From an uncultured Pelagibacteraceae bacterium (lineage in GTDB: Bacteria > Pseudomonadota > Alphaproteobacteria > Pelagibacterales > Pelagibacteraceae), in assembly GCA_902611145.1 (NCBI GenBank), contig CACLYO010000003.1, forward strand, positions 1 through 64,000: a stretch of 64,000 nt of DNA, in the 5' to 3' direction. The notes beneath the pieces are model-generated. The model did not search any database and was not told the DNA's origin. It saw nothing but the letters and a program-made list of their open reading frames with translations. Below, piece after piece: positions 1 to 64,000 of the stretch (position 1 is the first letter of the stretch; each line of letters starts with the position of its first letter). The position numbers and the translations under genes are program-made.

Positions 1-852
1 GATGAAAAAATTGCTACACCAGACTGGAAAGCAGAACACATGTTTGGATGTATGCCATCTAGAGATGTAATTATTACTGTAGGAAAAGAAATGTTAGAGG
101 CAACTATGAGCTTTCGATGCCGATGGTTTGAATATTTAGCTTATAGACCATTGATACAACAATACTTTATGGAGGATCCGGGTATGAAACATGAGTCAGC
201 GCCAAAACCTAGATTGACAGATAAAGATTATCATAAAAATTATTTGTCTGATGAAGTAAGCATTGAGCAAAGATTAGAGTGGGCAGAAAAAAAATATTTT
301 GTAACAACTGAAGAAGAACCCCTTTTCGATGCAGCAGATATATTAAGATTTGGTAAAGATTTAATTGTTCAACATGGTTTTACAACAAATTTAAAAGGTA
401 TTGACTGGTTAAAAAGACATTTTCCTGATCATCGTGTTCATACTGTAAATTTCCCAGGAGATCCTTACCCTATTCATATAGATGCAACTTTTACGCCAAT
501 CAGACCTGGTCTAATATTAAATAACCCTGTAAGAAAACTTCCAAAAGATCAAAGAAAACTTTTTGAGGATAACGGCTGGGAAATTATTGAAGCAGCACAA
601 CCAGCACATAACTCTCCTCCTCTTCTAACTTATTATTCAATATGGTTATCAATGAATATTTTAGTTTTAGATCCGAAAACAGTATGTGTAGAAAAAAGTG
701 AAGTATATCAAGCTGAACAACTTGATAAACTAGGTATGGAAGTTTTGCCGATAGATTTTAGAGAAGCTTATGGTTTTGGTGGAAGTTTACATTGTAGTAC
801 AACAGATGTTCATAGAGAAGGTAAATTACAAGATTATTTTCCTAAACAATAA
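1..852 (+). CDS. Glycine/inosamine-type amidinotransferase (GATM-like), 5' end truncated by window edge
   Basis: Frame is open from base 1 (DEKIATPDWKAEHMFGCMPSRDVIITVG...). Amidinotransferase-like blocks: FDAADILRFGKDLIVQ, GIDWLKRHFPDHRVHTVNFPGDPYPIHIDATFTPIRPGL, and C-terminal GFGGSLHCSTTDVHREG with catalytic-type Cys. Confidence 0.85.
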   Translation, partial: DEKIATPDWKAEHMFGCMPSRDVIITVGKEMLEATMSFRCRWFEYLAYRPLIQQYFMEDPGMKHESAPKPRLTDKDYHKNYLSDEVSIEQRLEWAEKKYFVTTEEEPLFDAADILRFGKDLIVQHGFTTNLKGIDWLKRHFPDHRVHTVNFPGDPYPIHIDATFTPIRPGLILNNPVRKLPKDQRKLFEDNGWEIIEAAQPAHNSPPLLTYYSIWLSMNILVLDPKTVCVEKSEVYQAEQLDKLGMEVLPIDFREAYGFGGSLHCSTTDVHREGKLQDYFPKQ

Positions 853-872
853 CTATAAAGAAAAATTGTTAA

Positions 873-1841
873 ATGAATAAAAATATAATTCCTACTATAA
901 ATATTTCTTCATTAATAAATAATGGTTTTAGTTCACCAAAATCAATTAAAACAATAAAAAAAATTAAAAAAGCTTGTGTTGATATTGGTTTTTTTCAAAT
1001 TACAGGTCATGGAATAAATCAAAAAAATATTAAAAGCATTTGTAATGTAGGTAATAAATTTTTTAATTCATCCGAAAAAAATAAAATAAAACTTTCACCT
1101 AAAAAATGGAATCCTAAAAATAAAAATATTTATAGAGGATATTTTCCTAATGATGTAAATGGAAAAGAAGGATTAGATATTGGAGATCTAAAGGTTACAA
1201 AAAAATATGCTAATTCAGTTAAAAACCAATATATAGAGTATTTAAATCTTAATAAATCTATAGATAAAAAATCAATTAGAATATTATCAAATTATTTTGA
1301 TAAAATATTTTTTTTAGGCGAAGCTTTATTTAAAAGCATAATAAAATTATATAATAAAGATACTAATATTTCTAAACTAGCATTTTCAAGACTTAAAACT
1401 CTTAGTACTCTAAGATTTAATTATTACACAAATCAAACAACACCTGTAGAAATTTCAAAACAAGATGGAGAAGCGCTGGGCTGTGAAACTCATGTCGATA
1501 GTGGAATATTTACAATTTTATATCAAGATAAAAAAGGAGGTTTACAAGTTCAAAATAGAAAAAATAAGAAATGGTATAACGTTCCTTTTAATAAAAGTGC
1601 ATTAGTTGTTAACACTGGAAGAGCTCTTGAATACCTAAGTAAAGGTAAATTTAAAGCAACAAACCATAGAGTCCTTTGGAATAAAACAAAAAGAATGTCT
1701 GTACCTTTTTTCTTCGAGCCCTCTTATGATTTTAAAATGAATAAATCATTTTTAATTGGAGTAAAAAAAAATAATACTGGTTTAAAATATGGAAAATTTC
1801 TAAATAAATCCCTAAAAAAATTTATAGAATATCAACGTTAG
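873..1841 (+). CDS. 2-oxoglutarate/Fe(II) oxygenase, isopenicillin-N-synthase-like family
   Basis: N-terminal DIGFFQITGHGI, HVDSGIFTILYQDKKGGLQVQ (HxD), NTGRALEYLSKGKFKATNHRVLW (distal His), RMSVPFFFEP. Confidence 0.85.
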   Translation: MNKNIIPTINISSLINNGFSSPKSIKTIKKIKKACVDIGFFQITGHGINQKNIKSICNVGNKFFNSSEKNKIKLSPKKWNPKNKNIYRGYFPNDVNGKEGLDIGDLKVTKKYANSVKNQYIEYLNLNKSIDKKSIRILSNYFDKIFFLGEALFKSIIKLYNKDTNISKLAFSRLKTLSTLRFNYYTNQTTPVEISKQDGEALGCETHVDSGIFTILYQDKKGGLQVQNRKNKKWYNVPFNKSALVVNTGRALEYLSKGKFKATNHRVLWNKTKRMSVPFFFEPSYDFKMNKSFLIGVKKNNTGLKYGKFLNKSLKKFIEYQR

Positions 1842-1845
1842 AAAA

Positions 1846-2415
1846 TTATAATTTTTTAGCAGTATTTCTCACATCTATTAGAAATTTTTTTCTTTTCTCT
1901 TCACTAACAAATGGTACTGCAAAAAATCTTTTATAAATAACATCTGTAATTCCACAAATATTAAAAACACCCCTTCTTAATCTTTTAGTAGGCATATTTA
2001 AAAAAAAAGTTCTAATTGCAAATTGAGGAGAGCCATATGTACAAAATACAATCGCTTTTTTTCCCTTAAGATTGCCTACTGGATAACCGTAGTTTCCTAC
2101 TATTTTTTTAAACCTAAATGCCCATGGTGGAGCTAAAACTTTATCAATCCAACCTTCAACGATAGCAGGCATTCTAAAATTCCAGATTGGTGCTATTAAA
2201 ACTATAGTATCAGATTTTTCTATTCTTTTGCGATGATCTAAGACTGTTGCATCGGGATTTTCACCAGAAAAAACTGGATCAAATTTTTCTTTGTAAAGAT
2301 CAACGTAGTCAACTTCATGACCATTTTCTTTTACAGTTTTGATAAATTCATCCCTTATTGCAGCGTTGAATGATTTTTCATTATAATGTCCATAAACTAA
2401 AAAAAAATTTTTCAT
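1846..2415 (-). CDS. NAD(P)H dehydrogenase (quinone)/flavodoxin-like fold reductase
   Basis: MKNFFLVYGHYNEKSFNAAIRDEF, IVLIAPIWNFRMPAIVEGWIDKVL, KKAIVFCTYGSP; likely start is the internal MKNFF rather than the upstream codon in the track. Confidence 0.75.
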   Translation of the reverse strand: MKNFFLVYGHYNEKSFNAAIRDEFIKTVKENGHEVDYVDLYKEKFDPVFSGENPDATVLDHRKRIEKSDTIVLIAPIWNFRMPAIVEGWIDKVLAPPWAFRFKKIVGNYGYPVGNLKGKKAIVFCTYGSPQFAIRTFFLNMPTKRLRRGVFNICGITDVIYKRFFAVPFVSEEKRKKFLIDVRNTAKKL

Positions 2416-2981
2416 TAATTCCAAATATTATTTAATATTTTTTCTCTTCCACAAGCTTTTTTGTACCTTAAATAATTTAAAAATTTAACTTTGTAATAAT
2501 CTTGATGTGTTTCCTCAGCTTTATAAAACTTATCAAATTTTCTTATATAAGTTACAATTTTTTTATTAAATTTTTTCTCTAATTTCATAATGCTATTTTC
2601 TATATACTCTTTTTGCTCATCATTCTGATAAAAAGCTACAGATCTATAACTATAACCTTTATCACAAAATTGACCATACTCATCAAAAGGATCTATATTT
2701 ATCCAAAAATGATCAAGTAACTCTCTAAAATTTATTTTATTTTTATCATAAATAATTTCAATCACCTCAAAGTGTCCTGTATTTCCGTATGTAACTTCTT
2801 TATATGTTGGGTTATTTGTAGTTCCACCCGAATAACCTGAAATCACTTCGATAACTCCTTCTTTTTTTTCAAAAGATTCTTCCATACACCAAAAACAACC
2901 TCCAGCAAAATATGCTTTATCTAGATTTTGTGCAAACAAAGATGTTTGGAATAAAAAAATGAAAAAAAATATTTTTTTCAC
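2415..2981 (-). CDS. msrA: Peptide-methionine (S)-S-oxide reductase with signal peptide
   Basis: AYFAGGCFWCMEESFEKKEGVIEVISGYSGG motif, HFWINIDPFDEYGQFCDKGYSYRS; hydrophobic N-terminus ending in FAQ. Confidence 0.92.
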   Translation of the reverse strand: MKKIFFFIFLFQTSLFAQNLDKAYFAGGCFWCMEESFEKKEGVIEVISGYSGGTTNNPTYKEVTYGNTGHFEVIEIIYDKNKINFRELLDHFWINIDPFDEYGQFCDKGYSYRSVAFYQNDEQKEYIENSIMKLEKKFNKKIVTYIRKFDKFYKAEETHQDYYKVKFLNYLRYKKACGREKILNNIWN

Positions 2982-3448
2982 TAATTTTTTAATACTGGAA
3001 ATACTGGGTTAGATTTTTGAAATAGTTTTTGGTATTCCTGTTTAATACATTTATTTTCAATATATTTTATGTTGGCATCTTCAGAAATTTTTTTAGCCTC
3101 TTCGTTTTGAATTCCGTATTGTAACCACAAAGTTTTTGCTCCAATTTTAACAGCTTCTTCAGCAAAACCTGGTGTTTCATTGGATGGTCTAAATATATCA
3201 ACTATATCTATTTTTTCAGAAATTTTTTCTAAACTTTCAACCACAACTTCTCCATTTATTTTTTCTCCTACAGCAAATGGGTTTACTGGTATTACTTTAT
3301 ACCCAAACCCTTGCATATATTTCATAACTACATTAGCTGGCTTTCTTTTTAAATTTTTAGGATCCTCACCTTTTTTTTCAGAACTCACTCCAATCATTGC
3401 AATTGTTTTGGAGTTTTTAAGAATTTCTTTTATTTGATCATCACTCAT
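2981..3448 (-). CDS. CoA-binding domain protein (YccU-like)
   Basis: KTIAMIGVSSEKKGEDP, GYKVIPVNPFAVGEKINGEVVVESL, IDIVDIFRPSNETPGFAEEAVKIGAKTLWLQYGI. Confidence 0.85.
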   Translation of the reverse strand: MSDDQIKEILKNSKTIAMIGVSSEKKGEDPKNLKRKPANVVMKYMQGFGYKVIPVNPFAVGEKINGEVVVESLEKISEKIDIVDIFRPSNETPGFAEEAVKIGAKTLWLQYGIQNEEAKKISEDANIKYIENKCIKQEYQKLFQKSNPVFPVLKN

Positions 3449-4221
3449 TATTTATTTTTCCATTTCGGTTTTCTTTTTTCTAAAAAGGCAGATATTCCTT
3501 CATGGGCATCTCTAGCCATCATATTTAAAGTCATCATCTTACTTGTATATAAATATGCTTTTCTTAATGGCATTTCTAATTGTTTATAAAAAGCTTGTTT
3601 TCCAATTTTTATAGTTAGATTTGATTTAGAAGCAATTGTTTTTGCTACCTTCAAAACTTCACTATTTAATTTTGATTTTGAATAATGATCATTAATCAAA
3701 CCTATTTCTTTAGCATAGTTAGCTTTAATTGGTTCGCCAGTTAAAAGCATTTTCATCATTCTTTTTCTGTGAATTTTTCTACTAACCGCAACCATCGGTG
3801 TGCTACAGAACAAACCTATATTTACACCTGGTGTTGCAAACATTGTGTCATTTGTACTGTATGCTAAATCACAACTAGCCACTAATTGACATCCTGCAGC
3901 GTAAGCAGCTCCGTGTACTTTAGCTATAACAGGTTTTCTTCCTTCTACAATTTGGATCATAACCTTTGAACAGAGATTAAATAATTTTAAATATTTAGAT
4001 CTTTTTTTTAAACCTTTTACTTCTTTTAAGTTATGACCAGCGCTAAATCCTTTTCCTGCTCCTTCTAAAATTATTACTTTAGTAGAATTATCTTTATCTA
4101 GTTTTTTAAAAGTATTTAAAATTTCTCTTAATGTTTTAAATGATAGTGAATTATAGGTCTTAGGGTCATTTAAAATTATTTTCTTAACTCCTGAGCCTAA
4201 ATTTTTAACCAAAATATTCAT
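3448..4221 (-). CDS. Enoyl-CoA hydratase/isomerase family protein
   Basis: VIILEGAGKGFSAGHNLKEV, KPVIAKVHGAAYAAGCQLVASCDLAYSTNDTMFATPGVNIGLF (crotonase oxyanion-hole signature). Confidence 0.9.
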   Translation of the reverse strand: MNILVKNLGSGVKKIILNDPKTYNSLSFKTLREILNTFKKLDKDNSTKVIILEGAGKGFSAGHNLKEVKGLKKRSKYLKLFNLCSKVMIQIVEGRKPVIAKVHGAAYAAGCQLVASCDLAYSTNDTMFATPGVNIGLFCSTPMVAVSRKIHRKRMMKMLLTGEPIKANYAKEIGLINDHYSKSKLNSEVLKVAKTIASKSNLTIKIGKQAFYKQLEMPLRKAYLYTSKMMTLNMMARDAHEGISAFLEKRKPKWKNK

Positions 4222-4226
4222 AATTT

Positions 4227-4586
4227 TTATAATTTTTCTCCATCAAAAACTGGAATATTCTTATATTCAAAAGTATCAATATTGTCGATACAGGCGACAT
4301 TATATTCATAGTTTTTTGGGTTAGTATATGATCTGTGATGAGTGTAAATACCACAATTTTTACAAAAAAAGTGCTCTGCAAGGTGTTTTTTTCCAAATTT
4401 ATAAACCGTTAATTGATCATTTCCTTTTATAATTTTTAAATTTTCTAATTTAATCTTCGCCATTATATATCCACGTCTCTTACATAAAGAGCAATTACAC
4501 CTAACTAATTCTTCCAAACCATTTTCTAGTTTAAGTTCAATATGAACTTTTTTACAATGACAAGTTAATATTTCTATTTTGTTCAC
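4227..4586 (-). CDS. GFA (glutathione-dependent formaldehyde-activating)-type zinc protein
   Basis: TCHCKKVHIELKL, VRCNCSLCKRRGYI, HLAEHFFCKNCGIYTHHRSYTNP cysteine pattern of the GFA/CENP-V family. Confidence 0.82.
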   Translation of the reverse strand: MNKIEILTCHCKKVHIELKLENGLEELVRCNCSLCKRRGYIMAKIKLENLKIIKGNDQLTVYKFGKKHLAEHFFCKNCGIYTHHRSYTNPKNYEYNVACIDNIDTFEYKNIPVFDGEKL

Positions 4587-4591
4587 TAAAT

Positions 4592-5530
4592 TTATCTTCT
4601 TATTTTATTTTCGTATTTTTTTCTCATCTTTTGCAAATTAAGCAAATATTCATCTCTGATCTTTGATATCTCTGCTACAGATTTTCCCCTAGCTTGTTTT
4701 TTTGTTCCTGCGATTACTCTATTTGAAAGTTTATTTGAAAGTTTTGGAGCTTTTAATTTTGTCCAAGGTAATTTTAAAGCTGGACCAAACTGTTCTAACA
4801 TATGTTTCATACCTGCATTTCCTCCAGCTAAATGAAATGTCAAAAAAGTTCCCATCAATGACCATCTCATTCCTGGACCATCCTCTATTGCTCTATCTAA
4901 TTCTTTGGTAGACGCATAACCTTCATTAACTATGTGCAACGCTTCTCTCCATAATGCCTCTTGTAGTCTATCTGATAAATAGCCTGGCAACTCTTTCTTA
5001 ATCATTATTGGATTCATCGAAATAGACTTGTAAAATTTATAAGCTTTTTTTAAAAAATTTTTCTTAGTTCTTTTGCCAGGAACAATTTCAACACCAGGAA
5101 GCATATAAACAGGATTAAATGGATGGGCTATAATTGTTCGTGATGGATTTTTGCATTTAGAATAAATTCTTGATGGTAGCAAACCAGAAGAACTTGAAGA
5201 AATTATTACATTAGGTTTTGAATATTTTCCTATTATTTCCATCAATTTTGTCTTTACTTTATAATTTTCTGGAGCACATTCTTGAACGAAATCTGCTTCT
5301 TTTAAAGCTTCTTGTATAGATGTTACATATTTAAAATTTTTTAGTTTAAGTTTTTTTTTATTAAAAAGTTTTCTTACATAAGGCCAAGTTCTTTTTATTT
5401 CTTTGATTATTTTTTTTTTTAATCTTATATCTTTGTCGTAAGCTATGACTTTTTTGTTATGAGCTAAAAATCTTACAATCCATCCCGAACCAATTACACC
5501 TGTACCAATGACAGCTATTTTTTTTATCAT
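4592..5530 (-). CDS. 3-hydroxyacyl-CoA dehydrogenase family, L-carnitine dehydrogenase-like
   Basis: IAVIGTGVIGSGWIVRFLAHNKKVIAYD, VQECAPENYKVKTKLM, SSSSSGLLPSRIY, AHPFNPVYMLPGVEIV, GPGMRWSLMGTFLTFHLAGGNAGMKHMLEQFGPALKLPWT as remembered for L-carnitine dehydrogenases. Confidence 0.8.
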   Translation of the reverse strand: MIKKIAVIGTGVIGSGWIVRFLAHNKKVIAYDKDIRLKKKIIKEIKRTWPYVRKLFNKKKLKLKNFKYVTSIQEALKEADFVQECAPENYKVKTKLMEIIGKYSKPNVIISSSSSGLLPSRIYSKCKNPSRTIIAHPFNPVYMLPGVEIVPGKRTKKNFLKKAYKFYKSISMNPIMIKKELPGYLSDRLQEALWREALHIVNEGYASTKELDRAIEDGPGMRWSLMGTFLTFHLAGGNAGMKHMLEQFGPALKLPWTKLKAPKLSNKLSNRVIAGTKKQARGKSVAEISKIRDEYLLNLQKMRKKYENKIRR

Positions 5531-6382
5531 TTAATCTGCTAGACCATCTGATCTTGCTGTATTTCTCTCTAAATGTATTGGTAATACCTTACCATAAATA
5601 GCTTTTGAGTGTTCTGGTGTATTTACTCTCCATGGATCCAAAACATAAGCTGGGATACACATATATCGTGATTTTTGTCCTTCTATTTTTGTAACTCTGT
5701 GCATAGTAAATCTTCCTTTAAAAATCTGAAGGTCACCTGGTTCTAATTTCAGTTGCTTAACTCTTTCTCTATCACCGTTTAATACTTTTTTAACTTCTTC
5801 AAAATTTTCATTTCCTGGTTCTCTTATGTTTGGACAATATTCAAATATTCCACCTTTCTCTGGCTTTTGAATCATTAAACTTAATGTAAATTCACAACTA
5901 TCAAAATGCCAAGGAAGAATTCCTTCAGGCTCCATAACGTTATATGCGTGACAAGCCAATGGATCTGCCCATCTATAAATTGGAGAAACTCCTAAGCAAG
6001 CTGATACAAATTTTAAAAGTTCATCTGTTTCATAAAGATATTTCATTTCAGAATTTTTGGAGAAACAATCTGAATTCAAGTATCCATTATACCTATTCAT
6101 AAAAGTTCTTTTTGGGTGATCTTTTGGTAAATTTGGATCATCTTTAGCATATAAATATGGATTTATACTTTCTTTAGACATGTAAACTTCATTTAGTTGT
6201 TTCTCTAATTCTGAATTCATTATTTCTAAAGATTTAGGTAAAATAAAATTTGGAATTGTAGAACAGCTAGATTGATCTAGCTCTTCTTTGCATCTGTTAA
6301 TTAAGTTTTTAATTACTGGAGAATTTAAGTCATAAATTGGATATTTCTCTAAATCTACTATCGACTTAAGTCTTTCGTTCAC
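5531..6382 (-). CDS. HalD/BesD-like 2OG-Fe(II) enzyme, predicted hydroxylase (HxD)
   Basis: ILPWHFDSCEFTLSLMIQKPEKGGIFEYCPNIR and GDLQIFKGRFTMHRVTKIEGQKSRYMCIPAYV; HFD facial triad rather than HxG. Confidence 0.75.
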   Translation of the reverse strand: MNERLKSIVDLEKYPIYDLNSPVIKNLINRCKEELDQSSCSTIPNFILPKSLEIMNSELEKQLNEVYMSKESINPYLYAKDDPNLPKDHPKRTFMNRYNGYLNSDCFSKNSEMKYLYETDELLKFVSACLGVSPIYRWADPLACHAYNVMEPEGILPWHFDSCEFTLSLMIQKPEKGGIFEYCPNIREPGNENFEEVKKVLNGDRERVKQLKLEPGDLQIFKGRFTMHRVTKIEGQKSRYMCIPAYVLDPWRVNTPEHSKAIYGKVLPIHLERNTARSDGLAD

Positions 6383-6753
6383 TTCAATTCTCCGTCCTCT
6401 CGCATTTTAGCCCTGATTTTTGTAGCTGAGATTTTTTGTATTTCTTCCGGCATAACTATTTCTTCTATTTTATAACCAACTCCTCTGCCGTAACAAATGT
6501 TAGTTATATTAGGAACTAATAGGATTTTAAATCTACCTTCGTATTTTGGATTTAATCTTTCTTCTATATTTTTTTTAACTGTTTCAAAATCAAATGGATT
6601 ATCATCTACTCCTTGAACATCTCTTATTTGAATACAAACTTGACCAGTTTTTTTTATTATTTCTTCAAATAAAGCATAATGACCATCATGAAATGGTTGC
6701 CATCTTCCTAGCATTTGTGCTGTTGGCTTTTTGTTATCCCATTTATAGCTCAT
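6379..6753 (-). CDS. Small nucleotidyltransferase (adenylyl/cytidylyl-transferase fold)
   Basis: LGRWQPFHDGHYALFEEI (HxGH) and ISATKIRAKMRED (ISxTxxR-type); 4-nt overlap with the downstream oxygenase gene. Confidence 0.82.
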   Translation of the reverse strand: MSYKWDNKKPTAQMLGRWQPFHDGHYALFEEIIKKTGQVCIQIRDVQGVDDNPFDFETVKKNIEERLNPKYEGRFKILLVPNITNICYGRGVGYKIEEIVMPEEIQKISATKIRAKMREDGELK

Positions 6754-6793
6754 AGATACTCCTTAAAGATTAGTTTAAACTTAATAATTTAAA

Positions 6794-9046
6794 TTAAAAG
6801 ACTTTATTTAATTCTATATTTGCTTCCCTTGCATTTCCTATATTTGTTAAATCATCATTTAAATTAAAGCTTAAATTAAAACCATTTATATCTTTCTTAA
6901 TTTCAAATTTCGACATTAAATTTTCTGAACCATTTATTTTAAAAGCGTACTCAGTATCTTTGTTTGGTAGATAACCTAAAGCAATATGAATATTATCAGT
7001 ATGTCCATAATCTAAAGCTTGGTTTCTTTCGTAAATAATAAAAATACTATAATTTTCTGGAAAAACTATATCGATACCAATTTCACCATTAATGTTATGA
7101 AAAGCGGCAGGATTTAACTTTGTGTTAAAAGCTTTGGAAGTATCAGAAACATATGTGTATTTGAGATTTGATGAACGTTTTAAATTAGCTTGATATTCTA
7201 ATTTCCCATGTCTCTTAATAGAGTGCCTTTCATTTTCTAAGTCATGTACGGCTGCAACTGTTGCTCTTAAATGTCTTGTTTTTACATGTTGTTTTTCAAC
7301 ACTTATTGCCCCTAAACCTACTTCATCATAAGCATTTAATATTGTATGCCCAAAATCTATTTGGCTAGATGGAATTATTGTTAATTTATTTTTTTTAATT
7401 TCATCTTTAATTTTAACAGTACCATACATTTGTTTTCCTCTTCTATTTGCAGTTACATGTTCTCCATCCATTACTGATAAAATGTCTGTTTTAATTTTTC
7501 CAATTCCAATAATGGTATCAATATACTTAGTGTCTATCTCAGATGGTCTAGTATTATAAAAAGTAAGGTTATATGTGTCTGCATCTAAATTACTTCCTGC
7601 ATCACCAACATCAGTATTATCCCTTCCATATCTAAAGGCTAATCCTACAATACCATTATTTTCAGTAAATTTATCTGCACCCAATGTTAAAGAATTAGTT
7701 TCAATCTCTTTTGATGATGAAACACTAGTATCACCCATTCTTCCAACTGCAATACTTCCTTCACTCCAATAAAATACATCTTGTTTTTTATCTTTTGTAT
7801 TTTTTTTAGCAGCTGAAGTTCTAACTACTTCAGTAAGAGAGGCTAGTATTTGATTTGAAAAATTAAGATTAATGTTAAGGTTCGTTAAATTTTGTTTATC
7901 TTTATTTCTTCTTATCCATTTTAATCTATTTAAAGTAGAGTTTGTTGAACGTTCAATAGTTCTTCTTGCAAGTTCTATTTGAGCTTCTGCCATTCCGGTT
8001 TTATCACTATTTTCTGTAATAGAAGGACAATTTCCTGAGATAATATTAAAAGGACAAACTAAATCAAATTCAGTAATATCATCATTATCATCGTCACCTA
8101 CATACATTTTTAATCCATTAGCACTGAATGAAATTCCTCTTGGTTGATCTAAAGCACTATCTAAATCAGGTAAATAAACTCGTCCATCTATAGTATATGA
8201 AGACGTATCATATGCGACATTAAGAGAAATTTGAGTAACATCTTTACCTGAAGCCGCATTGTTATGATCAACAAGAAAAAGTCTTTTTCCGTTTGCACTA
8301 AATCTCATTGTGTTTGGATTTGAAACTTCATCTTCTAATTCTATTCCAGCATTTGTATTAAGTGAAATTGTAGTTAAGTCGTATGGAGTTGAAAGTTGAT
8401 ACTCAAGAAGTCTAGTATTAGGTGAATGTGTGGCATTGGCTCCATGAAAAATTAAAAATAATTTTGTTCCATCATCATTAATTTCCATACCTTGAAGTCG
8501 ATTATCATTTGAAGTACCATCAGCAATAGTTACACTCCCAGCTTCACTATTATTTTGTAAGGCATCAGTTTCAAGCAGAGGAGTTTCATGTGCAAAAGAG
8601 CATGTTGAAATATCAAAGGGTGAAGTTAAGTCAAACCTAAATACTATATCTACTCTTGATCTTGCACCTGAATTTTTAGTGTTTGAACCCTGCGCTAGAA
8701 ACAGTTTCATCCCATCACTGCTAAATTCTAAATCATATAAACCAAGGAGTGAAAATTCAGGACCACTTAATACACATCTTTCATCATCTCCAGCATAAAC
8801 CCTTGTAGAAATGTCAAAAGGCGTAGTTAAGTTGTATTCATTTAGAGCTTTAGTACTCTCCCCTGTAGCATTACCACCATAACTTGCGAACATTTTTGTT
8901 CCATCTTTATTAAATTCAATACCTTGTATGACATCATTGCTATCAGTGAATTGTGTTGTTTGTACAAAAGTAACCATACCTGCAAAAGAATTGGAAATAG
9001 GAAATAGTAAAAACAATATGATTAATATTTTTTTAATTAAAAACAT
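6794..9046 (-). CDS. Autotransporter-like outer membrane protein with N-terminal propeller-like repeats
   Basis: Signal peptide; repeated blades IEFNKDGTKMFASY / LEFSSDGMKLFLAQ / MEINDDGTKLFLIF / MRFSANGKRLFLVD / ISFSANGLKMYVGD each followed by YNLTTPFDIST-type segment; C-terminal beta-barrel-like alternation ending in ...NIELNKVF. Confidence 0.75.
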   Translation of the reverse strand: MFLIKKILIILFLLFPISNSFAGMVTFVQTTQFTDSNDVIQGIEFNKDGTKMFASYGGNATGESTKALNEYNLTTPFDISTRVYAGDDERCVLSGPEFSLLGLYDLEFSSDGMKLFLAQGSNTKNSGARSRVDIVFRFDLTSPFDISTCSFAHETPLLETDALQNNSEAGSVTIADGTSNDNRLQGMEINDDGTKLFLIFHGANATHSPNTRLLEYQLSTPYDLTTISLNTNAGIELEDEVSNPNTMRFSANGKRLFLVDHNNAASGKDVTQISLNVAYDTSSYTIDGRVYLPDLDSALDQPRGISFSANGLKMYVGDDDNDDITEFDLVCPFNIISGNCPSITENSDKTGMAEAQIELARRTIERSTNSTLNRLKWIRRNKDKQNLTNLNINLNFSNQILASLTEVVRTSAAKKNTKDKKQDVFYWSEGSIAVGRMGDTSVSSSKEIETNSLTLGADKFTENNGIVGLAFRYGRDNTDVGDAGSNLDADTYNLTFYNTRPSEIDTKYIDTIIGIGKIKTDILSVMDGEHVTANRRGKQMYGTVKIKDEIKKNKLTIIPSSQIDFGHTILNAYDEVGLGAISVEKQHVKTRHLRATVAAVHDLENERHSIKRHGKLEYQANLKRSSNLKYTYVSDTSKAFNTKLNPAAFHNINGEIGIDIVFPENYSIFIIYERNQALDYGHTDNIHIALGYLPNKDTEYAFKINGSENLMSKFEIKKDINGFNLSFNLNDDLTNIGNAREANIELNKVF

Positions 9047-9110
9047 TTGGCTTTTTTAAATGAATTTAGATTTAATGCATTATTAAAAGTGCTCAAAATT
9101 GGTAATAAAT

Positions 9111-10901
9111 TTAAAAGGCAAATTTATAAGCAAAATTTCCACTAATACTTGATAATTCTTGGGTGCTTATTGTGCTGTCTAAATAGAATTTAAATAAATG
9201 CTGGTCTGACATTTTTTTATCAAAACCAAGATTGGTTGCTAGAGTTACTTCCTTAGTTAGATCAGTACCTTGAGAATAAATAGCAGAGGTACCATTTATC
9301 TCGTAGTTTTGCTCTTTACCTAAAACCATTTGCCTTGCATCTAAAATCCATCCAAGATTAAGTTGATAATTTTTTCCTAGATTTAATTTATAATCATCGT
9401 CAAGATAAATAGATAAATTACTAACTTCTTTTTTGTCCCACGAATAATAATCACTTTCCTTATGGCTAGGTGTATATGATAAACCCAATGTTGCTCCTAT
9501 ATTGGGTATTATAAAATCATTATTTATTTTTGTACCTATAATTAGATCATAAGTTTCAAAATTATCTGTAATACTTAGCTTACCTGATGATGTTGTGTTA
9601 GTTAGAATTTCTCTTTCGCTTATTTTAAGATTAACTCCACCTAAGATAAAACTTTCATCTCCAAATTTATTTAAAATTGGATGATCCCTAAAAAAGAAAC
9701 CAGTATGTAAAGAATGTCGATCAACACTATAATCTTTAGTAAATTTTTGATTTCCGTTTCCTAAAGATAAAATAAAATCTTTACCATGATCAGGATACAT
9801 TAAATTAATTGTTAAATCCGCTGAATTAAAACCTAGTGATAGATTTTGATTATTTTGTTTTCTTTTAAAAGTAGAGAGGTTGATTTCACCCCAACTTTGA
9901 TTTTCTTTCAAATCTTCTTCTGCATTTTTATATTTAGAAAGTGATTGTCTTATATTTAATGATTTTGTTCCTAATAATTCATCCAAAATCTCGCTACCAC
10001 CTTGGCCGACAGATCCTGCTGATCCTTTAACAACTTGGTTGCCATCTAAATCTTCTAAAGTGAAAGTGCCCGACGTATCATAATAATAACTCCTTCCAAC
10101 ACCATGGTTTATTTTTAATGTATTTCCTGTTGTTCCATTTGCAGCTTTAATCATACCAACAACAATTCCTTCATCTTTTAAAGTTACAGTATTATTATTT
10201 CCTTTTAATTGGATTACATTTTTATCAACCGATTTATTATTTTTAATTGTTCCACTGTTAGTTATAGTTGAGCTTACACCAACTATTATAGTTCCTTTAT
10301 TTCCTTTACTAGTTATTTCTCCCCCAATATTATTTGTGATAGTATTACCGGTATCATTATCACTAAAAATTATTGCAGAACTTGATGAAGTAGTATTGAT
10401 TGTTGTTATTTGACCACTATTTTCAATTGTTGTGTTATCTCCACCAGTGCCTGAAGTTCCAAGAATAGTATTTCCTGGAGATGTGATTATTCCACCACTG
10501 TTGTTTGTAATTGATACTCCATCAGATCCACTGATGTTAATCGCTTTTGAATTAGACCCACTAGCACCTAAAGCTTGAATTGTTCCTGAATTAGTTATTG
10601 TAAGATCACCTCCTTCAGTAGAAATAGTATTATTACCCGTAGATGTTACAGATGAACCAGAGTGTATTGTAAGTGTAGTACCTGTTACTTCGGAATCAGT
10701 ATTTTTAATAGCTTTTTGACCAGTTCTTGCTATGGAACTATTATTGGTAACAATAATATCAACATTGTCGGCTGTAACTATCTGTTGAGCTGTTGTATCA
10801 CTTGAGAAGGTTGTATCTTCAGCAACATTAGCAGCATATAATTTATTAGAAAAAATTAAGAAAAATAATAAAATTAAAATAATTTTTTTCATAAAATTCA
10901 T
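9111..10901 (-). CDS. Autotransporter-like protein with beta-helix-type passenger
   Basis: Signal peptide; T/N/S-rich repeats (ITNSGTIQA, ITNNSGGIITS, ENSGQITTI, ITNNIGGEITS, ITNSGTIKNN); C-terminal barrel-like region ending ...GNFAYKFAF. Confidence 0.75.
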   Translation of the reverse strand: MNFMKKIILILLFFLIFSNKLYAANVAEDTTFSSDTTAQQIVTADNVDIIVTNNSSIARTGQKAIKNTDSEVTGTTLTIHSGSSVTSTGNNTISTEGGDLTITNSGTIQALGASGSNSKAINISGSDGVSITNNSGGIITSPGNTILGTSGTGGDNTTIENSGQITTINTTSSSSAIIFSDNDTGNTITNNIGGEITSKGNKGTIIVGVSSTITNSGTIKNNKSVDKNVIQLKGNNNTVTLKDEGIVVGMIKAANGTTGNTLKINHGVGRSYYYDTSGTFTLEDLDGNQVVKGSAGSVGQGGSEILDELLGTKSLNIRQSLSKYKNAEEDLKENQSWGEINLSTFKRKQNNQNLSLGFNSADLTINLMYPDHGKDFILSLGNGNQKFTKDYSVDRHSLHTGFFFRDHPILNKFGDESFILGGVNLKISEREILTNTTSSGKLSITDNFETYDLIIGTKINNDFIIPNIGATLGLSYTPSHKESDYYSWDKKEVSNLSIYLDDDYKLNLGKNYQLNLGWILDARQMVLGKEQNYEINGTSAIYSQGTDLTKEVTLATNLGFDKKMSDQHLFKFYLDSTISTQELSSISGNFAYKFAF

Positions 10902-10921
10902 AAAAATAATGTTTTTTTAAT

Positions 10922-11332
10922 CTATTTTTTTAAATCTTCATATATCTTTGCTGCCCATTTTTGAGCTTCTTGAGAAGTGACATGAAAGTCATATTTTTCA
11001 GGCTTTATGAACATTTGATTGGTATCTTCAAATCTACCTTTTTGGATAGTGTCTACCCAAACTACATAGTCTGCTGGAAATAAATTTCTTGCTGCTGGTG
11101 TTGGACAAATAAAATCTGCTATTACATTATTTCCTTCACTTTTTAATTTAAGTGCAGCTTCTGCCATTCTTTTTGATTGTCTTATTCTACCTTCTTCTGA
11201 AAAGTCCCAGTCGTTTGCAGCTTTTCTAATTTCATCTGCATTTAATCTTTTTGCTTTTATTAATTTTGCTAGCTCACTTGCTAAAGTTGTTTTGCCAGCC
11301 CCAGGCAATCCCATAATTAAAATTATTTTCAT
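10922..11332 (-). CDS. P-loop kinase, adenylylsulfate-kinase-like
   Basis: MKIILIMGLPGAGKTTLASELAKLI Walker A; LNADEIRKAANDWDFSEEGRIRQSKRMAEAALKL, VVWVDTIQKGRFEDTNQMF as in CysC-like kinases. Confidence 0.8.
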   Translation of the reverse strand: MKIILIMGLPGAGKTTLASELAKLIKAKRLNADEIRKAANDWDFSEEGRIRQSKRMAEAALKLKSEGNNVIADFICPTPAARNLFPADYVVWVDTIQKGRFEDTNQMFIKPEKYDFHVTSQEAQKWAAKIYEDLKK

Positions 11333-12567
11333 TAAATATCTTCTAATGGATGATGGGACATTAATTCAAGGTTATTTTCACCAACTACGTATTGTTGTTC
11401 AAGTTTAACCCCTTCTTTGCCCCCTACTTTGCCAATATAACTCTCAAGTGTAATGGTCATATTTTTTTCAAAATGACCTTCTCTTTGTCCACCATCGGTT
11501 GGATATTTTATCTGTGGCCACTCATCACAAAGGCCAATTCCATGAAGCACGCAGGAGTATCTATTTCCATAATATTCTTCAGGTAGTTTCCAAGATTTTT
11601 CAGTAAATTCTTTAAAAGATGTTCCAGGTTTTATTAATCTATAATTATGATTAATTTGTTCGACAGCCATTTGATATAATTTTTTTTGATCATCATTAAA
11701 TTTGTGACCTTCAACATATGTTCTTGAGATATCCGCACAATAACCATAGGGACCAACCATATCAGTATCGAAAGAAACAATTTCACCTCTTTGAATTATT
11801 TTATTACTGCTTTCTTGCATCCAAGGATTTGTCCTTTCTCCTGAAGATAAAATTCTACATTCAATCCACTCGCCACCATGCTCAATATTAGTTTTGTGCA
11901 AAATAGACCAAAGTTCATCTTCTGTCATACCAGCTTTTAGTTCGTTACGCATTTTTGAAACACCAATTTCAGCGACCTCTAAAGCAGCCTTCATACATTT
12001 TAGTTCTTCAGGTGATTTAATAACTCTTGCTTGCTCTAGAATTAATTTAGCATCTACTACTTCTATTCCAGATTCATTTAATGATGTAACAGCAGGACCA
12101 TTAATGACATCAATTGCTATTTTTTTACTTTTGAAATACGAATTTGATAAGTCTTTAATTTCGTTAATCCATTTTTTTAATTGAGTACCTGCTTGATCTC
12201 CATTGCTAAAATAATCCCATGTAATTGCTGGTCTTATCTCATCGATTAAATTTAAATGTTTCGATAATATTTCACAATTGAAATACTCATATAGTATTGT
12301 TGGTCCACTTACTGGAACAAAACAGTATCTTGTTAAATTATGCATATTGTAAACACTCATGTTTACAGTGTCTAAAGCATATCTAATATTTACAGGATCA
12401 AATAATATACAAGCTTCTAAATTATTTTTTTCTAATTCTTTTTTAACTCTATCCAATCTATAAGATCTAAGTTTCTGAAAGTTAATTTCATCTTCTCTTA
12501 ATCTTTTTTTGGTAATAAAATTTACTTTTGATTTTGCACTAGGTGTAATTTTTCTATTAAATTTCAT
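11332..12567 (-). CDS. M24 metallopeptidase-fold protein, DddP-like DMSP lyase candidate
   Basis: ILSSGERTNPWMQESSNKIIQRGEIVSFDTDMVGPYGYCADISRTYVEG, VLHGIGLCDEWPQIKYP, TLESYIG, KLEQQYV; resembles DddP with the six metal-ligand positions (D,D,D,H,E,E) apparently present. Confidence 0.72.
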   Translation of the reverse strand: MKFNRKITPSAKSKVNFITKKRLREDEINFQKLRSYRLDRVKKELEKNNLEACILFDPVNIRYALDTVNMSVYNMHNLTRYCFVPVSGPTILYEYFNCEILSKHLNLIDEIRPAITWDYFSNGDQAGTQLKKWINEIKDLSNSYFKSKKIAIDVINGPAVTSLNESGIEVVDAKLILEQARVIKSPEELKCMKAALEVAEIGVSKMRNELKAGMTEDELWSILHKTNIEHGGEWIECRILSSGERTNPWMQESSNKIIQRGEIVSFDTDMVGPYGYCADISRTYVEGHKFNDDQKKLYQMAVEQINHNYRLIKPGTSFKEFTEKSWKLPEEYYGNRYSCVLHGIGLCDEWPQIKYPTDGGQREGHFEKNMTITLESYIGKVGGKEGVKLEQQYVVGENNLELMSHHPLEDI

Positions 12568-12569
12568 AA

Positions 12570-13745
12570 TTAAACTATATTAGTTGCTACCCATTTATGA
12601 AAGTGATGTGTTGGATTATCCATTACAGGTGAAAAATTACCTCCATTATAAGATGGTGAATTTCTTCCTTCTTGCATTCCCTCAATTATATGAACATCTT
12701 CTCTCTGTACATCTTTCCACAATTTATAATTTTGTTTACGTAAATTTTTAAATTTTTTTGAATTGGCTGCTTTTTCTCCTACATAATAGATTTCCATATG
12801 TTCTTTTGTAAACTTGTGATCCACAGGCTCTAGCCAATATGCATAAAAATGATCTTTATGTACACCTAACATAACGTTAGGAAATAAAGCTACATATTCT
12901 GCTATATTTTCTTTATCTTTTGGCCAGTTAGGAAAACAAGGAAATTTTTCTTTACCCTTTAACTTTGGATTATAAACTTTAGTTCCTTGTCCAGCAAAAC
13001 GGTTTGGTAGTCCTTGAATATGATAATGATCACTTATCTTTGAGTAAGAATTTAATCCAGGGTGTACCCATGGCAAATGATAACTTTCACAATAATTTTC
13101 TATTGCGAATTTCCAATTACATTTTGCATTTAAATTGAAATATCCAAAATCGTTTGAATAAACCATTAATTTTCTATCTTTTTCTGGCCAAAATTTTTCC
13201 CATCTATCGCTTAATGGTTTTATATATTTTTCAAAAGAAATTTCATTTTCACTTATATTTATAAAAATCATATCAAGCCAAATGTAGGATTTAATTTCTT
13301 TTAGATTACTTTTTGATTTATCAAATTTTTTACAATCATGCTTATTCATGCCTCCAACATGTGGGGTAGCAACAAGTTTACCTGCCATATCATAAGACCA
13401 AGAATGATAAGGGCACCTTATGACATTTTTAATTTTACAGTCTTTTTGTAAAATTTTATATCCTCTATGACTACATACATTGTGAAATACTTTTATTTTA
13501 TTTTTTTTATCTCTTAAAATTATTATTGGAATACCCAAAAGGTCAAAAGGTTTTGCATCTCCTATATTTGGTAAGGAGCTTGCAACACCTATAACTACCC
13601 ACTTATCTTCAAATAATTTTTTTCTTTCAAGTTGTGTATATTTTTCACTTGTATAACATTCGTTAGGTAGTCCATGAGATTTTTCAATTGGGTTGCTTAC
13701 AACATCTAATTTTTTTTTTTCAATGATGCTGTATATTTCAGACAT
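12570..13745 (-). CDS. Rieske [2Fe-2S] ring-hydroxylating/N-demethylating oxygenase alpha subunit
   Basis: NVCSHRGYKIL...IRCPYHSWSYDMAGKL Rieske cluster; NWKFAIENYCESYHLPWVHPGL mononuclear iron His motif. Confidence 0.88.
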   Translation of the reverse strand: MSEIYSIIEKKKLDVVSNPIEKSHGLPNECYTSEKYTQLERKKLFEDKWVVIGVASSLPNIGDAKPFDLLGIPIIILRDKKNKIKVFHNVCSHRGYKILQKDCKIKNVIRCPYHSWSYDMAGKLVATPHVGGMNKHDCKKFDKSKSNLKEIKSYIWLDMIFINISENEISFEKYIKPLSDRWEKFWPEKDRKLMVYSNDFGYFNLNAKCNWKFAIENYCESYHLPWVHPGLNSYSKISDHYHIQGLPNRFAGQGTKVYNPKLKGKEKFPCFPNWPKDKENIAEYVALFPNVMLGVHKDHFYAYWLEPVDHKFTKEHMEIYYVGEKAANSKKFKNLRKQNYKLWKDVQREDVHIIEGMQEGRNSPSYNGGNFSPVMDNPTHHFHKWVATNIV

Positions 13746-14374
13746 TACTTAATAACCTCATAAATACCTAGCCAAGCATTTACATCTTTACTTGCTATAT
13801 AATCCGATTTAAAAAATTCTATTTCTTTCCACTTATTATCTTTATTTAATTGAGCAATTTTTTTATCAAAACCATATTCTTCATGAATTCCTTCATTGAT
13901 TGTAAAACAAATTAGTCCTTTATTTTTTGTTATTCTTATAAATTCATCCAATGCAGGTGGTTTTACATGGCCAAAGGTGAATGTTCCTACACACATAACA
14001 GCATCAAATATATTATCTTTTTCTTGAATGGGCTTATTTAAATCTACTTTTTCTAATTTTTGATAAAGACCTTGTGGAACTAAATCTAAGAGTTTTTGAG
14101 ACAGATCAGCTCCATAAAAATTATTGTAACCATACTTTTTTAATTCAACAGCAACCAATCCTGTGCCACAACCAGCATCATAAATTTTAGCATCTTTGTT
14201 TTTATTATGTTTTATAAAAACTTCTGAAGTTTCTTTTGGACCTGTATAATTCCAATCAACCATATCTTTATCGTACTTATTTCCTTCACCCCACTCGTCA
14301 TAATATTTCATAACCTCTTCGGTTTTTTTAAGTTTATAAATTGGAACCTTGTTACCTACATCTTTTTGTGCCAT
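13745..14374 (-). CDS. Class I SAM-dependent methyltransferase
   Basis: AKIYDAGCGTGLVAVELKKYGYNNFYGADLSQKLLDL motif I and FDAVMCVGTFTFGHV. Confidence 0.85.
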   Translation of the reverse strand: MAQKDVGNKVPIYKLKKTEEVMKYYDEWGEGNKYDKDMVDWNYTGPKETSEVFIKHNKNKDAKIYDAGCGTGLVAVELKKYGYNNFYGADLSQKLLDLVPQGLYQKLEKVDLNKPIQEKDNIFDAVMCVGTFTFGHVKPPALDEFIRITKNKGLICFTINEGIHEEYGFDKKIAQLNKDNKWKEIEFFKSDYIASKDVNAWLGIYEVIK

Positions 14375-16779
14375 TAACTTCTCATTTTCTGTCCACTTGG
14401 ATCGTAAAGTGGATCTTTAATTATTGAACAATTAAACATATCTCCATTAATTTCGACTTGAATTTTTTTATCAGAATTTAAATCCTTTGTATCCAAATAT
14501 GACAATGCAACACTTTTGTTAACAAAATGAGCAAATCCACCGGAAGTAACATAGCCAATACTTTTATCACCTTTCATAACAGCTTCGTTGTAAGTTACAT
14601 CGATATCGTTAGTTTCTACAATTAATGGTGTAATTTTGTGTTTGCTATCATCTTTTTTAGCTGAATCTTTTCCAATAAATTCTTTATCCCAATTAATAAA
14701 TATATCTAACCCAGTTTCTTTTGCTGTAAAATCAGGTCTATAATCAAGAGTCCATGCACCCCAATTTTTTTCTAGTCTCATTGACATTAAAGCTCTTGAT
14801 CCAAAAGGTTTTATATTAAATTCTTTCCCAGCTTCTGTTAATTCTTCATATAACTTAATAAGATAATGTGGAGCAACATAAATTTCGTAACCCAATTCTC
14901 CAGTAAATGATATTCTATTAACTATAGATGGCACACCAGCAACATACATTTTTCTTGAGTCTCTGAACTTGAATTTATTATTTGAAACATCTTCTCTAAC
15001 AATTTTTTGAAGAAGATCTCTTGATTTAGGTCCTGCAATGCCTATTCCGTGTAATTCATCAGATCGATTTTTATAACTTAAATTAAATTTACCCATATGT
15101 GTTTCAAACCATCTTCTGTGCATTTCTTGTGCTGCACCTGATCCAAAAATCATAAATTCATTTTCATCCATGCATGCAACAGTTAGATCGCCATAAAGTT
15201 TTCCTTTTTTTGTTAGCATTGGTGTTAATGAAATTCTTCCAGGTTTTGGTATTCTTCCTGCCATAACATAGTCTAAAAATTTTCTTGCATCTGGCCCCTT
15301 AAACTCATGTTTTGAAAAGTTTGCAACTTCGATTGCTCCGACATTTTCTCTTACATTAATTACTTCTTTTGAAACATAATTATGTGATCTAGATCTTTTT
15401 ATCGTAGGTTCTTCATGAGCATCTTCTTTATTTTTCGCAAACCATAAAACACTTTCTAAGCCAAAAGAGTCACCCATTACTGCACCTTGGTTTACAAAGC
15501 GATCATATAATGCGGTAGTTTTTTGTTTTCTACCTTTCGGTAAAGTTTCATTTGGAAATGTCATTATGAATCTTCTTTCGTAATTTTCTGATGATTTAAT
15601 TGTTCCATATTGAGGAGATGCATAATCTCCAAACCTTGCCACATCCATTGCCCAAACATCAATTGATGGTTCGCCATCTATTATCCATTCTGCTAAACAT
15701 TTACCAACACCTCCGCCTTGGCAAAAACCAGCCATAACACCTACAGCTACCCAGTAGTTTTTCATTCCTGGAACAGGACCTATTAATGGGCTGCCGTCTG
15801 GTCCAAAAGTGAAAGGACCATTTACAATATTTTTTATACCTGCTTTTTCTAAAGCTGGCATTCTTTCAAAACCAATTGCTAACCTGTCTTGAATGTTATC
15901 TAACTTTGGTTGTAAAAGTTCATGACCAAAGTTCATAGGAGTTCCTTCAACCTTCCAAGGTGTAGATTTTTGCTCGTATGTCCCTAGCAACATTCCTTTA
16001 CCTTCTTGTCTAAAATAAATATTACCTTCAAAGTCTGTTCCAATTGGTAGTCTTTGATCACCCAAGGCTTCTATTTCTGGAATCGCTTCAGTAATTAAAT
16101 AATGATGTTCCATTGGTTGAACCGGTAAATTTAACCCAGCTAATTTACCGACTTCCCTTGCCCATAAACCTCCAGCATTAATAACTATTTCAGCATTAAT
16201 ATTTCCTTTGTCTGTTACAACGTCCCATGAACCATCTTTTTTTTGTTTTGTATCTTTAACAACAGTGTGAGTATAATATTTACCTCCATGAACTTTAGCG
16301 GCTTTAGCAAATGCATAAGTAACTCCTGATGGATCGACCTCTCCATCTATTGGATCCCATAACGCTAAAAGATATCTAGAAGGATCTATTAGTGGATTTT
16401 TCTTTTTAACTTCTTCAAGTGAAATAAACTCTTGGTCTAAACCCATATATCTTGCTTTTGATCTTTCTCTTTTAAGATATTCAGCCCAAACATCGTTTGA
16501 AGCTAAGTAAAATCCTCCACTCGGTTTAAATCCACAAGAATGTCCTGACTCTTTTTCTATTTCTTTATAAAGACCAATTGTGTAAGCCATCATTCTAGAG
16601 ATATTTGGATCGGATGAAATTACATGAACATTTCCAGCTGCATGCCAAGAAGATCCTGAGGTTAATTCATTCCTCTCTATAAGAATACAATCTTTTAATC
16701 CAAATTTAGAAAGGTGGTACAGAATTGAACATCCAACTACACCACCTCCAACAATTACTACTTTTGCATGGCTTTCCAT
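14374..16779 (-). CDS. Dimethylglycine/sarcosine dehydrogenase-like FAD + GcvT two-domain protein
   Basis: KVVIVGGGVVGCSILYHLSKFGLKDCILIERNELTSGSSWHAAG; INAGGLWAREVGKLAGLNLPVQPMEHHYLIT; C-terminal GcvT-type SFTGELGYEIYVAPHYLIKLYEEL. Confidence 0.88.
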   Translation of the reverse strand: MESHAKVVIVGGGVVGCSILYHLSKFGLKDCILIERNELTSGSSWHAAGNVHVISSDPNISRMMAYTIGLYKEIEKESGHSCGFKPSGGFYLASNDVWAEYLKRERSKARYMGLDQEFISLEEVKKKNPLIDPSRYLLALWDPIDGEVDPSGVTYAFAKAAKVHGGKYYTHTVVKDTKQKKDGSWDVVTDKGNINAEIVINAGGLWAREVGKLAGLNLPVQPMEHHYLITEAIPEIEALGDQRLPIGTDFEGNIYFRQEGKGMLLGTYEQKSTPWKVEGTPMNFGHELLQPKLDNIQDRLAIGFERMPALEKAGIKNIVNGPFTFGPDGSPLIGPVPGMKNYWVAVGVMAGFCQGGGVGKCLAEWIIDGEPSIDVWAMDVARFGDYASPQYGTIKSSENYERRFIMTFPNETLPKGRKQKTTALYDRFVNQGAVMGDSFGLESVLWFAKNKEDAHEEPTIKRSRSHNYVSKEVINVRENVGAIEVANFSKHEFKGPDARKFLDYVMAGRIPKPGRISLTPMLTKKGKLYGDLTVACMDENEFMIFGSGAAQEMHRRWFETHMGKFNLSYKNRSDELHGIGIAGPKSRDLLQKIVREDVSNNKFKFRDSRKMYVAGVPSIVNRISFTGELGYEIYVAPHYLIKLYEELTEAGKEFNIKPFGSRALMSMRLEKNWGAWTLDYRPDFTAKETGLDIFINWDKEFIGKDSAKKDDSKHKITPLIVETNDIDVTYNEAVMKGDKSIGYVTSGGFAHFVNKSVALSYLDTKDLNSDKKIQVEINGDMFNCSIIKDPLYDPSGQKMRS

Positions 16780-16788
16780 AATTAAGAA

Positions 16789-17835
16789 CTAATATTTTTT
16801 ACTCATACTAGTGTTTATATCTAAAAAAGATTTATCTTTACCATGAAGCCAATGTCTACTCATATCTGGATAATATTTATATGAGATCGGTTTTCTGCCT
16901 AGAGCAACTGCCATTTCTCTAACATGATGAGGTTCAGCTCCACAACAAATTCCAATAAGATTTATTTTTTGTTTTTCACAATCTTTTGCAAACTCAGCCA
17001 TTTCAAATCTGTTGCAATATAAATTATCCAAGGCAACAGGAAATGCATTGCCTCCAGGAATACAATCGCATCCATGATCGGTTTGATTTAAAAAACCTGG
17101 CTGTTCTTCAGTAGTCCTGTAAGGAACTGGTAAAGCAGCAACATGACAAGAAACTTTTTTTCTTATTTCAGGTAAAAGTTTCATTGTCATTTTTGGTCCT
17201 CTATAACAATTTAGACCAACTACATCAGAACCAAAATCCTCCATTATTTTACAAGCTTCACCAGGTGTATGCCCTTCTCTAGTTTTGTCACCTTTTTTAA
17301 TTGAGAAATTAGTTACAGCAATTAGACCTTCATCTTTAATTGCTTTTAAAGCAATTTTCATTTCCTCAGTCCAATTTATTGTTTCTGCAACAATAAAATC
17401 TACTCCGGCTTCCTTTGCCCATGCAACTTGTTCTTCGTACATCTTTTGACAATCTGAATGACTTTTTTTATCGCTTGGGTCATAAATATTTGTATTAGCA
17501 ACATCACCACAAACTAAAAGATCAAGATCTTTAAATTCATCTCTTGCATCTTTAGCAATCTGTAATGCATTCTTTTGCAATGGTTCTAATAATTCCTCTT
17601 TACCAATTAAGCGTAATTTTTCTCTATGTCCATAGTAAGTAAATGCTTGCACTACGTCTGAACCAGCTCTTATAAACTCTCTATGTAATTGAGAAACTAC
17701 CTCAGGATGTTCTAAAACAACTTCAGGTACAAATGCTCCGGCTGATAAATATCCTCTTCTTTCCATTGCAAACAAATAACCTTCTGCAAAAAGAACAGGG
17801 CCCTCGTTAAGTCTTGTTATTAAATCTTTTTTCAT
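16789..17835 (-). CDS. bhmT: Betaine-homocysteine S-methyltransferase family
   Basis: GPVLFAEGYLFAMERRGYLSAGAFVPEVVLEHPEVV, VVGLNCYRGP, LIGICCGAEPHHVREMA zinc-Cys motifs of homocysteine methyltransferases. Confidence 0.85.
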   Translation of the reverse strand: MKKDLITRLNEGPVLFAEGYLFAMERRGYLSAGAFVPEVVLEHPEVVSQLHREFIRAGSDVVQAFTYYGHREKLRLIGKEELLEPLQKNALQIAKDARDEFKDLDLLVCGDVANTNIYDPSDKKSHSDCQKMYEEQVAWAKEAGVDFIVAETINWTEEMKIALKAIKDEGLIAVTNFSIKKGDKTREGHTPGEACKIMEDFGSDVVGLNCYRGPKMTMKLLPEIRKKVSCHVAALPVPYRTTEEQPGFLNQTDHGCDCIPGGNAFPVALDNLYCNRFEMAEFAKDCEKQKINLIGICCGAEPHHVREMAVALGRKPISYKYYPDMSRHWLHGKDKSFLDINTSMSKKY

Positions 17836-18141
17836 AAATCTCCTTTAAAATAATTTATTGATTAATTTTATTTAAAAAAAATTTAAATTTTCTGAAAAGA
17901 GTTAGAGTGAAGATGATAATAAAATCTATTTAAATAAATGTGATCAAAACGTGAGTACCCCATCACAATATATTTTTTCATATATTTAAACTTAAAAGTC
18001 AGTTTGAACATAAAGTTAAATTTATATTTTTATTATATTGTTAGCAAAGACATAATTACTACAACTTAGGATTGTGTTATATTTGCAATTTCATCATCTA
18101 TATGATCTCTTTCTGAATATTAAATTTAATATGGAGATAAT

Positions 18142-19161
18142 ATGAAAATAAAAAGAATAATACTTTCTGCTCTTGTAATATTAGGTTTCACTTCTTTTAG
18201 TGGAATTGCTAATGCAGGATGCGGAAAATTAGTTATTGCTGAGCAGAACTGGGCTTCTGCTGAATTAATGGCTAACGTAGATAAGATTATCCTTGAGAAA
18301 GGTTATGGTTGTGAGGTTGAACTTATACCAGGAGCAACTATGCCTACTTTTACTTCAATGGATGAAAAAGGTGAGCCAGACATGAACCCTGAACAATGGG
18401 CTAATGCTGTTTACACTCCTTTAAAAAAAGCAGTTTCAGAGAAAAGATTAATCATAGCAAACCAAGCTCCTATTACTGGTCTTGGTGAAGGTTGGTGGAT
18501 AACTCCAGGAACTGTTAAAAAACATCCGAAAATAAAAGGAATGACTGCAATGGAAATTTTAGAACATCCAGAGTGGTTTCCGTCAAAAGAAGATCCTTCA
18601 AAAGGAGCTTTTGTTGGTTGTCCTGCAGGATGGGGATGTCAATTAGCTAACGCAAACCTTTTTAGAGCATTTGAAATGGAGAAAAAAGGTTGGGTATTAA
18701 TCGATCCAGGTTCTGCAGCAGGTTTAGATGGTACAATATCTAAAGCAGCTGACTCTGGAAGTCCTTGGTTTGGTTACTATTGGAACCCAACATCAATGGT
18801 TGGAAAATATAGTTTAATTTCAGTGGATTTTGGTGTGAAGTTTCACAGCAGAGACAACTGGGATAACTGTATAACTTTAGCTGAACAAGATTGTGCAGAT
18901 CCTAAACCAACTGCATGGACTAAGTCTGAAGTTAATTCAATTGTTACTGCAAACTTTGCAAAAACTGGAGGAAAAGACGCTTTGAATTATGTTAAAAAGC
19001 GAACTTACCCAGGTGATGTAATGAACGGAATGCTTGTGTACATGGCTGACAATCAAGCTAAAGGTTCAGATGCAGCAATTGAGTTTTTAAAACAGCATGA
19101 AGGTGTCTGGGGTAAATGGGTATCTGGAGCCGCTAAGAAAAAAATCAAAGCTGGTCTTTAA
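18142..19161 (+). CDS. Glycine betaine/proline-type ABC transporter substrate-binding protein
   Basis: Signal peptide ...GIANAGCGKLVIAEQNWASAELMANVDKIILEKGYGCEVELIPG; GEGWWITPGTVKK; OpuAC/ProX-like. Confidence 0.88.
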   Translation: MKIKRIILSALVILGFTSFSGIANAGCGKLVIAEQNWASAELMANVDKIILEKGYGCEVELIPGATMPTFTSMDEKGEPDMNPEQWANAVYTPLKKAVSEKRLIIANQAPITGLGEGWWITPGTVKKHPKIKGMTAMEILEHPEWFPSKEDPSKGAFVGCPAGWGCQLANANLFRAFEMEKKGWVLIDPGSAAGLDGTISKAADSGSPWFGYYWNPTSMVGKYSLISVDFGVKFHSRDNWDNCITLAEQDCADPKPTAWTKSEVNSIVTANFAKTGGKDALNYVKKRTYPGDVMNGMLVYMADNQAKGSDAAIEFLKQHEGVWGKWVSGAAKKKIKAGL

Positions 19162-19173
19162 AATATAATTTAT

Positions 19174-19216
19174 TTTAACGAGCCTATTTTATTATAGGCT
19201 CGTTAATTTTTTTTTT
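19174..19216 (+). terminator. Intrinsic terminator-like hairpin between substrate-binding and permease genes
   Basis: ttaacgagccta-(8 nt)-taggctcgttaa perfect 12-bp stem followed by a run of T. Confidence 0.85.
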
Positions 19217-19225
19217 TGGAATTAT

Positions 19226-20110
19226 ATGGAATTTTTAACAAAATTTCCCGTGATGGAACGTACTTCCCTAATGGAATTAAGAAAAGGGATTGATCATACG
19301 TTTAGAGATTTTTCTAGAGCTTACGGTGATAGTATTGAAGCTTTTTTTGATCCATTATTATTTTTTTTAATAAGATTGGAAAAATTATTATTAGCTACAC
19401 CTTGGCCAATAATACTATTGGTACTTGGTGCATTAGCTTGGCTAGGTTCAAGAAGCTGGAAACTTGTAATTGGAAGTGTGGTTGCTTTTATGTTGATTGG
19501 ATACTTTGGTATGTGGAAAGATTGTATGGCAACAGTAGCAATTATAACTGTATGTACAATTATGTGTATAGCTGTTGGAATACCTTTAGGAGTATTCATG
19601 GCAAGATCTAACAGATTTGAAAGAGCAATGCTTCCTGTCTTAGATATGATGCAAACTATTCCTAGTTTTGTCTATTTAATTCCAATTTTAATGTTACTTG
19701 GTATAGGAAAAATTCCTGGTTTAATTGCTGTTTGCATATATGCAATTCCACCTGTAATTAGATTAACAAATTTAGGAATAAGAGAAGTTGATAAAGAAAC
19801 AATAGAAGCTAGTGAAGCTTTTGGTGCTACTAAACTTCAAAAGTTAAAAAGTGTCCAAATACCTTTAGCTCTTCCAACTGTTTTTGCTGGCGTAAACCAA
19901 ACAATAATGATGGCTTTAGCTATGGTTGTAATAGCATCCATGATTGGAGTTAAAGGCCTAGGTGTTCCAATTCTGAGAGCTATATCAAACCAATATTTAG
20001 CTTTGGGATTGTTTAATGGGTTAGCTATTGTAGCTCTGGCCATTATCTTTGATAGAATCACTCAAGAATATGGTCGAAGAATACAAAAGCACAGGGGCAT
20101 AAAAAGATAA
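19226..20110 (+). CDS. Glycine betaine/proline-type ABC transporter permease (ProW-like)
   Basis: Multiple TM segments and EAA loop REVDKETIEASEAFGATKLQKLKSVQIPLALPTVFAGVNQTIMMALAMVVIASMIGVKGLG. Confidence 0.88.
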   Translation: MEFLTKFPVMERTSLMELRKGIDHTFRDFSRAYGDSIEAFFDPLLFFLIRLEKLLLATPWPIILLVLGALAWLGSRSWKLVIGSVVAFMLIGYFGMWKDCMATVAIITVCTIMCIAVGIPLGVFMARSNRFERAMLPVLDMMQTIPSFVYLIPILMLLGIGKIPGLIAVCIYAIPPVIRLTNLGIREVDKETIEASEAFGATKLQKLKSVQIPLALPTVFAGVNQTIMMALAMVVIASMIGVKGLGVPILRAISNQYLALGLFNGLAIVALAIIFDRITQEYGRRIQKHRGIKR

Positions 20111-20173
20111 CCTTCTTGTCTCTAAGATCCGATTTTTATAGACAGATATTTTAAAATAAATAAATATCCCGTA

Positions 20174-20902
20174 ATGAATTTTTCTTTGGAAATTGGACCT
20201 AAAACTGACCTCGATACTTTGCCAGCTTTAAAGGATGTATATATAACTATGCTCCCTGGTGGTGATTATAAAGACACTGCTGAACAAGCTTCTAAATTAG
20301 TCAAAAAAGGCTTGAATCCTATACCTCATTTCCCCGCCAGATCTATTGAAAATGATGTTCAGCTCAAAGAATATGTTTCTAGATGTAAGGATGTGGGGGT
20401 TAAGCAGGTCCTGGTTATTGGAGGAAGTAGAGAACCTATTGGAAGTTTTGACAGCTCAATTCAAATTTTAGAGACAGGTTATTTTGAGCAGATGAAGATA
20501 GGAATCGCTGGACATCCGGAGGGGAGTCCTGATATATCCGATTCAAAACTAGAAAAAGCTATGAAAGATAAAAAGCCTTATGCTGACTATATAGTAACAC
20601 AATGGTTACTAGACTCTCAGAAAATAATAGACTTTATTTCTAAACAAACAATACCAGTTCATGTTGGAATTACTGGGCCACTTAAAATAACTAGCCTAAT
20701 TAAGTTTGCTAATATTGTAGGAGCAAAAAATTCCCTAAATTTTCTTAAATCTAATTTTAGTAAGGCATTAGATTTAATGAGACCTAAAGACCCAAATGAT
20801 TTAATAGGGAAAGTTAAATCGCATACAGATTTTTTCCACATTTATACATTCGGCGGCTTGAAGGAAACAAACAAGTGGTTGATGGAGAACAAATATGTCT
20901 AA
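20174..20902 (+). CDS. Methylenetetrahydrofolate reductase (MetF)-like protein
   Basis: FSLEIGPKT; GLNPIPHFPARSIENDVQLKEYV; VLVIGGSREP; KIGIAGHPEGSPD; ADYIVTQWLLDSQKI - MTHFR barrel motifs. Confidence 0.8.
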   Translation: MNFSLEIGPKTDLDTLPALKDVYITMLPGGDYKDTAEQASKLVKKGLNPIPHFPARSIENDVQLKEYVSRCKDVGVKQVLVIGGSREPIGSFDSSIQILETGYFEQMKIGIAGHPEGSPDISDSKLEKAMKDKKPYADYIVTQWLLDSQKIIDFISKQTIPVHVGITGPLKITSLIKFANIVGAKNSLNFLKSNFSKALDLMRPKDPNDLIGKVKSHTDFFHIYTFGGLKETNKWLMENKYV

Positions 20903-22253
20903 TGAATTTGACTATACTAAGTTAAAACATGTAACTTCAGTTGATCAATCTGATCGTGAAGTTCCATATAATTTAAGACAAAGTGGGCCTACAAAAGTTG
21001 AGATGTTGATTTCAACAAGAGTAAGAAAGTCACCTTACTGGCATTTATCAATGCAAGCAGGTTGTTGGAGAGCAACAGTTTATAATCGAATTTATCATCC
21101 TAGAGGATATGTAAAACCAGAAGATGGTGGAGCGATGGTAGAGTATGATGCAATCGTTAATCATGTAACAATGTGGAATGTTGCTGTTGAAAGACAAATT
21201 AGAGTTAAAGGTCCTGATGCAGAAAAATTTACTGATTATGTAATAACTAGAGATGCTACAAAAATTTCACCTATGAGAGCTAGATATGTAATATTATGTA
21301 ATCAATATGGTGGAGTTTTAAATGATCCAATTCTTCTTAGAATTTCAAAAGATGAATTTTGGTTTTCGCTTTCAGACTCTGATATTGGTATGTATCTACA
21401 AGGTGTTAATGCTGATGGAAGATTTAATTGTAGAGTAGAAGAAATTGACGCTTGTCCCGTACAAATTCAAGGTCCTAAATCAAAAGCTTTAATGAAAGAT
21501 TTACTTGGTGATCAAGTTGACTTAGATAATATGCCTTTTTATGGACTAGCAGAAGTTAAGGTTGCTGGAAGAAGTTGTGTGATTTCACAATCAGGTTTCT
21601 CAGGCGAAGCTGGCTATGAAATATATTTAAGAAATGCAACTTTGTATGCTGAAGATATGTGGAACGCTGTACTTGAAGCAGGAAAAAAACATAAACTGAT
21701 GGTAATTGCACCCGCACACCATCGAAGAATACAAGCTGGAATACTATCTTGGGGTCAAGATATGGATACAGAACATAATCCTTTTCAATGTAATCTTGGT
21801 TATCAAGTTTCTTTATCTGGTAAAGGTGAATGGAATAAAAAAACTGATTATATTGGAAAAACTGTATTAGAAAAAATGAAAGCTGATATTAAAGCAGGAA
21901 AAAAACCATACAAACTTCAGTTAGTAGGTCTCGAGTTAGGCGGAAAACCAATTGAAGAATATGCTCCTGATTTTTGGTTAATTTCACATGCAGATGGTGG
22001 AGATCCAGTTGGATTTATTACATCTCCTTGGTATCACCCTGAAAAAAAACAAAATATAGCAATGGGGTATGTGCCATTTGATGGAACATTAAATGCTAAT
22101 GGTTTACCTAAAGGTAAAGTTGGAACTAAATACAAAGTTCATTTACCTGCTAAATATTCTGAAACTCCAGGTACTCCTGTTGATGCAGTAGTAGTGGATA
22201 TTCCTTTTAAACAGTCATTCAACGCCAATACTAGAGAAGTTGTAAAAGGATAA
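20895..22253 (+). CDS. GcvT/DmdA/LigM-superfamily folate-dependent aminomethyl- or demethylase-like protein
   Basis: VTMWNVAVERQIRVKGPDAEKFTDYVITRD, VQIQGPKSKALMKDLLGDQV, SQSGFSGEAGYEIYLR, AGILSWGQDMDTEHNPFQCNLGYQVSL; 8-nt overlap with upstream MetF-like gene. Confidence 0.82.
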   Translation: MSNEFDYTKLKHVTSVDQSDREVPYNLRQSGPTKVEMLISTRVRKSPYWHLSMQAGCWRATVYNRIYHPRGYVKPEDGGAMVEYDAIVNHVTMWNVAVERQIRVKGPDAEKFTDYVITRDATKISPMRARYVILCNQYGGVLNDPILLRISKDEFWFSLSDSDIGMYLQGVNADGRFNCRVEEIDACPVQIQGPKSKALMKDLLGDQVDLDNMPFYGLAEVKVAGRSCVISQSGFSGEAGYEIYLRNATLYAEDMWNAVLEAGKKHKLMVIAPAHHRRIQAGILSWGQDMDTEHNPFQCNLGYQVSLSGKGEWNKKTDYIGKTVLEKMKADIKAGKKPYKLQLVGLELGGKPIEEYAPDFWLISHADGGDPVGFITSPWYHPEKKQNIAMGYVPFDGTLNANGLPKGKVGTKYKVHLPAKYSETPGTPVDAVVVDIPFKQSFNANTREVVKG

Positions 22254-22297
22254 TTATTTTTTTTAGAGGAGAGCTCTTGCTCTCCTCTAAATAATTA
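22251..22297 (+). terminator. Long hairpin after the GcvT-like gene (terminator-like, starts at the stop codon)
   Basis: ttagaggagagc-tctt-gctctcctctaa perfect 12-bp stem, extended by taattattt/aaataatta with an internal T bulge. Confidence 0.6.
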
Positions 22298-22309
22298 ATA
22301 AAATAAGTA

Positions 22310-22855
22310 ATGTTTGCGTTATTTTTAGATATAGTATTTAGATCACTAAAATTAGATAAATCACTCTATATAGATAGTAAAAACTTTGGAGAAGCTTCAG
22401 TTTATTTTGCTGGCTTAATAATGATATTAGATGGAGTTGCTGGTGCTGTTGCTGCTAATACAATAGTAAAAACTTCAATTGGTGTCTCTGGATTAACTGC
22501 AATAATTACATGGTTTGTGTGGGCAATTTTCATATATGTAATTGGAGTTAAATTATTTCCAGACAAAAATACTAAGGTTTCATTTAAAAAAATACTTACT
22601 GGAGTAGGCTATGCACACTCACCAGGCCTATTAAGATTTTTTGCTGTTACACCGGAATTAGTTATACCAGTAATTTTTATTACGCAGTTTTGGATATTTG
22701 CATCTCTAATTATATCAACCAAACATGTATTAAACTTAAAATCTAATTTTAAATCATTTGGTGTAGTTTTCTTATCTTTTTTAATAATAGCATTTTTATC
22801 AATAACTTTTGTAATGAGTAGAATGGATGCTATACCAGCAAGTGCAATCAGTTAA
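22310..22855 (+). CDS. Yip1-like multi-pass membrane protein
   Basis: Four to five hydrophobic segments; GVGYAHSPGLLRFF typical of Yip1-domain proteins. Confidence 0.6.
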   Translation: MFALFLDIVFRSLKLDKSLYIDSKNFGEASVYFAGLIMILDGVAGAVAANTIVKTSIGVSGLTAIITWFVWAIFIYVIGVKLFPDKNTKVSFKKILTGVGYAHSPGLLRFFAVTPELVIPVIFITQFWIFASLIISTKHVLNLKSNFKSFGVVFLSFLIIAFLSITFVMSRMDAIPASAIS

Positions 22856-23019
22856 ACTGGGAAAACTGTTTTTGAAACTCTGCAAGAACTACAAATTTTA
22901 AATCCACTTAAAATCAAATTTTCTTTAACACTTTTATCTTCTTTTTCACATTCCTCACAAATATTGTTAAGTGCTTTCAAGTCATGTTCTTTTAAATTTT
23001 CCTTAAATTTCTCAGTCAT
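22852..23019 (-). CDS. 55 aa small zinc-ribbon-like protein (not in ORF track)
   Basis: Manual translation: MTEKFKENLKEHDLKALNNICEECEKEDKSVKENLILSGFKICSSCRVSKTVFPV*; two CxxC pairs; start overlaps stop of the upstream DUF3726-like gene. Confidence 0.65.
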   Translation of the reverse strand: MTEKFKENLKEHDLKALNNICEECEKEDKSVKENLILSGFKICSSCRVSKTVFPV

Positions 23020-23620
23020 TGTCTGTTAATCCTGCTCCTGCTGCGTTTTGCTTTAGTTTATCTGTTTCTTCAACAAATGTATCTTCTGACAATTTGTATA
23101 ATTCTTGCCATTCTGTTTCACTAAACATATTTTTGTTTTCTATAAATTTAATTTTAATTTGATCACTTTTTTCTAAAACATCACTGCTTAGATAATTTGA
23201 ATAAATTGATTGATTAAAATTTAGTAAAAATTCTTTTTCATCAATTGTTAAAAAGATACGTTTGCCTATAATTTCAGAAGCCCTACTAACAAAAGGAATA
23301 AATAAAATTGGAAAGCCTAAATTGTCAAATTTAATTTCTTCTAGTTCTTCAAGATTATTTACTTGATCTAAAAAATTTATTCCTGCTATAATTGGACAGT
23401 ATGGTATTTTTGATGAATTTTCTTTAGAAACTAAAGTCAAATTTTGGAATTTTTTTTCTTTAAGAATTTTATAATATTGATTTAAATTTTTTAAACCTGG
23501 CAATCCAAACATTTCTAAAAGACGAATATTTTTTCCTACTTCTTCTGAAATACCCCAGGAAAATCCAATACCTTTGCTTGCTCTTTTTACTGCTGTATCT
23601 ATTTCACTAAAACTTCTCAT
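23012..23620 (-). CDS. DUF3726-like protein of unknown function
   Basis: MRSFSEIDTAVKRASKGIGFSWGISEEVGKNIRLLEMFGLPGL resembles DUF3726 N-terminus; coupled to 23620-25281. Confidence 0.6.
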   Translation of the reverse strand: MRSFSEIDTAVKRASKGIGFSWGISEEVGKNIRLLEMFGLPGLKNLNQYYKILKEKKFQNLTLVSKENSSKIPYCPIIAGINFLDQVNNLEELEEIKFDNLGFPILFIPFVSRASEIIGKRIFLTIDEKEFLLNFNQSIYSNYLSSDVLEKSDQIKIKFIENKNMFSETEWQELYKLSEDTFVEETDKLKQNAAGAGLTDND

Positions 23621-25281
23621 TAATTTAAAGAATTATAAACCCAATAATCGTCAAACTTTTTTAAATTTTTAGGTAGAGGTGCGCCTTGAAACATATTTAT
23701 TCTTAACCATTTATCTGAACGAGGATCAAATTTTACTGCTCCAAAAAAAGACAATTTTAATCTTAGCATGTCTATTGGCATTAAGTTTGAACCAATTGTA
23801 TTATCTTGTATTTCAGCATAAGGAAACTTCTCAACTATAAATGCTCTTCTCACTACATGCCGAAGATCATTATTTTCTATTAAAAATTTTCCAATTTTAA
23901 GACTATTTTTTTGATTTGAAATTCTTGCATATAATTTACAAATATCTCTTGCGATAGCCAATGGTTGTTCTAATTCTGATCCTTTATCTAAATATCTATC
24001 TGCAAGTCTAGGTTCTTCTTTATTTTTAGATATGAACCAAAAATTTTGGTTACTTTCTTTTTTTTCAAAATCTATTTTTAATATATCTGAATAATTATCT
24101 TCTAAAATATTTCTCAAATCAGATACATTTTTATTAGTTGGTATTGTAAAATACTTATCCTCATCAGCACTCATGCTCTTTAATAAAGGATTGGTTATAT
24201 AATCATAAGGTTCCATCATCATTGAAACTATATATTCTATACATTCATCTCTTAAATTTTTTTCAATCCATTTATATATTTGATTGAATGCATAATCTTC
24301 TTCAAAACTAAATTCTTTCTCAATAAAATTAATAAATTTATATAAATCTGATATTAGAGATTTAATCTTTTTATTTTGAAAATCACTATCTGTTGTCCAG
24401 GAAGTGACATTTTTTAGTGATTTTTTTAAACAATCAATAAAAATTTTTGAGTCATTTTCATCTATTTTTTTAATTTCTCTAATTTTTTTTAATGCTGTTT
24501 CTCTTGCTAGTATCCAATTATTTAAAAGTGCTGGATGGTTAACAATAAAAGGTGCCATTCCTAATCCAGTAGAATTTCCAATTCCAAGATTTTTACAAAT
24601 ATCATCATCAAGTTCAACTGCCCCTTTAGAATTTTTGTGCTTCGCAATATGATTTACTTGATCAAAAGTAAATTGTCTGACCAAATAAACTAACATCATT
24701 TCAAGTCTAAATGGTCCATAAATTTCTTCTCTATTTTTAATTCTAAATCTATCTGCTAAACCAAATTTACCAGATCCATAAACAGCTGTTGTTCTATATA
24801 AATATCCAACTTTAGATAATTTTTCTTTATCTGGTTGCTTTCCGTTGGATAAACTTTCTACAACATGTTCAAAAATTCTAACTGACTTATTTGCTCTTGA
24901 TAAAGTTAGTTCTTTATAGCTCATTCTTCCAACTTCTTGTTGAGGAACATCATTTGACAATCTATCTAAATCTTTCTTTGTTGGAATTCCATCATAAAGA
25001 ACAAATGCTGCATCCCATTTAGTTGCAATAACTCTGTCTGATCTTTCGTGATCATTAATTTTATTTGCAAAGCAAACTAAAGAATAAACTCTACGATCTT
25101 TACTAAAAGAATAAACTGCTCTTCCAAATCCGCCTTCATCCAAATCAAATAAATCTCTATTATATTTCCAATCTTTAAACTCTTTTAAAAATGATCTTAA
25201 AAAAGATAATTTAGATTGATGAAAAGATCCCAATTTAGATAACTTCATTATTTTTTTTGGATCTCTTAATTTTGACTCCAT
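23620..25281 (-). CDS. Conserved-looking protein of unknown function (553 aa)
   Basis: Long ORF, soluble, no domain recognised; stop/start overlap with both neighbours. Confidence 0.75.
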   Translation of the reverse strand: MESKLRDPKKIMKLSKLGSFHQSKLSFLRSFLKEFKDWKYNRDLFDLDEGGFGRAVYSFSKDRRVYSLVCFANKINDHERSDRVIATKWDAAFVLYDGIPTKKDLDRLSNDVPQQEVGRMSYKELTLSRANKSVRIFEHVVESLSNGKQPDKEKLSKVGYLYRTTAVYGSGKFGLADRFRIKNREEIYGPFRLEMMLVYLVRQFTFDQVNHIAKHKNSKGAVELDDDICKNLGIGNSTGLGMAPFIVNHPALLNNWILARETALKKIREIKKIDENDSKIFIDCLKKSLKNVTSWTTDSDFQNKKIKSLISDLYKFINFIEKEFSFEEDYAFNQIYKWIEKNLRDECIEYIVSMMMEPYDYITNPLLKSMSADEDKYFTIPTNKNVSDLRNILEDNYSDILKIDFEKKESNQNFWFISKNKEEPRLADRYLDKGSELEQPLAIARDICKLYARISNQKNSLKIGKFLIENNDLRHVVRRAFIVEKFPYAEIQDNTIGSNLMPIDMLRLKLSFFGAVKFDPRSDKWLRINMFQGAPLPKNLKKFDDYWVYNSLN

Positions 25282-26249
25282 TAATTAATTCCCTTGTAAA
25301 AATTAAACCAATTATTTCCTAATATATCATTTGTATCTTTATCGTTAAACCCAACTTTTTTTAATCCTATTTCTAAATTTTTAAAACCTCTTGCGTCTAT
25401 GAACCAGTCTGGTTGCTGAGGAAATCCTGCTTTGGTTTTCGAACCCTCTCCAAAATTTTTTGTTTTAGCCCAAGTTCCATTTCTCATCCATTCAACGACA
25501 TTATCAGGCTGGTTCAAACAAAGATCTGATCCAATGCCTATATTTTTTACTCCCATAATTTCAGCAGTTCTTGCAGTCATTTCACAAAAACTTTCAAGAG
25601 TACAATTAGTACTATCTTTTAAATGATGAGCATATAAAGACAAACCAAGCATTCCATTGCTTTCAGCTAAAGCTTTAAGAAGATCTTCTGATTTATTTCT
25701 TTTTGCATTGTGCCAAAAAATTGGATTAGCATGAGTTATTGCTATTGGTTTTTCACTTATTTCAATGGCATCAAAAGTACTTTTTTCAGCTGAATGAGAC
25801 ATATCAATAACTATACCCACTCTATTCATCTCTTTTATTGCTTCTCTCCCAAAATTTGTAACGCCACTATCATTTTTTTCATAACATCCAGTGGCTAACA
25901 AAGATTGATTATTATAGGTAAGTTGCATAAATCGACATCCGTGATTATGAACTTTTTCTATAAGAGCAATATCATCTTCAATAGGTGAGCAATTTTGAAA
26001 CCCAAAAAAAATTGCTGTTTTTTTTTCTACTTTTGCTTTTTCAATATCTTTATAAGAATTTCCAAGAAATATAAGATCAGAGTTTTCCTTAAAATGATTA
26101 CTCCATTCATTTATTCTTTCAAGAAATTCATCATAATCCTCGTGATAAACAACTGTGACATGTACTGCATCTAAACCTGCGTCTCGATTTATTTGAAATA
26201 CTTCCCGAGACCATTTACAATATTGAAGATTATCAATTTTATAATTCAT
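25281..26249 (-). CDS. Membrane dipeptidase (peptidase M19 family)
   Basis: GLDAVHVTVVYHEDYDEF, GRRF-like HGCRFMQLTYNNQSLLATG, GREAIKEMNRVGIVIDMSHSAEKSTFDAIEISEKPIAITHANP, IGIGSDL. Confidence 0.9.
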   Translation of the reverse strand: MNYKIDNLQYCKWSREVFQINRDAGLDAVHVTVVYHEDYDEFLERINEWSNHFKENSDLIFLGNSYKDIEKAKVEKKTAIFFGFQNCSPIEDDIALIEKVHNHGCRFMQLTYNNQSLLATGCYEKNDSGVTNFGREAIKEMNRVGIVIDMSHSAEKSTFDAIEISEKPIAITHANPIFWHNAKRNKSEDLLKALAESNGMLGLSLYAHHLKDSTNCTLESFCEMTARTAEIMGVKNIGIGSDLCLNQPDNVVEWMRNGTWAKTKNFGEGSKTKAGFPQQPDWFIDARGFKNLEIGLKKVGFNDKDTNDILGNNWFNFYKGIN

Positions 26250-26298
26250 ATGATTAAATATATATTAGTGTCTAAATTTTTGATATTAAAACATACAA

Positions 26299-26790
26299 AT
26301 GTCCAATAAAAGAAATCACAAAGTAACAATAGTGATGGGTAGTCAGTCAGATTATTCAACTATGAGATATTGCGCAAAAATCTTAAAGATATTAAAAATT
26401 AAACATGAAACAAAAATAGTTTCAGCTCACAGAACACCTGCTAGAATGTATAAATTTGCAAAAAATGCTGAAAAAAATAATATATCTGTAATTATAGCCG
26501 GTGCAGGAGGATCTGCGCACTTGCCAGGAATGATAGCTGCAATAACTACTATTCCAGTAATTGGCGTGCCTATATTAAGTAAAAAATTGAATGGCCTAGA
26601 TAGTTTGTTATCAATCTCTCAAATGCCAAAAGGTATACCTGTTGGAACAGTAACAATTGGTAAAGATGGAGCTATTAATGCAGCACTTTTATCTGCTTCA
26701 ATTATTTCAATCAACGATAAAAATATTAGAAAAAATTTAAATCTTTGGAGAAATAAACAAACTCGATCTGTAAAAAAAAAGCCTAGTTAA
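26299..26790 (+). CDS. purE: 5-(carboxyamino)imidazole ribonucleotide mutase
   Basis: [58 protein letters not shown]. Confidence 0.95.
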
Positions 26791-26791
26791 A

Positions 26792-27838
26792 ATGACTGTA
26801 ATTAATCTCGGAATTATTGGGGGCGGTCAACTAGGAAGCATGTTAGCAACTGCTGCAAAAAAACTAAATATTAAAACTACTATTTTTTGTGATGACAAAA
26901 ATGCTCCTGCACAAGATTTTTGTGATGATTTTATTTTTGGAAATTATCAAGACTCAGAAAAAATTAAAGAATTTACTGATAAGATTAATCTAGTTACCTT
27001 TGAATTTGAAAATATACCTTTTGAAACTTTAAAAAAAATAAATGAAATAAAAAAAGTTTTACCAAATCCAGAAATAAACAAAATTATACAGAACAGATTA
27101 ACCGAAAAAGATTTTGTAAACAGATTAAATATACAAACTACTAAATATAAATTAATTAGAAATAAAAAAGATCTTGAAGACAGTTTAGATTTTATTCCCG
27201 GAATACTTAAAACTTCTACCTTAGGTTATGATGGAAAAGGACAATTTAAAATCAACTCCAAAAATGATTTAGATATTGTTAAAATAAATTTAAATAAAGA
27301 ATATATTTTTGAAAAATTAGTAAATTTAAAAAAAGAAATCTCAGTAATTATTACAAGATTTGGACCTCAAAAATATGAAATTTATGAACCGATCGAGAAT
27401 GAACATGAACATCAAATATTAAAATATTCTAAGATTCCTGCTGAAATTGATCAAGATATTTTTGAAAAATCTAAAGAATGGTCTAAAAAAATTTCTGAAG
27501 AATTAGATTACATCGGTACTCTGTGTGTTGAATATTTTATTGATAAAAATAATACTTTATATGTTAATGAGATTGCACCAAGAGTTCACAATTCGGGTCA
27601 TTTAACAATTAACTCTCATAATATAAGTCAATTTGAAAATCACATAAGAGCAGTCTGTGCATTAGAAAAATTAGAAACTAAAAAATTATTTAATGCAAAA
27701 ATGATCAATTTAATTGGTAAAGATATTTTAAATTATAGAGATAAAAAGTTTAATAAAAACGAGTTTTTCTTTGATTATCAAAAAAAAGAGGTGAAGCCAA
27801 AAAGAAAAATGGGTCATTTTACAACACTAATTAAGTAA
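26792..27838 (+). CDS. purK: 5-(carboxyamino)imidazole ribonucleotide synthase
   Basis: LGIIGGGQLGSMLATAAKKL, FEFENIPFETL, LKTSTLGYDGKGQF, VNEIAPRVHNSGHLTI; directly follows purE. Confidence 0.95.
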   Translation: MTVINLGIIGGGQLGSMLATAAKKLNIKTTIFCDDKNAPAQDFCDDFIFGNYQDSEKIKEFTDKINLVTFEFENIPFETLKKINEIKKVLPNPEINKIIQNRLTEKDFVNRLNIQTTKYKLIRNKKDLEDSLDFIPGILKTSTLGYDGKGQFKINSKNDLDIVKINLNKEYIFEKLVNLKKEISVIITRFGPQKYEIYEPIENEHEHQILKYSKIPAEIDQDIFEKSKEWSKKISEELDYIGTLCVEYFIDKNNTLYVNEIAPRVHNSGHLTINSHNISQFENHIRAVCALEKLETKKLFNAKMINLIGKDILNYRDKKFNKNEFFFDYQKKEVKPKRKMGHFTTLIK

Positions 27839-27839
27839 A

Positions 27840-28907
27840 ATGAGCAAAAAAAAAATAAAATTTATAATTTTTTTTATAACATTTTTTGTTTATAAAACTT
27901 CATTATTTACAATGGAAAATAAACCTTATCATCATTTGTCAGATGGAACTTTTAGAAATCCTGAGGGATCTCCAATGAGGGATATGAAATTTAATTGGAG
28001 CTATAAAATATTTAATGAAGAGAAAAAGAAACTGGATATGAATATTCCAATAGACCATGTCATAGAAAAAGAAAAAGTGCTTAAATCTTTAAAAGAAAAT
28101 CAAAATAACGATTACATATTCTGGATTGGCCATGCAACATTTTTAATAAAGTTGGGAAACACAACTATTATCACTGATCCAGTGTTTGAAAAAAATATGG
28201 GACCTTTAATATTTGGGCCTAAAAGATTTGTTGATCCAGCAATAAATTTAGATGAATTACCAAAAATTGATTTATTTCTTTTAACTCATAACCACTATGA
28301 TCATTTGAGTACTAGAACAATTCAAAGATTCCCGTACAAAAATGCTAAAGTTGCTACTGCCTTAAAACTTGGAAAATATTTTACAAAAAATGGTTTTAAT
28401 GACGTCGCAGAGTTAGATTGGTATGACGAAATAAAAGTAAATGATATCAAAATAACATTTGTACCAGCAGTACATTGGTCAAAAAGAAGCCTTTGGGATA
28501 CCAACAAAACTTTATGGGGTAGCTTTTTAATTGAATACAAAGATAAAAAATTTTTCTTTGCTTGTGATACTGGTTATGGAGGAATCTATAAAGAACTTGG
28601 TGAAAAATATGGACCTATTGACTTAACTTTTATAAATATTGGAGCTTATAATTTTTATCCTATGGCTCCTAAAAAAGATAAATCAATTTATCATACTAAC
28701 CCTGAAGAAGCTCTTAATATAGGACAAGATTTAAAAAGTAAAAAAGTGTTAGGCATGCATTGGGGAACAGTTGTTTTATCTTTAGAACCAATTATGGAGC
28801 CTGGAAAAAGGTTTAAAAATTCCTCTAACCAGTATGGTTACCATCCGGATGATGTAATTATTTTTAAAATTGGTCAAATAGAACCACTAACAAAAATATT
28901 AAAATGA
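27840..28907 (+). CDS. MBL-fold metallo-hydrolase (NAPE-PLD/UlaG-like)
   Basis: DYIFWIGHATFLIKLGNTTIITDPVF, LFLLTHNHYDHLS (HxHxDH), FVPAVHWSKR, FACDTGYGG. Confidence 0.88.
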   Translation: MSKKKIKFIIFFITFFVYKTSLFTMENKPYHHLSDGTFRNPEGSPMRDMKFNWSYKIFNEEKKKLDMNIPIDHVIEKEKVLKSLKENQNNDYIFWIGHATFLIKLGNTTIITDPVFEKNMGPLIFGPKRFVDPAINLDELPKIDLFLLTHNHYDHLSTRTIQRFPYKNAKVATALKLGKYFTKNGFNDVAELDWYDEIKVNDIKITFVPAVHWSKRSLWDTNKTLWGSFLIEYKDKKFFFACDTGYGGIYKELGEKYGPIDLTFINIGAYNFYPMAPKKDKSIYHTNPEEALNIGQDLKSKKVLGMHWGTVVLSLEPIMEPGKRFKNSSNQYGYHPDDVIIFKIGQIEPLTKILK

Positions 28908-29365
28908 AATCTTTAGAAGGAAATTTTGACAATCCTAAAGTAGATGAATTATTAAAAAAACATTTTATCGAATTAAGGTCAGTTTCTCCGGAAGGAAGCA
29001 CGCATGTTCTAGATATAAAAGGTCTTAAAGACTCATCAATAAAATTTTGGAGTTTGTGGGAAAATGATGAGTTAATTGGATGCGGAGCTTTAAAATTTCT
29101 AAATGATGAACATGGTGAATTTAAATCGATAAGATTAGCTGAAAAATTTAGAAGAAAAGGAAATGGTATTAAAATAATCAAGCATCTTATAGATGAGGCT
29201 AAAAAATTAAGTATAAAAAAAATAAGCTTAGAAACTGGCGCTGGTGAATTCTTTAAACCTGCACGAGAATTATTTGTTTTGTGTGGATTTAAAGTTTGTA
29301 AACCTTTTGCTCACTATAAAGAAGATATTAACTCCGTATATATGGATTTAACAATTAATAATTAG
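28904..29365 (+). CDS. GNAT-family N-acetyltransferase
   Basis: LIGCGALKFLNDEHGEFKSIRLAEKFRRKGNGIKIIKHLIDEAKKL. Confidence 0.9.
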   Translation: MKSLEGNFDNPKVDELLKKHFIELRSVSPEGSTHVLDIKGLKDSSIKFWSLWENDELIGCGALKFLNDEHGEFKSIRLAEKFRRKGNGIKIIKHLIDEAKKLSIKKISLETGAGEFFKPARELFVLCGFKVCKPFAHYKEDINSVYMDLTINN

Positions 29366-29379
29366 TTATACTTTATTAA

Positions 29380-29751
29380 TTAAAAGAGTATGAATTGATC
29401 TTCTAAGTTTAAATTTACCACTTTCTCAGACTTTTTTTCAATTTTAGAAGGTAGAAAATTTTCTTTTTTTATTTTTAAGGATTTTTTAACATTATCAATG
29501 TTGTCTGCAAAAATAAGGTTCAAATTTCCATCAAATTCATCATTAGGATCAAAAAAATTGGTCACATGTTCAATTGGCGTTTTTCCTGTTGTGCTATGTA
29601 TAATTTTATTAGTGGAGTAAGATAGACTAGCTTGATAAACGTTCCCTGTAGTTCCTACAGATATAGCTGGGCCTAAAAACGCAGTAGCTTCAATACAGCC
29701 ATTTAATGTTGTTAAACCAAATAACAAAAAAAATAATTTTTTAATTTTCAA
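29380..29751 (-). CDS. Putative lipoprotein of unknown function
   Basis: Signal with lipobox-like LTTLNGC at N-terminus; hydrophobic AFLGPAISVGTTGN. Confidence 0.6.
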   Translation of the reverse strand: MKIKKLFFLLFGLTTLNGCIEATAFLGPAISVGTTGNVYQASLSYSTNKIIHSTTGKTPIEHVTNFFDPNDEFDGNLNLIFADNIDNVKKSLKIKKENFLPSKIEKKSEKVVNLNLEDQFILF

Positions 29752-29860
29752 AGATTCGCTCCAATATTTTGGTACAGCTAATTAAATTTGAAAACAATAA
29801 TGTAATTTAATTTACTAACAGTTTTATTAATTAAACCTATGCTTGAATTTAATGAATTGA

Positions 29861-30448
29861 CTAAATATTTTTATAACCAAACTCTAAACAAGCATCTGTT
29901 ACCGAATGATATAAAGATTCTCCAAAGCTTCTAAGAGCAAATAATCTTATTTTTGTTGGGTTATCATAAATAATGTCTATTGTAATTGTAATTCCATTAA
30001 ATACAGAATTTATACAAATATTTTTCTCAATTTCGTTAAAATTAAATGGACATCCTTTTTTTAATACTTCTATTGAATTTTTGCCCTCTAATTCAATTAT
30101 TGCTCTTGAATGTGATAAATCAGTAACAGCAAAATCACTATCTTTAAAATCATTTTGTATATTTTTTAAAATTTCCTTTTTTTTTGAGATTAATAACCAG
30201 TTATTAGGTCCAGCCCATAAAATTCTTGTATCTTTATTGCTAGTTACTTTAAGCGGCTCGCTGCTTAAATTAAGCCCATCAATCGTTATCTCTTTTAAAG
30301 AAACATTTGATTTTTTATATTGCACTACCTGAGCTATTAATAAATTCTTTATTTCAGAAATTTTAATTAAATCTTTTTGTTCTTTAGATTCATGTTCGCC
30401 AAAAAGGCCTTTTTTATGAAAATTTTCTAATACAGATATTGATGTCAT
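29861..30448 (-). CDS. Sarcosine oxidase/N-methylglutamate dehydrogenase gamma-type subunit
   Basis: RILWAGPNNWLLIS, FAVTDLSHSRAIIELEGKNSIEVLKKGCPFN, RLFALRSFGESLYHSVTDA; last gene of soxBDAG-type set. Confidence 0.8.
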   Translation of the reverse strand: MTSISVLENFHKKGLFGEHESKEQKDLIKISEIKNLLIAQVVQYKKSNVSLKEITIDGLNLSSEPLKVTSNKDTRILWAGPNNWLLISKKKEILKNIQNDFKDSDFAVTDLSHSRAIIELEGKNSIEVLKKGCPFNFNEIEKNICINSVFNGITITIDIIYDNPTKIRLFALRSFGESLYHSVTDACLEFGYKNI

Positions 30449-33441
30449 GATCTTACTCTTTCTCCTTTTGGATCCACATAATGAGATGAAACAATTTCAA
30501 CAGGTATTGATTTATTCTTTACTGGGCATAAAGCAAACAACTTTTTTCCAATCATATTTTTTCCATCCTTTAGAATAGCAAGTGAGAAAGGATTGTTATA
30601 CTCAACACTCCAACACGAAGCAGAAATATGACCTAGTTTTGGATTTGGTAGTATTGCATTTGCGTCTTTAACTAAATGGGATCCTTCTGGAATACTTGTT
30701 TTTTTATCAAGCGGAACAACACCGACCACTTTTTGTCTATCTTTTGCTATAAATGCCTTTCTATTTAAAGATCTTTTACCAATAAAATCTTTCTTTTTAC
30801 TAACCAATCCATCTAAACCATTATCATAAGGAATCGTTCTGCCATCTAATTCTGATCCTGCAACATGTCCCATCTCTATTCTTAATGTGGATAAAGCTTC
30901 AGTTCCATATGGTTGAATTGCAAATTCTTTACCTATTTCAATTATTTTTTCCCACATAAAATTACCATTGTCAGACTCAACATTTACTTCATAAGCAAGT
31001 TCTCCTGAAAAAGAAATTCTAAAAATTCTTGCTGGAATACCAAATAAGTTGCTTTCTAAATATCCCATAAATGGCAAACCTTCATTCGAAACATTTATAT
31101 CAGGAAATAATTTTTGTAATAAATTTCTTGATTTTGGTCCAGCTATAGCGGCTCCAGCCCACTGTTCAGTAGTTGAGACAACATTTACATTTAATTCTGG
31201 CCAAACTATTTGTAAATAATATTCCAAATGAGATAAAACATTTGCAGCTTGTGCGGTAGTAGTGGTCATGTGATAGTGATGTTCTGAAATTCTTGTTGTT
31301 GTTCCATCATCCATTACTATTCCGTCTTCTCTTAGCATAACTCCGTATCTTGCTTTTCCGACCGGTAACTTTAACCAAGCATTTGTATAAACTCTATTTA
31401 AAAATTCTGCTGCGTCAGGACCTTTTACATCAATTTTTCCTAATGTAGTTACATCACAGACTCCAACATTTTTTCTTACATTTTCAGCTTCTCTTTTTGA
31501 AGCTTCAAACAAACCTTCATTACCTTTTTTATAATATCTTGGTCTTAACCAAATGCCAGCATCAACAAAAACAGCATTATGTTTTTCATGCCATGAATGC
31601 ATCGGTGATTTTCTTGTTGGTTTAGAATGTTTACCAATTTCTCTTCCGACAATTGCACCAATAGAAACAGGAGTATAAGGCGGTCTAAACGTTGTATGTC
31701 CTACAGAAGGTACTATTTTATTTTCGATACTTGAAACAAGCTGTAATCCATTAAGGTTACTTGTTTTTCCTTGGTCAGTTGCCATTCCTAAAGTTGTATA
31801 CCTTTTTACATGTTCTATTGATCTGTATCCTTCTCTAATAGCAAGCTCCACATCAGAAACTGTTACATCGTTTTGAAAATCTAAAAATCTTTTATAATTT
31901 TTTTCTTTTGGAAGTGGAACGCACCAAAATTTATCATGTTGAGTAAATTTTTTTTCAGAAACTTGGGGGACTGAAATTTTATTATCTTTATTTGTTATTT
32001 TTTTTGATATTTCATGACCTTTTTCAAACGCTGTTATTAAAGTTTTCTCTAAGGAAAATATTCCATTAGCGGAGCCAACTGTTGTTTCATTTTGTTTTGA
32101 TTTACCTGGAACAAAGGCATCTATTTCTTCATTAAATTTAGTTTTATTACCTGATTGAGAAGCTAAATGTATTGTTGGAGTCCAAAATCCTGAAACACAT
32201 ATACAGTCACAGTTTATATTTTCAATTTTACCCAAGTCTTTTTTATCTTCAGAAATATTTGCTATTTCAGCAAAATTTACTTTTTTATAACCTTTCGCAG
32301 CAACTACCACATAAGAAAATTTCATTTCGATTCCCATATTTTTTGCTTCACTAATTATTTCAGACTCTGGATTTTTTCTTGTGTCTAATATTATTGGGTT
32401 AATATTATTTTTTTTAAATTCGATTGCAGTTTCGTACGCACTATCATTGTTTGTAAATATTAAAGGTTTTTTACCAACTAAAACTCCATAAACTTTTAAA
32501 TATTCCTTAGCTGCAGATGCTAAAACTACTCCCGGAGTATCGTTGTTTCCAAAAACAATTGGTCTTTCTATTGATCCGGTTGAAATTATAACTTCTTTTG
32601 CTCTAATGTACCAAAGTCTTTGTTTTGGAGTATATTTTTTTGATTTTGGTAAATGATCACTTAATCTTTCTGACATAACAAGCATATTATGATCGTAGTA
32701 GCCAAAAACTTGAGCTCTATTTTTTACTGTCACATTAGGCATTTCTTTAAGTTCAGCTATTATATTGTCTGCCCAATCTTTTCCATTTTGATTTCCAATA
32801 CTCACTTCACTGGTTAATAAACTTCCACCAAATCTTGATTTATCTTCAGCTAATATTACTCTTGCGCCATTTTTTGCTGCAGCATATGCACTTGCCAAAC
32901 CAGAAGGGCCCGAACCAGTAATTAATAAATCACAATATTCATATTTGTGTTCGTATCTTTCATTGTCATGTTTTGTAGATACCACCCCAAATCCGGCTGC
33001 CTTTCTAATAAATGGCTCGTAAATTTTGTACCAAAAACTTTTTGGCCACATAAATGTTTTGTAATAAAAACCTGCTGGAAGAAATTTATTCAAAAAATTA
33101 TTTATTGCTCCAATATCAAAATTTACACTTGGCCAACAATTTAAACTTTTTGCTTCTAATCCTTCAAAAAGTTCTTGCTCGGTCGCTCTAACATTTGGTT
33201 CTGTTTCGTTATTTCTATATAATTGAACCATAGCATATGGTTCATCTACTCCTGCTCCAAAGAAACCTCTTGGCCTATGATACTTAAAACTTCTTCCAAT
33301 AAGATGAACGCCATTTGCAATTAATGCAGAGGCAAGTGTGTCCCCCTCGTAACCAAAATATTTTTTGCCATTAAATTTAAAAGAAATTTTTTTGTCTCTA
33401 TTAACTAAACCTATTTTATCTAATCTAAATTCTTCTGACAT
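30445..33441 (-). CDS. Sarcosine oxidase/N-methylglutamate dehydrogenase alpha-type subunit (998 aa)
   Basis: FKFNGKKYFGYEGDTLASALIANGVHLIGRSFKYHRPRG, CDLLITGSGPSGLASAYAAAKNGARVILAED, C-terminal GcvT domain FSGELAYEVNV. Confidence 0.93.
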   Translation of the reverse strand: MSEEFRLDKIGLVNRDKKISFKFNGKKYFGYEGDTLASALIANGVHLIGRSFKYHRPRGFFGAGVDEPYAMVQLYRNNETEPNVRATEQELFEGLEAKSLNCWPSVNFDIGAINNFLNKFLPAGFYYKTFMWPKSFWYKIYEPFIRKAAGFGVVSTKHDNERYEHKYEYCDLLITGSGPSGLASAYAAAKNGARVILAEDKSRFGGSLLTSEVSIGNQNGKDWADNIIAELKEMPNVTVKNRAQVFGYYDHNMLVMSERLSDHLPKSKKYTPKQRLWYIRAKEVIISTGSIERPIVFGNNDTPGVVLASAAKEYLKVYGVLVGKKPLIFTNNDSAYETAIEFKKNNINPIILDTRKNPESEIISEAKNMGIEMKFSYVVVAAKGYKKVNFAEIANISEDKKDLGKIENINCDCICVSGFWTPTIHLASQSGNKTKFNEEIDAFVPGKSKQNETTVGSANGIFSLEKTLITAFEKGHEISKKITNKDNKISVPQVSEKKFTQHDKFWCVPLPKEKNYKRFLDFQNDVTVSDVELAIREGYRSIEHVKRYTTLGMATDQGKTSNLNGLQLVSSIENKIVPSVGHTTFRPPYTPVSIGAIVGREIGKHSKPTRKSPMHSWHEKHNAVFVDAGIWLRPRYYKKGNEGLFEASKREAENVRKNVGVCDVTTLGKIDVKGPDAAEFLNRVYTNAWLKLPVGKARYGVMLREDGIVMDDGTTTRISEHHYHMTTTTAQAANVLSHLEYYLQIVWPELNVNVVSTTEQWAGAAIAGPKSRNLLQKLFPDINVSNEGLPFMGYLESNLFGIPARIFRISFSGELAYEVNVESDNGNFMWEKIIEIGKEFAIQPYGTEALSTLRIEMGHVAGSELDGRTIPYDNGLDGLVSKKKDFIGKRSLNRKAFIAKDRQKVVGVVPLDKKTSIPEGSHLVKDANAILPNPKLGHISASCWSVEYNNPFSLAILKDGKNMIGKKLFALCPVKNKSIPVEIVSSHYVDPKGERVRS

Positions 33442-33443
33442 AA

Positions 33444-33710
33444 CTAAATATCTTCATTAACTTTTGATGTTTTAAAAATTTCGTGTGTTGCTGTATCTCT
33501 TTCAACTTTAATCCATTGTCTACATCCTGAAATATGATGCCAAAGCTCTACGTGTTTTCCTCTTGGACTTTTTCTTAAATATACAAAAGTATCCCACTCT
33601 TTATCTGACACTTCTTTGTTTAAATCAGGTCTTTTAACTGTTCCATCTCCACCATATGAAAATTCATTTTGTGATCTTAATCCGCAGTGTGGACATTTAA
33701 TATGTAGCAT
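33444..33710 (-). CDS. Sarcosine oxidase/N-methylglutamate dehydrogenase delta-type subunit
   Basis: HIKCPHCGLRSQNEFSYGGDG, WHHISGCRQWIKVERDTATHEI (zinc Cys, SoxD motifs). Confidence 0.92.
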   Translation of the reverse strand: MLHIKCPHCGLRSQNEFSYGGDGTVKRPDLNKEVSDKEWDTFVYLRKSPRGKHVELWHHISGCRQWIKVERDTATHEIFKTSKVNEDI

Positions 33711-34967
33711 TTATGAAATCCAAGTTTTTGTACCAAGGCCTTTTTCATCAATTAAATTACCGGTGTTAAATCTATTTAAACTAAATCCAGCATTTAATTC
33801 ATGAACTCTATCTTGAGCTATTGTGTGAGCAAAGGTCCAACCCGACACGGGTGTTGCTTTAAAACCTCCATAACACCAACCACAATTTAAATATAATCCA
33901 TCGATATGAGTTTTATCTATGATTGGAGAACCATCCATAGACATATCCATGATACCTCCCCAAGTTCTTAACATTTTAAGTTTACTTAGAAATGGAAGCA
34001 TTGCGATTCCTTCTGTTAAGACATGTTGTAAAGTTGGTAAATTTCCTCTTTGAGCATAACTATTGTATCCATCCAAATCTCCACCCATTACCATTTCTCC
34101 TTTGTCAGATTGACTACAATAAAAATGTCCAGCGCCAAAAGTAACAACATGATCTAATATTGGCTTAATTGGTTCTGAAACACACGCTTGTAACAAATGA
34201 GTTTCTATTGGCAAAGTTATGTTTAGCATTTCAGCAAGAATAGATGTGCTTCCTGCTACACACAAACCAATTTTTTTTGCTTTAATATTTCCCCTTGATG
34301 TTTTTATTCCTTTTATTTTTCCATTAGCTACATCAAATCCAGTTACTTCACAGTGTTGAATAATGTCTACTCCCATTGAGTCTGCTTGTCTTGCATAACC
34401 CCAAGCAACTGCATCATGTCTAGCAGTTCCTCCGCTTGGCTGCATTAAGCCACCAAAAATTGGAAATCTTACATTTTCAGAAAAATCTAACATTGGAACT
34501 AATTTTTTTACTTCTTCTCTTCCTAAAAGCACGGCATCAATTCCATTTAATCTCATAGAATTTCCTCTTCTTGTATAAGCATTCATTTGTGCATCTGAAT
34601 GAGCAAGATTAATTATTCCTCTTGGAGAATACATCACATTAAAATTTAGATCCTGACTCATACTTCTCCATAAATCCATACCTTTTTCATAGAACATACC
34701 ATTTTCATCGTGCATATAATTTGATCTAAGGATTGTTGTATTTCTTCCAACATTGCCTCCGCCTATCCATCCTTTTTCAATGATAGCGACATTTGTAATA
34801 TTATGTTCTTTGGCAAGATAATAAGCAGTAGCCAAACCATGGCCTCCACCCCCTATAATTATAACTTCATACTCAGCTTTTGGAGTTGGATCTTTCCAAG
34901 CTACTTCCCAATCTTTATGACCTTTGAAAGCATTTTTTATAAGGCTGAATACAGAATATTTTTGCAT
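33711..34967 (-). CDS. Sarcosine oxidase/N-methylglutamate dehydrogenase beta-type subunit
   Basis: YEVIIIGGGGHGLATAYYLAKEHNITNVAIIEKGWIGGGNVGRNTTILRSNY. Confidence 0.93.
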   Translation of the reverse strand: MQKYSVFSLIKNAFKGHKDWEVAWKDPTPKAEYEVIIIGGGGHGLATAYYLAKEHNITNVAIIEKGWIGGGNVGRNTTILRSNYMHDENGMFYEKGMDLWRSMSQDLNFNVMYSPRGIINLAHSDAQMNAYTRRGNSMRLNGIDAVLLGREEVKKLVPMLDFSENVRFPIFGGLMQPSGGTARHDAVAWGYARQADSMGVDIIQHCEVTGFDVANGKIKGIKTSRGNIKAKKIGLCVAGSTSILAEMLNITLPIETHLLQACVSEPIKPILDHVVTFGAGHFYCSQSDKGEMVMGGDLDGYNSYAQRGNLPTLQHVLTEGIAMLPFLSKLKMLRTWGGIMDMSMDGSPIIDKTHIDGLYLNCGWCYGGFKATPVSGWTFAHTIAQDRVHELNAGFSLNRFNTGNLIDEKGLGTKTWIS

Positions 34968-35061
34968 ATTATATTTTTTTAAGTGTAATTTATTTCTTTA
35001 AAAATTAAATAATAAAGTATAGAAATCTCAACCATAATTACAAACTTTAATAAGATTGAAA

Positions 35062-36750
35062 ATGGACGCAGTCAAATCTGATATTGAGATAGCTAGAAAA
35101 GCAAAAATGCGTCCTATTAAGGATATTTTAGCTAAAATTAAAGTACCAGACTCAAATAAAGCTTTCAGTCCTATGGGACGTCATATTGCAAAAATCAATT
35201 TAGAATACCTTGAAACTATAAAAAATAAAAAAGATGGTAACTTAATTTTAGTAACTGCAATAACTCCAACTCCAGCAGGTGAAGGTAAGACTACAGTATC
35301 TGTGGGTTTAAGTGATGGGTTAAATAAAATTGGAAAAAAATCGATAGTTTGTTTGAGAGAACCAAGTCTTGGTCCTTCTTTTGGCATGAAAGGTGGTGCG
35401 GCCGGCGGTGGTTATTCTCAAGTTGTGCCAATGGAACAAATAAATTTACATTTTACTGGTGATTTTCATGCAATAACTTCAGCTCACAATCTTTTATCTG
35501 CATTAATAGATAATCATATTTATTGGGGCAATAAACTTGATATTGATGATAAAAAAATTGTTTGGAAAAGAGTTATGGATATGAATGATCGTGCTTTAAG
35601 GGCAATAAATATAAATACAAAAGGTGCATCTAAAAATTTTCCAAGAGAAGATGGTTTTGATATTACGGTAGCCTCTGAAGTAATGGCTATATTCTGTTTA
35701 TCCAATAATTTAAAAGACCTTGAAAAAAAAATTGGAAATATAACTATAGCTTACAAAAAAAATGGAAAACCAATTTATGCAAAAGATTTAAATGCTCAAG
35801 GTCCTATGACTGTATTGTTAAAAGAAGCAATAAGACCAAATGTAACTCAAACATTAGAAAATAATCCAGCTTTTATTCATGGAGGTCCTTTTGCAAATAT
35901 AGCACACGGGTGTAATTCGGTTATAGCAACTAAATCAGCATTAAAATTATCAGACTATGTAGTAACTGAAGCTGGTTTTGGTGCAGATCTTGGTGCCGAA
36001 AAATTTCTAGATATTAAATGCAGAAAAGCAAATCTAAAACCAAGTTGTGTTGTAATAGTTGCTACAGTTAGAGCTTTAAAAATGCATGGTGGTGTTGAAA
36101 AAGAAGATTTAAAAAAAGAAAATATACACGCTGTAAAAAAAGGATTGGTTAACCTTGAAAGACATATAAATAATATCAAAAAGTTTGGAATAAACCCTGT
36201 TGTTGCTATAAATCATTTTGTATTAGACACCAAAGCTGAAATTAAAATTATATCTAATTTTTGTAAAAATATACATGTAGAAGTCAGTGAATGTACTCAT
36301 TGGGCAAATGGTGGTAAAGGCACAAAGGATTTAGCAAAAAAAGTTGTAGAAACATGTAAAAAATCAAAAAAAAATAATTTCAAATTTTTATATAATGAAA
36401 AAGAAACTTTGTGGAATAAGATAGAAACAATAGCTAAAGAAATTTATAAAGCGAGCAAAATTACAGCAGATGAAAAGGTTAAAGAAGAACTAATTAAATT
36501 TGAAAAAAATGGTTATGGAAAACTACCAGTTTGTATTGCAAAAACTCAGTACAGTTTTTCGGTAGATCCAAAACTAAAAGGAGCGCCTTCAAATCATGAA
36601 ATTCCAATTAGAGAAGTAAGACTTTCATCTGGAGCTGAATTTATAGTAGTTGTTTGTGGATCAATTATGACTATGCCAGGTTTGCCGAGAGTTCCTGCGG
36701 CAAATTCTATAAAAATAAATAATAAAGGTGAGATTGATGGATTATTTTAA
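35062..36750 (+). CDS. fhs: Formate-tetrahydrofolate ligase
   Basis: [83 protein letters not shown]; likely ATG at 35062. Confidence 0.97.
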
Positions 36751-37551
36751 TTAAGCAGCCGATTTTAAATAATTTAACCAATTTTTTAACTCTAACATTC
36801 TAGAATCTTTTTCTGAAACTTTAATTTCTTTTTCAATAAAATTTATGTGATCTTGTATTTCCTTTTCATCTTTAAAACATTTTCTCACATTTATTAATCT
36901 ATCTTTTCTAAACTTAATTAAAGTAATCATTTTATGATATGTAATTTCTGGATGATACTGCAATCCCCACACATCGCTAATCCCCGATTTAAAGTGGATA
37001 CTTTGTATTTTGTTGATTTTATTTGATGCTAAATGAGTTGCTCCTTTTGGTAGGGTAACCACTTCATCAAAATTAAAAGCTGGTGAGTTAAATTTTTTAT
37101 TTTTTGATTTATACAATGGATGACTTAAACCGTTTTCATTAATTTCTATATCTTTAGCTATACCTATATGAGCACCATTAGATGATTTTTTAACTTCACC
37201 ACCGGCCGCTGTGACTGCAACCTGCATTCCCCAGCATATTGCTAAAATATTTTTAATATTCTTAAAACATTCTTTCATAAAAGAAATTTGTCTTCGAATT
37301 TCAATACAGTCATTATAAATATTTAAGCTGCTTCCTCCCCAAATTAATCCCTGATATTTTTTAATATTTGGTAATATTTTATCAAAACTTTTTTCTGCAC
37401 ATGGGTTAAAAACGTCGATGTTTAAATCATTAGTATAATATGAAAGACTTTCCTTTAAACTTTCTGCATGAGTTGGAATTCCTGAATTTTTAAAATTTTC
37501 ATTCTCCTTTTGCAAGTTTCCTTCGACAACTAATAAATTTAAATTGTTCAT
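36751..37551 (-). CDS. Type 1 glutamine amidotransferase
   Basis: LAICWGMQVAVTAAGGEVKKS (catalytic Cys) and WGLQYHPEITY (His-Glu). Confidence 0.85.
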   Translation of the reverse strand: MNNLNLLVVEGNLQKENENFKNSGIPTHAESLKESLSYYTNDLNIDVFNPCAEKSFDKILPNIKKYQGLIWGGSSLNIYNDCIEIRRQISFMKECFKNIKNILAICWGMQVAVTAAGGEVKKSSNGAHIGIAKDIEINENGLSHPLYKSKNKKFNSPAFNFDEVVTLPKGATHLASNKINKIQSIHFKSGISDVWGLQYHPEITYHKMITLIKFRKDRLINVRKCFKDEKEIQDHINFIEKEIKVSEKDSRMLELKNWLNYLKSAA

Positions 37552-38708
37552 TAAAATAATTTTCCAGATATGCTATGTTCGTATAAAATTTTCATATCGT
37601 CAATCGTCAATTTCTTTGGATTGGTGCCGGTAGATGGGTCTTCTAAGGCCATTTTTGATAGTTGATCTAAATTAATTTTTTTTACATCAATAACTTCTGA
37701 AATTTTATGTGGAATATTAAGTTTCTTTCTCAAGTCTAAGACCCAGTTTAAAAAACTTTGAAAGTTTTTTTCCAAATTAAGATAATCACAAATTGAAATA
37801 ATTCTATCTTCTATTAAAGTTTTATTAAAAGTGAGAACATAGGGCATAAAAATTGCATTTGATAAACCATGATGAACATTAAATTGTGCATTTATAGGAT
37901 GACTTAAAGAATGAATTGCACCTAAACCTTTTTGAAAGGATGTTGAGCCCATACTTGCTGCTGCTAATAAATCTGCTCTTGCCTCTAAATCTTTTCCATC
38001 ATTTACTGCTTTTATTAATGATTTTTTTATTAATTTCATTCCTTCGATTGCTATACCGTTTGCCATTGGATGGAAACCAGGCGCACAAAAAGCTTCTAGA
38101 TTATGTGCTAAAGCATCCATTCCTGTAGCAGCTGTTAATCTTGGAGATAGATTAACTGTTAAAACTGGATCTAAAATAACAACTGAAGGTAAAAATTTTG
38201 GATGAAAAATAATTTTCTTTACTCCTGTTTTTTTATTAATAATTGCTGAGGCACGTCCAGTTTCGGAACCGGTACCAGCTGTAGTGGGAACAGCAATAAT
38301 TGGAGTTATATTTTTTTCATTTGCTCTTTTCCAGTTATCTCCTATATCTTCGAAATCCCATATAGGTCTAGTCTGTGCTGACATAAAAGCTATAGCTTTA
38401 CCAACATCTAACCCGCTACCTCCTCCAAAAGCAATAACTCCATCACATTTATTTTTTTTAAATTCTAAAACCCCTTCTTCCACATTTTCTCCTAAAGGAT
38501 TTCCCGAAAAATTTGAAAAAATAGCCAAATTACTAAATTTTTTTTTAACCTCTGAAATAATAGTTTTAGTCATTTCAAGATTTATAAGATCCTTATCTGT
38601 TACAAATAATGGACTTAAAATTTTCAAATTTTTACAAGCCTCCGGTAAATCTTTAATTCTATCTTCTCCTACCCATATAGAAGTGGGGTAATTCCAATTA
38701 GTTTTCAT
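37551..38708 (-). CDS. Iron-containing alcohol dehydrogenase
   Basis: VIAFGGGSGLDVGKAIAFM, AVPTTAGTGSETGRASAI, HSLSHPINAQFNVHHGLSNAIFMPYVL. Confidence 0.92.
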   Translation of the reverse strand: MKTNWNYPTSIWVGEDRIKDLPEACKNLKILSPLFVTDKDLINLEMTKTIISEVKKKFSNLAIFSNFSGNPLGENVEEGVLEFKKNKCDGVIAFGGGSGLDVGKAIAFMSAQTRPIWDFEDIGDNWKRANEKNITPIIAVPTTAGTGSETGRASAIINKKTGVKKIIFHPKFLPSVVILDPVLTVNLSPRLTAATGMDALAHNLEAFCAPGFHPMANGIAIEGMKLIKKSLIKAVNDGKDLEARADLLAAASMGSTSFQKGLGAIHSLSHPINAQFNVHHGLSNAIFMPYVLTFNKTLIEDRIISICDYLNLEKNFQSFLNWVLDLRKKLNIPHKISEVIDVKKINLDQLSKMALEDPSTGTNPKKLTIDDMKILYEHSISGKLF

Positions 38709-38786
38709 AATAAAATATTATTGTAATTTTTACTTTTTTGTTAGTAAAATACATTTATAAATTTGTTTTTACATGGGGAAAACTCA

Positions 38787-40127
38787 ATGACAAAAGTAGC
38801 TATTATTGGAACAGGGCCTTGTGGTCTTTCAATGCTAAGAGCTTTCGAGCAAGCTGAAAAAAAAGGTGAAAAAATACCTGAAATAGTTTGTTTTGAGAAA
38901 CAGGATGATTGGGGAGGTTTGTGGAATTATAGTTGGAGAACTGGATCTGATCAATATGGAGATCCTGTTCCTAACAGTATGTATAGATATCTATGGTCAA
39001 ATGGTCCTAAAGAGTGTTTAGAATTTGCTGACTATTCATTTGATGAACATTTTGGAAAACCCATTCCATCTTTTCCACCAAGAGAAGTTTTATATGACTA
39101 CATAATAGGTAGAGTTAAAAAAGGTAAACTAAAAAATAAAGTAAAATTTAACACTAGTGTTTCTAGTGTAGTTTATAATGGAAATAATTTTGAGATCACT
39201 CGTCATGATAAAAAAAATGATAAATTTATAAAAGATATTTTTGATTATATAGTTGTTTCTACAGGTCATTTTTCTGTTCCATTTATTCCAGAATATCCAG
39301 GGATGAAATCTTTCCCGGGAAGAATATTACATTCACATGATTTTAGAGATGCAGAAGAATTCAGGGGTAAAAATGTTATTGTTTTAGGAAGTAGTTATTC
39401 GGCTGAAGATGTTGCTCTTCAATGTCATAAGTATGGAGCTAAAAGTGTTACTATAGGTTACAGACATAACCCAATGGGATTTAAATGGCCTAACGGAGTA
39501 AAAGAAGTGCATTATTTAGACAGACTAGATGGAAATAAAGCAATCTTCAAAGATGGTCACGAACAAGAAGCTGACGCATTAATTTTATGTTCTGGTTATC
39601 TTCATCATTTCCCTTTTTTAACTGAAGACTTAAAGTTAAAAACTAGAAATAGATTGTATCCTCCAAAACTATACAAAGGTGTTGTTTGGCAAAACAATCA
39701 CAAATTACTTTATTTGGGAATGCAGGATCAGTTTCATACATTTAATATGTTTGACTGCCAAGCTTGGTACGCAAGAGATGTTATAATGGGTAAAATTAAA
39801 CTACCAAATAGTTCAGAAATTGAAAAAGATATAAATAAATGGGTTGCTTTAGAAGAAAAATTAGAAAATCCTGATCAGATGATAGACTTTCAAACTGAAT
39901 ACACGAAGGAACTACACGAGTTATCTGATTATCCAAAAATTGATTTTGAGCTAATTAGAAAACATTTTAAAGAATGGGAGCATCACAAAGTAGAAGATAT
40001 TATGACATATAGAAATAAATCTTTTTCTTCACCAGTTACTGGATCAGTTGCACCAATACATCATACCCCATGGGCAGCAGCAATGGATGACTCTTTAAAA
40101 GCATTTTTAGAACAGTCAAAAAAATAA
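38787..40127 (+). CDS. tmm: Flavin-dependent trimethylamine monooxygenase
   Basis: VAIIGTGPCGLSMLRAFEQ, FEKQDDWGGLWNYSWRTG, VVSTGHFSVPFIPEYPGMKSFPGRILHSHDFRD (FMO identifying motif), VIVLGSSYSAEDVALQCHKYG; likely ATG at 38787; adjacent to TMAO genes. Confidence 0.88.
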   Translation: MTKVAIIGTGPCGLSMLRAFEQAEKKGEKIPEIVCFEKQDDWGGLWNYSWRTGSDQYGDPVPNSMYRYLWSNGPKECLEFADYSFDEHFGKPIPSFPPREVLYDYIIGRVKKGKLKNKVKFNTSVSSVVYNGNNFEITRHDKKNDKFIKDIFDYIVVSTGHFSVPFIPEYPGMKSFPGRILHSHDFRDAEEFRGKNVIVLGSSYSAEDVALQCHKYGAKSVTIGYRHNPMGFKWPNGVKEVHYLDRLDGNKAIFKDGHEQEADALILCSGYLHHFPFLTEDLKLKTRNRLYPPKLYKGVVWQNNHKLLYLGMQDQFHTFNMFDCQAWYARDVIMGKIKLPNSSEIEKDINKWVALEEKLENPDQMIDFQTEYTKELHELSDYPKIDFELIRKHFKEWEHHKVEDIMTYRNKSFSSPVTGSVAPIHHTPWAAAMDDSLKAFLEQSKK

Positions 40128-40134
40128 ATTTTAT

Positions 40135-41097
40135 TTACAATCTAATATTTAATTTTTTATTATTTAAAATAGCTTTAAATAAAGTAGTCATCAAAGGAAT
40201 TTTTTTTTTATTTATTTTCTTCAATATGTATGGCGCTATCTCTCTTGCAAGTTGTTCTCCTTCAACTGTATCTTTCGGCATAAATTTTTTTTTTGCATTT
40301 TTAAATGTAAATCCTTTTCCTAAATAACTGCCCATTTTACTATTCCTTCCTCCTGCTGCACTTACATATAAATCACCTATTCCTGCGAGTCCCAAAGTTG
40401 TTTCTTCTTTTCCTTTGAAGTATTTAGTTAAATAGTTCATTTCAATTATTGATTTTTGAAATAAACTTGATGACGTATTTAAACTCTGGCCTGCTCCAAT
40501 TATCATTGCATATATATTTTTTATTGCAGAACATATTTCTACACCAATAACATCATTAGAAAATTTTATAATATAATATTTTGTAGCAATCATCTTGCCT
40601 ATCTGTTTAGCTATTTTAATATTTTTATTGGCTAAAATTACACTTGTTTGATTTTTTTTGGCTAATTCCTTGGCTAAACATGGGCCTTTCAAAACTGAAA
40701 TATTCATTCCATTATAATTTTTTTTTAATTGTTCTGAAATTGTTAGAATTTTATTATTTTTTTTTTCGTATTTTAATCCTTTAGTAAGTACTAATATTGG
40801 ATTTTTTAATTTTAACTTTTTTAGTTCTTTGCTAATAAAATCAATACCTGAAAGGCTTAAAGCAATTACAATTAAATCAAATTTTTCTTTTAATAAATCA
40901 GTAGAAAATTTTCTAAATTTTAAACTTTTTGGAAGATTTATTTTTAAACTTGAATGAAATTTTTTTTTTGAGGATAAGTCTTTAATAAAAGCTTTGCTAT
41001 AAGGTTCTGTAATAGTAACTTTATTTTTATTTTCTAAGCAAGGAATTGTAAATGCGGAACCCATTGCCCCGCCACCAATAACTAATATTTTTTTCAT
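40135..41097 (-). CDS. gpsA: NAD(P)H-dependent glycerol-3-phosphate dehydrogenase
   Basis: MKKILVIGGGAMGSAFTIPC, VLKGPCLAKELAKK, IGVEICSAIKNIYAMIIGAGQSL, TTLGLAGIGDLYVSAAGGRNS; likely start at internal MKKIL. Confidence 0.9.
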   Translation of the reverse strand: MKKILVIGGGAMGSAFTIPCLENKNKVTITEPYSKAFIKDLSSKKKFHSSLKINLPKSLKFRKFSTDLLKEKFDLIVIALSLSGIDFISKELKKLKLKNPILVLTKGLKYEKKNNKILTISEQLKKNYNGMNISVLKGPCLAKELAKKNQTSVILANKNIKIAKQIGKMIATKYYIIKFSNDVIGVEICSAIKNIYAMIIGAGQSLNTSSSLFQKSIIEMNYLTKYFKGKEETTLGLAGIGDLYVSAAGGRNSKMGSYLGKGFTFKNAKKKFMPKDTVEGEQLAREIAPYILKKINKKKIPLMTTLFKAILNNKKLNIRL

Positions 41098-41099
41098 TT

Positions 41100-43253
41100 T
41101 TAATCTATACCAAGATGTTTTTTTCTTTTTTCTACCCACGTTCTTATTAAATTATCAAATATCAAGCCTATAAAAGCTACACAGATACCAAGCGTAAATC
41201 CTATACCTGCACCTTTTTTATCAGATAACGCTTTTAGAATATATTGTCCTAAATCTTCTGTTCCAATAAATGCTCCGATAATTACCATAAAAAGTGCAAA
41301 TACAATTGTTTGATTCAAACCAAGCATCATATGCGGAAATGCTAAAGGGAACTCTATTTTAGTTAATCTTTGAAATTTATTTACACCAGACATAGTTGCT
41401 GCATCATGTAAACCAACTGGAACACTTCTGAGTCCTTCAATGGTATATCTTGTTGCCGGTATCGTTGCATAAACTATAACTGCAATTAAAACTGATGTAT
41501 CAGTTATACCAAAAAGCATCATCACTGGAATTAAGTATACGAAAGAAGGAAAAGTTTGAAATATATCACAAACTCCCAGCATAAAACTCGCAGAATGTTT
41601 ATTTTGAAAGCATAAAGTTCCAACTGTAAATCCAATTATACAAGATATAACAACTCCAAAAGTTGCCATATATGCTGTCACTAATGCTCTATCCCACCAT
41701 GGACTTAATGCTATAAATAATGTTAATCCGCAAACAACTAATGCCGAACGAATCCCACCAATTAAATATCCAGCTCCAACAAGTAAAACTAATGTGGCAA
41801 CCGCAGGCATTCTTAAATATAAAGCTCTCATTGGCTGAAGCACGTCTTGAATCAGCCATGTATTAAATGCTTTTATATACACAAAGAATGTATCAAAGAT
41901 CCAATCAACACCTTTATTCCAAAAATCTGCTGTTGATATTCCTTTGTTATGCGGAACTTCAAATAAATAGTTATAACTACCTTTGAACAAAAAAGTTCCA
42001 ACATAAGCAAGTACAATTCCTATAATTACTGTTGCAACAAAAAATAAAATATTTTTATTTCTTTGATAGAATGTCAGATTGCCAAAATAATCTGTTTGCT
42101 TATTTGCCCAAGCCAAAGACATTTTATCTAAAAGAATTGCAATTAAACTAATACACAATCCAGCTTCTAAGGCTAAACCGATATTGAGTTGGTTTAAGGC
42201 TAACAATAAATTAAACCCTAAACCTTTTGCACCTATAAATGCAGAAATAACAGCCATAGAAAAACACACCATGATGACCTGGTTTACTCCAATTAAAATA
42301 TCTCTTCTTGCAGTTGGAATTAATACTTTAAACATTAGTTGCCAATTATTACATCCACTCATTCTACCTGCTTCAATAACTTCTGGCGGTATTGCTCTTA
42401 AACCTAATATAGTTAATAATATCATTGGTGGAACAGCAACAACCATAGTTATAATTACTGCAGCATGATCACCAACTCCAAAAAGAACAAGCGCAGGAAC
42501 TAATACCGCGTATTGTGGCATTGTTTGCATAACTAAAAGTATTGGATATAAAGCTTTCTCAACACGTTTACTTTTAAATGCCGCTATACCTAAGCCTAAG
42601 CCAAAAACAAATGATAGTGGCGCTGCAACTAATATAAATGAAAGAGTTTGCATCGAAGGTTTCCATTGACCAAATATAGAAATGTAAACCATAACTAAAC
42701 CGGCAAACAAAGCTAGACCTTTACCACTTAGCTTATAAGCAAGTATTGCTGAACCCGCAGCAACAATAGTCCATGGTAAACCTGGTAGCTCTGCCCAAGG
42801 GTTTTTATCTATCCAATCCCAACTGGTAAATGCAACGATAGTTTCAAGTCCGCCTAATAAAATTTCTCTAATCAATTCTATTAGAAACGTCATAAAAGCA
42901 GTTAAATTTCTACTTATTTGTAAAACTAAAGGCCGAGTTCTGAATTCTTGAGTATCTTCGTTCCAAAATTCAATTGGCATCCATTCATTCATTAAGAAAA
43001 ATAATGAATCATTTATCCAAATGGGTAACCATCCAAGTAATGGGGGTAATCTCCAAAAAACGTCGAAAGCATAATATCTAACTTCTTTACCCAGAAAAAC
43101 AAAGCTACTCTGGTTAGGGTCTTTGATAAATTCAGCTTGACCACGAATAAACTTATATGTTTCAGGAACTTCAATTGCAAAGCATAAAGCAAAAAATACA
43201 ATTAATAAAAATAACCATTGAAATAACTTTGGATATTTTTTTATTAATTCCAT
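41100..43253 (-). CDS. ABC transporter permease with two fused permease domains (TmoW-like)
   Basis: Two BPD-type permease repeats with EAA loops: AIPPEVIEAGRMSGCNNWQLMFKVLIP and SVPVGLHDAATMSGVNKFQRLTKIEFP. Confidence 0.85.
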   Translation of the reverse strand: MELIKKYPKLFQWLFLLIVFFALCFAIEVPETYKFIRGQAEFIKDPNQSSFVFLGKEVRYYAFDVFWRLPPLLGWLPIWINDSLFFLMNEWMPIEFWNEDTQEFRTRPLVLQISRNLTAFMTFLIELIREILLGGLETIVAFTSWDWIDKNPWAELPGLPWTIVAAGSAILAYKLSGKGLALFAGLVMVYISIFGQWKPSMQTLSFILVAAPLSFVFGLGLGIAAFKSKRVEKALYPILLVMQTMPQYAVLVPALVLFGVGDHAAVIITMVVAVPPMILLTILGLRAIPPEVIEAGRMSGCNNWQLMFKVLIPTARRDILIGVNQVIMVCFSMAVISAFIGAKGLGFNLLLALNQLNIGLALEAGLCISLIAILLDKMSLAWANKQTDYFGNLTFYQRNKNILFFVATVIIGIVLAYVGTFLFKGSYNYLFEVPHNKGISTADFWNKGVDWIFDTFFVYIKAFNTWLIQDVLQPMRALYLRMPAVATLVLLVGAGYLIGGIRSALVVCGLTLFIALSPWWDRALVTAYMATFGVVISCIIGFTVGTLCFQNKHSASFMLGVCDIFQTFPSFVYLIPVMMLFGITDTSVLIAVIVYATIPATRYTIEGLRSVPVGLHDAATMSGVNKFQRLTKIEFPLAFPHMMLGLNQTIVFALFMVIIGAFIGTEDLGQYILKALSDKKGAGIGFTLGICVAFIGLIFDNLIRTWVEKRKKHLGID

Positions 43254-43256
43254 AAT

Positions 43257-44285
43257 TTAATTATTATTTTTTCTTCCACCGAAAACTGTATTAATTATTT
43301 TTGTTGGATTAATAGAGCCTACAATTTTATTGTTATTATCTATAACTGCTACTGATTTTTCTTGAGTTAGAATTTTTTCAGCAACATTCTCAATAATTTC
43401 ATCTTTTGAAACTTTTAATTCACCTAGATCACTAGTAGATGAATCCATCACATCTCCTATTAATAGAACTTTTTCTCTTGGCACTTCTTCAGTAAATTTC
43501 CTTACATATTCAGTTGCTGGATTTAAAACAATATTAGCAGGTGTATCTAGTTGTTCAATTATGCCATCTTTCATAATTGCAATACGGTCAGCAAGCTTTA
43601 ATGCTTCGTCAAAATCATGCGTAATAAACATAATTGTTTTTTGAAGTTTATCTTGAAGTCTTAAAAACTCATCTTGCATTTCTTTTCGTATCAAAGGATC
43701 TAGTGCAGAGAAAGGCTCATCTAAAAACCATATATCAGGTTCTACAGCTAACGATCTAGCAATTCCCACTCTTTGTTGTTGTCCTCCCGAAAGTTCTCTT
43801 GGAAAATAGTTTTCTCTTCCATCAAGTCCAACCAGTTTAACCATATCCATAGCTTTACTAATGCTATCTTCGGTCTTCATTCCTTTAATTTGTAAAGGGA
43901 AAGCTATATTCTCCACGACTGTTTTATGAGGAAGTAAAGCAAAGCTTTGAAAAACCATTCCCATTTTATTTCTTCTAAGATCAATAAGTTCTTTGTTATT
44001 TAATTGCAATAAATCTTGCCCCTCGATGAAAATTTTTCCACCTGTTGCATCTGTTAATCTAGAAATACATCTTAACAATGTTGATTTGCCCGAACCAGAC
44101 AAACCCATCACAACTAACATTTCTCCTTTTGAAACTTCAAATGAGGCATTGTTAACACCTACAATACATCCATTTTCTTGAAAAGTTTTAGCATCAACAT
44201 TGCCATTTGCTTCTTGGAGCATTTTTTTGGCATTCGTTCCAAAAATTTTGTAAACATTTTCACATTTAATTACTGGTCCAGACAT
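43257..44285 (-). CDS. Betaine/TMAO-type ABC transporter ATPase (TmoV/ProV-like)
   Basis: VVMGLSGSGKSTLLRCISRLTDATGG Walker A, ELSGGQQQRVGIARSLAVEPDIWFLDEPFSALDPLIRKEM; C-terminal CBS-like segment. Confidence 0.92.
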   Translation of the reverse strand: MSGPVIKCENVYKIFGTNAKKMLQEANGNVDAKTFQENGCIVGVNNASFEVSKGEMLVVMGLSGSGKSTLLRCISRLTDATGGKIFIEGQDLLQLNNKELIDLRRNKMGMVFQSFALLPHKTVVENIAFPLQIKGMKTEDSISKAMDMVKLVGLDGRENYFPRELSGGQQQRVGIARSLAVEPDIWFLDEPFSALDPLIRKEMQDEFLRLQDKLQKTIMFITHDFDEALKLADRIAIMKDGIIEQLDTPANIVLNPATEYVRKFTEEVPREKVLLIGDVMDSSTSDLGELKVSKDEIIENVAEKILTQEKSVAVIDNNNKIVGSINPTKIINTVFGGRKNNN

Positions 44286-44351
44286 AAAATTTAAATCAAA
44301 TTATATGAAATTTAGATAAAATTAAATCTATATAATTGCTATTTACCCCCT

Positions 44352-44903
44352 TTAAAAATTTTTAATAAAATAAACCCTCGTATCAATTCCTGTACTCAAA
44401 AAACTTAATGCTTCTCCACTAACGGTAATCGCCTCATCTACTCCTACATTATTTCCACTAACAGTAAAACCTGCAAAACACTTATTTTTCTCTTCATCCC
44501 ATTTAACGAATGTCTCATCAATTTTATTTCCATTAATTGTATAAATTTCATGTGCTCTAAAATTAAGAAAATTTGCACCCATAATTGCACGTTGTGGAAT
44601 AAGTTTTGTTGCTTTACAGACTTGCTCGTATACTTCATTTGTCAATTTATAATGATCGGTGCCATCAAAGGTTACTAATATTCCTGAGGGAAGTTTTGAT
44701 ATTAATTCACCTAATTTTTTTTCTTGAGCAATTCTTTCCTCTTCTATTTTCATTTTTTTAACTAATTCATCACCCTCTCCAAACATAATATTTAATGCAA
44801 AAAAAGATGAAATTATAATTAGAAGTATAATTACCAAACCACCAAATTGTTTGGTAAATTCAGGCAATTCTTTAATTCTATCTAAATAATTTTCTTTTGA
44901 CAT
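44352..44903 (-). CDS. Membrane-anchored protein of unknown function
   Basis: Single N-terminal TM (GGLVIILLIIISSFFALNIMF) plus ~140 aa domain. Confidence 0.6.
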   Translation of the reverse strand: MSKENYLDRIKELPEFTKQFGGLVIILLIIISSFFALNIMFGEGDELVKKMKIEEERIAQEKKLGELISKLPSGILVTFDGTDHYKLTNEVYEQVCKATKLIPQRAIMGANFLNFRAHEIYTINGNKIDETFVKWDEEKNKCFAGFTVSGNNVGVDEAITVSGEALSFLSTGIDTRVYFIKNF

Positions 44904-45281
44904 TTAATCTTGTAACTTTCCATTTTTCCAAATGCCCGACTTTTGTGTTCCATCGGCCCAAGTAAAAATTCCTTTTCCATTCATAAATCCTTTGTCCCAC
45001 TCGCCGTCGTAAGTTGATCCATCAGGAAAAGTCAAAATACCTATTCCGCTCCACTCACTGTTTTTAAATTCACCTTTATAAATGTATCCGTTAGGCCAAG
45101 TTTCAACTCCTTGTCCATTTTTTTTTGTTCCTACCCATTCTCCTTCGTAAGTCGTTTTATCTGTATAAACCCATTTACCATAACCATTTTCACAATTTCC
45201 CTCTTTACATCCAGTGCTTCGTGCCAAAACAACTGTTGTAATTAATAAACTTAAAATTATGCTGATGAGATATTTTTTCAT
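44904..45281 (-). CDS. MORN-repeat secreted protein
   Basis: Signal peptide; YEGEWVGTKKNGQGVETWPNGYIYKGEFKNSEWSGIGILTFPDGSTYDGEWDKGFMNGKGIFTWADG. Confidence 0.88.
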   Translation of the reverse strand: MKKYLISIILSLLITTVVLARSTGCKEGNCENGYGKWVYTDKTTYEGEWVGTKKNGQGVETWPNGYIYKGEFKNSEWSGIGILTFPDGSTYDGEWDKGFMNGKGIFTWADGTQKSGIWKNGKLQD

Positions 45282-45315
45282 TATAATATTTTACACAAAA
45301 TTAATTAAAAAAAAA

Positions 45316-45777
45316 TCAGACTTTTCCATTTTTTTTGCTGCATAAATAAAAACTGATGTCTTTTTCTGAATTTTCAGTTTTTATATTTCTTGTAATTTCA
45401 TGGATTAATTCACCTGTTTTTCTGTCAATAATACCTGACTCTGAATAACTATTCTCCTTATTAATTGATTTAAATAAAACTACATCATTATTTACAATTT
45501 TAACATTTAATTTAGCTGATTCAGAAAGAAACAATGTTAATCCCTTTATTAAGAGGGTCTCTGGTTGTTTTGACTGAATTTCAAATTTATCTAAATCTTT
45601 TTCGTTTAAATCTTTAGCTAAAAAAGTTTGATAATTATATTCTGAATTCTTAATTATTTTTTTTTCAAAATTGCATACAAACTTAAGATTAATATTTTCT
45701 TGTATATTAATATCTTTTGCTAATGAAGAATTAGAAAATAATATACTAAGAAGTATAATTAAAAAATATTTAAACAT
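45316..45777 (-). CDS. Secreted protein of unknown function
   Basis: Signal peptide MFKYFLIILLSILFSNSSLAKD; no recognised domain. Confidence 0.55.
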   Translation of the reverse strand: MFKYFLIILLSILFSNSSLAKDINIQENINLKFVCNFEKKIIKNSEYNYQTFLAKDLNEKDLDKFEIQSKQPETLLIKGLTLFLSESAKLNVKIVNNDVVLFKSINKENSYSESGIIDRKTGELIHEITRNIKTENSEKDISFYLCSKKNGKV

Positions 45778-45791
45778 TAAATCTTAATTTT

Positions 45792-45826
45792 AAAAAAAAA
45801 TCTCCCCCAACATAGTTGGGAGAGAT
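45792..45826 (-). terminator. Intrinsic terminator downstream of TmoX-like gene
   Basis: On minus strand: tctctcccaac-tat-gttgggggaga (one G-U pair) followed by T9. Confidence 0.85.
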
Positions 45827-45850
45827 CTATAAATTTAAGCGCTTCTTGCC

Positions 45851-46798
45851 TTATTTAGTAAAAGCTTGCCAAACACTCTTGTTATCAGCTAACCATTTTT
45901 TAGCTGCATCTTCGTGAGTCATTTTGTCAACGTCAACTAAAGCTGCCATTGCACCAATTTGACTTGTAGAGAATGACATTTTTTTGAACATTGCAGCTGC
46001 TTTTGGATGAGTTTTTGGAAAATCAGCGTTAACTGCTTTTTTCAAATAACCATCTGGCGAACCACATTTACCGTCTCCGCCATCTTCTGGTCTACAACCA
46101 GCTGTGTATGGAGGGAAGTCTATAAATGTAAAACCAGCACCATCTGTAAAGTTTGGTGTCCAGTTAAAGATGATAGTTCCTCTTCCTTCTTTTTTAGCTG
46201 CTGCTAATTCTGCCCAAAGTGCATCTGCACTTCCTGCAAATTTAACCCACCAAAGTTTTCCTAATCCTAAAGCGTCAACTCTCTGAGGAATTAAGTCACC
46301 GTGCCAAGTTTGTGGACCTTCCAACATTCTTCCTTTTCCATCTGGTGAATCAGGTGTTGTAAAGTTTTTAGCACAGTCTGGATTTTTTAAAGCTGTCCAG
46401 TCTGGTAGACCTGGGCATAAACCTTTTTCAGCAACCCAATTTGGATATCCCATATCCTCAAGAGTTCTTGCTTCATGATCACCCCAGTCAAGCAAACCAC
46501 CTTTATCTAATGCAGTTGTAAATGATTTACCAAAAGCAGATTCCCATACCTCATGAGATATAGTTACGTCACCAATTCTTATTGATTCATAAACTGCTTG
46601 AGAGTCAGCGTTTACATATTTTACATTATTACCCATGCTTTCCATTATTCCACCTATAACGTAAGCCATTACAATCTGGCTTGACCAGTTATGTGTTGGG
46701 ATAACAATAGGCTTCTTACTATCCGCTGAATTAGCTATTCCAGTAAATGAAACTACTGAAATAATCATAGCAGATAAAAGAGATATTATTTTTCTCAT
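45851..46798 (-). CDS. TMAO/betaine-type ABC transporter substrate-binding protein (TmoX-like)
   Basis: Signal peptide; KPIVIPTHNWSSQIVMAYVIGGIMESMGNNVKYVNADSQAVYESIRIGDVTISHEVWESAFGKSF; beside tmm/tdm. Confidence 0.85.
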   Translation of the reverse strand: MRKIISLLSAMIISVVSFTGIANSADSKKPIVIPTHNWSSQIVMAYVIGGIMESMGNNVKYVNADSQAVYESIRIGDVTISHEVWESAFGKSFTTALDKGGLLDWGDHEARTLEDMGYPNWVAEKGLCPGLPDWTALKNPDCAKNFTTPDSPDGKGRMLEGPQTWHGDLIPQRVDALGLGKLWWVKFAGSADALWAELAAAKKEGRGTIIFNWTPNFTDGAGFTFIDFPPYTAGCRPEDGGDGKCGSPDGYLKKAVNADFPKTHPKAAAMFKKMSFSTSQIGAMAALVDVDKMTHEDAAKKWLADNKSVWQAFTK

Positions 46799-46811
46799 AT
46801 TTTTCCCCTTT

Positions 46812-46825
46812 CTTAATATATTAAG
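46812..46825. promoter_or_regulatory. 14-bp perfect palindrome in tmoX/tdm divergent intergenic region
   Basis: cttaatatattaag; followed by nearby cttaag. Confidence 0.35.
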
Positions 46826-46919
46826 TTCCTAAGTATGTGCTTAAGTAAAATTATAGTCAACTAGAACATATTTATATAATATATTATGTAGAAAATAGTA
46901 TCGTTCAAAATGAGGAAAC

Positions 46920-49247
46920 ATGAGTGAAACTAGTTATAATGTAAAAGAACCAGGTTTAAATGTTTTGCCACCTGGGGTTGAAAGATATGTTGTAAATGGT
47001 GGCGGTATTAATGTACTTCAAGTTTTACCAGAAGATAAAATAGAGATCATAAATGATGAAGGTAAACAAATTTGCGAAATTATTGTTTTTAATTCAAAAG
47101 GAAAAAACGATTTATCAATTCTAAATTTAAAAGAAAATTCAAATGGAGACTATTTAAAAAAAGCAATTAATAATGATGAAAAAATTTTAAATTTATTTAA
47201 AAAAAAAAATCTTGAATTAAATAAATCTAAATCCTCAATTATATTTAACGAGGATTGTCCAATGGGTGAAAAAATAATCATAAAATCAAAGGATGAATGT
47301 ATCGTTATGATTGCTTCCCCAGGAGCTAAAATGAATGTCCATAATCAAAATCCCCCAACAAGTTTAACTATTTTTTTACATAGAGCTAAATTTGAAATAA
47401 AAAAAGAACAATATGTCTTGCCTGAGCCTCTTTATGATCCTAATTCAGAAAAATTTATTAAAAGAATGACTGCTGAAACTTACGATGTAAAAGAAGGAGA
47501 ATATATACAAATTATTGACACAAGTGGAAGACAGTGTTCAGATTTTTTAGCCTTTGATAAAAAAAAACTTGATAAAGGTATAGAAAGCATAATTGATCCT
47601 ACTGCAACAAGAACATTTATGGGAGCTGCTTATCCTATGCCTGGTTTATTTTCTAAATTCTTTGATGCAAACCACGATCCTGTAATTGAAGTAGTAAGAG
47701 ATACAGTTGGAAGACATGATACTTTTAATTACGCGTGTACTGCAAAATATTATGAAGATATGGGGTATTTTGGTCATATAAATTGTTCTACAAACTTTAA
47801 TGGTGTCCTGAAAAAATATGACGTAAAACCAAGAAAAGGCTGGATAGCAATTAATCTTTTTTTTAATACAGCAATTGATGCAAACAATGTTGCTTCTTTT
47901 GATGAGCCTTGGTCTAGGCCTGGAGATTATGTGCTATTTAGAGCTTTAAAAGATTTAACATGCGCTTCTTCGGCATGCCCTTGTGATGTAGATCCTGCAA
48001 ATGGATGGAATCCAACGGATATTTTTGTTAGAACTTATTCTAAACATAAAAAAATTTCTAAAGGAGTGGCATTTAGAGTGAATACAAGTTCGGAACCAAA
48101 AATTACTCAAGAAACTGGCTTTCATGCAAAGACTTCTAAGTTAACTAAAAATTTTATTAATTATAATGGATATTGGCTAGCAAATAATTATACAAAGTAT
48201 GGTGCAGTTAAAGAATACACTTCATGCAGAGAAAGTGCGATTGTTACAGATTTATCTCCACTTAGAAAATTTGAAATTTTAGGTCCAGATGCCGAAAATT
48301 TAATGCAATACACACTTACACGTAATGTAAAAAAATTATCTACAGGTCAAGTTGTTTACTCTGCAATGTGTTACGAAAATGGCTGTATGATTGACGATGG
48401 TACGTTAATGAAATTTGGACAAGATAATTTTAGATGGATCGGCGGACAAGAATATGGTGGTGAATGGCTTAAAGAACAAGCAAAAAAGAAAAATTTTAAA
48501 GTTTGGGTAAAATCTTCTACCGATCAAATTCATAATATTGCTGTTCAAGGACCAAACAGTAGGAAAATTTTAGAAAAATTTGTTTGGACACCTGATACTC
48601 AACCATCAATTAAAGATTTACAATGGTTTAGATTAACAATTGGTAGAATTGATAGTGTTACCGGTACTCCAATTATGGTTTCGAGAACGGGATATACAGG
48701 AGAACTAGGTTTTGAAATTTGGTGTCATCCAAAAGATGCTTCGATTGTTTGGGATAAAGTTTGGGAGTCTGGTAAAGAGTTTAATATTTCACCACTTGGT
48801 TTAGAGGCTTTAGATATGGTTCGTACAGAGGCGGGATTAATATTTTATGGTTATGAATTTGATGATAAAACAGACCCATTCGAAGCAGGAATAGGATTTA
48901 CAGTGCCTCTTAAAACAAAAGAAGATAATTTTGTTGGTAAAGAAGAATTAATAAAGCGAAAAAACAGTCCTCAAAAGAAACTAGTTGGACTCGAGTTAGT
49001 TGGTCATGAGCCAGCAGTAAATGGTAATACAGTTCATATTGGCAGAGGTCAGGTTGGTATAATAACTAGTGCAATGTTATCTAAAATCTTAAATAAAAAT
49101 ATTGCTCTTTGTAGAATAGATGTTAAGCATTCAGAAATGGGTACAAATGTAGAAGTTGGAAAAATTGATGGGCATCAAAAAAGAATTCCTGCAAAAATTG
49201 TTCCATTTCCATTTTATGACCCAGAGAAGAAAAAGGTAAGGTCGTAA
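46920..49247 (+). CDS. tdm: TMAO demethylase (DUF1989 + GcvT domains)
   Basis: N-terminal DUF1989-like region (AETYDVKEGEYIQIIDTSGRQCSDFLAFD; LTCASSACPCDVDPANGW zinc Cys) fused to GcvT (SRTGYTGELGFEIWCHP; GLEALDMVRTEAGLIFYGYEFDD). Confidence 0.88.
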   Translation: MSETSYNVKEPGLNVLPPGVERYVVNGGGINVLQVLPEDKIEIINDEGKQICEIIVFNSKGKNDLSILNLKENSNGDYLKKAINNDEKILNLFKKKNLELNKSKSSIIFNEDCPMGEKIIIKSKDECIVMIASPGAKMNVHNQNPPTSLTIFLHRAKFEIKKEQYVLPEPLYDPNSEKFIKRMTAETYDVKEGEYIQIIDTSGRQCSDFLAFDKKKLDKGIESIIDPTATRTFMGAAYPMPGLFSKFFDANHDPVIEVVRDTVGRHDTFNYACTAKYYEDMGYFGHINCSTNFNGVLKKYDVKPRKGWIAINLFFNTAIDANNVASFDEPWSRPGDYVLFRALKDLTCASSACPCDVDPANGWNPTDIFVRTYSKHKKISKGVAFRVNTSSEPKITQETGFHAKTSKLTKNFINYNGYWLANNYTKYGAVKEYTSCRESAIVTDLSPLRKFEILGPDAENLMQYTLTRNVKKLSTGQVVYSAMCYENGCMIDDGTLMKFGQDNFRWIGGQEYGGEWLKEQAKKKNFKVWVKSSTDQIHNIAVQGPNSRKILEKFVWTPDTQPSIKDLQWFRLTIGRIDSVTGTPIMVSRTGYTGELGFEIWCHPKDASIVWDKVWESGKEFNISPLGLEALDMVRTEAGLIFYGYEFDDKTDPFEAGIGFTVPLKTKEDNFVGKEELIKRKNSPQKKLVGLELVGHEPAVNGNTVHIGRGQVGIITSAMLSKILNKNIALCRIDVKHSEMGTNVEVGKIDGHQKRIPAKIVPFPFYDPEKKKVRS

Positions 49248-50573
49248 ATGTCATTTCCTAAAAAAGCAAAAGTGGTAATAGTTGGTGGAGGAATTCACGG
49301 ACTAAGTACTGCATGGAAACTTTCTGAGACATATAAAAATCCAGGAGATATCATAGTTTTAGATAAAGAAGATACAGCAGCTGGCGCTAGTGGAATTGCT
49401 TGTGGTGTCGTAAGAAATAATTATTTTCAGCCAGCTATGAGAGAATTAATGGCCCATTCTGTTTCAGTTTGGGAAAGTGATCCAAAAGCATGGAAATATA
49501 ATGCTGTAGGATATCTTCAGATATCACCTGAAGTTATGCACGAGGATGTTGCATCAATTTATGAACAGCAAAAAGCAATTGGTTATGAGTCAGAATTTAT
49601 CGAGGGTGAGAAAGATTGTACAAAATATATGAAGGGCATGTTCGATGATTGGCAAGCCCAAGGAATCACTTCTGTACTTCATGAAAAAAAAGGTGGTTAT
49701 GCGTTTAATAAAGATTCTATTAAAGCGCTTGAAAAAAAATCATTAAACAATGGAGTTAATGTTGTTAAAGGAGTAAAAGTTACTGGATTTAAAAGAGGCA
49801 GTAACAGTAAAGCAGTAACAGGTGTAGAAACTGACAAAGGCATAATTGATTGTGAACAAGTTGTTGTTGGTGCTGGTCCATGGGTAAGAGATTTTTGGAA
49901 CATGTTGGAGCTCCCAAAGACTGCAAAAATTAAAGGGCAAGATGGAAAAATTCATGAAACTGAAATGTGGAAATACTGGATGCTTCAAGAAGGAATTATT
50001 GGAGTAGAACCTGATTTTTTAAAAACAAATGATGGCAATCAACCTCCAGTTATACATGTAGATTCTACAGCTCCATTATATTCCGATACAACAAAAAAAT
50101 TAATTACAGATAAAATTTGGGGAATTTATTATAAACCTGACATAGAAGGTTTGGGAGTTCAAGGTGGTACATCTCCATACATAGTTGATAAACATTTTGA
50201 TGAAGTAAATGTAGATCCTTATGGAATAAAATCACCTGAATATCAAACCACTGAAGCATTTAATGAGATGTGGTGTTCTGCATTAGCTCATTGTCAAAAA
50301 AGATTTGAAGGCAAATCTCACTTATATAGAAAAGGTCCATCAGGTGGATTGGGTTGTTTTACTCCAGATTCATTTCCAGTGTTTGATCGATTTTGTGAAA
50401 ATGTTTATTTTATCGCCGACTCTAATCATGGCTACAAAATGATTGGTGTTGGAGAATTAGTAGCTGACGAATTATTAGGTAAAGAAAGAGATTTATTAAA
50501 ACCTTTTAGATTCAACCGATACGAGAAAGGTGAACTACACCCCGCTTCGAGCAGTCCATTTCCGTGGAGTTAA
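49248..50573 (+). CDS. FAD-dependent oxidoreductase (DAO/sarcosine oxidase beta-like)
   Basis: AKVVIVGGGIHGLSTAWKLSETYKNPGDIIVLDKEDTAAGASGIACGVVRNNYFQPAMRELM; begins directly after tdm stop. Confidence 0.85.
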   Translation: MSFPKKAKVVIVGGGIHGLSTAWKLSETYKNPGDIIVLDKEDTAAGASGIACGVVRNNYFQPAMRELMAHSVSVWESDPKAWKYNAVGYLQISPEVMHEDVASIYEQQKAIGYESEFIEGEKDCTKYMKGMFDDWQAQGITSVLHEKKGGYAFNKDSIKALEKKSLNNGVNVVKGVKVTGFKRGSNSKAVTGVETDKGIIDCEQVVVGAGPWVRDFWNMLELPKTAKIKGQDGKIHETEMWKYWMLQEGIIGVEPDFLKTNDGNQPPVIHVDSTAPLYSDTTKKLITDKIWGIYYKPDIEGLGVQGGTSPYIVDKHFDEVNVDPYGIKSPEYQTTEAFNEMWCSALAHCQKRFEGKSHLYRKGPSGGLGCFTPDSFPVFDRFCENVYFIADSNHGYKMIGVGELVADELLGKERDLLKPFRFNRYEKGELHPASSSPFPWS

Positions 50574-50642
50574 ACTTACGTTGTAGACACTAATTAAATT
50601 ATCAGCTAACTTTTATTTTATAAAAAATTTTAAAGGGGAAAC

Positions 50643-52112
50643 ATGACTGATCTAGAAAAACATGTAAATAAAACAGGTAGAGACAAACTTGTAAAAAAAG
50701 TTAGAGAAAAAATTAACGAATTAGGAATTACGTACATTTATTACCAATTTATATCTGTAACAGGACGTGTTGTTGGTAAAGGAATTCCCGCAGACCATTG
50801 GGAAAGAACAGCAGAAAAAGGATTTCAATTGGTTTATGGATCTACCGCCAACTTATTTGTAGACAGACACAAAAATTATATCGGTTACGGTCCTGAAGCT
50901 ATGGAACTTGTTGGTATACCTGACCCTGAAACTTTCTGTCAATTACCTTGGGACAAAAGAATTGGAAGAGTTTTTGTTACATGTTTTAGAAATAGAGAAG
51001 AAAGACAAAATCCAGGTGGACATTTAACTTCTGATTGCAGAGGTAATTTGAGAATTTTTATGGATGAATTTGAGAAAAAACATGGTCTAGAATTAAGAGT
51101 TGGAACAGAACCTGAAATGATGTGGTTGACAAAAAATCCTGACGGAACCCCTACTGGAGCAGGTTTTTCTAAACCATACTGTTATCACATTGATCAATTT
51201 GAGTCATTGAGACCTGTTTTTATGAAAGTGATTGAATACGCTTCAGCCATGGGTTTAGACATGATCCAAGGTGACCATGAAGATGCTCCTGGACAATTAG
51301 AATTAAACTGGACATACGATAATGTTTTAAGAAACGCTGATAGACTTTCTACTTACAGACAAATTTGTGCTCAAGTAGCAAGAGAACATAATTTAATAGC
51401 ATGCTTTATGACAAAACCGTTTATGGGTGTATCTGCAAGTGGTTGTCATACGAACATGTCTCTATGGAAAGGTGGAAAAGTTGTAACAAACAAATTAGGT
51501 AATAAAAAATTACCTGGAGTAGAGGAAGTATTTGGTTATGTGCAAGGAGGCACAAATACTTTTATGCCTGATACTAAAGATATGCAACTACCAGGTAAAG
51601 TTGGTTTACAGTCCATTGCAGGAATAATGGAACACTTGCCTGCTTTAACTGCTTTAGGATCTTCAACAGTCAATTCTTACAGAAGACTTTGGGATCAAGG
51701 TTTCTGGGCTCCAGTTTATGCTGATTGGGGATATCAAAACAGAACTTGTGGTTTAAGAGTGTCAGCTCCTGGAAGATTTGAGTATAGATCGGTTGACTCA
51801 ATGCACAATCCGTATCTACTGGGTGCAGCTTTATTAAAAGCTTGTGACCACGGTATTTCAAAAAATCTAAAACCATCTAAGCCTGAATCTAGAAGTATGT
51901 ATGAAGCTAAAAAAGCTGGTAAAGATGTCAAAAAACTTCCATTAAGTTTAGGAGAAGCTCTGGATAGACTAGCTGAAGACGAAGTAATTAAATCAGCTAT
52001 GCCTGATGAAATGTATAAAGTATTCCACTGGTATAAAAATGATGAATGGGAAAAATTCTTAGGTGCGACTACCCAATGGGATCTGGATACTTATTTAGAT
52101 TGTCTACCATAG
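50643..52112 (+). CDS. gmaS: Glutamine synthetase family: gamma-glutamylmethylamide synthetase (GmaS)
   Basis: GS fold motifs EPEMMWLTKNPDG, GDHEDAPGQLELNW, PFMGVSASGCHTNMSLW, NSYRRLWDQGFWAPVYADWGYQNRTCGLR; followed by mgsABC-like genes. Confidence 0.85.
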   Translation: MTDLEKHVNKTGRDKLVKKVREKINELGITYIYYQFISVTGRVVGKGIPADHWERTAEKGFQLVYGSTANLFVDRHKNYIGYGPEAMELVGIPDPETFCQLPWDKRIGRVFVTCFRNREERQNPGGHLTSDCRGNLRIFMDEFEKKHGLELRVGTEPEMMWLTKNPDGTPTGAGFSKPYCYHIDQFESLRPVFMKVIEYASAMGLDMIQGDHEDAPGQLELNWTYDNVLRNADRLSTYRQICAQVAREHNLIACFMTKPFMGVSASGCHTNMSLWKGGKVVTNKLGNKKLPGVEEVFGYVQGGTNTFMPDTKDMQLPGKVGLQSIAGIMEHLPALTALGSSTVNSYRRLWDQGFWAPVYADWGYQNRTCGLRVSAPGRFEYRSVDSMHNPYLLGAALLKACDHGISKNLKPSKPESRSMYEAKKAGKDVKKLPLSLGEALDRLAEDEVIKSAMPDEMYKVFHWYKNDEWEKFLGATTQWDLDTYLDCLP

Positions 52113-52136
52113 TAGTTATTTAATAAAGGAAAAAAT

Positions 52137-53078
52137 ATGTGTGGAATAGCTGGACTTATACATAGAGGAAAAACTTCAAACGTTGGTGAAGAATTACAAA
52201 ATATGCTTCAAGCATTAAAGCATAGAGGACCTGACTCAACTGGATATGCTCTTTATGCAAATAACGATGGTCAAAACTTTATATTAAGATTTAAAGTGGG
52301 TGAGAATGTTGGAGAAGGTAGTACATCTGTGAATGAAGATGAAAGCGTTTACGACGAAAGAAAAAAAATTGTAGATAAAAAACTTGCAGATTTAGGTGCT
52401 CCTATTATTAAAGAAGAAAAATTAACTCCCTATTCCTATAGATATGAAATTCAATATGGCAAAGATCTAATGTGGTTTTCAAAAGCAATTGAAAGTATTG
52501 AAAATGTTGAAATACTTTCTATTGGAAAATCTCTTGAACTTATAAAAGATCTTGGTGACGCTACTGCTGTATCAGAAAGATATGAATTAAATAAAATACA
52601 AGGAACTCATGGAATAGGCCACGCAAGAATGGCAACTGAATCTGGAGTGGACATTAAGTCAGCCCACCCTTTTTGGGGTTATCCTTTTGCAGATGTTTCT
52701 GTGGTTCATAACGGTCAATTAACAAATTATTGGAACAACAGAAGAGCACTTGAAAATAAAGGAATGCGTTTTATGTCTGAATGTGACTCAGAATTAATTG
52801 CAGTTTTTCTTGCTGAAAAAATGAGAAATGGTGCAACTTTAGAAGAAGGAATGAGGGAGTCGCTTAAGGGGCTTGATGGTGTTTTTACTTACTTTGTTGC
52901 AACAAAAGATTCTTTGGGAATGGCTAAAGATACTATGGCTGCAAAACCATTGGTATTATACGAGTCAGATGATTTAGTTGCAATGGGATCAGAAGAAATT
53001 GCTATTAGGTCTATACTTCCGCAAGAGATAGATACATATGATCCTTTTGATGGAGAGGTAAAAGTATGGCAAACTTAA
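52137..53078 (+). CDS. mgsA: N-methylglutamate synthase subunit A-like class II glutamine amidotransferase
   Basis: MCGIAGLIHRGKTSN N-terminal Cys; LKHRGPDSTGYAL; GIGHARMATESGVDIKSAHPFW; VVHNGQLTNYWNNRR. Confidence 0.87.
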   Translation: MCGIAGLIHRGKTSNVGEELQNMLQALKHRGPDSTGYALYANNDGQNFILRFKVGENVGEGSTSVNEDESVYDERKKIVDKKLADLGAPIIKEEKLTPYSYRYEIQYGKDLMWFSKAIESIENVEILSIGKSLELIKDLGDATAVSERYELNKIQGTHGIGHARMATESGVDIKSAHPFWGYPFADVSVVHNGQLTNYWNNRRALENKGMRFMSECDSELIAVFLAEKMRNGATLEEGMRESLKGLDGVFTYFVATKDSLGMAKDTMAAKPLVLYESDDLVAMGSEEIAIRSILPQEIDTYDPFDGEVKVWQT

Positions 53079-53920
53079 AAACGAGTGAAAAAAAAACAAA
53101 AGCCCAGTCAATGGGTATGCACACTGAAACTTTAACTGGAAAAACTCAACAAAAATTTTTTAATCCAGATGAAGCTGAAAATTTTTATTACTGGGGCACT
53201 TATGATGTAGACTTTAATAAAAGAACTGACCTCGATGTTCAAAATATGGATTGTAAGGAAGCAAATAAAAAAATTGATGAATTGATGAGCGAAGGTTATG
53301 GAACTATAGTAATTAAAAATCCACAAGGAAAACATAGTTTAGGTGTTGGGGTACTTAACAAACTTAATTTAATTTTTGAAGGAAGTTTAGGTTATTTTGG
53401 TGTTGGCTCTATAGATGGGCCGATGGTAAGAGTTAATGGTCGTGTTGGTTGGTCTTGTGCAGAAAATATGATGGCTGGTAAAGTTGTTATAGAAAAAAAT
53501 GCTGGCTCTTGTTTTGGTGCAGCTATTAGAGGTGGTGATTTAATTTGTAAAGGAAGTGTTGGTGCAAGAACTGGAATAGACCAAAAAGGTGGTTCAATAA
53601 TTGTTGGTGGAGATGCTGGTGCGTTTACGGGATTTATGATGCAAAGAGGAAGAATTGTTATTTTAGGTGATGTAGGAATTAACCTTGGAGACTCTATGTA
53701 TGATGGAACAATATATGTTGGAGGAAAAATCGGTTCATTTGGTAGTGATGCGGTAGAAGCTCCTATGACAAAAAATGACATAGACTGGTTAAATAGAAAA
53801 CTTAAAGTAGCTGAAATTGGTGAAAATTTTGATGTATCCAAAATGACTAAAGTGGTTGCTGGTAAAAAACTTTGGAATTACGATGCATTAGAACCTACTG
53901 AGAAAAAAGGAGCTATATAA
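53066..53920 (+). CDS. mgsB: N-methylglutamate synthase subunit B-like (GXGXG domain)
   Basis: Repeated G-rich beta-helix: GSLGYFGVGSIDGPMVRVNGRVGWSCAENMMAGKVVIEKNAGSCFGAAIRGGDLICKGSVGARTG. Confidence 0.87.
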   Translation: MANLKTSEKKTKAQSMGMHTETLTGKTQQKFFNPDEAENFYYWGTYDVDFNKRTDLDVQNMDCKEANKKIDELMSEGYGTIVIKNPQGKHSLGVGVLNKLNLIFEGSLGYFGVGSIDGPMVRVNGRVGWSCAENMMAGKVVIEKNAGSCFGAAIRGGDLICKGSVGARTGIDQKGGSIIVGGDAGAFTGFMMQRGRIVILGDVGINLGDSMYDGTIYVGGKIGSFGSDAVEAPMTKNDIDWLNRKLKVAEIGENFDVSKMTKVVAGKKLWNYDALEPTEKKGAI

Positions 53921-55308
53921 TGGCAAAAAAGAAAAATGGAAAAGCTAACGGTCATTCGAATGGTAAAGGTGAGTTTGCAAAAAGAAATAAGAGTTTATTA
54001 GGATATAATTCCATTTTTACACCTGAAGTAATTGACGATATTCATATTAAAGCTCAACTAGGAAGATACAGAATGCGTGGAATGGCATTAATGAAAAAAA
54101 TTCCAACGTTTGACGATTTAGTTTTTTTACCAGGAACATTAACTAGATTTGTAATTGAAGGTTATAGAGAAAAGTGTGAAACAAAAACTATAATAGGTCC
54201 AGGATGCGAAAATCCGATAGAATTAGATATTCCAGTTTACATAACTGGTATGAGTTTTGGTGCTCTTTCTTATGAGGCTAAAACAGCTTTAGCAAGAGGT
54301 GCTACAATGGCTGGTAGCGCTACTTGTTCAGGAGAAGGTGGAATGATTCCTGATGAAAGAAGATATTCTGAAAAATGGTATTACCAATGTATTCAATCTA
54401 GATATGGATTTAATCCTCATCACGCACAACTAGCAGATGGAATAGAAGTATTTATAGGACAAGGACAAAAAGTAGGAATGGGAGGCCACTTAATGGGTCA
54501 AAAAGTTACTGACCAAGTAGCAGAAATGAGATCTTTACCAGCCGGAATTGACCAAAGATCACCTGCTAGACATCCTGACTGGTTAGGGCCAGACGATTTA
54601 TCTCTAAAAGTTAAAGAGCTTAGAGAATTAACTAAAAATAAAGTACCAATACAATTGAAACTAGGTGCGGCTAAAGTTTACGATGATGTTCGTATGGCTG
54701 CAAAATGTGAACCAGATTCAATTTACTTAGATGGAATGGAAGGATCAACTGGAGCAGGTCCTCACATTGCTGCGGCAAACACTGGTATTCCAGGAATTGC
54801 TGCTATTAGAGAAGCTAGAAGAGCTTTAGATGATGTGGGACAAACTGGAAAAGTAACACTTATTTATGCTGGAGGAGTTAGAGATGGTGCAGATATGGCA
54901 AAAGCTTTAGCTTTGGGTGCTGATGCTATTGCAATTGGAACAGGAGCAATGATTGCTCTTAATTGTAATAAAGAAATACCAGAATCTAATTTTGAAAAAG
55001 AGATGGGCGTTCCAGCTGGTCATTGTTATCACTGTCATACTGGTCGTTGTCCAGTTGGTGTTGCAACTCAAGATCCAAAATTAAGAAAAAGATTAAACCC
55101 TGATGATGCAGCATTAAGAGTATATAATTATTTACATACAATGACTTTAGAAGCACAATTATTAGCAAGAGCTTGTGGTAAAACAAATATCCACTCATTG
55201 GAACCAGAAGATTTAGCAGCATTAACTATGGAAGCATCTGCATTAGCAAAAGTTCCATTATCAGGAACAAATCATACTGTAGGAGTTGATGATTTTCATA
55301 AAATTTAA
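53920..55308 (+). CDS. mgsC: N-methylglutamate synthase subunit C-like (FMN glutamate-synthase domain)
   Basis: ITGMSFGALSYEAKTALARGATMAGSATCSGEGGMIPDERRYSEKWYYQ; KLGAAKVYDDV; GHCYHCHTGRCPVGVATQDP Fe-S cysteines. Confidence 0.9.
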   Translation: MAKKKNGKANGHSNGKGEFAKRNKSLLGYNSIFTPEVIDDIHIKAQLGRYRMRGMALMKKIPTFDDLVFLPGTLTRFVIEGYREKCETKTIIGPGCENPIELDIPVYITGMSFGALSYEAKTALARGATMAGSATCSGEGGMIPDERRYSEKWYYQCIQSRYGFNPHHAQLADGIEVFIGQGQKVGMGGHLMGQKVTDQVAEMRSLPAGIDQRSPARHPDWLGPDDLSLKVKELRELTKNKVPIQLKLGAAKVYDDVRMAAKCEPDSIYLDGMEGSTGAGPHIAAANTGIPGIAAIREARRALDDVGQTGKVTLIYAGGVRDGADMAKALALGADAIAIGTGAMIALNCNKEIPESNFEKEMGVPAGHCYHCHTGRCPVGVATQDPKLRKRLNPDDAALRVYNYLHTMTLEAQLLARACGKTNIHSLEPEDLAALTMEASALAKVPLSGTNHTVGVDDFHKI

Positions 55309-55316
55309 GATTAAAT

Positions 55317-55733
55317 ATGGCAAAAAAGAAAAGTAAAAAAAAATCAAAAATAAAAGATAAAGCTGTAAAAGGCGAGCTAGGAAAAAAGAAAGAAACAGCT
55401 AGAGAAAAAATGATCGGTCAAACTATTGGATACCGATACGATGTAAACTTGCTACCTGATTATGAAAGACTTACTCCATTTTTAAAAAAATATATCGAAG
55501 CAATGGGCTGGGATGATCTTAATTGGCTTGAGGATGTTCATATGGGTTATGAAGAAAATAGACCAGCAGTTTTTGACAGAAATGCAAATGGTTGGGTTAC
55601 AATTCCAAAAAAAATAAAACTTCCTAACAATCAACAAGATAGAGATATGATAGCAAGAGAGCTTCTTGTAAAATTTCAAATGTCGCCTAATCATCCTTTA
55701 GTTGATCTTAAAAAAGCTTACAGAAAATTTTAA
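55317..55733 (+). CDS. Small Lys-rich protein of unknown function linked to mgsABC
   Basis: Open frame with RBS-like context 8 nt after mgsC; MAKKKSKKKSK... then acidic/aromatic domain. Confidence 0.7.
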   Translation: MAKKKSKKKSKIKDKAVKGELGKKKETAREKMIGQTIGYRYDVNLLPDYERLTPFLKKYIEAMGWDDLNWLEDVHMGYEENRPAVFDRNANGWVTIPKKIKLPNNQQDRDMIARELLVKFQMSPNHPLVDLKKAYRKF

Positions 55734-55871
55734 TAACCAAAAAACTCTCCTCTACCTCAGGTTGATAAAATAAAAAAATTAGGCGTTCTGGTTAGGTTTT
55801 TAATCATTGTACATTGCTATTGATAAAATAAAATAGATGAATTGTTATAACAAACATAAAAAGGGGGTTTA

Positions 55872-57272
55872 ATGACTGACGAACTAGGTGCATTAACAAC
55901 CATATTTACAGAATTTTACTACTGGATAACAGTAGTACTCATGTTTTTAATTCACGTGGGTTTCTGTATGTATGAAGTTGGAGCTTCTCGATATAAACAT
56001 CATCAACACACATTAATGAAAAACACAATGCTGATACCATTGGTAACAGTTACGTGGTTTTTATTTGGTTGGTGGATATATTGGGCTTTTCCAACAGGAC
56101 CGGGGCTTGCTCCATCAATAATGAACGGAAGCACGGCTCTGATAACAGATGAATCTACTTTTAGTGCCAAGTGGTACGTGCCAAACAGTAGTTTAATGGC
56201 AGTTAACTTAGGTGATCATATCAGTGGAGTATTCTGGGCAGCGTTTTTATTATTCTCATGGACAGCTGCTTCAATTGTTTCAGGTGCTGTAATTGAAAGA
56301 ATTACAACTTTTGCATTTGGAATACTTGCTATAGCTATTGGATCAGTTTTCTGGACAATAGATGCTGCATGGGGATGGCATTTCGATGGATGGATGCTTA
56401 AATTACTTGGATATCATGATGCTTATGCATCAGGTGTAATTCACGCAATAGCAGGTGGATTTGCATTAGGTATTCTTGTAGTTTTAGGACCAAGATTAGG
56501 AAAATTCACATCAAGTGGAGAACCAAGAAACATAGGACCAAGAAATCCTTGGTTAGTAACAGTTGGACTGTTTCTAATTTATACAGGTTTCTGGGGATTC
56601 TATGCTGCTTGTAATATTCCTATATTCAATCTTGGACCTGAATACGGAATGGAAGGTGTAACATACTTTACCGCAACAAACATATATGTAACTCCAACAA
56701 CATTAAGTGGTATTACTTTTAACTTCTTGATGTCTTTATCAGGAGGATTATTGGCCGGATATGTGATCTCAAAGGGAGATCCTTTCTGGACATACTCTTC
56801 AGGACTAGCGGGTATAATATGTGCTTCTGCAGGTAATGATTTGTACCACCCAATACAATCAATGATTATAGGTATGATCGGTGTTGTTGTTGCATACAAA
56901 ATGCATTACTGGGTTGAACGTAAGTTCAAAATAGATGATGCTGTTGGTGCAGTAGCTGTACATGGTTATGCTGGTTTCGCAGGTCTTATAATTTGCGGAT
57001 TTGTTCTAAATGGATATCCTTCATCAGGATACAGTGTTGGAGCTATGTGGGACGGAGCTACATATGCATCAATCAATCCATTAGGAATGTTCATAGGAGC
57101 AATAATAATGTTCTTTGTTCTGGGTATGTTACCAGGATGGATCTTAGCTAAAATACTTCATGGAATGGGTAAACTTAGAATTCCAAGAGAAGTTGAAATA
57201 GCAGGTATGGACTATGATATAATGGAGGCAGCAAGAGATGACGAAAAATCTGTGGCCTCATCAACTAGGTAA
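55872..57272 (+). CDS. Ammonium/methylammonium transporter, Amt family
   Basis: Approximately 11 TM; ASGVIHAIAGGFALGILVVLGPRLGKF and VAVHGYAGFAGL twin-His; C-terminal cytoplasmic tail. Confidence 0.9.
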   Translation: MTDELGALTTIFTEFYYWITVVLMFLIHVGFCMYEVGASRYKHHQHTLMKNTMLIPLVTVTWFLFGWWIYWAFPTGPGLAPSIMNGSTALITDESTFSAKWYVPNSSLMAVNLGDHISGVFWAAFLLFSWTAASIVSGAVIERITTFAFGILAIAIGSVFWTIDAAWGWHFDGWMLKLLGYHDAYASGVIHAIAGGFALGILVVLGPRLGKFTSSGEPRNIGPRNPWLVTVGLFLIYTGFWGFYAACNIPIFNLGPEYGMEGVTYFTATNIYVTPTTLSGITFNFLMSLSGGLLAGYVISKGDPFWTYSSGLAGIICASAGNDLYHPIQSMIIGMIGVVVAYKMHYWVERKFKIDDAVGAVAVHGYAGFAGLIICGFVLNGYPSSGYSVGAMWDGATYASINPLGMFIGAIIMFFVLGMLPGWILAKILHGMGKLRIPREVEIAGMDYDIMEAARDDEKSVASSTR

Positions 57273-57283
57273 AGGAGGAAAAT

Positions 57284-57505
57284 ATGGCAACAGTAACTAA
57301 TTGGATTGATCACTTAAGCGCTAAAGAAGTGCAGGGTGCTATATATCCAGGTGTTGGATCTGAAGGCATTTTAGTAATCCTTGCTTTCATCATTTGGATA
57401 GGTTGGCATGTTATTTCTGCAAAGCAAGAAAGTGAGAAACACGAAAAGCTTGCAAGAAAAAGACATGGACCAAACGATTGGAAAAGTAACGTTACCGATG
57501 GGTAA
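57284..57505 (+). CDS. Small single-TM protein following Amt
   Basis: GSEGILVILAFIIWIGWHVISAKQESEKHEKLARKRHG; RBS aaaggagg upstream. Confidence 0.7.
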   Translation: MATVTNWIDHLSAKEVQGAIYPGVGSEGILVILAFIIWIGWHVISAKQESEKHEKLARKRHGPNDWKSNVTDG

Positions 57506-57518
57506 TTAATAAAGAATT

Positions 57519-57554
57519 AAGGGCGCACAGTATTTTTTGTGCGCCCTTTTTTTT
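57519..57554 (+). terminator. Intrinsic terminator
   Basis: aagggcgcaca-(8 nt)-tgtgcgccctt followed by T-tract. Confidence 0.93.
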
Positions 57555-57562
57555 ATTTATAA

Positions 57563-57724
57563 ATGGAAGAAAATAAATCAGAAAATAATACAAATAAAAC
57601 TCCTAGTAAAATGGCAAGGCTCACTTGGCCAAAAGCAAAATATGGAGCCATTATAGCTGTATTAATAATAATAGTTGTAAACTTGATTTATTATAAAGAT
57701 TTCTTTTTATCTTTTTTTAATTAA
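57563..57724 (+). CDS. 53 aa single-TM protein (not in ORF track)
   Basis: Manual translation MEENKSENNTNKTPSKMARLTWPKAKYGAIIAVLIIIVVNLIYYKDFFLSFFN*. Confidence 0.45.
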   Translation: MEENKSENNTNKTPSKMARLTWPKAKYGAIIAVLIIIVVNLIYYKDFFLSFFN

Positions 57725-57743
57725 AATTATGCTAAGATAAATT

Positions 57744-59069
57744 ATGTCAAAAAACTTAGCTCAAATTGCAAAAACAAAAAAAATTAAATATTTTCTAATA
57801 AGCTTTGTTGATCTATTTGGAATTTTAAGATCAAAATTAGTACCAGCTAGAGCGATAGCTGACATGCAAAAAAATGGAGCTGGTTTTGCTGGTTTTGCTA
57901 CTTGGCTAGATATGACACCCGCAGATACTGATATGTTTGCAATTCCTGATCCTGATAGCTTAATTCAATTACCTTGGAATAAAGAAGTTGGTTGGTTAGC
58001 TTCAGATTTATGGATGGGAGGTAAACCAGTTAGTGCTTCTCCTAGAGTAATGTTAAATAATCAAATTAAAAATCTTTCTAGAAAAAGTTTAGAAATGAAG
58101 TCAGGTGTTGAATGTGAATATTTTTTGATTTCACCCGATGGATCTGGAATTGCTGATACTAGAGATACTCAATCTAAACCTTGTTATGATCAGTCTGCTT
58201 TAATGAGAAGATATGATCTAATAAAAGAAATTTGTGACAGTATGATTGAATTAGGATGGGGTCCTTATCAAAATGACCATGAGGATGCCAATGGTCAATT
58301 TGAAATGAATTGGGATTATTCAGATTGTTTAATAACAGCAGACAGACATGTTTTTTTTAAATTTATGGTTAAAGCATTGGCGGAAAAACATGGTTTGAGA
58401 GCAACTTTTATGCCAAAACCTTTTGAAAATTTAACAGGTAACGGATGTCACGCTCACGTTTCATTATGGAGTGGTAAAACTAATAAATTTTTAGACAATG
58501 GAAATAGATATGGTCTAAGTAAATTAGCATATAATTTTTTAGCTGGAATAATGCAAAATGCAGAGTCTTTATCTGCCTTTTTTAATCCAACAATCAATAG
58601 TTACAGAAGAATAAATGCACCTCCAACAAAATCTGGTGCTTCTTGGTCACCATCTAGTATTTCTTACTCGGGAAATAATAGAACACATATGATTAGAATA
58701 CCAGATCCAGGAAGGTTTGAATTAAGATTAATGGATGGTTCAGCAAATCCCTATATGTTGCAAGCAGGAATTATTGCTGCAGGTTTATACGGATTAAATA
58801 TGAAACTCGATCCAGGTGAGCCATTAAGTTGCAACATGTATACTGATTATAAAAATTACCCAGATCTAGCCAAGCTTCCTGACGAACTTGAAGAATCTTT
58901 GGATAAACTAGATGAAAATAAAATTCTAAGAGAATCTTTTGGAGATGAGGTAATCAATAGTTATATAAAATTAAAAAAAGAAGAAATTAAAGATTTTTTT
59001 AGGTCTGATTCCTTTGATAAAAAAAGTTCAGTTACTCAATGGGAAAAAACTAATACTTTAGATTGCTAG
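57744..59069 (+). CDS. Second glutamine synthetase-family ligase (not canonical GlnA)
   Basis: IKYFLISFVDLFGILRSKLVPARAI, NDHEDANGQFEMNWDY, FMPKPFENLTGNGCHAHVSLW, INSYRRINAPPTKSGASWSPSSISYSGNNRTHMIRIPDPGRFELRLMDGSANPYM. Confidence 0.88.
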   Translation: MSKNLAQIAKTKKIKYFLISFVDLFGILRSKLVPARAIADMQKNGAGFAGFATWLDMTPADTDMFAIPDPDSLIQLPWNKEVGWLASDLWMGGKPVSASPRVMLNNQIKNLSRKSLEMKSGVECEYFLISPDGSGIADTRDTQSKPCYDQSALMRRYDLIKEICDSMIELGWGPYQNDHEDANGQFEMNWDYSDCLITADRHVFFKFMVKALAEKHGLRATFMPKPFENLTGNGCHAHVSLWSGKTNKFLDNGNRYGLSKLAYNFLAGIMQNAESLSAFFNPTINSYRRINAPPTKSGASWSPSSISYSGNNRTHMIRIPDPGRFELRLMDGSANPYMLQAGIIAAGLYGLNMKLDPGEPLSCNMYTDYKNYPDLAKLPDELEESLDKLDENKILRESFGDEVINSYIKLKKEEIKDFFRSDSFDKKSSVTQWEKTNTLDC

Positions 59070-59072
59070 AAT

Positions 59073-60200
59073 ATGTCTTTTGAATCTGAAGTTTCTAATT
59101 GGAAATATTCAAATTTTTTAATAAATAAAAGAACTAAATTTAGTAAAAATAATATTTTATCTATACTTTCAAAAAATGAAATGGATGAAGCGTATAGGAT
59201 TATATCAACTTGGGATAACTATTCTCCTACTCCATTAATATCTTTAAATAAACTTTCTGAAAAATTAAAAATAAATAAAATTTTTTATAAAGATGAATCT
59301 AAAAGATTTAATTTAAAATCCTTTAAAGCTCTGGGTGGAGCTTATGCTGTTGAAAAGGTTTCAAGAGGAAATAAAGAGATAGTAATTTCAACTGCCACAG
59401 CTGGAAATCATGGGAGATCTGTTGCCTGGGGATCAAAAAAATTAGGACTTAAATGCAAAATTTTTATTAGCGAATATGTTAGCGAGTTTAGAGCAAAAGT
59501 AATGAGAAGTTTTGGTGCGGATGTAATTAGAGTAAAAGGAAATTATGATGCGTCTTTAAAAGAATGTATTAAACAATCAAAACAAAACAATTGGCAAATC
59601 GTCCAGGATGTCGCGTGGCAAAATTATAAATTGGTTCCGAAATTAACTATGGCAGGTTACTCAGTAATGATGAAAGAAATTTCAGAACAAATAAATAACG
59701 AACAAATTTCACATGTAATACTTCAAGCAGGAGTTGGTGGAATGGCTGCCGCGATGGTGGCTGGTATAGCTAGATATTTAGATAATGTTCCTAAAATTAT
59801 TGTAGTAGAACCTGACAGCGCAGCGTGTGTTTTGGAAAGTGTTAAAGCTGGTGAAATAAAAAAAATCTCTATTAAAAAAGAAAGCTTAATGGGCGGAATG
59901 TCTTGTGATGAAGTTTCATTAGTTCCTTGGGAAATACTAAAAAATTCAGTAAGCTACTGCATAACTGTTTCGGATGATTATATATCTAAAACTGTTAAAT
60001 TTCTTTCAAATTCTAAATTTAGTGATGAGAAAATTGTTGGAGGAGAATGTTCAACACCAGGCATTATAAGTTTAACTGGCCTATGTAATGACTCTAAAAT
60101 TAAAAATGAAATAAATTTAAATGAAAACTCTAATGTACTTTTATTTGGTTGTGAAGGAGATGCGGATGAAGAACTGTATCAAAAATTATTAAATGCATAA
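59073..60200 (+). CDS. PLP-dependent diaminopropionate ammonia-lyase-like
   Basis: YSPTPLISLNKLSEKLKINKIFYKDESKRFNLKSFKALGGAYAV (PLP Lys), TATAGNHGRSVAWGSKKLG, QAGVGGMAAAMVAG, GGECSTPGIISLTG. Confidence 0.85.
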   Translation: MSFESEVSNWKYSNFLINKRTKFSKNNILSILSKNEMDEAYRIISTWDNYSPTPLISLNKLSEKLKINKIFYKDESKRFNLKSFKALGGAYAVEKVSRGNKEIVISTATAGNHGRSVAWGSKKLGLKCKIFISEYVSEFRAKVMRSFGADVIRVKGNYDASLKECIKQSKQNNWQIVQDVAWQNYKLVPKLTMAGYSVMMKEISEQINNEQISHVILQAGVGGMAAAMVAGIARYLDNVPKIIVVEPDSAACVLESVKAGEIKKISIKKESLMGGMSCDEVSLVPWEILKNSVSYCITVSDDYISKTVKFLSNSKFSDEKIVGGECSTPGIISLTGLCNDSKIKNEINLNENSNVLLFGCEGDADEELYQKLLNA

Positions 60201-60687
60201 AAATTTTATGAAAAAAAATCTATCTTTAATAATAATCTTTTATCTCTCCTTAATTACACTTTCTTACGGAGCGGCAAGCTCAGGAGGAAATGGAGCTGTT
60301 AGTTCTTCTTCAAATTATGATAAAGGAGCCTACTTAATTAAAAAGGCTAAAAAACTTGAAAAAAAGGGTAAAACTGAAAAAGCAAAAAAAAGATATGAAA
60401 AGGCTCTTAGTTATTTAATTAAGTCTAATGAAAAAAAACCAAACCAACCTGACACACTTAATTATTTAGGATTTGCTCTTAGAAAGCTAGGAGATTTTAA
60501 AGAAGCTGAAAAGTATTATTTGCAGGGACTCAATATTAAACCAGATCATAATGGAATTAATGAATATCTAGGTGAGCTATATATTCAGACTAATAGACTT
60601 GATCTTGCTGAAGGAAGACTAGAAGTACTTAAAAATTGCAAATGTGAAGAATATGAAGAGTTAAAAGAACTATTAGAAAATAATTAA
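60193..60687 (+). CDS. TPR-repeat secreted protein
   Basis: Signal peptide; KAKKRYEKALSYLIKSNEKKPNQPDTLNYLGFALRKLGDFKEAEKYYLQGLNIKPDHNGINEYLGELYIQ. Confidence 0.85.
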   Translation: MHKNFMKKNLSLIIIFYLSLITLSYGAASSGGNGAVSSSSNYDKGAYLIKKAKKLEKKGKTEKAKKRYEKALSYLIKSNEKKPNQPDTLNYLGFALRKLGDFKEAEKYYLQGLNIKPDHNGINEYLGELYIQTNRLDLAEGRLEVLKNCKCEEYEELKELLENN

Positions 60688-60688
60688 T

Positions 60689-61081
60689 ATGCATATTTTT
60701 GAAGTGCTTGGAAGAATATTTATATCATTTCTCTTTTTAGTTGAGGCTGTAAGAAAATTTTTAGACCCAGATATGAGTATGATGTATATGTCGGATCATG
60801 GTGTTCCTGAGTTTCTCTTTTATCCTTCTCTGGTTTTTGAACTGATATTGCCTTTATTTTTAATAGCTGGCTACTATACAAAAATTGTTTCTTCATTATT
60901 AGCATTGTTCGTGTTAACTGTCACTTTCATTTTTCATGGTCATCATATTTTTACTGAAAGTTTGCAACTTACAATTTTTTTAAAAAACTTTGCTATATTC
61001 GGCGGATTACTAGTCATAATTGCAAACAAGCCTCAAATTTGTAGCGTAGATTATTATTTAAAATTTAAAAAAGGTAATTAA
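60689..61081 (+). CDS. DoxX-family membrane protein
   Basis: LGRIFISFLFLVEAVRKFLDPDMSMMYMSDHGVPE, LFLIAGYYTKIVSSLLALFVLTVTFIFHGH. Confidence 0.78.
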   Translation: MHIFEVLGRIFISFLFLVEAVRKFLDPDMSMMYMSDHGVPEFLFYPSLVFELILPLFLIAGYYTKIVSSLLALFVLTVTFIFHGHHIFTESLQLTIFLKNFAIFGGLLVIIANKPQICSVDYYLKFKKGN

Positions 61082-61083
61082 CT

Positions 61084-61530
61084 TTGCCAAATCAAAAAGA
61101 ACAAATTTATAAACTATTTGAACCTCAGCTAACACCAAAAGAAATGCTTAGCTATGGTGTATTTGGAGGATCTTACTTTAATAAAAAACAAATAAAAGAA
61201 TTTCCAAAATCTTGGTTTAAAAATGCAAAGTTGAGTAAAAATTTTGACGTAAATTTAAATCGTTTTAGAGTTAAATCTGGTTTAACAAGAAAGCATTGGA
61301 TGGAAAAAGGATGGATTTTTAAAGAAGATCCTTTAGGTTGGTTTCAGTGGTACTGTAGATTTTGCAATGGAAGAAGAATTATACGTATAGATGAAATTCA
61401 AATAAAAAGATGGAAAAATTTTAGAAGACATGTTCTTGCAATTAAAAAAAATTGTGAAATTGGAGATTTGGGTTGCAGAAGAAGGCAGCGACAAGCTATT
61501 CTTCAATGGGCTTACAATCCTTTTATTTAA
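61084..61530 (+). CDS. Conserved-looking basic protein of unknown function (TTG start)
   Basis: Tightly spaced after DoxX-like gene; LGWFQWYCRFCNGRRIIRIDEIQIKRWKNFRRHVLAIKKNC. Confidence 0.65.
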   Translation: MPNQKEQIYKLFEPQLTPKEMLSYGVFGGSYFNKKQIKEFPKSWFKNAKLSKNFDVNLNRFRVKSGLTRKHWMEKGWIFKEDPLGWFQWYCRFCNGRRIIRIDEIQIKRWKNFRRHVLAIKKNCEIGDLGCRRRQRQAILQWAYNPFI

Positions 61531-61767
61531 TTATTTTAATAATTTTCTGTAAGCGAATATAACAGCAAAAACTATTATTAAAGCAGCAACACCCTGTTCT
61601 CCAAGACTGTTTAATAAACTAATCAAATTTGCTGTAACTTTTGAACCAAAAAAAGCTACATTTGGCCCAAATAATATTTCTGCAATAACAGAAACAGCTA
61701 ATAAAAGAACACCAACTTCAAGGAACTTGTTAAGATAACCAACTATCTTATTTATCCATGAATTCAT
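61531..61767 (-). CDS. Small two-TM protein, paralogue of 61867-62082
   Basis: MNSWINKIVGYLNKFLEVGVLLLAVSVIAEILFGPNVAFFGSKVTANLISLLNSLGEQGVAALIIVFAVIFAYRKLLK. Confidence 0.7.
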   Translation of the reverse strand: MNSWINKIVGYLNKFLEVGVLLLAVSVIAEILFGPNVAFFGSKVTANLISLLNSLGEQGVAALIIVFAVIFAYRKLLK

Positions 61768-61784
61768 AATTCTCCTTGGTTTAA

Positions 61785-61819
61785 GATTCCCTAATTTTAG
61801 CGAAGAAAATTAGGGAATC
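61785..61819. promoter_or_regulatory. 14-bp perfect inverted repeat between the two small membrane-protein genes
   Basis: gattccctaatttt-(agcgaag)-aaaattagggaatc; no strong T-tract after it on the minus strand. Confidence 0.6.
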
Positions 61820-61866
61820 AATTTAACTACTAAGAGGGAAAAAACTACCTCAATTCTTAAGTGTAG

Positions 61867-62082
61867 CTATTTATATAGGTTCAGAATTATTATAGCTGCA
61901 ACTAAACCTACAATACCCGCATCTCCTAGTCCTTGCACTAGGCCTACTATATTGTCTGCTACTCCTCCTACAAATGGAACGTTTCCACCTAAAAGAGAAA
62001 CAACGATACCTAGTCCAAGTAAAGCTATAACCACACTGGTTAAACTATTTATAGTCCCAGTAAGGCCTGATAATATTTTCAT
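61867..62082 (-). CDS. Small hydrophobic two-TM protein (71 aa)
   Basis: MKILSGLTGTINSLTSVVIALLGLGIVVSLLGGNVPFVGGVADNIVGLVQGLGDAGIVGLVAAIIILNLYK; RBS gggagc upstream. Confidence 0.7.
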   Translation of the reverse strand: MKILSGLTGTINSLTSVVIALLGLGIVVSLLGGNVPFVGGVADNIVGLVQGLGDAGIVGLVAAIIILNLYK

Positions 62083-62110
62083 ATTTAGCTCCCTTTGTTG
62101 TTTAACATTT

Positions 62111-62160
62111 GCTACCGAATCAACCAGCAGCGTTAATATAACGCTAACATAATTGGTAGC
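62111..62160 (-). promoter_or_regulatory. Structured 5' leader of 71 aa gene (nested inverted repeats)
   Basis: Outer gctacc/ggtagc (62111-62116, 62155-62160) enclosing agcgtta-ata-taacgct hairpin (62129-62145). Confidence 0.5.
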
Positions 62161-62177
62161 GATTGAAATGGTAATTA

Positions 62178-62196
62178 ACCCTTATAAAATAAGGGT
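62178..62196. terminator. Short hairpin downstream of the YjbQ-like gene
   Basis: acccttat-aaa-ataagggt 8-bp stem, weak T-tract. Confidence 0.4.
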
Positions 62197-62212
62197 AATA
62201 ATGTGAAAAAAA

Positions 62213-62632
62213 CTAATCTCCAATATAATGATGAATTAGCGTCCTAGTGTGTGATTCTAACCTATGTTCAAACAAATAAAGTCCCTGCCAAGTTCCTAAC
62301 AATAATTCTTTATCTTTAATGCTTAAAGATATCTGGTTATTAGTGAGAGCTGATTTAATATGAGCTGGCATATCATCTTTTCCTTCAGTTGTATGAATGT
62401 ATAGGTCATTTTTCATTGGCGCCAACTTATCAAAATAATTTATTAGATCTTTTTGAACATCTGGGTCTGCATTTTCTTGTACTATTAAAGAGGCGCTTGT
62501 ATGTTGAATGCTTATATTTATTAAACCATTATTAAATTGATTTTTCCTTATCCACTCCAATGTTTTTTCAGTAAATTCATATAATTTTTGACCATTGGTT
62601 GATATTTTAAGATTAAAAAATTTTTGAATCAT
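62213..62632 (-). CDS. YjbQ/UPF0047 family protein
   Basis: LINISIQHTSASLIVQENADPDVQKDL, TTEGKDDMPAHIKSALTNNQISLSIKDKELLLGTWQGLYLFEHR. Confidence 0.93.
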   Translation of the reverse strand: MIQKFFNLKISTNGQKLYEFTEKTLEWIRKNQFNNGLINISIQHTSASLIVQENADPDVQKDLINYFDKLAPMKNDLYIHTTEGKDDMPAHIKSALTNNQISLSIKDKELLLGTWQGLYLFEHRLESHTRTLIHHYIGD

Positions 62633-63060
62633 TTGATCTTGCTTTTAAAATCTATTCCATATTCTGACCGTGGGCCTTTTCTTAGACCAAATGGACCTGC
62701 TATAAAAATTGTTAAAGGTTTTGTTCCAGGTCTTAAGTCTACTCTATGAAAATTATTAGCAGATCTAAAACCTATATAGCCTGCTGGTCTCCAAAATTTT
62801 CCCGTTTTGGTTGTTTCCCAGTAACCATCTCTTAAAACAATTGTAATATAAGGGCATAAATGATTATGAACTCCCTCTCCATGGTCATCATCCAGCATTT
62901 CATGAATTAATATATTAAATGGAAACCATTTAGGTCTATGTCTAAATAGAACATAATATCTATTCATCCAAGGTTTTGCTTTGTCAAAATCTGGGTGAGA
63001 TGGGCCTCTATCCAATACAGTTTTTTTTCTTCCTAACTTGTCAAGTAATTTTAAAAACAT
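62629..63060 (-). CDS. Cupin-like protein of unknown function
   Basis: EMLDDDHGEGVHNHLCPYITIVLRDGYWETTKTGKFWRPAGYIGFRSANNFHRVDL (H-x-H and distal H). Confidence 0.65.
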   Translation of the reverse strand: MFLKLLDKLGRKKTVLDRGPSHPDFDKAKPWMNRYYVLFRHRPKWFPFNILIHEMLDDDHGEGVHNHLCPYITIVLRDGYWETTKTGKFWRPAGYIGFRSANNFHRVDLRPGTKPLTIFIAGPFGLRKGPRSEYGIDFKSKIK

Positions 63061-63061
63061 A

Positions 63062-64000
63062 TTAATTTAACTTTATTATTGAATTATCTTTAATTATAAA
63101 AAGATTTTTTTCAATAACTATTGGTCTTGAAATTTTCTCACCATCTATTTTTAGAACAGATTTAGTAACGCCAGTTGAAATATCAATAACGAATAATCTT
63201 CCATTCGCAGTGGTTAAATAAATATCTTTTTTTCCAACAATAAAACCAACAGGTTTAAATTTTTTAATTTTTTTCTCTTTAATATTTTTTAATACATTTG
63301 TACTTCTAATAAGATTTCCTGTTTTATTATCAATAATAACAAAAAAACCTTCATTAGTTATTGAAAAAATTAAATTATTGATAAATGTTGACGTTAACTC
63401 AGAATTAATCTTTTGCTTCCAATTTATAATACCCGTATTAACATCTATTGAAAAAAAATCGTTCATATTATTTGATAAAAAAATTGAGTTTCCGCCAATT
63501 ATAAGATCGGCATTTTTTAAAAATAATGCATCTTCATAAATTGTATTTTTTTGCGTAGGTGTCTGCCATCTTAGATCACCTGTATATAAATCTAATGCTG
63601 TAATATCTCCTAAAGAATTATTAAATATGACATTATCATTTTTTATTACTAAGGAGTTTTTTTTCAATGATTTAATAAATGGTTTTTCAGTCTTGAAAGA
63701 CCAAATAACTGAACCATCTTTTATTGAAAAACATTTTATAACATTTTCAGAATCAACAATAAAAAATTTATCTTTAAATATTTTTATTTGAGAATTAAAA
63801 GGAGCATTATTATTTTTTGACCATATAATTTCACCAGAATTAATATCAAGCGCATAATATTTTGCAAGCGTGTCTGCTACTATCAAATAATTTGAATTAA
63901 TTGAAAAAAATAAAATTGGATTCTTTTTTTTTTCAGTTTTAGAATAATTATTTTTTTTCCATTTTAGTTTTGCTTTATTATCAAATTTTAATATATTGCC
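63062..64000 (-). CDS. PQQ-like beta-propeller protein, BamB-like, 5' end truncated by window edge
   Basis: Blades YYALDINSGEIIWSKNNNAPFNSQ, DITALDLYTGDLRWQTPTQ, FFSIDVNTGIINWKQKI, LFVIDISTGVTKSVL; frame remains open to base 64000 (GNILKFDNKAKLKWKKNNYSKTEKKKNPILFFSINSNYLIVADT...). Confidence 0.75.
   Translation of the reverse strand, partial: GNILKFDNKAKLKWKKNNYSKTEKKKNPILFFSINSNYLIVADTLAKYYALDINSGEIIWSKNNNAPFNSQIKIFKDKFFIVDSENVIKCFSIKDGSVIWSFKTEKPFIKSLKKNSLVIKNDNVIFNNSLGDITALDLYTGDLRWQTPTQKNTIYEDALFLKNADLIIGGNSIFLSNNMNDFFSIDVNTGIINWKQKINSELTSTFINNLIFSITNEGFFVIIDNKTGNLIRSTNVLKNIKEKKIKKFKPVGFIVGKKDIYLTTANGRLFVIDISTGVTKSVLKIDGEKISRPIVIEKNLFIIKDNSIIKLN

Follow-up and report, generated by a model that had tools for sequence, protein, structure and literature searches.

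Glycine betaine is a common osmolyte, and among the described enzymes that remove its first methyl group, both BHMT and GbcAB convert it to dimethylglycine, which is also the step proposed below for a protein of the GcvT/DmdA superfamily. However, BHMT uses homocysteine as the methyl acceptor and is bound to methionine demand, and GbcAB consumes O2 and releases formaldehyde (PMC12478193). In Ruegeria pomeroyi, the MtgBCD system places the betaine methyl on THF and a second MetF (MetF2), whose gene adjoins that of MtgD, carries out its oxidation (PMC12478193); however, MtgBCD needs cobalamin. Another described arrangement is that of LigM/DesA with MetF in Sphingobium SYK-6, where a THF-dependent demethylase has a methyl-THF-oxidising MTHFR as its partner, and according to a 2026 review the SYK-6 enzyme belongs to an MTHFR subfamily which prefers this oxidation and has coevolved with LigM (PMC13001107). 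According to the latest published view that was found, reliance on BHMT as a single enzyme is confined to SAR11, whose betaine demethylation is thereby coupled to the synthesis of methionine (PMC12478193). The reported oxidation of betaine methyls to CO2 is not easily accounted for by BHMT alone. For the oceanic SAR11 bacteria, Sun et al. (2011) described the gene metF (SAR11_1264) and, next to it, SAR11_1265, which encodes an aminomethyltransferase closely related to DmdA whose function was then unknown, and they speculated that this enzyme takes off the second methyl group during the degradation of DMSP, viz. that of MMPA (PMC3160333). Both of these genes were among those whose expression changed most relative to exponential growth in a 2016 study of sulfur limitation (PMC5069961). 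The gene order of SAR11_1264 and SAR11_1265 in Pelagibacter is the same as that of the gene pair described here, and, judged by gene names, adjacency and kinship to DmdA, the two pairs are almost certainly orthologous. The adjacency of the pair has been known since 2011, and what is new in the present work is the comparative evidence concerning its substrate. A literature search found no description of a GcvT plus MTHFR operon with a demethylase, and in the titles, abstracts, targeted look-ups and open-licence full texts covered by it no betaine demethylase of the THF-dependent or aminomethyltransferase type was described.

The window, i.e. the whole stretch of 64,000 nucleotides that was analysed, comes from an uncultured Pelagibacteraceae bacterium, and those of its features which the comparison needs are given below, with the label GCVT* used here for the 452-aa protein of 20895-22253.

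14374-16779, minus strand: FAD enzyme of the DMGDH/SarDH family with a GcvT domain of its own (Pfam DAO, FAO_M, GCV_T and GCV_T_C)
16789-17835, minus strand: BHMT-like homocysteine S-methyltransferase (Pfam S-methyl_trans, 149 bits; sole PF02574 match in the genome)
18142-19161, plus strand: substrate-binding protein (OpuAC type) of an ABC transporter for betaine (Pfam OpuAC, 152.8 bits)
19226-20110, plus strand: permease of the OpuAB/ChoW/ProW type (257-272 bits with NCBIfam models of choline/betaine permeases, which is below cut-off)
20174-20902, plus strand: MetF', a short MTHFR-like ORF of 242 aa (ORF call, Pfam MTHFR)
20895-22253, plus strand: GCVT*, a GcvT/DmdA-superfamily ORF of 452 aa (ORF call, Pfam GCV_T and GCV_T_C)
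29861-34967, minus strand: SoxA, SoxB and a SoxG-like ORF of the sarcosine-oxidase type (ORFs; GcvT domain of SoxA via PF01571; SoxG-like label by position and size only)
35056-36750, plus strand: formate-THF ligase Fhs (ORF; homologous to Fhs-like genes adjoining GCVT* in the loci L147-L149)
46920-49247, plus strand: true TMAO demethylase (1138 bits, cut-off 1100)

The initial annotation had placed a 242-aa and a 452-aa ORF with an 8-nt overlap at this locus, and both ORFs are confirmed. The Pfam MTHFR score of MetF' is 27.1 bits, just above the cut-off of 24, and GCVT* shows a GCV_T match of 137.9 bits, which is above the cut-off, together with GCV_T_C. The fhs gene, which had been put at 13 kb from the pair, is located about 12.8 kb away. 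With regard to gcvP, of which none had been noted nearby, SoxA is the only ORF in the window as large as an intact gcvP. With regard to the betaine-type transporter ahead of the pair, its presence in the window is borne out by the genes of OpuAC/OpuAB type, but it is not a general trait of SAR11, many of which carry other genes at this place. Further upstream of the pair the SAR11 loci vary: some of them contain OpuAC-OpuAB with BHMT or DMGDH, and in others the place upstream of MetF is taken by the gene of a Rieske oxygenase or by different genes. No ATPase gene adjoins the OpuAC and OpuAB genes of the window (18142-20110). A true DmdA is present in the source genome (570 bits, cut-off 410) and, given the true TMAO demethylase at 46920-49247, several methylated-osmolyte pathways lie side by side in the window. 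An M24 protein encoded at 11332-12567 on the minus strand resembles the DMSP lyase DddP (352 bits, below the cut-off of 600), and its gene adjoins those of a Rieske oxygenase, a methyltransferase and the DMGDH and BHMT-like enzymes. A 750-aa ORF at 6794-9046 (minus strand) has no NCBIfam match at an E value of 1e-20, and a scan of the window with Rfam at gathering thresholds gave no match.

The gene for MetF is found directly 5' of GCVT* in all of the 80 SAR11 loci that were sampled, with an overlap of either 8 or 14 nt. The coupling of these genes, noted initially for this one stretch, is thus a feature of every SAR11 locus sampled, and its retention in 80 of 80 loci excludes a chance arrangement; the two genes probably form one transcriptional unit. 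The linkage of MetF and GCVT* also recurs in other lineages, where the gene orders are different. In the source genome, which is 84% complete, MetF' is the only MTHFR that was found.

In terms of family placement, GCVT* scores 228.5 bits with the DmdA model NF009133 (cut-off 410), 151, 133 and 117 bits with the GcvT models (cut-offs 300, 235.85 and 459, respectively), and 147 bits with the model NF053776 for TMAO demethylase, a two-domain protein (cut-off 1100). It is more remote from LigM (36 bits, cut-off 580) and DesA (45 bits, cut-off 800), with which the fold of its predicted model also agrees less (TM about 0.59) and from which it differs in the proposed substrate. As all of these scores are below the NCBIfam cut-offs, the identification of GCVT* as DmdA, GcvT, TMAO demethylase, LigM or DesA is ruled out, and the earlier statement that it is not the GcvT of glycine cleavage holds for every GcvT model. 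The phylogeny that had been called for at that stage places GCVT* outside of DmdA: in a tree built by maximum likelihood from 54 sequences, which took in DmdA and the GcvT-like domains at the C-termini of DMGDH, SoxA and TDM and left out LigM, DesA and free-standing GcvT, GCVT* forms a clade of its own with 100/100 support, separated from all of these groups, and it is adjoined by one basal relative (L023). Orthologues of GCVT* are found in Alpha- and Gammaproteobacteria (62-92% identity) and on haloarchaeal megaplasmids (51-58% identity); the scan of contigs returned only Pelagibacteraceae, and the other lineages were found by a genome search and in a plasmid collection. A viral scan gave one short contig fragment, at 88% identity, which is probably cellular. 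The genome G016, from which L023 comes, contains four relatives of the GcvT/DmdA type (L023, L033, L039 and L040), which are possibly further demethylases, and an MTHFR of the MetF' type lies near L033 on the same contig (G016:C83).

The AF2 model of GCVT* has a mean pLDDT of 82.9, with its first 39 residues poorly predicted, and the alignment behind it leaves out the sequences from plasmid records. The closest solved structure to this model is that of DmdA (3tfh; TM 0.92 by target and 0.76 by query), followed by GcvT. The residues Y131, D144, E242 and Y244 of GCVT* align with Y95, D108, E204 and Y206 of DmdA, which we take to be active-site positions and putatively folate-binding, and all four are kept, D144 and E242 being invariant. 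GCVT* thus combines a GCV_T domain above the Pfam cut-off with the conserved Asp and Glu of a THF enzyme of this superfamily. With DmdA it shares the fold and the pattern of the THF site, and methyl transfer to THF is proposed for both. However, the identity between them is only 24-36%, their clades are separate and their gene neighbours differ. In addition, the position of W197 in DmdA, presumably also part of the active site, is occupied in GCVT* by an invariant phenylalanine (F235), and an N-terminal motif (VDQSDR..P.NLRQ.G), which is nearly invariant from SAR11 to haloarchaea, is absent from DmdA.

The partner protein MetF' has a single sequence match in the PDB, viz. 7xg9/7xlf (E value 5e-33), of which we take 7xg9 to be the MTHFR of SYK-6. 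A profile built from the MTHFRs linked to GCVT* scores 246 bits with 7xg9 and at most 66 bits with all other MTHFR structures, and MetF' is accordingly nearer in sequence to the SYK-6 type than to canonical MTHFR. The analogy with LigM that was drawn in the initial annotation is apt in this respect, as an MTHFR of this type is described as having coevolved with LigM. In 289 alphaproteobacterial genomes a gap in the scores divides the MetF' subfamily from canonical MetF, and the subfamily is present in 10 of 13 genomes that have GCVT* or L023 as compared to 42 of 276 others (Fisher p 3e-6); when SAR11 and L023 are left out, the numbers are 7 of 10 and 43 of 276 (p 3e-4). Three genomes with GCVT* (G120, G184 and G258) are without an MTHFR of the MetF' type, and this counts against the betaine reading. 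Because the MetF' type is also found in genomes without GCVT*, it probably serves several demethylases. SAR11 are reported to lack MetE, MetH and MtgBCDE (PMC12478193), and 5-methyl-THF is therefore not known to serve the synthesis of methionine in these organisms, which favours its oxidation. MetF' would then run in the oxidative direction, from 5-methyl-THF to 5,10-methylene-THF, a role like the one proposed for MetF2 of R. pomeroyi as that is described. In the 20 SAR11 sequences matching a motif search, S or G takes the place of the aspartate of a GGD motif that several MetF'-type relatives show.

If these different observations are considered together, then the pair of MetF' and GCVT* is very probably a methyl-THF-forming demethylase of some kind, as the initial annotation had suggested in proposing such an enzyme with a dedicated MTHFR; the clade outside of DmdA, the GcvT scores below cut-off and the linkage in 80 of 80 loci all support this. 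A redox-neutral methyl transfer is suggested by the kinship to DmdA and by the type of the MTHFR, whereas glycine betaine as the methyl donor is suggested by the gene context. Based on sequence and gene context, our main reading, to which we give a probability of roughly 0.6, is that GCVT* transfers a methyl group from glycine betaine to THF with no need of cobalamin or O2, and that MetF' is its dedicated methyl-THF oxidase. In the reaction envisaged, THF and glycine betaine would bind in the GcvT-type cavity of GCVT*, with THF held as in DmdA and GcvT, and N5 of THF would take one methyl group from the quaternary nitrogen of glycine betaine. The products would be dimethylglycine and 5-methyl-THF, formed without cobalamin, O2 or homocysteine, and the overlapping MetF' would turn the latter into 5,10-methylene-THF. 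This compound could then be oxidised by FolD, Fhs and formate dehydrogenase or be used by GlyA for the formation of serine from glycine, and dimethylglycine would be converted to glycine by DMGDH/SarDH or sarcosine-oxidase enzymes. GCVT* is probably a demethylase of the GcvT/DmdA superfamily and not a new class of system.

The evidence regarding the substrate comes largely from the genes found next to GCVT* outside of SAR11. In one gammaproteobacterial cluster (G443) the order of the genes is GCVT*, MetF, Fhs, GbdR, SdaA (an L-serine dehydratase) and DMGDH, and GCVT*, MetF, Fhs and DMGDH are laid out in the same manner in G409. The GbdR of G443 scores 500.8 bits (cut-off 480), and the signals to which this regulator responds in Pseudomonas are glycine betaine and dimethylglycine. 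In G030 and G259, a single run of genes contains GCVT*, MetF, an enzyme of the DMGDH family and homologues of the SoxA and SoxB of the window. On haloarchaeal plasmids, GCVT* is accompanied by MetF, GlyA or FolD, Fhs, formate dehydrogenase and a BCCT transporter, as well as by DMGDH-like FAD oxidoreductases with GcvT domains and a threonine/serine ammonia-lyase (IlvA), not every one of these genes being present in every stretch viewed. Between them, these neighbours would form a route that leads from glycine betaine to pyruvate and CO2. Its first step has no apparent candidate other than GCVT* in three of the four clusters viewed, and the fourth, that of H. marismortui, contains a Rieske gene as well. 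A DMGDH-family gene is located within about 11 kb of GCVT* in 11 of 14 non-SAR11 proteobacterial genomes, where 0.2 would be expected (7 of 10 if each genus is counted once). Genes of betaine catabolism or uptake (GbdR, SdaA, DMGDH, GlyA, IlvA, BCCT, Sox and OpuA) are thus seen beside GCVT* in unrelated lineages. Two observations of the same kind count against betaine, viz. that DMGDH is not near GCVT* in G028, G120 and G641, and that a divergent copy of GCVT* in Haloarcula halophila is without such neighbours. Further, gene context of this kind shows a pathway and not a reaction.

The distribution of the known first-step enzymes bears on the same question. Of 16 genomes with GCVT*, GbcA is above cut-off in one (G641), an MTTB/MtgB-family protein is present in one and absent from the other 15, a BHMT homologue (at least 47% identity) is present in six, and nine have none of these three. 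An enzyme of the DMGDH/SarDH family is found in all 16. Absence from a single draft genome is weak evidence, although most of these genomes are more than 90% complete. In a sample of 77 near-complete SAR11-family genomes, GCVT* is present in 52, a BHMT homologue in 24 and both in 20, so that 32 of the 52 with GCVT* are without a close BHMT homologue. The source genome itself has a BHMT-like gene, and this, like the GbcA of G641, counts against the betaine reading. Rieske proteins below threshold are present in most of the genomes with GCVT*, and another oxygenase route may therefore exist. In many SAR11, a divergently oriented Rieske oxygenase gene adjoins MetF (e.g. 10461-11690 in L041, and many among L067-L130). 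The score of the encoded protein falls well short of the GbcA cut-off, and this protein may be either a partner of GCVT* or an alternative to it.

The proposal that all betaine demethylation is carried out by the Rieske oxygenase and BHMT, with GCVT*-MetF acting on an unrelated substrate or in regulation, agrees with the position of the Rieske gene next to MetF in many SAR11 and in H. marismortui, where this oxygenase could perform the first betaine step, and with the BHMT-like gene in the window. However, many genomes with GCVT* are without BHMT, the Rieske proteins in them are far below the GbcA cut-off, and the linkage of GCVT* with DMGDH is also seen in clusters without a Rieske gene; we regard this explanation as the least probable of those considered. 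Hardly better placed is the suggestion that GCVT* is a trans-acting aminomethyltransferase for DMGDH/SarDH or sarcosine oxidase, which would pass iminium products into 5,10-methylene-THF with no methyl transfer. The superfamily fold and the methylene-level products of the neighbouring dehydrogenases are consistent with such a role, but these dehydrogenases have GcvT-type C-terminal domains of their own, and the MTHFR, which acts on methyl-THF in organisms reported to lack the methionine synthases and MtgBCDE noted above, would be left without a role.

Two other possibilities retain the methyl transfer to THF and differ only in the methyl donor. If GCVT* acted on another quaternary amine, such as choline, carnitine, proline betaine, homarine or a similar compound, then the evidence from the mechanism and the MTHFR would be identical, and transporters of the betaine type accept several betaines. 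However, the serine dehydratase, GlyA, GbdR and DMGDH neighbours best fit a route in which glycine betaine is converted to glycine and this to serine, and genes specific to other betaines do not recur across the lineages viewed, and we consider a donor of this kind unlikely; for homarine, the literature search gave no relevant paper. The earlier speculation that SAR11_1265 demethylates MMPA, which may be extended to other sulfonium or thioether compounds of DMSP breakdown and to oxidation of the methyl-THF by the same MTHFR, is improbable to about the same degree as the trans-acting aminomethyltransferase. It would account for the kinship of GCVT* with DmdA in score, tree and fold, and DMSP and betaine share transporters; yet the clusters elsewhere hold the betaine genes GbdR, SdaA, DMGDH, GlyA and IlvA, no dmdBCD genes adjoin GCVT* in the clusters viewed, unlike the DmdA locus of Phaeobacter, and haloarchaea are unlikely to use MMPA. 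None of these explanations fits the haloarchaeal and G443 clusters as well as glycine betaine does.

If glycine betaine is indeed the substrate, then a demethylase that is linked to THF and equipped with a methyl-THF oxidase would close the gap left by the SAR11 without BHMT and by the oxidation of betaine methyls to CO2, and it would likely supply the first step of haloarchaeal betaine catabolism. A clade annotated so far only as glycine cleavage T protein would gain a function, and a B12- and O2-free route that is missing from current descriptions of betaine breakdown would be added. The broader statement, that GCVT* demethylates betaine without cobalamin, oxygen or homocysteine and that this allows SAR11, haloarchaea and a variety of proteobacteria to gain energy by burning betaine methyls independently of methionine demand, is on balance favoured, if held slightly less firmly than the main reading.

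A widespread clade of DmdA-like proteins of 380 aa was also observed (7971-9113 in L138, and L024-L037), two members of which, at 376-381 bits, are just under the DmdA cut-off of 410. On the Phaeobacter plasmid pP88_b, the gene for such a 380-aa protein is followed by genes for OsmC, an enoyl-CoA hydratase and an acyl-CoA synthetase.
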